Below are positions 1 to 29,376 of a stretch of DNA of 29,376 nucleotides, in pieces. The stretch is from IMG/VR virus record IMGVR_UViG_3300035664_000065, positions 1 through 29,376 of that record; one strand, given 5' to 3'. Below the pieces are notes generated by a model. It worked only from the letters and a program-made list of their open reading frames with translations. It had not been told where the DNA came from and searched no databases. The position numbers and the translations under genes were made by a program. This stretch comes from a virus. Position 1 is the first letter of the stretch. Each line of letters starts with the position of its first letter.

Positions 1-20
1 CAAGAGAATGCTTCTTGTAG

Positions 21-203
21 TCAAAGTCCATTATTAAAGTCCTTGATTGCTTGTTCCATTATAATCTGAATTTCCTTGCTCGTCAAGTTGTTAAGAAAGC
101 ACCATTTAGGGTCATTTTTGTCCCATTCTGCCGAAAAAGAACCATCTTCATTTTGAATTACTCTAAAAGTATCAATCTCTTGGTTTGGGTTTGTTGCACT
201 CAT
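21..203 (-). CDS. Small conserved phage protein, unknown function
   Basis: A 60-residue acidic protein with no signal peptide or membrane segment. It holds a compact pattern (FRVIQNEDGSFSAEWD, then a W-C-F-L-N-N turn and a helical C-terminus) that reads as a folded small domain rather than random frame. I recall similar small ORFs in marine T4-like phages but assign no function. Its ATG lies inside the end of the upstream zinc-motif gene (32-base overlap), so it is probably translated from the same message. It is the last gene of the leftward series in this window; only 20 bases remain downstream. Confidence 0.75.
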   Translation of the reverse strand: MSATNPNQEIDTFRVIQNEDGSFSAEWDKNDPKWCFLNNLTSKEIQIIMEQAIKDFNNGL

Positions 204-318
204 TACAATAATAAGAATAACCGTGTTTAAATGATTTTACCACCTGATAGTGCTCTGAGTCAAGTGGTTTCTCTTCACCACATTTGGAACAAATCCTAGT
301 TTGGGTAGTAGTCTCCAT
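172..318 (-). CDS. Small zinc-ribbon-like protein (two CxxC pairs)
   Basis: 48 residues from an internal ATG. Two Cys pairs are visible, C10-x2-C13 and C38-x2-C41, separated by 24 residues with aromatic and basic positions, the layout of short phage zinc-binding proteins related to HNH or recombination-endonuclease zinc heads. No catalytic HNH residues are present, so only a metal-binding fold can be claimed. The frame stays open upstream to an ATG at 489, but those extra 57 residues (basic, low complexity) lie in the frame shadow of the neighbour and are not believed. It overlaps the upstream gene by 23 bases and the downstream gene by 32 bases, unusually deep for this region. Confidence 0.6.
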   Translation of the reverse strand: METTTQTRICSKCGEEKPLDSEHYQVVKSFKHGYSYYCNECNKPKPRD

Positions 319-493
319 CCCAGTCAGATTTTTCTTTCTTACGGAGGCTCTTAAGTTCTTTGTAAAGTTCCTTGATTTGCTGATAAGCTTCTTCTGGCGT
401 GATTTTATCTGAGATTTCAAGTCCTGCAATGAGTCCGACTTTATCGCCAAACCTAGCAAGAGTTCGTTCAAATTCTGTGAGAGTTTCATACAT
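296..493 (-). CDS. Small coiled-coil-like phage protein, unknown function
   Basis: About 65 residues starting MYETLTEFE. It is mostly helical and charged, with a Lys/Glu-rich C-terminal helix (EAYQQIKELYKELKSLRKKEKS), and is likely a small cytoplasmic oligomer. An alternative ATG five codons upstream (508) gives a 70-residue form; neither start has a clear Shine-Dalgarno, and the shorter one was chosen because it resembles the N-terminus I associate with this family. Its start overlaps the end of the upstream coiled-coil gene by 8 bases. Function unknown. Confidence 0.75.
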   Translation of the reverse strand: MYETLTEFERTLARFGDKVGLIAGLEISDKITPEEAYQQIKELYKELKSLRKKEKSDWDGDYYPN

Positions 494-698
494 CGTTAAT
501 ACATCCACATTTTTCTACAAGAATATCTATACGAGCATCCAATGAGTTTTGAAGACGATAAAGTTCATTTGTGGTTGAAATGTTTTCATCCTCTAACTTT
601 AGAATACGCTGCTCAAGTTCTTCTATTTTTCTGAATAAAATATCTGTGGGTACTTCCGGAGTTCCCCACTTCTTCTGAAACCAATTTGGGTCACTCAT
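486..698 (-). CDS. Small coiled-coil protein, unknown function
   Basis: 70 residues. The N-terminal third is aromatic and polar (DPNWFQKKWGTPEVPTD); the middle is a heptad-like helix rich in Glu, Leu and Ile (FRKIEELEQRILKLEDEN) that should form a coiled coil; the end carries CGC. The ATG is preceded by GGAG about seven bases upstream and forms a TAATG overlap with the stop of the upstream 54-residue gene, so both a ribosome site and coupling support this start. No enzyme motif is seen. Confidence 0.8.
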   Translation of the reverse strand: MSDPNWFQKKWGTPEVPTDILFRKIEELEQRILKLEDENISTTNELYRLQNSLDARIDILVEKCGCINDV

Positions 699-862
699 TA
701 CAAAACTCCAACTTCTTTTAAATAACGACGATATGCTAAAAATCTACCAACACTTGGTTGATTTGGTACATTTAGTTGATGACATATTTCACAATATGCC
801 AGAAACTCATACCAGGGTGTGGTAGGGTCTAAAATATGATATGGATAATCAGAGTTTTCCAT
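698..862 (-). CDS. 54-residue phage protein, unknown function
   Basis: Found by reading the minus strand between two accepted genes. It starts MENSDYPYHILDPTTPWYEF and has a C-x2-C pair (AYCEICHQ) followed by a basic helix (GRFLAYRRYLKEVG). It exactly fills what would otherwise be a 150-base gap: its stop forms a TAATG overlap with the next gene and its start lies 14 bases inside the end of the upstream gene. The codon use and tight packing fit a real gene. No function is recognised; the lone Cys pair and basic helix would be compatible with nucleic-acid or protein binding, but that is inference. Confidence 0.72.
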   Translation of the reverse strand: MENSDYPYHILDPTTPWYEFLAYCEICHQLNVPNQPSVGRFLAYRRYLKEVGVL

Positions 863-1055
863 CAACAGTTCCCTGATGGATTTTTACTTCTTCAAATCCT
901 TCTTGAAGACCTTTAAGATAGAACCTTGTGGCATCAATACAAGTTTGCTCAGTTGGAGAAGTAATTAAACACTTACCATCTCTATTATAGGAGTCCCAAG
1001 TTCCCCACTTCTTTGCTTCAACATAGAAGCAATCATCAATCAGTGTTCTATCCAT
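849..1055 (-). CDS. Small conserved phage protein, unknown function
   Basis: 68 residues beginning MDRTLIDDCFYVEAKKWGTW. It has the look of a compact alpha/beta domain (DSYNRDGKCLITSPTEQTCIDATRFYLKGLQEGF), with a final helix likely packing on a short sheet. I recall close relatives among T4-like cyanophage small ORFs, but none with a tested role. The start overlaps the preceding gene by 8 bases and the end overlaps the 54-residue gene by 14 bases, so it sits in the same translationally packed run. Confidence 0.8.
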   Translation of the reverse strand: MDRTLIDDCFYVEAKKWGTWDSYNRDGKCLITSPTEQTCIDATRFYLKGLQEGFEEVKIHQGTVDGKL

Positions 1056-1230
1056 TTTTCAAATCAGGATGAGGAGCATAAAGAGGACCTTGATAGTTCC
1101 CAGCAAAGTTACTTTCTTCATTTACTTTCTGTACCGTTTCGTGAAGTTGCTTAAGTTCCTCAATAGTTTCTGGAGTTTCTTCCCATTCCCATTGATTTTC
1201 GTTTTTATCTGTAAAAGTACGATTTGTCAT
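1048..1230 (-). CDS. Small acidic phage protein, unknown function
   Basis: 60 residues, strongly acidic in the first half (MTNRTFTDKNENQWEWEETPE), then a helix (TIEELKQLHETVQKVNEES) and a proline-rich tail. The ATG at 1230 is preferred over an in-frame GTG at 1242: it has AGGTGG about eight bases upstream and forms an ATGA overlap with the stop of the sugar dehydratase gene. Coupling to that gene suggests co-expression, not a shared pathway. No family function known to me. Confidence 0.78.
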   Translation of the reverse strand: MTNRTFTDKNENQWEWEETPETIEELKQLHETVQKVNEESNFAGNYQGPLYAPHPDLKNG

Positions 1231-2285
1231 AGAGTAATCCACCTGTTATTGTTGAGAGTCCAATTAGTAACGTCTGCAATGCGTTCCCGAACTGATTTTG
1301 CAGGAACCCATCCCAGTTGCTTCATTTTATCACCATCCAGAGCATAACGCAAATCGTGCCCAGGACGGGAAGAATGGAAATCAACCAATTCATATTTGAG
1401 TTCTTTACCTTGAGCATTAGCAATAATCTGAGCAAGTTCAAGATTATTCAGTTCCTCTGCACCCACAATATTAAATTTAGGGCACTTAGCATTTCCCCAA
1501 GTAGGTTCAAAGGTTCCTTGATAGTTCACAAGAAATAGAATCGCATCCGAAACATCCTCGGCATGAATGTAATGACGTGAACCGGGAATGGTTCTTGTGC
1601 TATCACTGTGAATGGTTACAGTTTCTCCATCACGAATCTTGCGAATGCACATAGGAATGTACTTCTCTGGATGCTGACGCTCACCAAATACATTCATCGT
1701 ATGAGTGATGTAAACAGGCAGTCCATAGGTATTCTCATATGCCACGGCAAGTTCCTCACCGCCCGCTTTAGATGCACTGTAGGGGTTTGTAGAGTTGTAC
1801 CTATCGTTCTCTTTGTACTTAATCCCGTCAGGAGCAGGACCAAATACTTCATCGGTACTGAAGTAAACAAACCTTTCAAGATTGGTTTGGGTGCGGGCAA
1901 ACTCAAGAATGTTGCAAGTTCCCACTACATTATCAAGTACAAACTCCATAGGATATTCGATACTACGATCAACGTGAGAACCAGCAGCAAGGTGTAGAAT
2001 ATAATTAACCTGCCCAATTTCGCTACGAACAAGGGGATTTAATTCTGCTTTTAGATCGTGATGCACAATCTTAACTCGCTTTCTAACATCCTCAGGAAAA
2101 GAAAGCATAAGATCGTGAAGACGATTCAGATTACCACTATAATCTAATCGATCAAGAGTGACAATATCCCAATCAGTATTTGAAAGAATTCTTCCAATAA
2201 GATGATGAGCAATGAATCCGGCACCACCAGTAATTAAAACTCTCTTCATATTTTTGTCTTTGTTTGCATAATTATGATTGGTCAT
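1227..2285 (-). CDS. rmlB: dTDP-glucose 4,6-dehydratase (RmlB-like extended SDR)
   Basis: Predicted to convert dTDP-glucose to dTDP-4-keto-6-deoxyglucose, the branch point to rhamnose and other deoxysugars. Seen: Rossmann NAD loop GGAGFIA (residues 20-26), HVDRSI (104-109) typical of RmlB, STDEVFG (143-149) with the Asp-Glu pair used for dehydration, catalytic YSASK (Y169, K173), and the substrate segment NVFGERQHPEKYIP (198-211). The length (352) matches the family, so it looks intact and active. The ATG chosen makes an ATGA overlap with the upstream gene; the ATG at 2249 would drop 12 residues and leave the classic MKRVLITGG start. Other sugar-nucleotide dehydratases are possible. No rmlA, rmlC or rmlD gene is nearby, so it likely feeds on host sugar nucleotides. 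Confidence 0.92.
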   Translation of the reverse strand: MTNHNYANKDKNMKRVLITGGAGFIAHHLIGRILSNTDWDIVTLDRLDYSGNLNRLHDLMLSFPEDVRKRVKIVHHDLKAELNPLVRSEIGQVNYILHLAAGSHVDRSIEYPMEFVLDNVVGTCNILEFARTQTNLERFVYFSTDEVFGPAPDGIKYKENDRYNSTNPYSASKAGGEELAVAYENTYGLPVYITHTMNVFGERQHPEKYIPMCIRKIRDGETVTIHSDSTRTIPGSRHYIHAEDVSDAILFLVNYQGTFEPTWGNAKCPKFNIVGAEELNNLELAQIIANAQGKELKYELVDFHSSRPGHDLRYALDGDKMKQLGWVPAKSVRERIADVTNWTLNNNRWITL

Positions 2286-2473
2286 TGTTCGTTTTTGTAG
2301 ATAATAGTGTAATCTTTCTTCTTAAATTTGTTACGGGCAATATACTTTTGAGCGTGGTCTTCGGTTTGAAAATAGCAGGTTTTACTATCCTTCAACTCTT
2401 TACCATCTTTATGTATGATTTTAATTGGAAATCCATCTCCGTGAGGAAACTCATCTTTAATTGGTTTAATCAT
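2282..2473 (-). CDS. Small basic phage protein, unknown function
   Basis: 63 residues, lysine-rich, with a beta-turn-like pattern (FPIKIIHKDGKELKDSKTCYFQTEDHAQKYIARNKFKKKDYTI cut here into its features: a KDGKEL turn, a TEDHAQKYI helix and a basic end). The ATG has GGAG about nine to ten bases upstream. The stop forms ATGA with the ATG of the dehydratase gene, so the two are probably translated together. No recognised domain. Confidence 0.75.
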   Translation of the reverse strand: MIKPIKDEFPHGDGFPIKIIHKDGKELKDSKTCYFQTEDHAQKYIARNKFKKKDYTIIYKNEQ

Positions 2474-2509
2474 TGTTAGTGAACTCCGGATTCAATAGTT
2501 TTTGAGATT

Positions 2510-2680
2510 TCAGTCATAAACATTCTGCTCTTGCTGTATTCGGTCTAGGTAATGATAGATTGTGCTGTAAGAGTAATCAAATTCTTTAAATCGGTCTGGT
2601 TTACTTTCCTTCATTTTGACAAGCATATTCATCCAATCATAATGAGTATTCACAACCCAACCATAATGTGTGTCGTTCAT
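2510..2680 (-). CDS. 56-residue phage protein, unknown function
   Basis: Aromatic-rich small protein (MNDTHYGWVVNTHYDWMNML, later FDYSYSTIYHYLDRI). An upstream in-frame ATG at 2704 would add eight residues, but the ATG at 2680 forms an ATGA overlap with the stop of the 188-residue gene and is preferred. No metal or catalytic motif can be argued from the scattered His and Tyr. A gap of about 36 bases separates it from the next gene. Confidence 0.7.
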   Translation of the reverse strand: MNDTHYGWVVNTHYDWMNMLVKMKESKPDRFKEFDYSYSTIYHYLDRIQQEQNVYD

Positions 2681-3243
2681 TTTCCTTTGCCGTGAATAGG
2701 GCAATCACCATTTACCCATTTTTTATCGTCGGGCATTTCTTCATTATCCATCACAGGACATTTACATCCATTTTCAACAGCAGCATAACTACCAGGAACT
2801 AAATTATCCCAAGACCTATACAGTTCCGAAAAATCGATTTTTCCATACTGCTCTGGAAGAATATCAGCAAGTTTTGCCTTCAGGTCACGAACTTGTGCTT
2901 CCAGTTTCTTGATTTCTTCATCCTGTTGAGCATCATATTCTACAAGTTTTTTGTGATAATCTTCGGCAAGAACCAGGTCATACTCTTCGGCAGTCTTACG
3001 CATCTCTTCGGTGGTTCGCATTTCATTGAATGCGACATATGCGGCACCCTTGGCAATACCATCAGTATTATGCCCCATAGCATAACAGAACTTCTCAAAG
3101 AGTTGAAAGAGTTGAATGGTATTGAGGTCTTCCGCAGGAACCTCAAAAGTGTAGTGTTCCTCTGGAAGAATCTCTTCATCATAAATGCCACCTTTATGAT
3201 CCCAAACGGAATCATACTTCAATGTAACTTTTGCCGAGTACAT
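2677..3243 (-). CDS. 188-residue phage protein with coiled coil and Cys/His C-terminus
   Basis: Three parts can be seen: an N-terminal beta-rich region (MYSAKVTLKYDSVWDHKGG through residue 60), a central charged helix likely to be a coiled coil (about residues 95-130, KKLVEYDAQQDEEIKKLEAQ), and a C-terminal knuckle with C160, C162, C181 and H184 that could bind a metal ion. I recall similar C-termini in marine phage proteins but no assigned role. It is the first gene after the hairpin/promoter element at 3273-3306, so it probably heads a transcription unit that runs through the dehydratase and small genes. Confidence 0.82.
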   Translation of the reverse strand: MYSAKVTLKYDSVWDHKGGIYDEEILPEEHYTFEVPAEDLNTIQLFQLFEKFCYAMGHNTDGIAKGAAYVAFNEMRTTEEMRKTAEEYDLVLAEDYHKKLVEYDAQQDEEIKKLEAQVRDLKAKLADILPEQYGKIDFSELYRSWDNLVPGSYAAVENGCKCPVMDNEEMPDDKKWVNGDCPIHGKGK

Positions 3244-3272
3244 AATGCGGGTTTTGCGGAATCAATAAACAT

Positions 3273-3301
3273 ACTATAAGACCCCTGACAGGAAATGTCA
3301 A
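3273..3301 (-). promoter_or_regulatory. sigma70-type promoter (TTGACA-N17-TATAGT)
   Basis: On the minus strand a perfect -35 TTGACA (3296-3301) and a -10 TATAGT (3273-3278, 5/6) are separated by exactly 17 bases. The -35 and spacer lie within a hairpin that resembles a terminator. It points at the 188-residue gene starting at 3243, giving a leader of roughly 20-25 bases. Confidence 0.7.
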
Positions 3302-3306
3302 GGGTC
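3280..3306 (-). terminator. Terminator-like hairpin overlapping a promoter
   Basis: The minus-strand RNA can form an 11-bp stem (one G-U pair) with a five-base loop UUUCC, starting GACCCUUGACA. The run after it is only UUAU, weak for intrinsic termination. It lies 24 bases after the stop of the upstream 57-residue gene, where a terminator would be expected. Confidence 0.55.
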
Positions 3307-3329
3307 AGTGGACGGTTTTTAAACTGGAT

Positions 3330-3503
3330 TTATGTACTTAAGATTTCTCTACACACTCTCTTACACTCCGTTTGATTATCATTACATTCAATTAAACACT
3401 GATAATAATCATTAATTATTTCACTTTGTTCTATGAACTCATCAAGTGTATTTTCAAAGTGTCTCCAAGAAGCTAGTTGATTGTAAGAAATTAAATTGTG
3501 CAT
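3330..3503 (-). CDS. 57-residue phage protein with three cysteines, unknown function
   Basis: Starts MHNLISYNQLASW and ends in an acidic helical segment with cysteines (YQCLIECNDNQTECKRVC). The Cys spacing (C-x3-C, C-x3-C) suggests a paired-cysteine helical hairpin or metal site; this is inference. The start at 3503 (or the ATG just before, 3506) is set by GGAGG a few bases upstream. The longer frame from 3530 would begin inside the -10 box and is rejected. It has its own promoter candidate and a hairpin after its stop, so it may be monocistronic. Confidence 0.65.
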   Translation of the reverse strand: MHNLISYNQLASWRHFENTLDEFIEQSEIINDYYQCLIECNDNQTECKRVCREILST

Positions 3504-3528
3504 CATAACCTCCACGCACAAGAAAAAC

Positions 3529-3534
3529 ATTATA
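3529..3534 (-). promoter_or_regulatory. Candidate -10 box (TATAAT) for the 57-residue gene
   Basis: A perfect TATAAT on the minus strand lies 26 bases before the chosen ATG, with GGAGG between. No good -35 is visible (best ACTACA at 16 bases spacing, 3/6), so activity may need another factor. Confidence 0.45.
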
Positions 3535-3615
3535 ATAAAAGATTTTATGCTGTAGTACTCTCACTGATACTAATTTAGCACAAAATCTCTCATTTATGTG
3601 CGGTTCTTAACACAA

Positions 3616-3804
3616 CTACATACCACCTTCTATTTTAAGACGCTTGAAATACTCCTTATAGTATTTCTTTTTTAGAGTATTGATAAACTCCAATTCTTCC
3701 GGTTCATCTAGGCAACTCAACAAATAAGAAACGCCTTCCAGTTCAGATAGAAGGCGAGCAATTGTTGTTGCTTGAGTGGGATTTACATTCCACTTACTTT
3801 TCAT
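3616..3804 (-). CDS. Small helical phage protein, unknown function
   Basis: 62 residues with a leucine-rich helix (QATTIARLLSELEGVSYLLS), an acidic turn, and a basic helix (INTLKKKYYKEYFKRLK). The amphipathic helices suggest a small helical bundle or a protein-binding inhibitor; no family is recognised. Its start lies 11 bases inside the end of the upstream membrane-protein gene. An 80-base gap follows in which I see no gene. Confidence 0.72.
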   Translation of the reverse strand: MKSKWNVNPTQATTIARLLSELEGVSYLLSCLDEPEELEFINTLKKKYYKEYFKRLKIEGGM

Positions 3805-4027
3805 ACTCTTTCATCAGGTCTCTTGCCATTTTATCGTATTTCCACTTCATCATCAAGTTGGTGACGGGATTACGAGGATGAAATCTTATCATCCATAGCA
3901 TTCTCTCAGTATTGACTTTGAGTATCTTGAATATCAAAGTTAAGTATATTACCACATTTTCATCCACCCACATAAGATATGCCAGTATTCCAAAAATAAC
4001 AAGGCAACCTGATTGAAATGGAGTCAT
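3794..4027 (-). CDS. Small membrane protein, unknown function
   Basis: 77 residues. Residues 8 to about 37 are hydrophobic (GCLVIFGILAYLMWVDENVV then IYLTLIFKIL), giving one long or two short membrane segments; the C-terminal half is basic and probably cytoplasmic (WKYDKMARDLMKEYEK). The ATG at 4027 is chosen over 4039 because it has GGTGGGA just upstream and forms TAATG with the upstream stop. Small phage membrane proteins can act in lysis or exclusion of rival phages, but nothing here decides that. Confidence 0.72.
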   Translation of the reverse strand: MTPFQSGCLVIFGILAYLMWVDENVVIYLTLIFKILKVNTERMLWMIRFHPRNPVTNLMMKWKYDKMARDLMKEYEK

Positions 4028-4575
4028 TAGTCCCACCATAGTTCTAGAGATTTGAGAGCACGAAAGAATTGCCCCGCATAGTATGTATCAACATTATACA
4101 TCTTCTGTAATTCTTTGATGTATTGAATAATACCTTCTGTGGCAGGATTTATCTCAAAATACTCATAGAACCGAAAGACATCAAACTTCTCATTGTACTG
4201 GAACATTGTATTCCAGTTTTCCTGAAATCCTTTCGTATAAACATCCTCTCTTTCAAGACCATTATCATTCAAGAATTCAATTGGAATAACTCCATCTTCA
4301 TCTTCACCTTGAATTCTATCCAATAAATCTTTTCCGGTCTTCTTGTTAATAACCCGAAGACCATCGGAATATTTCTGAAAAAGGTCTAGGTCCTGAACAA
4401 TTTCAGTTTTCTTCCATTCCTGACACTCATCCAGAAATCTCTGCTTTGTGCTGTAGTATTCATCATCAGTATCAGATGCACGAAAAACAAGGTTGATTTT
4501 ATAGCAACCTTGTTCGTGATATGATGGCCACTTTCTTTGAGAAAAGTGAAGTATTTCAAATGATGATTGAGTCAT
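4027..4575 (-). CDS. 182-residue hypothetical protein
   Basis: A soluble acidic protein (many Asp, Glu and aromatic residues: FDVFRFYEYFEINPATEG, RALKSLELWWD at the end). It has no signal peptide, membrane segment, nucleotide loop or metal cluster that I can point to. The N-terminus (SSFEILHFSQRKWPSYHEQG) has an aromatic-basic look. It sits mid-operon, followed directly by the membrane protein (TAATG). I do not recognise the family. Confidence 0.78.
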   Translation of the reverse strand: MTQSSFEILHFSQRKWPSYHEQGCYKINLVFRASDTDDEYYSTKQRFLDECQEWKKTEIVQDLDLFQKYSDGLRVINKKTGKDLLDRIQGEDEDGVIPIEFLNDNGLEREDVYTKGFQENWNTMFQYNEKFDVFRFYEYFEINPATEGIIQYIKELQKMYNVDTYYAGQFFRALKSLELWWD

Positions 4576-4612
4576 TATTCAGTTCACGGAGATATTTTAT
4601 GAGTGAGTGTAT

Positions 4613-4828
4613 TTAGACCCCAAATCCTTTGGTCTTAACTTTTTCCTTACGCTTGGATTTGTCAAGTACGTTTATAAAGTCCAAATAATCGGGAATTTGA
4701 TGGTGGACGAACCAATACCCCTGAGCGTCCTCCCAATCGTCAAAAAATACGGTTTTGCCCGTTTTGAGGACAATTTCGTAGTTGTGACGGTCGTATGGGA
4801 CATCAGAAGTCTGCCGAAACACCTCCAT
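4613..4828 (-). CDS. Small conserved phage protein, unknown function
   Basis: 71 residues. The core RHNYEIVLKTGKTVFFDDWE followed by an aromatic stretch (AQGYWFVHHQ) looks like a small beta-sheet domain capped by a helix, then NVLDKSKRKEKVKTKGFG as a basic tail. I recall several paralogous small proteins with this pattern in T4-like cyanophages. The ATG forms TGATG with the stop of the secreted-protein gene; a GTG one codon earlier is less likely. Confidence 0.78.
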   Translation of the reverse strand: MEVFRQTSDVPYDRHNYEIVLKTGKTVFFDDWEDAQGYWFVHHQIPDYLDFINVLDKSKRKEKVKTKGFGV

Positions 4829-5028
4829 CACTGAACTCCATCAAACTGGCGGACAAACAGCAGACACTTCTTAAATTTTTGGAATTCGGCATCCGAAAAA
4901 TTATCAGAGGCATAAGGAATTCCAACGATTGCCGCACAAAGACGATTGACATTCAAAGTCACCATCATTTCATTTGCCGATGCTGGTTGAATGAACAGAA
5001 GAGGCAGAAGGAAGGCAATTTTTTTCAT
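4828..5028 (-). CDS. Small secreted (periplasmic) protein
   Basis: 66 residues with a textbook Sec signal peptide: MKK, a hydrophobic core IAFLLPLLFI, and a cleavage motif PASA before Asn19. The mature part is about 48 residues with two cysteines (C31, C55) able to form a disulfide in the periplasm. The residues between (YASDNFSDAEFQKFKKC) look helical. The start makes an ATGA overlap with the upstream gene. A role at the host envelope such as exclusion, lysis timing or inhibition of a periplasmic enzyme is possible but not shown. Confidence 0.8.
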   Translation of the reverse strand: MKKIAFLLPLLFIQPASANEMMVTLNVNRLCAAIVGIPYASDNFSDAEFQKFKKCLLFVRQFDGVQ

Positions 5029-5270
5029 AGGTAGTTTTCCAGACTGGATGAAGATTTCCTTTTTCTTGGAGTTTGTGAGACCTTTTTCTTGATGTATTCT
5101 TTGGCAGTTGTAAGATTATTGGCAGTATGAACCTGTTCACCATTACAAATGATGACAAACTTATTCCCCCAAGGAACCGCTGCCCATTTACCGTCCTTAG
5201 TTACATAACCATCAGGGTCCGAAGGAACACTATCCAACAGACCCGAATTGGGAATAAAGGGAAGATTCAT
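5025..5270 (-). CDS. 81-residue phage protein, unknown function
   Basis: Starts MNLPFIPNSGLLDSVPSDPD. A beta-rich middle (VTKDGKWAAVPWGNKFVIIC then NGEQVHTANNLTTAKEYI) suggests a small strand-helix domain; the end is a basic Ser-rich tail (SQTPRKRKSSSS) that may bind nucleic acid. The ATG at 5270 forms TGATG with the stop of the 51-residue gene; the longer reading needs a TTG at 5279 and is rejected. No function known to me. Confidence 0.75.
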   Translation of the reverse strand: MNLPFIPNSGLLDSVPSDPDGYVTKDGKWAAVPWGNKFVIICNGEQVHTANNLTTAKEYIKKKVSQTPRKRKSSSSLENYL

Positions 5271-5425
5271 CAAAACCAACTGTTGCTATGGGGAACCGTT
5301 ACGTTGACGATGCGGGCATTCGGATTCCGTGCCATCACAACTTGCTGTGCCTCACGAGGACTATTGGCGTGAACCTGCTCACTCAACCGCTGATTGCCAG
5401 CAACAAAAATCACTTCGTATTTCAT
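5270..5425 (-). CDS. 51-residue conserved phage protein, unknown function
   Basis: Read directly from the minus strand in an otherwise empty 150-base interval. It starts MKYEVIFVAGNQRLSEQVHA and continues NSPREAQQVVMARNPNARIV, a beta-helix-beta pattern that I recall as a recurrent tiny family in marine cyanophages. The ATG has GGAG nine bases upstream and a TGnTATAAT promoter about 30 bases upstream, and the stop is coupled to the next gene by TGATG. It is the first gene of its transcription unit. Role unknown. Confidence 0.8.
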   Translation of the reverse strand: MKYEVIFVAGNQRLSEQVHANSPREAQQVVMARNPNARIVNVTVPHSNSWF

Positions 5426-5454
5426 TTGGAGAATCTCCTTTTGTGTATGTAAGT

Positions 5455-5463
5455 ATTATAGCA
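5455..5463 (-). promoter_or_regulatory. Extended -10 promoter (TGCTATAAT)
   Basis: A perfect TATAAT (5455-5460) preceded by TG one base upstream; a weak -35 TTCCCA (4/6) sits 17 bases away within the terminator hairpin. It faces the 51-residue gene and its operon. Confidence 0.65.
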
Positions 5464-5466
5464 GAA

Positions 5467-5489
5467 AAGGGGTCCGCTGGGAACCCCTT
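5467..5489 (-). terminator. Intrinsic terminator hairpin
   Basis: The minus-strand RNA forms a 9-bp stem beginning AAGGGGUUC, with loop CCAGC, followed by UUCUGC. It follows the stop of the 352-residue gene by about 20 bases and is immediately followed by the extended -10 box of the next unit. Confidence 0.7.
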
Positions 5490-5498
5490 GTGCCAGTT
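5484..5498 (-). repeat. Intergenic repeat AACTGGCACAAGGGG, copy 1 of 3
   Basis: Fifteen bases identical to copies at 6648-6662 and 10388-10402. Here its GGGG end forms the left arm of the terminator, and its AACTGG end pairs with CCAGTT to give a second 6-bp inverted repeat (5493-5508). Confidence 0.75.
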
Positions 5499-5509
5499 TG
5501 GGAACTGGT

Positions 5510-6568
5510 TCAGAGCAGTTGAATTGCTTCAGTTTCTCCTTCGATTTGAGGAGCAGCCCACAATTCAAGAGGGAGTTCATCAAGAGACACAGTAGGAGGA
5601 GTAATCATACCCCCAAACTGAGCGTGAAGCTTCTCACAGTAGAAGTTGATAGGTCCGAGAAACACTTCTTCCATAACCTTGACAATTTCGTCGCGTTCTG
5701 CTTCGATGTCAGATTCGTGCTCGGCATAACTGTTACAAATTACGCGAACCGATTCACCCTTTCGCCAGGCAGATATCGCCCACTTGAGAATGTCTCCAGC
5801 ATAACGATAAGTAAACTGAGAGTCAAGAATCTTGTGTCGGGTTGCAACTCCATCAATAGAGGAGTAATTGTTAGAACCAAACATAGGATTTACTTTAATC
5901 CATTGCTTGATTTCTTCTTTAGTTGTGTTAAAAACTTTGGTTGATTTAGTCTTTCTATCTAGAATAGCGTTTTCAATTGCCGTGATGACAGGTTTGTGAG
6001 CATACCGCGAAGTAATGCCACAGATGTCTAGCAATTCCCTGACAACATCACGAGTCAGAGGAAGACTCTCATCTTCGATAACCAACTTCACAACGTTGAT
6101 GAAGTCATTCTGAACTGCATTTACCGTACCATCAATTGCATTGGCATACAAACCCATCAAACTTAAAGCAGAATTGTGAGAAAGATTGTCGTAAAGTTCG
6201 TTACCGGTATCCTTTCGCACATACAACGCAACAGGAACGGAGTGATAGTTGTTCTCCTTCACTGCCTTCAGAAGGTGACGGTGGTCGAACAAACTCTCAT
6301 TGCCATCGTCATCTACAAAGACACTAAATGGCCACTGTTTGACTGCCCATCCTTCTTTTGTTGATGCGATCAGAACATCCAGATTGCCTTTGGCAAGTTC
6401 AGTCTTGCGGGGATAGTTGGCAGTTGTGGGAACGATTTTGGAAGTTAATCGTGGAACGAAGTTATCGTCAATTAACTGTAGTAGTGGGTATTGAGGTCCG
6501 TCTTCAGCAGTAACCTCAACACTATGAACAGGAAAAACCTGTCCTGAGTGAACTTTAATTTTTTTCAT
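5510..6568 (-). CDS. 352-residue phage protein, possible ParB/sulfiredoxin-like N-terminal domain
   Basis: A soluble protein. Around residues 90-115 it has a segment FDHRHLLKAVKENNYHSVPV that resembles the D-G-x-H-R-L-x-A ... I-P-V core of the ParB N-terminal/sulfiredoxin-like fold, in which the HR pair sits in the active or nucleotide site. The rest is helical with no motif I recognise. If the resemblance is right, it could be a nucleotide-dependent DNA-binding or nuclease-like protein. It is a single-gene unit: a consensus promoter upstream and a terminator downstream. Its base composition is visibly less AT-rich than the oxygenase genes upstream. Function is uncertain. Confidence 0.65.
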   Translation of the reverse strand: MKKIKVHSGQVFPVHSVEVTAEDGPQYPLLQLIDDNFVPRLTSKIVPTTANYPRKTELAKGNLDVLIASTKEGWAVKQWPFSVFVDDDGNESLFDHRHLLKAVKENNYHSVPVALYVRKDTGNELYDNLSHNSALSLMGLYANAIDGTVNAVQNDFINVVKLVIEDESLPLTRDVVRELLDICGITSRYAHKPVITAIENAILDRKTKSTKVFNTTKEEIKQWIKVNPMFGSNNYSSIDGVATRHKILDSQFTYRYAGDILKWAISAWRKGESVRVICNSYAEHESDIEAERDEIVKVMEEVFLGPINFYCEKLHAQFGGMITPPTVSLDELPLELWAAPQIEGETEAIQLL

Positions 6569-6617
6569 TTAGTTTAATGCAATGTGTATTGCCCATCAAT
6601 TGATTGAGCATATGAGT

Positions 6618-6646
6618 ATCATATACCAAAAAGAAGTCTTTGTCAA
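6618..6646 (-). promoter_or_regulatory. sigma70 consensus promoter (TTGACA-N17-TATGAT)
   Basis: -35 TTGACA at 6641-6646, 17-base spacer, -10 TATGAT at 6618-6623 (5/6). It starts right after the intergenic repeat at the end of the oxygenase operon and points at the 352-residue gene, giving a leader of roughly 40 bases. Confidence 0.8.
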
Positions 6647-6647
6647 T

Positions 6648-6662
6648 CCCCTTGTGCCAGTT
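6648..6662 (-). repeat. Intergenic repeat AACTGGCACAAGGGG, copy 2 of 3
   Basis: Identical 15-mer just after the stop of the last oxygenase gene. Unlike the other copies it lacks the pairing CCCCTT arm, so no terminator stem forms; a consensus promoter follows at once. Confidence 0.75.
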
Positions 6663-6663
6663 C

Positions 6664-7149
6664 TCAATCTGGACACTCTACACCATATTTTATGGCAACT
6701 GAAAAGCGGTGTCGATCATAAAAAGATGTTGCTTTATGGAGTAAACTTGCATTAAAAGCAACTAGGCGATTTGGAATAGGTAGAATTCCATAAAGTCTTT
6801 CATCAATAAAAAATTGTGTTTCTCCACCATCATTCAAGTCCCAAGTTTCATTCGGATAATATAGAAATGTAACTTCTTCGCTACCCCCATCAGTATGGAA
6901 ATAAGGATTTTCTGATGGAGCAAAACAATTTATGTACATTCTATACAATTTGAGATTTGTAACTAATCCCTTAAGTTTAGTTTCAAATAGATTATAAATT
7001 GGTTCAGTTTCTGAAATATTATGTATCATTCCAGTAGGTGGATGATTCTCATCGTCTGCTTCACCATAAATGTACACAGAAGATTTACAATATTCTAGGA
7101 CAAAATTAAATTCTTCTTGTGATAGAAAATTATCGGTTACTTCAATCAT
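6664..7149 (-). CDS. 2OG-Fe(II) oxygenase, pair A copy 2
   Basis: 161 residues. Fe ligands HxD (H85, D87, in PYFHTDGG) and a distal H138, followed ten residues later by R148, fit the double-stranded beta-helix dioxygenases that use 2-oxoglutarate and O2; R148 would bind the co-substrate. The core between (FLYYPNETWDLNDGGETQFF) is typical of prolyl-4-hydroxylase-like members, which act on proteins. It is a clear paralog of the next gene upstream (shared FLYYPNETWDL, DGGET, PIPNRL, RHRFS and AIKYG blocks), lacking about 35 residues in its first half. The ATG at 7149 makes ATGA with the upstream stop; a GTG at 7155 is less likely. Substrate unknown. Confidence 0.85.
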   Translation of the reverse strand: MIEVTDNFLSQEEFNFVLEYCKSSVYIYGEADDENHPPTGMIHNISETEPIYNLFETKLKGLVTNLKLYRMYINCFAPSENPYFHTDGGSEEVTFLYYPNETWDLNDGGETQFFIDERLYGILPIPNRLVAFNASLLHKATSFYDRHRFSVAIKYGVECPD

Positions 7150-7736
7150 ATGCACCCCTCATAATGAATGCCGTACTTTATGGCAATTGAAAAACGATGC
7201 CGATTACGAAAGGGTGTTGCCGTATGTTCTAAATTAGCATCAAATGAAATTAAACGATTGGGGATTGGTGGGATACCATAAAATCCCCCATCAATAAAAA
7301 ATTTGGTTTCTCCACCATCATCTAAGTCCCAAGTTTCATTTGGATAATATAGAAATGTAGTTCCAACCTCCCCATCGGTATGAAAATAAGACTTTTCTAA
7401 TGCGGCAAAACAATTGATGTAAATTCTTGTAATATCTTTTGATTTGTACTGTGGAAATCGAGTTTCTATTGAACTTGAAAATAGATCAAACATTTTTTTT
7501 TGATTTATAATTTTCGTAGGGTCTCCTCCAATTAAATGAGATTCTTCTGGTAATGGATTATCTTCGGTGTAGTGATAAACTTCATGAACTAATCCAGTAC
7601 AGTATTTAAAATTAGTCACAGAATTAGAGTCTGAACCTCCACCTTCACCATAAAAATAAGATGCTTTGATGCAATAGTCTAATATAAAATTATATTCTTC
7701 TTTGGTAAAAAAATTATCATAAACATCAATACTCAT
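7146..7736 (-). CDS. 2OG-Fe(II) oxygenase, pair A copy 1
   Basis: 196 residues. The HTD motif (H119, D121), distal H171 and R181 give a complete active site; the ligand spacing (52 residues from first to second His) almost equals that of its downstream paralog (53). It differs from that paralog by an extra Gly/Ser-rich and polar stretch (about residues 32-80), which probably lines the substrate entrance. Prolyl-4-hydroxylase-like by overall pattern, so a protein substrate (phage fibre or host protein) is a reasonable guess. ATGA overlaps join it to both neighbours. Confidence 0.87.
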   Translation of the reverse strand: MSIDVYDNFFTKEEYNFILDYCIKASYFYGEGGGSDSNSVTNFKYCTGLVHEVYHYTEDNPLPEESHLIGGDPTKIINQKKMFDLFSSSIETRFPQYKSKDITRIYINCFAALEKSYFHTDGEVGTTFLYYPNETWDLDDGGETKFFIDGGFYGIPPIPNRLISFDANLEHTATPFRNRHRFSIAIKYGIHYEGCI

Positions 7737-8389
7737 ATTGATTCATCTCCGTACTGCAAAACCTTAAGATTCATAGCAATTGTTATACGAGGATAATCTT
7801 CAGTATAAACACAAGGATTAACTGAATGTTTAAGATATGATGGAAACATTATGAAATCTCCTTCTTCAATTTCCGGTTCATATTTACTATTATATTGATT
7901 CCTACCAAACTCAAGTGAAAAGCATCTTAATTGCTCTAGAGGGTCTCTAAAAATAGGAGGTTTATGTCTGGATTTATCAAATGAAAGAAAATGAATACAC
8001 GAAAAATGAACCGTATTAAAAGGTCCACTTAGATGATCGTGCTCTTCTTGATATTCTCCATCAGTATAGCAATTGTACCATATCTCATCAATCATAATTT
8101 GATATGTTGAGTCAAAAAAACTATCAAGACATTTTGCGTATTTTTTTTCTAAAATTGATTGATATGTATTGTCTTCTCCAAAAAAGATTTCGTTTCCGGA
8201 TTTTTCTCCAGAGAAAGATGTCTTAAGTTTATGAGTAAACCATCCTTCAGGAATCGGAAGCTCCTCAGAATCTTTGAGAATCTTTGGAACTAACATTTCT
8301 TTTATTTCATCATTATTTTCAACTTTACTGTGAAAAAATGATATTGGAAAAATAGGAATCCTACTTTGCTTATCAAAATTTTTATCCAT
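7733..8389 (-). CDS. 2OG-Fe(II) oxygenase-like protein, pair B copy 2
   Basis: 218 residues. The C-terminal half has the marks of the small phage 2OG-FeII oxygenases: YTDGEYQEEHDHLSGPF with H117/H119, then GDFIMFPSYLKHSVNPC with distal H188 and R201 in PRITIAMNL. The first ligand site reads H-D-H rather than a clean HxD, so the carboxylate ligand may be shifted or replaced, as appears common in this subfamily. Related in layout to the next gene upstream. GGAG lies about nine bases before the ATG. The stop joins the following oxygenase by ATGA. Confidence 0.82.
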   Translation of the reverse strand: MDKNFDKQSRIPIFPISFFHSKVENNDEIKEMLVPKILKDSEELPIPEGWFTHKLKTSFSGEKSGNEIFFGEDNTYQSILEKKYAKCLDSFFDSTYQIMIDEIWYNCYTDGEYQEEHDHLSGPFNTVHFSCIHFLSFDKSRHKPPIFRDPLEQLRCFSLEFGRNQYNSKYEPEIEEGDFIMFPSYLKHSVNPCVYTEDYPRITIAMNLKVLQYGDESI

Positions 8390-9074
8390 TCACACAATCT
8401 CCAATTTTTACTTTAATATTTCCAGAAATACTTATTCTATAGTCGTCAGAAGTATAAAATGGATAAACACTATGATTTAACCAGGATGGAAACATTACCA
8501 TAGTTCCCTCCCAAGTTTTATCTATAAACAAAGGCAAAGTCTCCATTTCCCCATCTGGAGAGATGAACTGAAATTCAAATAAAGAATTTAAGGATTCATT
8601 TGAATTTTTACAATTTTTATGATTTAACTCATTTGTTAAATCATAAGGAATACGCATCCAAATTACAAATGAATAATCTCCTGCGTGAGAATGTCTTGGA
8701 TTAAATTCGTATTTTTTTTGTAAGTTAATCCAAAGACTTTCAAGTTCATAATTAACTTCCTTCTCAAAAAAATCACTATCGTGGTCAAATTTTTTGACAG
8801 GATTTAATTGCTCATCCTCTATTACTTGAAAATAACCTTTAGCAACCTCAATGGAAAAATCCTCAATTAAATGTGAGGATTTAGTGGAAAGTTTATATTC
8901 TTCTTCAATATTTCCCGCCAAGTATTCATTCCATTTTTTAAGATTAGATTTATTCTCCAAAATAAAATCTACATCTTCATTTATTTTTTCAAGTATATCC
9001 TCAGGAACTTTTGTCCTAACATAGTATAAGGATGTGATTGGTTCGGCATATATTTTTAATTGCTCTTGGTTCAT
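8382..9074 (-). CDS. 2OG-Fe(II) oxygenase-like protein, pair B copy 1
   Basis: 230 residues. A helical N-terminal half (about residues 1-115) precedes the jelly-roll part: FNPRHSHAGDYSFVIWMRIP with H128/H130, then GTMVMFPSWLNHSVYPFYTS with distal H201, and R213 in DYRISISGN. This is the pattern of the 2OG-FeII oxygenases often seen in T4-like cyanophages. First gene of the four-gene oxygenase operon, driven by an extended -10 promoter just upstream; overlaps the next gene by 8 bases. Very AT-rich compared with the adjacent helicase gene. Confidence 0.82.
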   Translation of the reverse strand: MNQEQLKIYAEPITSLYYVRTKVPEDILEKINEDVDFILENKSNLKKWNEYLAGNIEEEYKLSTKSSHLIEDFSIEVAKGYFQVIEDEQLNPVKKFDHDSDFFEKEVNYELESLWINLQKKYEFNPRHSHAGDYSFVIWMRIPYDLTNELNHKNCKNSNESLNSLFEFQFISPDGEMETLPLFIDKTWEGTMVMFPSWLNHSVYPFYTSDDYRISISGNIKVKIGDCVNG

Positions 9075-9096
9075 ATCTAATTAACTTCATCATCTA

Positions 9097-9105
9097 ATTA
9101 TACCA
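9097..9105 (-). promoter_or_regulatory. Extended -10 promoter (TGGTATAAT) of the oxygenase operon
   Basis: Perfect TATAAT (9097-9102) with TG one base upstream, lying between the stop of the helicase gene and the ATG at 9074. No -35 match is seen at 16-18 bases. Confidence 0.6.
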
Positions 9106-9107
9106 CA

Positions 9108-10343
9108 TCAGCGGGTGATGGTGCTGATTGCCACGTCACCCTTCTGGAAGATAATGTCCACCACGTTCTGGACCTTCTGTGCGGTGCTCGTAGATGCCTT
9201 GTCAAAGGTCGGGCAGACCACCAGACCATAGGATTTGGTGTAGGAGTCCAGAGCACCCGCCTGAAGGGCACCAGAGCGGATCCCAGCGGCATCCTGGGGG
9301 TGCAGGCGCAGCGTCCTACCGACCGTTTGACCGATGCCCACGATGTCCATAGAACGCATAAACACAACCGCTTCCAGAGCAGAGATGTTGATGCCTTCTG
9401 CCAGAATGCTGTGATGAAGAACCACAAACTTCTTGTCGGCATCCTTACCCCACTCATTCAGAGTGTCAAAGAACACCTCACGGTTGACTTTCTGACCGTC
9501 AATAAATGCACCGTGCTTGGAAGTAATGTGCATCACGGAATAACCCTCTTCTGCCAGTTGTTCGGCAAAGTCAGATTCGGACAGAAGTTGAATGATATTC
9601 TTGGTAGTCTTGGCACAAATCAGAATCTTATCAACAGGATTATCCTGAATAATCTCAAGCAGATACTCACAGTCCCGTTGACCCACATCCTCACCTTTGA
9701 TGGAAAGACGAAGTTGCTTGGCAATCACCTTAGGAGGAATGATATAACCGTTCTGCACCAGTTGAGGAGCAGGAACCTTGGCAATAATCTGACCGTAAAC
9801 ATCAACGTCATTCATACCTGCCTTACCCACAACGGTAGAATATTTGGGAGTTGCGGTGAAGAAATAGCAACGCTTTGCCTCCGCAGAAAAATGCTCTACG
9901 GCAGGAAAGAAGTGACGTTGAATGCTATTGTGTGCCTCGTCAAAGTAGATCGTATCCACATCCACATCTGCCTTGGCAAGTTGACCCAAAGAGTTGTAGG
10001 TGGTGAAAATCAGTTTGTTCTGAGTGCTGCTATTGACAAACCAATTGATTTTTGAAGGATTGGTAGAAACAAAGTGATGAGTCTCACCACTATGAACGTG
10101 CATCACGGCAGCATTCGTGATAAACTCAAGATACTCAGAAGAAAGTTGTTCGGCAAGCAGAATGCGAGGAGCAACCACAACAATCACTTTGTTGGTGGCA
10201 TTCTCAAACTGCTTCGAAGCATCAAAGATACCAACGTTGGTTTTACCACCGCCGGTAGGGAACACACAAATACCTTTAGAATGCTGCTGGAGAGCATCAA
10301 GGGCATCTTGCTGGTGAGGACGAAGTTGAATCACGAATCTCAT
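9108..10343 (-). CDS. SF2 DNA/RNA helicase (DEAH-type, UvsW-like)
   Basis: 411 residues with the two RecA-like lobes of superfamily 2. Lobe 1: LRPHQQDAL (7-15), Walker A PTGGGKT (29-35), VAPRILLAEQ (58-67), DEAH (135-138), TAT (163-165). Lobe 2: SILAEGINI (312-320, motif V) and GQTVGRTLR (338-346, motif VI with arginine fingers). All motifs are intact, so an ATP-driven translocase is expected. It is smaller than T4 UvsW (about 500 residues) and might instead be a type III restriction-helicase relative; roles in branch migration, replication restart or defence evasion are inference. More GC-rich than its neighbours. It has its own extended -10 promoter and lies downstream of a terminator. Confidence 0.9.
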   Translation of the reverse strand: MRFVIQLRPHQQDALDALQQHSKGICVFPTGGGKTNVGIFDASKQFENATNKVIVVVAPRILLAEQLSSEYLEFITNAAVMHVHSGETHHFVSTNPSKINWFVNSSTQNKLIFTTYNSLGQLAKADVDVDTIYFDEAHNSIQRHFFPAVEHFSAEAKRCYFFTATPKYSTVVGKAGMNDVDVYGQIIAKVPAPQLVQNGYIIPPKVIAKQLRLSIKGEDVGQRDCEYLLEIIQDNPVDKILICAKTTKNIIQLLSESDFAEQLAEEGYSVMHITSKHGAFIDGQKVNREVFFDTLNEWGKDADKKFVVLHHSILAEGINISALEAVVFMRSMDIVGIGQTVGRTLRLHPQDAAGIRSGALQAGALDSYTKSYGLVVCPTFDKASTSTAQKVQNVVDIIFQKGDVAISTITR

Positions 10344-10357
10344 TTGCGTATGAAACT

Positions 10358-10366
10358 ATTATAACA
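10358..10366 (-). promoter_or_regulatory. Extended -10 promoter (TGTTATAAT) of the helicase gene
   Basis: TATAAT (10358-10363) preceded by TG one base upstream, directly after a terminator hairpin and 15 bases before the helicase ATG. No -35 match at the usual distance. Confidence 0.62.
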
Positions 10367-10371
10367 GCAAA

Positions 10372-10393
10372 AAGGGGTCTCACAGGACCCCTT
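10372..10393 (-). terminator. Intrinsic terminator hairpin after the structural genes
   Basis: Minus-strand RNA AAGGGGUC pairs with GACCCCUU (8 bp, six-base loop) and is followed by UUUGC, so the stem end and tail give five U in a row. It ends the late unit whose last gene stops at 10478 and precedes the helicase promoter. Confidence 0.8.
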
Positions 10394-10402
10394 GTGCCAG
10401 TT
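10388..10402 (-). repeat. Intergenic repeat AACTGGCACAAGGGG, copy 3 of 3
   Basis: Identical to the copies at 5484-5498 and 6648-6662; here too its AAGGGG end is one arm of the terminator. About 75 bases of apparently non-coding sequence separate it from the stop of the fibre gene. Confidence 0.75.
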
Positions 10403-10477
10403 CTTAAAGTGTCCTAGTATCTCATCTTCAACGGAGACAAACCTAGTCTACAGAGATTTAGAGATTATGTCAAGCCC

Positions 10478-12499
10478 CTATGGAACTAAAACTGTACTAA
10501 GAACTCCTGCATTACTTACAATTAATCTGTACTTAGTTCCATTAGCAGATGTGAGAATTAAACCAGTAGAAGTGTTTATACCAACAGAAACATCGCCACT
10601 AATCACTCTTGCAGGTCCGTTTACCAGTAATCTTGTTCCTAAGGGATTATCTACGTTTGTGGTTCCAATACCGACTGTACCAAAAACTGTGTCTACTTCT
10701 GAGGCATCAATACCAAGACCAAATCTAATTGAAGTTGTTCCAATTCCTATTCCAGATGAATTAATAACTACGGCATCTTCTGGATTGATTAAATAATCAC
10801 CACCAATATGTAAAGGTTGTAATGGATTTGTATTTCCAATACCAATTCTTTGGTCAAAAAATCCATGATTAGTAACATTAATATCAAAGAAAGTTGATAT
10901 TCCCGAAGTTGCATTTACATTTTCATCACCTCCACCCATGATTTGATTTCCATTAGCATCAAGAAGTCCAGATTGACCTTCTAAAATATAAAGTGTTCTA
11001 ACACTCGTACTGGTTGCTGCTCCAGTTGCAACAATATTTTGAGATACATTTAAAGAAGAAACACTTACATTTCCAGAAACTTGAAGTTTACTTGTAGGAT
11101 TCGTAACACCAATTCCAAGATTTCCTCCATAAGTTAGCGTCATTAATGGACTACTGATATTAGAAGAATCTGGTCCATACAACCAATTAAAATTACCAGT
11201 TCCTACTCCAGCAGCACCATAATGTAAATAGTAATTCAAATTTCCAGTATCATAATTAATAATATCTAAAGACTTAGTTGTACTGGATGGATATAGACCA
11301 GAAGTATTTCCAAACCTTAGAGCACCATTACTTCCGGTAAGAGTTATGTCTCTACCTACTGCAACAATTGCTTCTGCAGTATCACTCGTAACTTGTAATC
11401 TAGATGCAGAACTTCTTCTAATGTGAATATCAGAAGAAGGAGAGTTTGTACCTACTCCAATTGATTCTGCATAAAGTCTGGTGGAAACTGTTGAGATTCC
11501 AATTGAAGAAGTTTGAGATGCAATATGTGTAATACTTACTCTTGCATCAGAAGTTAAATCTCTTGCCGTACTAGCAATACCAACTACATTACCAGTAAGT
11601 TGCCCAACAAATCTAGATGCTGTTACAATACCAGCAGAAGCAGTAATACCTCCAGAATTAATTGTAACTCCACTACCAACAACAATACTTGTTGCGGTTG
11701 CGCTTCCTAGTACAGGAGTTACAAGAGTTGGTGAGGTCGCAAATACATTCGCACCACTACCAGTTTCATCAGATAGTGCCGCTGCTAATTGTGATGATGT
11801 AAAAGAACCTAATGATGTTGTGGTATTATTGGATGTAATCGCACCCGTTAAATTTGGTATATTGGTTGTTGTGGAGGCAGTACCAGTTAGGTTTCCAACA
11901 AAACTAGTTGCCGTAACAATACCACCACTAATTGTGACACCAGTTCCTACTTTAAGTGTGGAGAAAGTAGAAATACCATTTGAATTTACATTTCCTGTTA
12001 GGTTTCCAACAAAACTAGGTGCAGTTAGTATTCCAGTTGTGTTTACATTTCCAGTAAGTGCATCAATAGATAATCCATTTCCAGTAATAGGATCTTGACC
12101 CACCTGTAAAGAATAATTTGGAATATCTGTTCCTATACCTACTTTTGATGTAGTGGAAATAGTTCCTGCGCTAATATACCATCCATCAACCGCAATTGCA
12201 TAAATGCTAGTCAATCCAACGGCACTTCCATAAAATGCCGTGGCACTTACAATTCCCGTAGAGGCATTAAGTGTAATTCCTGAACCAACCCTTACATTAC
12301 TATAAAAAGTAGAAATTCCTGTGATTGTCAGATTCGTTGCCGTAACTAATCCAGTAACCTTTGCGGTTCCGTGAACATCCAAAAACTCTCTAGGAATTGA
12401 TGTTCCAATTCCAACCAGACCATTTGCATTTACAATAAAGTTGTCATTATCAACCTGAACTCCATTTCTAAAGTTAAATGACTTGTTATAATTTGCCAT
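10478..12499 (-). CDS. Virion fibre protein with GIGTxxP repeats
   Basis: 673 residues, low in Cys and rich in Thr, Ser, Gly and Asn. About seven copies of a beta-structured repeat with the core G-I-G-T-x-x-P ... L-x-V-x-G are visible (for example near residues 30, 118, 345, 465, 555), alternating with TGNVxGxAST-type strands (FVGNLTGN appears twice). This is the pattern of trimeric tail-fibre shafts in marine T4-like phages. The C-terminus (GTKYRLIVSNAGVL) is not an S74 chaperone, so trimer formation must depend on another mechanism or partner. Last gene of the late unit, with a late promoter upstream and a terminator downstream. Attachment position on the virion is unknown. Confidence 0.85.
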   Translation of the reverse strand: MANYNKSFNFRNGVQVDNDNFIVNANGLVGIGTSIPREFLDVHGTAKVTGLVTATNLTITGISTFYSNVRVGSGITLNASTGIVSATAFYGSAVGLTSIYAIAVDGWYISAGTISTTSKVGIGTDIPNYSLQVGQDPITGNGLSIDALTGNVNTTGILTAPSFVGNLTGNVNSNGISTFSTLKVGTGVTISGGIVTATSFVGNLTGTASTTTNIPNLTGAITSNNTTTSLGSFTSSQLAAALSDETGSGANVFATSPTLVTPVLGSATATSIVVGSGVTINSGGITASAGIVTASRFVGQLTGNVVGIASTARDLTSDARVSITHIASQTSSIGISTVSTRLYAESIGVGTNSPSSDIHIRRSSASRLQVTSDTAEAIVAVGRDITLTGSNGALRFGNTSGLYPSSTTKSLDIINYDTGNLNYYLHYGAAGVGTGNFNWLYGPDSSNISSPLMTLTYGGNLGIGVTNPTSKLQVSGNVSVSSLNVSQNIVATGAATSTSVRTLYILEGQSGLLDANGNQIMGGGDENVNATSGISTFFDINVTNHGFFDQRIGIGNTNPLQPLHIGGDYLINPEDAVVINSSGIGIGTTSIRFGLGIDASEVDTVFGTVGIGTTNVDNPLGTRLLVNGPARVISGDVSVGINTSTGLILTSANGTKYRLIVSNAGVLSTVLVP

Positions 12500-12516
12500 C
12501 TCGGAGACTTTTTAAG

Positions 12517-12524
12517 TATTTATT
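12517..12524 (-). promoter_or_regulatory. T4-type late promoter (AATAAATA)
   Basis: Minus-strand AATAAATA 18 bases before the ATG of the 673-residue fibre gene, in the 36-base gap after the polyglycine gene; fits the NATAAATA late consensus of T4-like phages. Confidence 0.6.
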
Positions 12525-12535
12525 GAGTTTATTAA

Positions 12536-13510
12536 TTAAGTAGGGTTAGTGTTATAAATTATTGGTCCAACTATGGATCCCCCGACATTTGATATAGATG
12601 TTCCGCTTCCATCATTGTAGATAATAATTGCTCTTCCTTGAGATCCTCCCACATTTCCACTTCCATTACCACCATTGCCGCCGTTAGATCCACCAGCACC
12701 GGCAAAATTTCCGGCACCACCGCCAGCTCCTCCGGGTGTAAGTCCACCACCTCCACCAGGGCTTCCATTATTACTTGCGCCGCCGCCAGCAGCGCCGCCT
12801 GCACCACCGGGGAATCCAGATCCTCCCCCACCTCCAGCACCCGCTGTACGTACTTCTGTTCTACGTCTTGTAATAGACCCTGTTCTTCTTGATTGATTGG
12901 TCCAAGAACCACCACCACCACCACCTCCACCAGATTGAATGTAACCTCTATTTGTAACAACAGTTGGATATTGAATTCCTAAGGCACTACTTCCATTACC
13001 ACCTGGGGTTGAATTAATAAGGCTACTATCTGCTCCTTTTCCCCCATTTCCTCCAGAACCATAAAGTTGCCCACTTGGACCAATTTCAAGTTCTAATTGC
13101 GTATTCCCTTCCCATCCTCCAGTTGCCAGTGCGACATTATTAATTGAACCTAAATCAGAACCAATAATACTATTTACATTAATAATAACTCTTGTATTTG
13201 CACTACTTGGTGGTCTAGTTTTAAATCCACCAATCACGGTTACATTTTGATTATTATATCTAACACGAGCTGTCTGTCTTGTAGAAAAGTTTGGAATTGA
13301 ATGAAGATCGACGACAACATTTAATTTTTTGGAATAAAAATTACTAAATCCAATTTGACCTGATTGTGGAATTCCAGTATCTAAAGGAAGGTTTGATAAT
13401 GTTCCAACAGTTTGACTAACTCGGTAAGCTCCTAGATTTTTTCCTGTAGGTATACCAAACTCATTCGAAATTTGAGAGAAGGAAATAGGTCCTGATGCCT
13501 GTAGTGTCAT
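12536..13510 (-). CDS. Polyglycine-rich virion protein, probable receptor-binding adhesin
   Basis: 324 residues in three parts. Residues 1-60 are a module shared by marine phage virion proteins (ISFSQISNEFG, NLGAYR, SNFYSK). Residues 65-150 are a beta-rich domain. Residues 150-292 are dominated by glycine, with runs of nine and five Gly, separated by short polar or basic loops (WTNQSRRTGSITRRRTEVRT). In T-even phages of the S16 type, gp38 packs such segments as polyglycine-II helices whose loops bind the receptor. The gene starts two bases after the stop of a giant S74 fibre, as gp38 follows gp37, with GGAG about ten bases before the ATG. Adhesin role is inferred from composition and position, not demonstrated. 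Confidence 0.75.
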   Translation of the reverse strand: MTLQASGPISFSQISNEFGIPTGKNLGAYRVSQTVGTLSNLPLDTGIPQSGQIGFSNFYSKKLNVVVDLHSIPNFSTRQTARVRYNNQNVTVIGGFKTRPPSSANTRVIINVNSIIGSDLGSINNVALATGGWEGNTQLELEIGPSGQLYGSGGNGGKGADSSLINSTPGGNGSSALGIQYPTVVTNRGYIQSGGGGGGGGSWTNQSRRTGSITRRRTEVRTAGAGGGGGSGFPGGAGGAAGGGASNNGSPGGGGGLTPGGAGGGAGNFAGAGGSNGGNGGNGSGNVGGSQGRAIIIYNDGSGTSISNVGGSIVGPIIYNTNPT

Positions 13511-13512
13511 CT

Positions 13513-16500
13513 TTACTTAACTCCTTTAAGTTCGTTGATTTCTGCTTTGAGTTCCTTAATTGCCTCAATCAATAGAGGAACAAGTTTTTCATAACGAACT
13601 GCAAGATAACCATTATCTCTAGTGGTTACTGCTTCTGGAAGTACTTCTAGGATTTCTTGTGCGACAACACCAACATCGGAACCTTCTTTTTCCGACTTCT
13701 CATTCCAATCAAATGTATTGCCACTGATTGAAAGTACCTTATCAAGAGCATTAGGAATTGGAGTAATATTATCTTTGAGTCTTTGGTCTGAAGTAAAGAA
13801 TGCCGTGATGTCTCCAGTTACACTGAGATTGCCACTTGGATCAAGAATCATTCTTACAGTGAAATTATTTGCCCCATCATGAGTATACCATCTATGTGTT
13901 GTTCCATCTTGTTGAAATGCACATCCAGGAGTTCCATCAGAAACCCAATTAGTACCATTCCACCATGTATTATTTGCTAAATGCGTATAATTTGACCCAT
14001 CGCCAGAGGATAGATAAGCATTTCCAACTCTTATACGAAGATTATTTGAAACATCCACATTTGAATTAAGTGTAGTAGTTCCAGAAACAGTAAGATTATC
14101 ATCAATCGTTGTAGTACCACCAGCAGAATCAATTGTTAAGTCTCCCGTAGAAGTATCAATCTCATTATCGCCAGCAATTCCAATACGAATATTGTCAATT
14201 GTTGCTCCAGCATTGGCATCTAGAAGACCTGATAATGTTGCTGAACTAAGAGTTGTTGCACCAGTAACTCCCAAAGTACCATTGACGCTCAGATCATCAT
14301 CAATTGTTGTGGTTCCACCAGCAGAATCAATTGTTAAGTTTCCTGTGGAAGTATCAATTTCATTATCACCAGCAACACCTATTCTTACGTTATCAATTGT
14401 TGCACCGCCATTGGCGTCTAGAAGACCGGTGAGAGTAGAAGTTCCACCAACATTTAAATTCTTGACAATACCAACACCACCACTTACAACGAGTGCTCCG
14501 TTTGTGGTAGTTGTGGATTGAGTTGTGTCACTAACCTTTAATTGTGACTTAGCATTTACTGCAGCAGTAAGTTTAACTTCTTTATTGAATGTAACCGGAC
14601 CATCAAACTGAGAAAGAATTGTACCAGAGTTTCCACCCTCAACAACAAGTCTTTCCTTAATTGTAACCTCATCAAATACCGCACTTAATCTAGATGGGTC
14701 TTCACCGGTAATCGTTGGAATTGGATTATCATAAGTAACTTCTTCACCAGTTGCGGATGATGTCTTACGATTACCTACAAATAAGTCTCCATTATTGTTC
14801 ATACCAGTATAAACAACAATACCACCAGACCTTTCTTGAGATTGTACCAAGAACTCTTCTCTTTCGGTTAAGGTTACGGTCTGAACCTGAGGCAATCCGG
14901 TTGAGTAGTTTCCGGGACCATAACCAAGATATTCAAAAGTATGACCTGATGCCCTAACGATAGAAGGTCTTCTAAACTCAATTGAGATTGGATTAATCTT
15001 TCTAATAAGTGAACCATTATCATGAGCGGTTTGTCTTGTGGCAAGAGATCCACGAATCACCGTAATAGAACTTGAAGATAGAGTGCTACTTGCAACTCTC
15101 ATAATCTCTTCATCAATCTGAATATAAGAACCAAGTGGGAATCTCTTGGTAATTGCGTCTGCTCCTACAGGGCTTGAAACTGCAATTAGAGTATCAGTAG
15201 TACTAATTCCGGCACTGGCAACAAGAGTTTCCTTATCAAATAAAGGAACACTTCGTACTCCTAGATTCTCCGCAGAAGAATCAGAACTTGCATCATTTGC
15301 CGACAGTCCGTGCTTCAGAATATATCCATTATTGGAACTATTGATAGAAGGAGTAAGTGATGTAAATGAAGTAGTACTAATTCTATCCTTTACAATATAA
15401 TCACCTAGATTATTATTTGAAGAATCAATAACTCTAAATCTATTACCGGCAACTAGTCCGTGAGGTGCATAGCAATTGAAGGTTCTTATACCAACGCTGC
15501 TAGAATAAGTGGTTGTCTGAATCTGTACAGAAGGTCCAACAACAAAGGCATATTGAGATGTGGTAATAACAGGGTCACCCGTAGTTCTGGCAATAGAAAT
15601 CTGATTGTCTGCAGAAACTGCCGTAATACGATGATAAGTATCGGAAGTTGTACCGGCACCAGTAAATTGAACCACATTACCAATTGCCGTTGTAATTCCT
15701 GATGTGGCAACATTAAATCTGGCAGAACCATTACCATTACCTATTACAGAAGAATCAAAATATAAACCGTTAGCTCCAGAACCGGCAGAATAACCAGATC
15801 CAGAAGAAACAATATCGGCAGAAGCAACCGCTCCACTGATATGAACAACAACATTTGCGGTTGCTCCCCTCCAAGTTCCAGTCTGAGAACCGTTTAGAAG
15901 TTTGACATTTTGATATGTTCCTGGAGTATAAGTGGCACCACCATCTAAAGTGCTACAGGTTACAATACCAGCAAGACCGTGCTCTCTGGCAAAGGTAATC
16001 GTTGCACTTGATGTAGAACTAGAAACAGAGGAAACATCAAGACCAACATTTAAACTTGTAAGTAAGGCATCACTAGACTCTTTGGTAATGCTCTTCTTAA
16101 GGTCATTTGTTACAACATCTCCAATCGGAGACCTTTTAGCAAATGTCTTGGCAGATGTTGGAGTATCATTAATATTATCTCTATCCAACTGAGGATACAA
16201 GTCAACAACATTTTGACTATACTTGATATTTGTAAACTCGGTTGGAACTGCCTTATCCGCACTTAAGACATAGAGGTGATAAACCCCATCCTGAACATTT
16301 TCAATATATGGTGTGATTACCTCATTTCTGTAAATATAAAGATTTGAACGTAAATCATTTCTTTCAAATCTTGGAAGCGAAGTTGTTCTGACAGTTGTAT
16401 TATTTGTAAATGTAGTTCCCGGAGTTCTTGTTGTTAAATATGTAAATGTCATATCATCAACAACAGATTCAACCGTAAAGGTTCCATTATAACCAAGGTC

Positions 16501-19134
16501 ATCTTCACCGGTAGGATTTTCATCACCGTCCGTTACATTTTTGATGATAATACTATCACCATCATTAAGATTGTGTGGAAGTTCCGATATAATCGTTACT
16601 GTATTAGAAGCTCGTGTACACTTGGCAATAAAACTTAGATTTCTATTATAATCATAGTCCGTTGTAGTAAGACTAGAGAGACTAGAATCAGCATTATCAC
16701 GATATCCGGTTGAACTAGATTCCTGAATGACAAATCCATTCTCGGGATTTTTGGCATTCTCTAGTTGTTTTGGAATTACAACTCTAATCTTATAGATTTT
16801 TTCATCTAGACTTCTGGTGTCGGCAATTCTCTTAATATAAGAAGGTTCGGTTCTTTCGGTTAATCCCGCAACACCTAATGAAGTGAATGCAGTATAGATG
16901 GAACTACCTGCATTTGTGGTAATATACCACTGATTATTTGCAGTATCAAACTGTACTGGATGACCAACATCACCGGCAATTTTATCAGATACTCTACTTA
17001 GAATTCTTAGATTAGTTCCTAAATAAACATTAATTTCATTACCATTTATAGCTGCCGATTGTGAAGAAGCAAGTTTAATTTCAGTAGAAGACTCACGAAT
17101 TGCATAATAAACTGTATTTTCTACAATATTTTCTGGCAGGTCTCCATCATCACTCAGAATAATAACTTTTTCACCTGTTTGGATATTGTGAGTACCAATC
17201 GTAAAGATATTAGATGATGGTCCAGAAGTTACTGTGTGTTCCTTTACAGAACTTGTAACACCATCGGACATTAGAATATTTGCCGAATATTCCGTTCCGT
17301 TTGCGGTAAAATATAATTTATCACTTACCTTTGCACCAACTCTATATCCTTGAGTCAGGACTGGTGGTACATCATCTTCGGCAGTAAATCCAAAAAGATA
17401 AAGTCTATTTTGACCTGGATTTATTGTCGTATTCGTAGTTATACCAACATCTAATGAAATCCAATCAACATTTTCTTCTTCTCCCACAATTGCTCTGGGA
17501 GCAATAATTGAGGTAATAAATGCATTATTATCCTTGTCAAATGCTTCTTTTTTAAATCCGGCAGAGGCAAGTGAAATCTGACCAAAGTTTGAGTTGGAGT
17601 TGGTAATGCTTAAGTCACCACCACTTTCGGCATCAAAGTGCTTATTAAATCCAATTGCAAAGACGGAAACAATCTGAATAAAAGCATCATTCGTTGCTTT
17701 TATGTGACTGGATTCCCATCCACTTCTATAAATTGATAATGGTTCTAGGTGATAAACTGTACCAAGTGAGGATGACTGAGAAGATAAAGTTGCACCGGCA
17801 ACTCTGGTTATGGCAATATTATCCGAATAGTTTCTATTTGTTGGATTGTATCTTACAAATGCACGGTCATCTTTTTGTAGAGATACGCCAGTAAATTGTG
17901 CAACAACCATCGAACGGAATCCCGATGCCTTACTACCATCGGCAAGCATTCCGTTCATTCCATAAACAGAACGCAAGGAAATATTAAAGATATAAGGTGA
18001 TGCACCAGAAACCGTATCAGTCTCAATCGTTACTAATCCACTTGATGCATTTCCGGGTGTTGGTAAATTAAGACGGAAATTAGGAAGTAAATATGTAAAG
18101 ACTGTTGGGTCGGTTTCACTAATACTCTGAACCTTTGTAGAGATATTATAGTCTACTGGCGAAACTCCACTAATCTTGATTGGAGTTCCTGCCGTAAGTT
18201 CGTGAGGTATTGTTGTCTTAACCGTAACCTGACTGTTTGGTGTTCCACCACTTCCAGCCTCAATAGTAGAAATCTCAATTGGGTCCGCAGCAAAGGCACC
18301 TACAATCTCCCATTCGGGTCTTTGCTTTTCAAAACCAAGAGGTTTTGCGGGATACTTATCATCAATATCTCTACCGGATGCAAGATTAAATGCATTAGAC
18401 AGTTTTGCATAATACATATCAAGGTCAGTAAGACCTGTATTTTCTAAATTTACACCATCGGCATACTCAAAGCAGGTGAGTTTGTGGTGAGAGAATGTTG
18501 GTACTGATTGATTATTAACTGAGAAGTCTGCTGGGTCAGTATATACCGTACCTTCTGTGCTACCATCAAAAATACAGAACTGCCAGAAATAGCAGGCACC
18601 AGTGATTCTAAAAATTGCCGAGTTTGAAACAGCAGAATCAGTTGGGTTTGGGACATATTTTGGACGAATCTTGGTCTTTCTTAAATCTAGACCAACAATT
18701 GAAGTTCCTCTGGGTACAACAACACCACCATTAACACTATTAAACTTATAAAGAATATTATCTTCTTGTGTGAGGTCAAATACCGAATCAAGAGTGAGTG
18801 ATAATGTACTCGATGCCGCAGATGTTGCACCACTCGGAGATGTTACTGTTGCCGTACCACCAACATTTTTTATAGAAAAACCGGGTCTATTATCAACCGT
18901 ATGTTGACCAGGCATCAAAAGAATCGTGGTCTTCTCTACTTCATCATTACTATTTCCTTTTTGATAAGAAAATCTTGCTGCCTCTAAAAGTGCTCTCTGC
19001 AGCGTTTTGAATGGTTGGGCAAGTGAATTACCCTGATTACTAATACTATCAGTAGAATCAAGGTCACTTGGACTTACATAAAGAATACGACCTTCTGTAT
19101 TCTTTATAAAATTGTCTAATTTATTCAGAGGCAT
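13513..19134 (-). CDS. Giant tail-fibre/virion protein with C-terminal S74 chaperone
   Basis: 1873 residues. The N-terminal 200 residues (RILYVSPSDLDSTDS, FKTLQRALLEAARFSYQKGN, ILLMPGQHTVDNRPGF) match beta-helix openings of marine T4-like virion proteins. The middle carries repeated Ig-like beta modules recognised by H-x-L-x-x-G-D-x-I ... Y-N-G-T-F (near residues 310, 660, 865 and 1285). Near residues 1560-1690 a 66-residue unit is tandemly repeated. The last ~93 residues (TSDQRLKDNITPIPNALDKV ... LAVRYEKLVPLLIEAIKELK) form an S74 intramolecular chaperone, which trimerises the fibre and then self-cleaves before the conserved Ser (S in TSDQR). Likely host-recognition or side fibre. A late promoter CATAAATA lies upstream. 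Confidence 0.9.
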   Translation of the reverse strand: MPLNKLDNFIKNTEGRILYVSPSDLDSTDSISNQGNSLAQPFKTLQRALLEAARFSYQKGNSNDEVEKTTILLMPGQHTVDNRPGFSIKNVGGTATVTSPSGATSAASSTLSLTLDSVFDLTQEDNILYKFNSVNGGVVVPRGTSIVGLDLRKTKIRPKYVPNPTDSAVSNSAIFRITGACYFWQFCIFDGSTEGTVYTDPADFSVNNQSVPTFSHHKLTCFEYADGVNLENTGLTDLDMYYAKLSNAFNLASGRDIDDKYPAKPLGFEKQRPEWEIVGAFAADPIEISTIEAGSGGTPNSQVTVKTTIPHELTAGTPIKISGVSPVDYNISTKVQSISETDPTVFTYLLPNFRLNLPTPGNASSGLVTIETDTVSGASPYIFNISLRSVYGMNGMLADGSKASGFRSMVVAQFTGVSLQKDDRAFVRYNPTNRNYSDNIAITRVAGATLSSQSSSLGTVYHLEPLSIYRSGWESSHIKATNDAFIQIVSVFAIGFNKHFDAESGGDLSITNSNSNFGQISLASAGFKKEAFDKDNNAFITSIIAPRAIVGEEENVDWISLDVGITTNTTINPGQNRLYLFGFTAEDDVPPVLTQGYRVGAKVSDKLYFTANGTEYSANILMSDGVTSSVKEHTVTSGPSSNIFTIGTHNIQTGEKVIILSDDGDLPENIVENTVYYAIRESSTEIKLASSQSAAINGNEINVYLGTNLRILSRVSDKIAGDVGHPVQFDTANNQWYITTNAGSSIYTAFTSLGVAGLTERTEPSYIKRIADTRSLDEKIYKIRVVIPKQLENAKNPENGFVIQESSSTGYRDNADSSLSSLTTTDYDYNRNLSFIAKCTRASNTVTIISELPHNLNDGDSIIIKNVTDGDENPTGEDDLGYNGTFTVESVVDDMTFTYLTTRTPGTTFTNNTTVRTTSLPRFERNDLRSNLYIYRNEVITPYIENVQDGVYHLYVLSADKAVPTEFTNIKYSQNVVDLYPQLDRDNINDTPTSAKTFAKRSPIGDVVTNDLKKSITKESSDALLTSLNVGLDVSSVSSSTSSATITFAREHGLAGIVTCSTLDGGATYTPGTYQNVKLLNGSQTGTWRGATANVVVHISGAVASADIVSSGSGYSAGSGANGLYFDSSVIGNGNGSARFNVATSGITTAIGNVVQFTGAGTTSDTYHRITAVSADNQISIARTTGDPVITTSQYAFVVGPSVQIQTTTYSSSVGIRTFNCYAPHGLVAGNRFRVIDSSNNNLGDYIVKDRISTTSFTSLTPSINSSNNGYILKHGLSANDASSDSSAENLGVRSVPLFDKETLVASAGISTTDTLIAVSSPVGADAITKRFPLGSYIQIDEEIMRVASSTLSSSSITVIRGSLATRQTAHDNGSLIRKINPISIEFRRPSIVRASGHTFEYLGYGPGNYSTGLPQVQTVTLTEREEFLVQSQERSGGIVVYTGMNNNGDLFVGNRKTSSATGEEVTYDNPIPTITGEDPSRLSAVFDEVTIKERLVVEGGNSGTILSQFDGPVTFNKEVKLTAAVNAKSQLKVSDTTQSTTTTNGALVVSGGVGIVKNLNVGGTSTLTGLLDANGGATIDNVRIGVAGDNEIDTSTGNLTIDSAGGTTTIDDDLSVNGTLGVTGATTLSSATLSGLLDANAGATIDNIRIGIAGDNEIDTSTGDLTIDSAGGTTTIDDNLTVSGTTTLNSNVDVSNNLRIRVGNAYLSSGDGSNYTHLANNTWWNGTNWVSDGTPGCAFQQDGTTHRWYTHDGANNFTVRMILDPSGNLSVTGDITAFFTSDQRLKDNITPIPNALDKVLSISGNTFDWNEKSEKEGSDVGVVAQEILEVLPEAVTTRDNGYLAVRYEKLVPLLIEAIKELKAEINELKGVK
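14096..14226 (-). repeat. Tandem-type repeat in the giant fibre, copy B
   Basis: About 130 bases coding for DNEIDTSTGDLTIDSAGGTT and flanks; strongly alike to the copy about 198 bases away, with mostly third-position differences. This implies an old in-frame duplication of a 66-residue shaft unit. Confidence 0.8.
14294..14424 (-). repeat. Tandem-type repeat in the giant fibre, copy A
   Basis: Partner of the copy at 14096-14226, coding for DNEIDTSTGNLTIDSAGGTT; it differs at only a few residues (GG/AG, V/I, N/D). Confidence 0.8.
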
Positions 19135-19166
19135 CGGATTATAACTTCTAAATTATTTCTATGTTT

Positions 19167-19174
19167 TATTTATG
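19167..19174 (-). promoter_or_regulatory. T4-type late promoter (CATAAATA)
   Basis: Minus-strand CATAAATA, 33 bases before the ATG of the giant fibre gene and overlapping the stop codon of the preceding gene; matches NATAAATA. Confidence 0.55.
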
Positions 19175-19481
19175 AAGTCAAATCCTCCTCATCAAAAAGA
19201 TATTCTACATCTGGGGGCATATCCTCTGGGTTTTCTAGGTCCATCATAAACAGGCAAGGATGTGCCTCCTCGTCTATAAGATAGAAAGAGTTTTTATATA
19301 AATCTTCTGGTTCAAATGTACGATATTTGTCCGCTGTTTTACAGAGTTCTTGGTCGTATAAGTGCCCGTCTGGGAGCTCATCAAAGGTAAAGGGAATCTC
19401 GTTGATGAAGTACATTTTCACTATCATACTGCCATTATTGTACCAGCAGTATGCGTGAGTGATTTTGTACTTAAAAGACAT
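19170..19481 (-). CDS. 103-residue acidic phage protein, unknown function
   Basis: A soluble acidic protein (pattern KYKITHAYCWYNNGSMIVKM, then many Asp/Glu: PEDMPPDVEYLFDEEDL). The N-terminal half should form a beta sheet; no enzyme or metal motif can be argued. A late promoter about 20 bases before the ATG says it is made late, with the structural proteins and just before the giant fibre gene, so an assembly or virion-accessory role is possible. Confidence 0.75.
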   Translation of the reverse strand: MSFKYKITHAYCWYNNGSMIVKMYFINEIPFTFDELPDGHLYDQELCKTADKYRTFEPEDLYKNSFYLIDEEAHPCLFMMDLENPEDMPPDVEYLFDEEDLTS

Positions 19482-19501
19482 ATGAATACTTCAATATCTT
19501 A

Positions 19502-19509
19502 TATTTATT
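19502..19509 (-). promoter_or_regulatory. T4-type late promoter (AATAAATA)
   Basis: Minus-strand AATAAATA 20 bases before the ATG at 19481, in the gap after the HNH gene. Confidence 0.6.
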
Positions 19510-19528
19510 TTAAGTAGGAAATGGGAGA

Positions 19529-19867
19529 CTAATTTAGAATAAGTTCAGCAAGATCGTTGTGAAGTAGTCTATGACAAACAGCACATAAAGGAATACATTT
19601 ATCAATCTCTTCTTGTAATTTTTGGTAAGAACCCATTCTCACCATTCCAGATATGCCACCCATATCTTTTGTTGATGGATCGATATGATGTAAATCCATA
19701 GCACAAGGAGGGTATTTAACTTTACAGATGGCACAAGGTTTATCTTTTGCCTCTTCGACCATTTGTTTTCTCTTATTATGAGAAGTTTGTTTTGTTTTTG
19801 GAAGTTTATGTTCAGAGTGCCACTTTTTTTGATATTCTTTTTGCTTTTCTTTGTTTTTATAAGGCAT
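19529..19867 (-). CDS. Free-standing HNH endonuclease
   Basis: 112 residues. A basic N-terminus (about residues 1-40, Lys-rich, DNA-contacting) is followed by C45-x2-C48, the H60-H61 pair in DLHHID, an Asn/Gly-rich loop, C95-x2-C98-H99 and H103. The four Cys would hold a structural zinc and the His residues the catalytic metal, as in HNH nucleases of homing or phage origin. It is compact, as free-standing HNH genes of phages usually are, and lies between tRNA genes and structural genes, a typical insertion spot. A perfect TATAAATA late promoter precedes it. Target site unknown; spreading by cutting phages that lack the gene is the usual model. Confidence 0.88.
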   Translation of the reverse strand: MPYKNKEKQKEYQKKWHSEHKLPKTKQTSHNKRKQMVEEAKDKPCAICKVKYPPCAMDLHHIDPSTKDMGGISGMVRMGSYQKLQEEIDKCIPLCAVCHRLLHNDLAELILN

Positions 19868-19888
19868 ATAGGTTCAAGTATCTAATGA

Positions 19889-19896
19889 TATTTATA
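19889..19896 (-). promoter_or_regulatory. T4-type late promoter (TATAAATA), perfect match
   Basis: Minus-strand TATAAATA 22 bases before the HNH ATG and 18 bases after the 3' end of tRNA-Leu. Confidence 0.72.
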
Positions 19897-19913
19897 ACCC
19901 AAATATTTTTGAG

Positions 19914-19997
19914 TGCGAGTAGCCAGGGTCGAACTGGCACGAGCATACGCTCAACAGATTTTAAGTCTGGTGTGTCTACCGATTCCACCATACTCGC
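19914..19997 (-). tRNA. tRNA-Leu (anticodon UAA)
   Basis: 84 bases including the A discriminator; CCA is not encoded. The acceptor stem GCGAGTA/TACTCGC is perfect (7 bp); the T arm GCCAG-TTCGACC-CTGGC is perfect. The anticodon loop CTTAAAA gives UAA on a stem with one mismatch at the first pair. The long variable arm (around GAGCGTATGCTC) and the D-arm GGTGGAATCGGTAGACAC are those of a type II leucine tRNA. It would read UUA and UUG, UUA being frequent in an AT-rich phage. It has a separate promoter just upstream. Confidence 0.95.
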
Positions 19998-20009
19998 TTG
20001 TATGAGACC

Positions 20010-20038
20010 ATTATAACTCAAAGAGTCATAAAGGTCAA
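20010..20038 (-). promoter_or_regulatory. sigma70 promoter of tRNA-Leu (TTGACC-N17-TATAAT)
   Basis: -35 TTGACC (20033-20038, 5/6), 17-base spacer, perfect -10 TATAAT (20010-20015). The expected start lies about six bases before the tRNA-Leu 5' end, so this tRNA can be made independently of the two others. Confidence 0.75.
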
Positions 20039-20039
20039 G

Positions 20040-20112
20040 TGCTCCTTGAGGGGATCGAACCCACCTTCGCCGCTTTATGAGAACGGTCCATTCACCAGAT
20101 TGGTAAAGAAGC
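20040..20112 (-). tRNA. tRNA with CAU anticodon (Met, or Ile2 if lysidine-modified)
   Basis: 73 bases with an A discriminator and no encoded CCA. Acceptor GCTTCTT/AAGGAGC pairs fully (one G-U); anticodon stem CCGTT/AGCGG with loop CTCATAA gives CAU; T arm GTGGG-TTCGATC-CCCTC has one T-T mismatch. CAU can mean elongator Met or, after host TilS modification, Ile decoding AUA; sequence alone does not separate these. It lies 29 bases from the next tRNA with a strong hairpin in between. Confidence 0.88.
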
Positions 20113-20116
20113 ATTC

Positions 20117-20139
20117 GCTATTCGCAAATAACGAATAGC
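20117..20139 (-). other. Perfect 8-bp hairpin between two tRNA genes
   Basis: GCTATTCG and CGAATAGC flank a seven-base loop with no mismatch, filling nearly all of the 29-base spacer. There is no U-run, so a processing or spacer element in the tRNA precursor is more likely than a terminator. Confidence 0.7.
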
Positions 20140-20141
20140 AA

Positions 20142-20229
20142 TACGAGTGCCTGGATTCGAACCAGGTCAAAGGCCCTAATCTGGGGCAAAGGCGTTATAA
20201 GTGCCCTCTGACTACCAAGTCTCACTCGC
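20142..20229 (-). tRNA. tRNA-like gene, apparent UAU anticodon, insertion in variable region
   Basis: 88 bases. Acceptor GCGAGTG/CACTCGT pairs (G-U at the end), T arm CCTGG-TTCGAAT-CCAGG is perfect, and the discriminator is A. The anticodon stem GGGCA/CGCCT has an A-C mismatch next to the loop CTTATAA, reading UAU (Ile, AUA). The D arm is about three bases short. The variable region is 23 bases with a GCCC/GGGC stem, a type II feature not expected of Ile; it is bounded by a 6-base direct repeat CCTTTG, as if 19 bases had been inserted. Isotype is uncertain and it may be inactive. Confidence 0.7.
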
Positions 20230-20235
20230 AAAAAA

Positions 20236-20403
20236 TCAACAACCTTCTTCGTGGTCCGTGTGTATTCGGATAAGGTCGTCGTGTGCAGGAATCATCATAG
20301 CATCTCCGTGTTCGCTATGAATCATAAAAGACTCTCCGTTCTCTACTCTATTCATAAGAGCATCAAAGTCTGCTTGAAATTCTTCTACAGTAAACTCTTC
20401 CAT
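20236..20403 (-). CDS. 55-residue Phd/YefM-antitoxin-like protein
   Basis: Too short for usual cut-offs but well formed: FTVEEFQADFDALMNRVENG followed by ESFMIHSEHGDAMMIPA. The helix-G-strand-turn-strand pattern (L-x-x-V-x-x-G-E-x-F-x-I ... G-x-A-M-x-I-P) is that of the N-terminal DNA-binding half of Phd/YefM antitoxins. The C-terminal toxin-binding tail is short and acidic (HTDHEEGC). No toxin gene is adjacent, so it would be an orphan, perhaps a neutraliser of host toxins or a small repressor. The resemblance is by eye. It ends six bases before a tRNA gene and starts three bases after the stop of the upstream gene, sharing its promoter. Confidence 0.7.
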   Translation of the reverse strand: MEEFTVEEFQADFDALMNRVENGESFMIHSEHGDAMMIPAHDDLIRIHTDHEEGC

Positions 20404-20406
20404 TTA

Positions 20407-20592
20407 TCAAAGGGGATCAGAATATGCAAGACAATCATCACTTACCTGAGCACGAACCACTTCAAGAACATTCATAAACTGGTCTACGGTCTCACAATTT
20501 ACAACTCGTTCACCACCCTCATTAGAATACAGGTAGAACTTACGAGCAAGAGTATCAACAACACAGCGGGTCAGGGTCTCTTCGGCAGGCAT
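20407..20592 (-). CDS. 61-residue conserved phage protein, unknown function
   Basis: MPAEETLTRCVVDTLARKFY, then a strand-rich part LYSNEGGERVVNCETVDQFM and a helix NVLEVVRAQVSDDC. The beta-beta-alpha pattern looks like a small folded domain, and I recall near-identical N-termini in T4-like cyanophages. First gene behind the strongest promoter of the window, followed by the antitoxin-like gene and the tRNAs, so it is likely expressed early. No Shine-Dalgarno is obvious. Role unknown. Confidence 0.8.
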   Translation of the reverse strand: MPAEETLTRCVVDTLARKFYLYSNEGGERVVNCETVDQFMNVLEVVRAQVSDDCLAYSDPL

Positions 20593-20618
20593 CAGGCGTT
20601 TCGTTTGATTACCTAGGT

Positions 20619-20647
20619 ATTATAGGGCATCAGGCGGGTGGTGTCAA
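20619..20647 (-). promoter_or_regulatory. Full-consensus sigma70 promoter (TTGACA-N17-TATAAT)
   Basis: Perfect -35 (20642-20647), perfect -10 (20619-20624), 17-base spacer. The -35 lies inside the last codons of the upstream gene. It reads toward two small genes and the tRNA cluster. Confidence 0.85.
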
Positions 20648-20899
20648 GGGGTTTTGGCAATCAAATTCCTCTTGCCGTTCTCTGGCAGATTTGATGGGTG
20701 CGGCAAGAACTATATCCTCTTTTGTTCCCGAAAGTTCTCCGCCTTGTGAGGTAATTCTTTCTACCTCTAGTGCGACTATTTCATCAATCGCAATTCTGCA
20801 TCTATTATATACTGCATTTTCAATCCATTCTTGTGTATCATAAGAAACATAAGCGAGTGCTTTTTCTTGTGCTTCTGTTAAAGTGATTGTGTAGTTCAT
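20630..20899 (-). CDS. 89-residue phage protein downstream of the C1q-like fibre
   Basis: MNYTITLTEAQEKALAYVSY, then an aromatic-acidic helix DTQEWIENAVYNRCRIAIDE, and a C-terminal helix with a polar tail (REEFDCQNPLTPPA). All-helical by appearance. I recall similar proteins in marine phages without known function. It follows the C1q-like fibre gene by four bases and has AGGA six to seven bases before its ATG; by position it takes the place that chaperones hold in the two upstream cassettes, so an assembly role is a fair guess, though it shows no sequence likeness to them. Confidence 0.8.
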   Translation of the reverse strand: MNYTITLTEAQEKALAYVSYDTQEWIENAVYNRCRIAIDEIVALEVERITSQGGELSGTKEDIVLAAPIKSARERQEEFDCQNPLTPPA

Positions 20900-20903
20900 A
20901 GTT

Positions 20904-21392
20904 TTATCCTAAGAGAAATCCAGTAAAAACAGGATTTTGATTTGGGTGTATATCAATAAAAGAATATGGTCTTACAGTATCATTTGTTGCTAGTGATATG
21001 ATACATTCTGTGGCAAAAGGACGAAAATTATTTACGGTTTCACTGGTAAATGTTCTGACAATTGCTGTATTATTAAGTCTAATTTCTATGTTATTACTTC
21101 CACTTGCACTTGCTTCAGTAAATCCAGTAAAACTAAAATAATATAATCCAGATACAGGAGCAGTAAAATTTCCAGTTGAAGTACTATAATAATTTCCATT
21201 ATTTAATATTATTGTATTTAAAATAATATTTCCAGACAGTATCGGAATTCCTGTTGCACTAATATTTCGGGCAGTGAATGCTGGTCTATTGGAATTTAAA
21301 ACTATACCAGAACTATCAATCGATAAAGCAGTATTTCCGGTAGTGCTTTTAATGAAGTTTGCTTGAACTTCACCTACATTTAAGATACTCAT
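20904..21392 (-). CDS. C1q/TNF-like virion protein (fibre tip)
   Basis: 162 residues. Residues 1-35 are a shaft-like anchor (MSILNVGEVQANFIKSTTGN). From about residue 36 the pattern RPAFTARN ... NNGNYYSTSTGNFTAPVSGL ... YYFSFTGFTEA ... and NPVFTGFLLG at the end is that of C1q-like jelly-roll domains, which form trimers and bind ligands at their tops. A trimeric receptor-binding tip is therefore likely. A late promoter AATAAATA lies 19 bases upstream, and the ATG makes an ATGA overlap with the upstream chaperone-like gene, so it can be expressed both with the cassette and alone. Confidence 0.82.
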   Translation of the reverse strand: MSILNVGEVQANFIKSTTGNTALSIDSSGIVLNSNRPAFTARNISATGIPILSGNIILNTIILNNGNYYSTSTGNFTAPVSGLYYFSFTGFTEASASGSNNIEIRLNNTAIVRTFTSETVNNFRPFATECIISLATNDTVRPYSFIDIHPNQNPVFTGFLLG

Positions 21393-21694
21393 AAGTTTTC
21401 TGGTTTTGGATATTTATTTTTGACTTCATCAATAGTCGCTTTCCAACCATCATAACCTTGATGATATAAAGTATCTAGTTGTTCTCGAATAGGTGGATAA
21501 GCAGAGGCACGGTCTCTTTGATATTGTTTACTTTCATATTCTTGTTGAAGTCTTTCTCCTTCCGCTTGAAGTTCTTCCTCTGTTGGTGGAGGAAGTTCGT
21601 TTTCATTAGACCACCATAATCCGTCATAAGATTCACCATCTAATGACCATACGGATCCGGGTCTTAATGATAGTATTGCTTTTGTTAAATCCAT
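21389..21694 (-). CDS. Fibre-associated assembly protein, cassette copy 2
   Basis: 101 residues, paralogous to the protein encoded at 22278-22640: both share AILSLRP/AVLSLRP, a Y-(D/E)-G aromatic pair, PT-E-E-E/V, YQR-x-RA-x-x-YPP, and end in KYPKPE. This family sits right after tail-fibre genes in marine phages and is most easily read as a fibre chaperone or attached cap, comparable in position to Tfa or gp38; that role is inferred. TAATG joins it to the upstream fibre gene and ATGA to the C1q-like gene downstream. Confidence 0.8.
   Translation of the reverse strand: MDLTKAILSLRPGSVWSLDGESYDGLWWSNENELPPPTEEELQAEGERLQQEYESKQYQRDRASAYPPIREQLDTLYHQGYDGWKATIDEVKNKYPKPENL
21411..21418 (-). promoter_or_regulatory. 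T4-type late promoter (AATAAATA)
   Basis: Inside the 3' end of the preceding assembly-protein gene, 19 bases before the ATG of the C1q-like gene. Confidence 0.5.
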
Positions 21695-22278
21695 TATGCA
21701 GAAACCTCCATTAATGTTAAGGTGGAAGTAGGAACAGAATCATAATCATTAGCGACATTTTGAAAGATTTGTGATCTATTTAAATAAACAGTGGGACTAC
21801 CAGAATATCTACCTAATGCTATTTGATAAGTTACTGACGATGTAGATGCCGGACTATCATAATGAACTCCACTAAGTTGTGACATTCTATATTGAAGGCT
21901 GGCGGGATCATATGCTGGGTCTGTATACATGTTAATTGTTCCTGCCGATGCGGGTCTAACACCTTCGAAGATAGGTGAAAAGAAAAAAGGACTTCCGTTT
22001 CTTTTTATTCTAAAATGTACCTGATATCCGGATGCTCCTTCTGTTGATGCTCCAACATACAGATTAGTCAAAATAAGTATTCTATTACTTGAACTACTCG
22101 GTGTTATTGATGCACTTAATCCAGGAACATCTATGTAATAACCAGTACCAGTTTGCACGGATACTCCGGTAAAACTATCACTTTTTGCAACATGAACAAC
22201 CTGTATAATACTTCCAGTACTATTAAGAATGGGTTTTCCGGCAACCGTTGTGATTACGTCAGTTCTTAAAGTACTCAT
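21694..22278 (-). CDS. Small virion fibre protein, cassette copy 2
   Basis: 194 residues. It opens MSTLRTDVITTVAGKPILNS and ends STLTLMEVSA, both nearly the same as in the fibre gene at 22637-23179, while the middle (residues ~35-175) is unrelated at the level seen by eye. The middle is beta-rich (SITPSSSSNRILILTNLYVG, then TPSLQYR-like and SVTYQIALGRYSG strands), typical of jelly-roll fibre heads. The constant ends likely serve attachment and fold, the variable middle receptor contact. TAATG overlaps with both neighbours couple its translation to theirs. Confidence 0.82.
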   Translation of the reverse strand: MSTLRTDVITTVAGKPILNSTGSIIQVVHVAKSDSFTGVSVQTGTGYYIDVPGLSASITPSSSSNRILILTNLYVGASTEGASGYQVHFRIKRNGSPFFFSPIFEGVRPASAGTINMYTDPAYDPASLQYRMSQLSGVHYDSPASTSSVTYQIALGRYSGSPTVYLNRSQIFQNVANDYDSVPTSTLTLMEVSA

Positions 22279-22640
22279 TACTCTACACCTTCTGGTTTAG
22301 GATATTTTGCCTTTACCGCAAGACAGGCATCAATATATGTTTGTATTTGCTCTTGATCGTTTTTTACAATACCGTCAAGATAATCAGCCATCGGTGGATA
22401 TTCTGCTGCTCTCAGGCGTTGATATTCGGTATTGTCCCACTCTCTTTGAAGTCTTATTATTTCTGCGTCTACCTCTTCTTTTGTGGGTTTCTTTTGACCA
22501 CCTTCCCATACTGGTTTTTCTAACCATTCTATACCTTCATAACAATTTCCTCGTACTAAAAATTGTGCATTAGGTCTTAAGGATAAAACTGCAGATGAAA
22601 TATCAGTACTAAACTTTTTAAGAATATCCAACTCAATCAT
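22278..22640 (-). CDS. Fibre-associated assembly protein, cassette copy 1
   Basis: 120 residues. It shares the family core with its paralog at 21389-21694 (SLRP, YQRLRAAEYPP, KYPKPE) but has a longer insert (KPVWEGGQKKPTKEE) and an extra C-terminal helix (QIQTYIDACLAVKA). The central charged helix (EVDAEIIRLQREWDNTEYQR) probably forms a coiled coil against the fibre. It lies in the chaperone position directly behind its fibre gene (ATGA overlap) and joins the next fibre gene by TAATG. Confidence 0.8.
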   Translation of the reverse strand: MIELDILKKFSTDISSAVLSLRPNAQFLVRGNCYEGIEWLEKPVWEGGQKKPTKEEVDAEIIRLQREWDNTEYQRLRAAEYPPMADYLDGIVKNDQEQIQTYIDACLAVKAKYPKPEGVE

Positions 22641-23179
22641 GCTGACACCTCCATTATAGTAAATCCAGATTTTTGTCCAAATCCTGAAGTAGTAAGTCTT
22701 AATGGTACAACCTCATAAGACGCAGCAAGAAGATTGAATGTTAGTAAAGTTCCTGCCGGAGATGTTGAAGTATAAACTACAGGTCTACTATGTAGTGCTT
22801 GCCCCACTATTACCCTTCCAAAACTATCAATAGCCCCACTGGTTTGTGCCCAAGAATCTCCATTTATTCCATCTACACCAAGTATTCTTGTAGTTGATCC
22901 TGAAATTGTTACAGAATATCCAATATTTGATCTACCATACCTAAAGTCACCACCTAACGATACTCCAGACCATCCAGTAAAAAATCCATCTAAAACATAT
23001 CTACTATTATTGGCAATTGCAGTAACATTTAAACTATAATATACTTGATAAGATCTGAGAACAGTCACATCAAATTGTGACGTATCCTCTCCATATACAA
23101 CTTGAAGAATACTTCCAGTACTACCAAGTATTGTCTTCCCCGCAACTGTCTGAATTGTATTAGTTTTTAAAGTACTCAT
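22637..23179 (-). CDS. Small virion fibre protein, cassette copy 1
   Basis: 180 residues. N-terminal MSTLKTNTIQTVAGKTILGS and C-terminal FTIMEVSA match its paralog downstream; the middle (residues ~35-170) is a separate beta-rich sequence with many aromatic residues (YQVYYSLNVTAIANNSRYVL, GFFTGWSGVSLGG). No enzymatic motif. Probably one of several alternative or co-displayed fibre heads. Nine bases separate its ATG from the preceding stop; the ribosome site is weak (GAGAT). Confidence 0.82.
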   Translation of the reverse strand: MSTLKTNTIQTVAGKTILGSTGSILQVVYGEDTSQFDVTVLRSYQVYYSLNVTAIANNSRYVLDGFFTGWSGVSLGGDFRYGRSNIGYSVTISGSTTRILGVDGINGDSWAQTSGAIDSFGRVIVGQALHSRPVVYTSTSPAGTLLTFNLLAASYEVVPLRLTTSGFGQKSGFTIMEVSA

Positions 23180-23187
23180 ATTTTATC

Positions 23188-23469
23188 TCAAATAATAACC
23201 CAATTGCCGCCTGAACTTACAGTTACTGTGACGCCACTATTTATTGTGATTGGACCAACACTCATTTCATTATAAGATGGACCGATTGTATAGTCCGCAG
23301 AAATTGTTGGTCCAGTTCTAAAAAATGGAGTATTACTTGCCGTAATGGTTCCATTTACATCCAAAGCAGATGATGGACTAGTTGTTCCAATTCCCAATCT
23401 ATCATTTGTAATATTGGCAAATGCAATATTATCAGAAACAAAATTACCAGTATCTCTTGCCTTTCCCAT
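23188..23469 (-). CDS. Short fibre-like virion protein
   Basis: 93 residues. One full GIGTTSPSSALDVNGTIT repeat unit (residues ~27-44), as found many times in the large fibres of this window, followed by a beta stretch ending in VTVSSGGNWVII. It looks like a single-repeat fibre or a cap; it could also be a remnant of a longer fibre, though the reading frame is clean and it has its own perfect late promoter ten bases before the ATG. Confidence 0.78.
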   Translation of the reverse strand: MGKARDTGNFVSDNIAFANITNDRLGIGTTSPSSALDVNGTITASNTPFFRTGPTISADYTIGPSYNEMSVGPITINSGVTVTVSSGGNWVII

Positions 23470-23478
23470 TTTTATTTT

Positions 23479-23486
23479 TATTTATA
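23479..23486 (-). promoter_or_regulatory. T4-type late promoter (TATAAATA), perfect match
   Basis: Ten bases before the ATG at 23469, so the transcript would have a very short leader; no Shine-Dalgarno is present between. It likely serves the downstream fibre cassettes too. Confidence 0.65.
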
Positions 23487-23495
23487 ATTAGCAAC

Positions 23496-23828
23496 TTAGA
23501 ACTCTGCTTCGGGTAGAGTGTTTATTGGTTGATTTAGTGGGGTAATTTGTGCCGGAACAATTCCTTGTTGTAAAGTATTCATATAAAGTTGCTGATTTTG
23601 TTGATTTGCCTTTACGACTTCATTTCTAAAGGACTCAACCGCAGCGCCAGTTTGATTTGATTTTTGTGCAACTTCAATAGTAAGTATAGGCATCCATTTC
23701 ACGGCACACGCCCAATCGTCAACTTCTTGTCCGGTGTTTGGATTTACTCCTCTAATCTGAGTAAACCAAGCACATTTATTTTCTATACATTCTTTTTTAA
23801 TAAGAGGGCAGAAGGTTCCTTTTTTCAT
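23496..23828 (-). CDS. 110-residue phage protein with N-terminal Cys cluster
   Basis: MKKGTFCPLIKKECIENKCA followed by WFTQIRG and DDWACAVKWMP: C7, C14, C19 and C41 are spaced to hold one metal ion or cluster. The second half is Gln/Asn-rich and helical (VESFRNEVVKANQQNQQLYM) with a proline-containing tail. I recall this N-terminus as common in marine phages of several types, always without a known function. It lies among fibre genes, with a near-match late promoter upstream. Confidence 0.8.
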   Translation of the reverse strand: MKKGTFCPLIKKECIENKCAWFTQIRGVNPNTGQEVDDWACAVKWMPILTIEVAQKSNQTGAAVESFRNEVVKANQQNQQLYMNTLQQGIVPAQITPLNQPINTLPEAEF

Positions 23829-23833
23829 ATTTA

Positions 23834-23841
23834 AATTTATA
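23834..23841 (-). promoter_or_regulatory. Near-match late promoter (TATAAATT)
   Basis: One mismatch to TATAAATA, six bases before the ATG at 23828. The short distance makes it less sure than the others. Confidence 0.35.
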
Positions 23842-23866
23842 GTTATAGATTATAATACATTAAGTA

Positions 23867-24469
23867 TCAAATAAAAGCAATCGGCCAATCTGGATGTGTT
23901 TGGTCAAGAACTAATGCTTTTGGATCATTAATATTTTCTGGCAAATCTCTTAGTTTTTGCCTATAGATTCTCCAAGATTCTTTTTGCTCTTCGGATAATG
24001 GTACATCTGGCAATTGAGTCCAATCTGATTGTGTAAGTAATTGATTTCTAATATTTTTTAACAATTCTAGATAATCTTTATTTTTTTCTATTTCCTCTTG
24101 TTCTCTTTCTTGTTCTATTCTTCTTTTTTCTACATTATCTAGTGCTTCTTGTCTTTTATTTTCATCATCGGTAGTCCATAAATCATTAGATTTTAAGTAA
24201 TCAATATAATCCGGCATTAACAACTCATAATCATTAATTGGAGGATGTTCAGTTATAGCATCAGGATCTATATCTATAAACCATTCCCCACCATTCCAGT
24301 ATGCAACAGATTCTTTTCCTGTCTCTGGAGGTTTTACTAGTGTGGTAAATGGTGGTAAATGAATCTCGTCCTTGTCTTTATTATTTGGAAATTTGTATTC
24401 ACCGATATATTTTTTAGTTTCGGGAGACCATTGATAACCCAAAATAAGTTCTTCGTTTTCCATAATCAT
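23867..24469 (-). CDS. Tail-fibre assembly protein (Tfa/tail assembly chaperone-like)
   Basis: 200 residues. The N-terminal part (ELILGYQWSPETKKYIGEYK, FTTLVKPPETGKESVAYWNG, EWFID) follows the Tfa pattern F-T-T-L-x-x-P-P-x-T ... W-x-G-x-W. The middle is a charged coiled coil (about residues 105-135). The C-terminal part (RNQLLTQSDWTQLPDVPLS, WRIYRQKLRDLP, DWPI) matches the tail assembly chaperone family often found at the end of fibre operons. It would help fold or trimerise the adjacent HxH fibre protein, whose gene ends four bases upstream. The first ATG was taken; a second lies two codons in. Confidence 0.83.
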   Translation of the reverse strand: MIMENEELILGYQWSPETKKYIGEYKFPNNKDKDEIHLPPFTTLVKPPETGKESVAYWNGGEWFIDIDPDAITEHPPINDYELLMPDYIDYLKSNDLWTTDDENKRQEALDNVEKRRIEQEREQEEIEKNKDYLELLKNIRNQLLTQSDWTQLPDVPLSEEQKESWRIYRQKLRDLPENINDPKALVLDQTHPDWPIAFI

Positions 24470-24473
24470 TTTT

Positions 24474-25097
24474 TTAATTTTTAGAGCATAAAATCATATT
24501 AATATATCTAGGAGCCCAGTTTGTTGCACTAGAACCATTATCTGTAGTACCGCTGTGACTGTGTGAGACACTTTGTCCACCTGTACCAAATGAGTGAAAG
24601 TGGTTGGCAGTTACACCACTAGTCCCAGCATTAAATACTCCACTATTAACTGCTGCATTTAACCCTAAGACATCACGTGTCGTATTATTATTATTACTTG
24701 CACTATAGATGTGTGCGTGGTCATTTGATTCATTATTAGTATTTCCGGTGTGACTGTGATCCACACTTTGATTACCAGTGGTAAAACTATGAGTGTGTGC
24801 CGGAACTACATTATTCAGAATTGGGGATGCAGAACCTGCGAAGGCACCACCAACATCACCACCACCAGATACGACTCTAAGCATTCTGTTATTTGCCGAA
24901 TCGTCTGTTACTCTAGTCCATCCAGTTGGTGCTATATCTTGAGCAAACATCAGTTTTGTTCCCGCTACAAATCCATCTCCAGAAACACTTCCCCACGAAG
25001 AATTGGTTCCGTCAGAAACAATTACTTGTCCAGCAGATCCTACAGAAGAATTGATTGAGATAGCATTACCGGAACCACCACCAATAACTATTGCCAC
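24474..25097 (-). CDS. HxH-motif fibre-tip protein (tail collar-like)
   Basis: 207 residues from a GTG start (no in-frame ATG lies between it and the upstream stop). Residues 40-75 (GTKLMFAQDIAPTGWTRVTD) are a collar-like domain. From residue 100 five H-x-H motifs occur: 101-103, 114-116, 127-129, 166-168 and 179-181, within repeats such as GNQSVDHSHTG and GGQSVSHSHSG. In the T4 gp37 tip such motifs from three chains coordinate iron ions along a needle. A metal-stabilised trimeric needle that meets the receptor is therefore likely. Directly followed by a Tfa-like gene. A perfect late promoter lies 27 bases upstream. Confidence 0.85.
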   Translation of the reverse strand: MAIVIGGGSGNAISINSSVGSAGQVIVSDGTNSSWGSVSGDGFVAGTKLMFAQDIAPTGWTRVTDDSANNRMLRVVSGGGDVGGAFAGSASPILNNVVPAHTHSFTTGNQSVDHSHTGNTNNESNDHAHIYSASNNNNTTRDVLGLNAAVNSGVFNAGTSGVTANHFHSFGTGGQSVSHSHSGTTDNGSSATNWAPRYINMILCSKN

Positions 25098-25112
25098 TCT
25101 ACTTTCATTAAT

Positions 25113-28100
25113 TTACTTGTTATTATTTATAGTATTCTTCAAAATTTCAACCTCATATTTAAGTTCTTTAATTGCTTCTACAAGAAGTGCAACAAAGTTT
25201 TGGTATGCAACTGATTTAGGATCATCACCAAAAACAAGATGAGGTATAACTTTTTCAACTTCTTGAGCTATAAACCCTAACGAGTGCTGATTATTTTGCT
25301 TATAATCAAATTCTACTCCACGAAGTTCACAAACTTTATTTAATGCACCTTCAATAGTTTTGATATTTTCTTTAATTTTTTCATCGGAGTTTGCTGTAAC
25401 TGTTCCGGCACAAGTAAGATTTCCTGTTGAAGGATTAAAGGTAAGTTTTGTGGATGAAACATTCACAGAATCAACCGAACCAGTAGTTATATCATCAAAT
25501 AAAAGGTATCTGGTGGCATTGGTAGTTGTGTCATCAGAGAGAGTAACATTTGTAGCTCCAGTAGCACCAGTAGCACCTTGAAGTCCTTGAGAACCTTGAA
25601 TTCCTGCGACATAATTGCCCAAGTTAAAATATACGACCTCAATAATATCTCCGGCAGATGCACCAACGGTAAGAACAACTGTAGTACCATTAGTTGCGGT
25701 ATAATCTACAGACTCTTGTAAATGAGAACCATTTAGATATACAAGAATATATTGTGCTCCATACGTAACCGAGAATGTTGTCTGACCAGCAGTAGCAGTA
25801 AATGTTGATTTTGTAATTGTTGATGGAATTGTAGCTATGAGCGCACCGGGAATTCCTTGAGCTCCTTGAAGACCCTGAGTACCCTGAAGTCCTTGAGCAC
25901 CCTGAAGTCCTTGAGTACCCTGTAAACCTTGGGTTCCCTGAGTTGTTCCCGCAAGTCCCTGAAGACCCTGAAAACCTTGAGCACCCTGTAAACCTTGTGT
26001 ACCTTGAGCACCTTGAGTTGTTCCTGCAAGTCCTTGAAGTCCTTGAGTACCTTGACGACCTTGAAGTCCTTGAGTACCTTGAGCACCTTGAGTTGTTCCT
26101 GCAGGTCCCTGAAGACCCTGAAGTCCTTGAGCACCCTGTAGACCTTGAGTACCTTGAGCACCTTGAGTTGTTCCTGCAGGTCCCTGAAGTCCTTGAGTAC
26201 CTTGACGACCTTGAAGTCCTTGAGTACCTTGAGCACCTTGAGTTGTTCCTGCAGGTCCCTGAAGACCCTGAAGACCCTGAAGTCCCTGAGCACCCTGCAA
26301 ACCTTGAGTGCCCTGTGTTGTTCCTGCAAGTCCTTGAAGTCCCTGAAGTCCCTGAGCACCCTGAAGTCCTTGGGTTCCTTGAGTACCTTGAGTTGTTCCC
26401 GCAAGTCCTTGAAGACCCTGAGTACCTTGACGACCCTGAAGTCCTTGAGCACCCTGTAACCCTTGAGTACCCTGAGTTGTTCCTGCAAGTCCTTGAAGTC
26501 CCTGAAGTCCTTGAGTACCCTGAAGACCTTGAGCACCCTGTAAACCTTGAGTACCCTGTAAACCTTGAGTACCTTGTAATCCTTGAGTACCTTGAAGTCC
26601 TTGAGTACCTTGAGCACCTTGAGTTGTTCCTGCAAGTCCCTGAAGTCCCTGAAGACCTTGAGTACCCTGTAAACCTTGAGAACCTTGAGTACCCTGAGTT
26701 GTTCCAGCAAGTCCCTGAAGTCCTTGAAGTCCTTGAGCACCCTGAAGTCCTTGAGTACCCTGAAGTCCTTGAGTACCTTGACGACCTTGAGTACCCTGAA
26801 GACCTTGAGCACCCTGTAAACCTTGAGCACCCTGAAGTCCTTGAGTACCCTGTGTTGTTCCTGCAAGTCCCTGAAGTCCCTGAGTACCTTGGAGACCTTG
26901 AGCACCCTGAAGTCCTTGAGCACCCTGTAACCCTTGAGTACCCTGACGACCTTGAGTACCCTGAAGTCCTTGTGTTCCTTGTAATCCTTGAGTACCCTGA
27001 AGTCCTTGCGTCCCTTGTAATCCTTGTGTTCCCTGAAGACCTTGAGAACCCTGAGAACCACTACCTTGTAATCCTTGTAATCCTTGAGTGCCTTGTAATC
27101 CTTGAGTACCCTGAAGTCCTTGTGTTCCTTGTAATCCTTGAGTACCCTGAAGTCCTTGCGTCCCTTGTAAACCTTGAGTACCTTGACGACCTTGAGTGCC
27201 TTGTAAACCTTGAGTACCCTGAAGTCCTTGAGTACCCTGCAATCCTTGAGTACCTTGACGACCTTGAGTACCCTGTAAACCTTGAGCACCCTGAAGTCCT
27301 TGTGTTCCTTGTATTCCTTGAGTACCCTGAAGTCCCTGAGCACCTTGCAGTCCTTGAATACCAGCGGCAAATGGAGTAACCCAACTAACTCCAATACCAG
27401 TAGAAATTAAAACACTACCAGCAATACCTACATTTCCATAATAATCTTCTACTCTTGAGGTAATACCAATTTTACCACCAACATAAAGATTTTTTTCAAT
27501 ACCAACACCACCTTCCGTAACGATTGAACCAGTATCTTTATTTGTTGATTCTGTGGTACTAGTTACATAAACTACATCATTAATTTGAGTGGTTCCTGCA
27601 TTTGAATCTAGAATAAGATTTCCACTATTTGTACTGACCGTATTTGTATCAAGTTTAATATTATCAAATGTTCCTACACCAGTAACATTTAAATTATTAA
27701 TATTTACCTGAGTATCAAATGTTGAGATTCCACTTACTCTTAAACGATTAAGTGTTGTAAGACCAGTAACACCTAAATCACTCTCAATATTTACTTTTTG
27801 CTTAAATGTTGATAGTCCGGTTACATATAAATCAGTTACATCAATTGCTCCGATAAACTTTGTTGCCGTTACAATACCCGTAAAATAAGCACTTGTTCCG
27901 GTAACAAATCCAACTGTTGTAACTCCAGTAACTTGAAGATTTCTAGTTGTTGTGGTTCCTGTTACTCCAAGAGTTCCAATTGTCGCTATTCCGGTTATAG
28001 TAAGATTATCAATAAAGGTTCCGCCTTTAAAACTAGATATTCCTAAAACATCTAGTAAAACCTTTGGTCTAGTACTTCCAATACCAACACGATTATTAAC

Positions 28101-28883
28101 TTCATCAAATACAAAGTTTGAAGCTCCATCAACTAATCCGGCAGAATTATGAAACTGAACTTGTTGATATGTTCCTCCTGCCCCTGCTCTAATTGTATCT
28201 TGATTTGTCCAAATTAAACCACCAAAATTATTTTTAACTAAAATTTGATTATTAATTCCTGGATTATTAAAGTAATCATAAATTGTTCCAGTAAGTCTAA
28301 GGTCTCCCTGAACGTGCAATTCTTGTGTTGGATTTGTGGTTCCTATACCAACCAATCCAGTTGGTTGTACCGTAAAAAGTGCTCCACCACTACCAACATT
28401 TAACCCATTACCAATTGTTAAAATTCCAACAGAACTATTAAAGACTAAATTGGAAGATGTTGCAAAGTCATTATTTTCTTTAAATAAAACTCCACCATTA
28501 TTTCCTGGTGGAGATACTGTTATTGTTGCGGCAATTGCAGGAGACCCATCAGGATTCAAATAACCCTGTACCGTAATAGCACTTCCTTTAAAATTAAGTT
28601 GACTAATACTACTAACTCCTCCCGGTGGAGTTATAACACCTTCTTCATAAACAGTAATTCCCGCAGGAATTAATCCTCCACCAACCGGAATCCAATATCT
28701 TTCTCCCGGATTTTCTAAAAGAGATATAAGTTGATATTGAGTTCCTAATGGTATTGTTGGTCCCGGTACAGCAGGATCTCCAAGATTTGGTTCTGCCTGG
28801 TCAAGATCCAAATACCTATATCTATCAGTAGATAGTGAACCCTGTGGAGTTCTTTTGACTCTATTACTAAGGTATCTTGGCAT
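25113..28883 (-). CDS. Collagen-like tail fibre with C-terminal S74 chaperone
   Basis: 1256 residues. Residues 1-170 form the N-terminal attachment part; 170-500 are GIGTTNPTQELHVQG-type shaft repeats; about 507-1012 are Gly-X-Y triplets built from QGLQGTQG/QGAQG units, interrupted about eleven times by (L/P)AGTTQG. A beta domain follows (FTATAGQTTFSVTYGAQYIL, residues ~1022-1095), then a short second collagen stretch, then an S74 domain (about 1160-1256: SDEKIKENIKTIEGALNKVC ... LLVEAIKELKYEVEILK). Collagen-like runs make long stiff triple helices in phage fibres, and S74 drives trimerisation and then cuts itself off. Late gene; its start is two bases after the previous stop. Confidence 0.92.
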   Translation of the reverse strand: MPRYLSNRVKRTPQGSLSTDRYRYLDLDQAEPNLGDPAVPGPTIPLGTQYQLISLLENPGERYWIPVGGGLIPAGITVYEEGVITPPGGVSSISQLNFKGSAITVQGYLNPDGSPAIAATITVSPPGNNGGVLFKENNDFATSSNLVFNSSVGILTIGNGLNVGSGGALFTVQPTGLVGIGTTNPTQELHVQGDLRLTGTIYDYFNNPGINNQILVKNNFGGLIWTNQDTIRAGAGGTYQQVQFHNSAGLVDGASNFVFDEVNNRVGIGSTRPKVLLDVLGISSFKGGTFIDNLTITGIATIGTLGVTGTTTTRNLQVTGVTTVGFVTGTSAYFTGIVTATKFIGAIDVTDLYVTGLSTFKQKVNIESDLGVTGLTTLNRLRVSGISTFDTQVNINNLNVTGVGTFDNIKLDTNTVSTNSGNLILDSNAGTTQINDVVYVTSTTESTNKDTGSIVTEGGVGIEKNLYVGGKIGITSRVEDYYGNVGIAGSVLISTGIGVSWVTPFAAGIQGLQGAQGLQGTQGIQGTQGLQGAQGLQGTQGRQGTQGLQGTQGLQGTQGLQGTQGRQGTQGLQGTQGLQGTQGLQGTQGLQGTQGLQGTQGLQGLQGSGSQGSQGLQGTQGLQGTQGLQGTQGLQGTQGLQGTQGRQGTQGLQGAQGLQGAQGLQGTQGLQGLAGTTQGTQGLQGAQGLQGAQGLQGTQGRQGTQGLQGTQGLQGAQGLQGLQGLAGTTQGTQGSQGLQGTQGLQGLQGLAGTTQGAQGTQGLQGTQGLQGTQGLQGTQGLQGAQGLQGTQGLQGLQGLAGTTQGTQGLQGAQGLQGRQGTQGLQGLAGTTQGTQGTQGLQGAQGLQGLQGLAGTTQGTQGLQGAQGLQGLQGLQGPAGTTQGAQGTQGLQGRQGTQGLQGPAGTTQGAQGTQGLQGAQGLQGLQGPAGTTQGAQGTQGLQGRQGTQGLQGLAGTTQGAQGTQGLQGAQGFQGLQGLAGTTQGTQGLQGTQGLQGAQGLQGTQGLQGAQGIPGALIATIPSTITKSTFTATAGQTTFSVTYGAQYILVYLNGSHLQESVDYTATNGTTVVLTVGASAGDIIEVVYFNLGNYVAGIQGSQGLQGATGATGATNVTLSDDTTTNATRYLLFDDITTGSVDSVNVSSTKLTFNPSTGNLTCAGTVTANSDEKIKENIKTIEGALNKVCELRGVEFDYKQNNQHSLGFIAQEVEKVIPHLVFGDDPKSVAYQNFVALLVEAIKELKYEVEILKNTINNNK
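25124..25131 (-). promoter_or_regulatory. T4-type late promoter (TATAAATA), perfect match
   Basis: Within the last codons of the collagen-like fibre gene, 27 bases before the GTG of the HxH protein gene. Confidence 0.68.
25847..27363 (-). repeat. Collagen-coding DNA repeat, 9/18-base period
   Basis: About 1.5 kb of near-repeats of an 18-base unit like CAGGGTACTCAAGGACTT on the minus strand. The unit has no stop in most frames, which explains the long false frames on both strands. Expected to be prone to length change. Confidence 0.9.
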
Positions 28884-28885
28884 AA

Positions 28886-29376
28886 TTATGTCGTACTATT
28901 TTCTAGAATGCTGCAAATAAATTCCATATGAAGTGGTCCGACGTGACCTCCATTCAAATAAGTATGAGCAATACCAACAACTACACCAGAATTAGTTACA
29001 AAGGTTTTAGAAGTTCCGACACTACCAATTATAGAATCAACAACGAAAGATTGTTGAGGTGATGGGAAAATAGATGTGGTTAGTCCGAATGATCCGCTAC
29101 AAGTAAATGCCAATCCACTCATCGTAACCTCATCATTTACATTAAAATTATGTGGTGTAAGTGTGGTTACAGTAGTAATTCCACTTGTATTGTCATATAC
29201 GCAGTTAGTAACCGAAACAATACCTGATTGAGTTCCTTGAATTACAACAGAATCATTAATTACGGCGGTTCTTTCTAAGACTAATCGTCCGTCAACAATT
29301 ACTACAGCATCATTTGGAGGTATTTCTACATTTTTAATGATTCTAATATCTCTAGTATTTCCAGAAGTTCTTGATG
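28886..29376 (-). CDS. C-terminal part of a virion structural protein (start outside window)
   Basis: The frame is open from the window edge to its stop (about 162 residues), so the ATG at 29122 is internal. Visible: EIPPNDAVVIVDGRLVLERT, a strand-rich anchor, then TLTPHNFNVNDEVTMSGLAF and SQ-rich strands ending VGPLHMEFICSILEN. The H-x-F-x-V-x-D-E-V ... G-L-A-F-T pattern is the Ig-like module also seen in the 1873-residue fibre (H-x-L-x-x-G-D), so this is probably the end of a large fibre or baseplate-associated protein. Its stop is two bases before the ATG of the collagen-like fibre. Confidence 0.8.
   Translation of the reverse strand, partial: SRTSGNTRDIRIIKNVEIPPNDAVVIVDGRLVLERTAVINDSVVIQGTQSGIVSVTNCVYDNTSGITTVTTLTPHNFNVNDEVTMSGLAFTCSGSFGLTTSIFPSPQQSFVVDSIIGSVGTSKTFVTNSGVVVGIAHTYLNGGHVGPLHMEFICSILENSTT

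Follow-up and report, generated by a model that had tools for sequence, protein, structure and literature searches.

Organization of the oxygenase operon

The stretch of marine cyanophage DNA analyzed here (the window; 29,376 nucleotides, positions 1 to 29,376 of IMG/VR record IMGVR_UViG_3300035664_000065) carries, at positions 6664 to 9074 of the minus strand, four intact open reading frames in the order D-C-B-A. Gene D (8382 to 9074; 230 aa), the first of the operon, and gene C (7733 to 8389; 218 aa), the core of the conserved pair described below, match PF13759 (48.0 and 41.8 bits, respectively) and PHROG 81. Gene B (7146 to 7736; 196 aa), the core partner of C, and gene A (6664 to 7155; 163 aa), an extra partner-type gene, match PF13640 (28.3 and 31.9 bits) and PHROG 274, all four scores being above the 27-bit Pfam cut-offs. 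D and C overlap by 8 bp and C and B by 4 bp; the B/A overlap is 10 bp with a GTG start or 4 bp (ATGA) with an ATG two codons inside.

A and B carry the canonical triad, with HTD, a distal His, and an Arg 10 residues later, and these His, Asp, His, and Arg residues are invariant in all 25 rows of the A/B-type alignment. C has HDH and a distal His followed by Arg 13 residues later, and D has HSH with the Arg 12 residues after the distal His. The canonical His-x-Asp/Glu...His triad is absent from C and D, which both have His-x-His and are therefore classed as members of the PF13759 family and not as canonical-triad enzymes; His-x-His, the distal His, and the Arg are kept in 22 of the 22 rows of the C-type alignment. 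The original prediction, made from the nucleotide sequence, of four consecutive overlapping oxygenase genes, two with clean HTD motifs and two with HDH/HSH, all with a distal His followed 10 to 13 residues later by Arg, agrees with these results. It had also described two related pairs, which is correct for the two subfamilies, but A and B are not sisters in a tree of 25 proteins (with weak support near A), which led us to reject their origin by simple tandem duplication, and C and D are 24% identical. Among the loci found with sequence searches around the cassette, A follows B in the closest relatives only. Family matches and motifs support the assignment of A to D as four 2OG-Fe(II) oxygenase-type genes from two subfamilies in one putative operon.

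A 33-bp gap (9075 to 9107, minus strand) separates D from uvsW. It contains a TATAAT, yet a sigma-70 scan of positions 6400 to 9500 called no site in it (the total of 11 sites was below the shuffled mean of 13.0), so that the promoter of its own formerly attributed to the operon is unsupported. In one pairwise comparison, with a relative in a 233,886-bp contig, dN/dS was 0.15 for D, 0.21 for C, 0.13 for B, and 0.10 for A; by this measure, all four genes are under purifying selection. The dS values of the cassette were 0.28 to 0.39, versus 0.74 for uvsW, 0.62 for the adhesin, and 0.38 for the PHROG 3269 gene. G+C was 28.5 to 33.5% in the cassette versus 42 to 49% in the flanks (600-base windows), a low value that is not unique to the cassette, since elsewhere on the contig G+C spans 31 to 51%.

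Predicted folds of B and C

The predicted models of B and C (pLDDT of 85.0 and 86.5) had entries of the 2OG-oxygenase fold as top structural matches and contained the double-stranded beta-helix; the fold expected for the cassette was thus recovered in the two modeled proteins, A and D being assigned by family match. The best matches of B were tied, namely, 3oui (PHD2; Z 17.8, rmsd 2.4, 24% identity over 157 residues), 6ey1 (Z 17.7), 4j25 (Z 17.3), and 4iw3 (Z 17.2). In this model, B is closest to prolyl hydroxylases, with PHD2, Trichoplax PHD, and Pseudomonas putida P4H tied at the top. These HIF prolyl hydroxylases and the bacterial P4H share with B the fold and the HxD...H...R motif at low identity. 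A and B had been called prolyl-hydroxylase-like paralogs; the fold predicted for B fits the first part of that description, but the tree does not show them as sister duplicates. The best matches of C were 2rg4 and 3bvc (Z 17.1, 16% identity), uncharacterized bacterial proteins of the PF13759 type that share its fold and also have His-x-His in the aligned chains. C and D may use a three-His site for catalysis; alternatively, they may be noncatalytic partners of B and A.

Neighboring tail genes

On the same strand, the operon is preceded by a UvsW-type helicase identified by family matches (9108 to 10343; 411 aa), which stands between it and the fibre genes. These include a tail protein of the conserved fibre module (10478 to 12499; 673 aa; PHROG 3269), a glycine-rich adhesin-like tail protein (12536 to 13510; 324 aa; PHROG 11439 and PHROG 2056), and a giant fibre protein (13513 to 19134; 1,873 aa) that belongs to a BLAST cluster in common with a PHROG 529 tail fibre in locus L016. 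The adhesin-like protein, our proposed substrate, is 25% Gly with poly-Gly runs, and its match to PHROG 2056 ("tail fiber protein; host specificity") has an E value of 6e-7; searches against Pfam and the PDB gave no GP38 match (E up to 1) and no sequence match (E up to 0.1), respectively. We know of no oxygenase operon beside gp38. The glycine-rich composition may be comparable to that of the Gp38 tail-tip adhesins of T2-type phages, which carry glycine-rich motifs according to PMC12892980, although the protein of the window lacks the Pfam match.

A collagen-like fibre (25113 to 28883, minus strand; 1,256 aa) has 171 GXY triplets with 4 Pro, 0 Lys, and Gln at 144 of the 171 Y positions. Bacterial and viral collagens are described, in a study of collagens from E. 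coli prophages (PMC3368898), as devoid of hydroxyproline and comparatively high in Ala, Gln, and Thr. Given 4 Pro and no Lys in the triplets, we rejected prolyl or lysyl hydroxylation of this fibre as the leading idea, and it is unlikely, from its composition, to be a good Pro/Lys substrate. Of the earlier suggestion that fibres are modified, a tail protein as substrate is retained as the leading idea, but the collagen-like fibre is disfavored, and it is the adhesin gene that goes with the oxygenases.

Conservation of the C-B pair and similar arrays in other phages

With C as the sole query and without de-replication, all 26 loci had an A/B-type 2OG oxygenase as the next gene, one of these genes being truncated at the end of its contig. 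Among 63 nonredundant C genes, 52 overlap or adjoin a 2OG partner, which is of the A/B type in 51 cases, and 8 of the 11 C genes without a direct partner sit in loci that also hold a pair. The same slot is occupied by D-C-B-A, D-C-B, C-B, HxE-other-C-B, or HxE-other. Judging from gene order, what is conserved is the C-B pair rather than the quartet, C followed directly by a partner oxygenase is a new recurrent arrangement, and oxygenase families are exchanged while the genomic position persists. Co-occurrence in related contigs, which had been put forward as a check of the four-gene operon, was confirmed, with the pair as its unit.

In seven named genomes, 21 adjacent 2OG pairs were observed versus 4.5 expected by chance. 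Runs of four 2OG genes occur in S-SCSM1, S-MbCM6, and ACG-2014h, contrary to the view that a four-enzyme operon is unusual. In the cultured cyanophage S-SCSM1 (MK867354.2), ORF240 to ORF243 are four consecutive annotated 2OG genes with 1- to 8-bp overlaps, placed between helicase and tail fibre genes. However, the enzymes differ (D and ORF243 share 26% identity over 177 residues), and the adhesin family of the window was not detected there. S-MbCM6 (019 to 022) and ACG-2014h (042 to 045) likewise have contiguous 2OG genes, some of the PHROG 274 type labeled "DNA endonuclease V," but they differ from the window in order and members, and no adhesin of its family was detected in them. Relatives of D adjoin regA in Syn19, Syn2, and S-RIM2, and a relative of A in AG-345-F15 lies within a run of sugar-nucleotide/glycosyltransferase-like ORFs (recognized by eye).

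Linkage of the oxygenases to the adhesin

Using the N terminus of the adhesin as the sole query, we took the best 80 of 276 candidates, those nearest to the adhesin of the window, which gave 57 nonredundant loci with 3 kb or more of downstream sequence. In this set, an oxygenase starts within 1 kb downstream of the adhesin in 35 of the 57 loci and within 3 kb in 43. The next gene is a 2OG oxygenase after 33 of 57 adhesins; among the other genes of these loci that are not 2OG genes and encode at least 150 aa, with genes called as longest ORFs, this holds for 42 of 369 (odds ratio of 10.7, P = 5e-14, Fisher test; best 80 of 276 candidates). Each locus contributes many genes to this pooled test and the loci are related to one another, so that inherited synteny inflates P values. 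A reversed-sequence control of the 2OG profile search gave 0 matches, and since the profiles miss some members (S-SCSM1 ORF241 and ORF242, annotated as 2OG by their authors, went undetected), the numbers of 2OG genes after adhesins and after other genes are both minimum values. No 2OG gene was detected within 3 kb in 14 of the 57 loci, including the lineage of the window itself, whose first oxygenase lies about 3.5 kb from the adhesin.

Starting from the oxygenases, 29 of 41 C genes have an adhesin in the 6 kb upstream of them (22 of 34 without the 7 of those 29 that are second copies). For the remaining 12, nine loci have another Gly-rich ORF, a raw count with no background rate. A Gly-rich protein lies directly downstream of the pair in L013, L014, L071, and L072, where no uvsW or fibre-module match was found in the whole 13- to 21-kb loci, and a profile comparison matched the N terminus of this protein to the adhesins (probability of 92% over 26 columns). 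uvsW stands between the fibre genes and D in the window and in its relative L011, and it is four or fewer genes away in 14 of 23 C groups. Neither of the two named records with the adhesin has a 2OG gene directly downstream, and the family was not detected in seven named cyanophages rich in 2OG genes or in three of six large contigs searched. Pro, Lys, and Asn contents showed no clear difference between adhesins with and without a 2OG neighbor (35 versus 10, from the best 80 of 276 candidates; no significance test). These gene neighborhoods provide a new observation, the association of the oxygenase module with an adhesin-like tail protein rich in glycine.

Possible role in the modification of the tail tip

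We tentatively propose, at somewhat under even odds, that the oxygenases hydroxylate a tail-tip adhesin or fibre. The four 2OG-Fe(II)-type enzymes would be expressed together with the fibres and act on the tail-tip apparatus of the phage itself, most likely on the glycine-rich adhesin (12536 to 13510), with the neighboring fibre proteins as possible targets. C and B would act on a single substrate, either successively or as a heteromer, D and A would supply additional specificities, and hydroxylation of adhesin side chains would alter folding, stability, or receptor binding. The link between adhesin and oxygenases is drawn throughout from genome context, and hydroxylation is our proposal. The conservation of the C-B pair, the excess of oxygenases as the gene after the adhesin, the 2OG array beside a tail fibre in S-SCSM1, the loci that keep the pair with a Gly-rich protein without uvsW, and the variation in slot occupants support this reading. 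So do the mutations of S-TIM4 during host adaptation, in which, according to PMC6224464, particle proteins are the products of 14 of the 20 mutated genes and a 2OG gene is among the other six, a mutation that its authors read as a nutrient response. Against it stand the intervening uvsW, the adhesins without a near 2OG gene, the 2OG-rich cyanophages without the adhesin, the D relatives by regA, the A relative among sugar genes, and the lack of a composition difference in the adhesins.

Alternatively, cargo genes may gather in a variable fibre-uvsW interval, with oxygenases acting on unrelated and diverse substrates. The low G+C of the cassette, its varying contents, the frequent proximity of uvsW, and a dS below those of uvsW and the adhesin, as recent exchange predicts (a value that the PHROG 3269 gene shares), fit such hitch-hiking, but it would explain neither the next-gene excess after adhesins nor the four loci that keep the pair with a Gly-rich protein away from any detected uvsW, and we consider it unlikely. 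Hydroxylation of a host factor by the PHD-like members seems less probable still: the model of B ties PHD2 with the Pseudomonas P4H-EF-Tu complex (4iw3), but a fold does not reveal a substrate, and gene linkage points to tail genes. Sugars or lipids could be hydroxylated for surface decoration, as suggested by the AG-345-F15 neighborhood and by a jumbo-phage review in which polysaccharide or metabolite clusters are proposed to include 2OG enzymes (PMC7824862); however, the neighbors in the window are fibre genes and a helicase and the fold predicted for B suggests peptides, which makes this improbable.

Published proposals for cyanophage 2OG genes, quoted in PMC9146016 and PMC3037559, invoke DNA repair and the metabolism of 2OG or nitrogen. 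DNA repair or a draw-down of 2-oxoglutarate would suit the adjoining uvsW, but none of the four proteins matched an AlkB-type family, the top fold matches were PF13759 structures, PHD, and P4H, and the pair occurs without uvsW in four loci; we regard both as very improbable. Least probable of all is that C and D lack catalytic activity and serve only as scaffolds for assembling complexes with B and A, as their His-x-His and the position of C directly before B might suggest, since the invariance of the motif in the C-type alignment and its presence in 3bvc and 2rg4 suggest a working metal site.

PMC9602691, which also describes the virion proteome of S-SCSM1, reports 24 2OG oxygenase genes in this phage and states that the functions of such genes in cyanophages "have not been specifically investigated," and we found no link between phage 2OG oxygenases and tail adhesins in the accessible portions of the open-licence literature. 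The linkage described here provides a concrete candidate substrate for these enzymes, the tail-tip adhesin; if it is correct, phages enzymatically modify their own receptor-binding protein. That the arrangement recurs in many related viruses points to chemical modification, by the virus, of the structure with which it grips its host. A wider and more doubtful extension of our proposal is that marine cyanophages use exchangeable oxygenase sets, some with the His-x-His plus His-x-Asp pair, to hydroxylate the glycine-rich adhesin and tune host recognition beyond sequence.

Annotation of PHROG 274

PHROG 274, to which A and B belong, is labeled "DNA endonuclease V." Neither protein matched an endonuclease V (Pyr_excise) family at E up to 1, nor did any of 10 cyanophage proteins at the same threshold, six of them annotated as DNA endonuclease V. 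All 10 matched PF13640 or PF13759 at E ≤ 0.0022, six of them above the curated cut-off. We therefore rejected the label; as judged by these profile matches, the genes tested are oxygenases and PHROG 274 is a misannotated oxygenase family.

Gene content and family assignment

The window spans one IMG/VR record in full (29,376 bases). The four oxygenase-type genes lie on the minus strand and are transcribed in the order D (8382-9074), C (7733-8389), B (7146-7736) and A (6664-7155), every gene overlapping its successor. The two related pairs described in the original prediction were recovered above the Pfam cut-off, A and B as PF13640 and C and D as PF13759; in PHROGs, C and D fall into family 81 (2OG-Fe(II) oxygenase) and A and B into family 274, labeled DNA endonuclease V. 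For the tested proteins this label is incorrect, since 10/10 cyanophage array proteins matched 2OG families (E ≤ 0.0022, six of the ten above cut-off) and 0/10 an endonuclease. Six of these ten are annotated as DNA endonuclease V and are of the PHROG 274 type (T4-GC 100 and 166 in the records that state one); genes with this annotation that match 2OG families in Pfam are L003:6001-6489, L009:5009-6005 (in ACG-2014h), L006:6001-6516, L007:7980-8570 and L008:5389-5967. The ACG-2014h "ferrochelatase" (L009:4458-5006) is also a PF13640 oxygenase (68.6 bits), and the "ferrochelatases" reported as colocated with, not adjacent to, 2OG genes in pelagiphages (PMC9599517) may carry the same mislabel.

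Across D, C, B and A, dN/dS was 0.10-0.21 (window against its relative in a 233,886-bp contig), and the G+C of the cassette is lower than that of its immediate flanks. Photo_RC (psbA/psbD-type) matches occur in the relative's contig and in eight of the 11 large contigs searched, so that the host of the virus is most likely a cyanobacterium. In G001, the contig of the window's relative L011, a Photo_RC match at 10645-11693 is split in two, with a pair of in-frame TAGs in one part, and may represent an intron or two genes.

Active sites and predicted folds

Both A and B carry an HTD motif and a distal His with Arg 10 residues beyond it, positions that are invariant across 25/25 aligned proteins. 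The first-site motif is HDH in C and HSH in D, and the His-x-His, distal His and Arg show no variation in 22/22 C proteins; thus, C and D lack the canonical triad and instead retain a fixed three-His pattern. The aligned PDB chains 3bvc and 2rg4 carry His-x-His too. Structure prediction, run for B and C, placed both models nearest to structures with the 2OG-oxygenase fold: 2rg4 and 3bvc for C (pLDDT 86.5; Z 17.1; rmsd 3.0 over 179 and 3.4 over 182 residues, respectively) and prolyl hydroxylases for B (pLDDT 85.0), with the top matches tied within Z 1 (PHD2 3oui, Z 17.8, rmsd 2.4 over 157 residues; Trichoplax PHD, 17.7; Pseudomonas P4H, 17.3). The fold that B and C share with known structures does not reveal the substrate. 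That 2OG proteins of phages resemble human EGLN3 has already been published (PMC12774648).

A conserved pair of oxygenases

The conserved core of the module is a pair, C and the A/B-type partner that follows it. With C as the sole query, an A/B-type ORF was found directly 3' of C in 26/26 IMG/VR loci, not de-replicated, one of these ORFs being cut by the contig end. Pooling all loci with the best 80 matches of a C-alignment search gave 64 C genes after de-replication at 95% DNA identity; 52 of the 63 that are followed by 200 bp or more of sequence overlap or adjoin a 2OG partner, and 51 of these partners score >100 bits with the A/B profile. Co-occurrence in related contigs holds for the pair; in the loci from two of the searches, D precedes C in near relatives only and A follows B in the closest relatives only. 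In a 25-protein tree with weak support near A, B clusters with the L050, L052 and L054 partners, and A is not its sister. Eight of the 11 partnerless C genes are in loci that hold a C-partner pair elsewhere; the others (L174, L190 and L200) are in loci with no such pair. In L190 (9980-12622), a 653-aa fiber gene begins 31 bp after the C-type gene; its product matches Collagen and, below cut-off, Gp38. Two conserved genes (~194 and ~133 aa) follow the array in seven loci (e.g., L012:4961-5936 and L016:10483-11458), the L016 copies belonging to PHROG 5172 and 4376, the latter with a methylase match at cut-off.

Linkage to the tail adhesin

The Gly-rich adhesin-like tail protein (adhesin; 12536-13510, minus strand, 324 aa) has at least 276 relatives in viral_contigs and 2 among the 50,697 records of the phage collection, both single-cell contigs. 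A reverse search with its N-terminus as the sole query yielded, from the best 80 of the at least 276 relatives, 64 non-redundant loci, 57 of them with at least 3 kb downstream. Among these 57, an oxygenase starts within 1 kb after the adhesin in 35, a count that rises to 43 at 3 kb, and is the very next gene in 33. Of the 369 other non-2OG genes in these loci (150 aa or longer), 42 have an oxygenase as the next gene (Fisher test, p 5e-14, which overstates independence because the loci are kin by descent). A C gene lies within the 3 kb in only 10 of the 57, and 31/43 first oxygenases carry an H..WH.E motif, so that different oxygenase families occupy the same slot.

Seen from C, fiber genes lie at most four genes upstream in 15/21 non-redundant C groups for which 1 kb or more of upstream sequence is available (L020 counted twice), as a module of a giant fiber (PHROG 529 type), a Gly-rich protein (mostly 324-366 aa, once 675 aa) and a tail protein of PHROG 3269. 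In the larger C set (including the best 80), the adhesin is within 6 kb upstream of 29/41 C genes with that much sequence, or 22/34 without seven second copies; nine of the remaining 12 have a Gly-rich ORF somewhere in the locus, a raw count without a background rate. Three large contigs with C-B arrays code for the adhesin once each, within ~6 kb of the array.

Against this link, a UvsW-type helicase gene (uvsW; 9108-10343, minus strand) stands between the fiber genes and D in the window, and uvsW is at most four genes away in 14/23 C groups, so fiber and uvsW linkage are not separable by position alone; the reverse search above and the following four loci separate them in part. Neither uvsW nor a fiber-module match was found across the whole 13-21 kb of L013, L014, L071 and L072; despite this, a Gly-rich protein of 388-426 aa lies directly 3' of the pair, its N-terminus aligning by profile with those of the adhesins over a short stretch (26 columns, 92% probability). 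No oxygenase was found within 3 kb downstream of the adhesin in 14/57 loci (from the best 80 of at least 276), the window's lineage included, or directly 3' of it in either named adhesin record (AG-345-D19 and AG-345-L05), and a search of seven named cyanophages, all rich in oxygenases, did not find the adhesin family. Moreover, relatives of D adjoin regA in some phages, a relative of A sits among glycan-type genes (judged by eye), and no residue type stands out in the composition of linked adhesins.

Modification of the phage's own tail-tip adhesin or fiber is the best-supported reading, drawing on genes, predicted folds, pairing and gene linkage, and we give it slightly less than an even chance. 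D, C, B and A would act as oxygenases, with the adhesin or a fiber as the putative substrate, and the modification would affect receptor binding. The collagen-like fiber (25113-28883), one of the substrates originally suggested, has only 4 Pro and no Lys in 171 GXY triplets and thus makes a poor target for prolyl or lysyl hydroxylation; Gln, at 144/171 Y positions, may still be a target. In an evolution experiment with S-TIM4, 14/20 mutated genes were reported to code for particle proteins, those with an ascribed function being mostly tail fiber and baseplate; among the remaining six was one 2OG gene, read by the authors as a nutrient response (PMC6224464). We met neither the adhesin-oxygenase linkage nor the C-partner pair in the open-licence papers searched, and both appear to be new as far as this literature shows.

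Oxygenase arrays in cyanophages

Several 2OG genes per cyanophage are already well known, with 24 reported in S-SCSM1 (PMC9602691), nine in S-SZBM1 (PMC9146016) and ten in S-CREM1. The four-enzyme operon, called unusual in the original prediction, is not so by gene number: in S-SCSM1, four genes in succession, flanked by a helicase and a tail fiber, are annotated as 2OG (our profiles miss two), ACG-2014h has a run of four including the "ferrochelatase", and S-MbCM6 four neighboring genes if 19075-19809 (PF13640, 27.6 bits) is included. P-SSM7 has three 2OG genes next to its tail fiber genes. In the seven named genomes pooled, 21 adjacent 2OG pairs were observed versus 4.5 expected under random gene order (0/20,000 permutations gave at least 21), and runs of at least three occur in 5/7 genomes versus 0.2 expected. 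Taken alone, Syn1 (p 0.32) and, by run length, S-CAM9 (p 0.49) are indistinguishable from chance, and the pair count in P-SSM7 is borderline (p 0.07). One viral contig (L021, from 3473 onward) has seven 2OG-like ORFs in a row, 3' of a 31% Gly protein.
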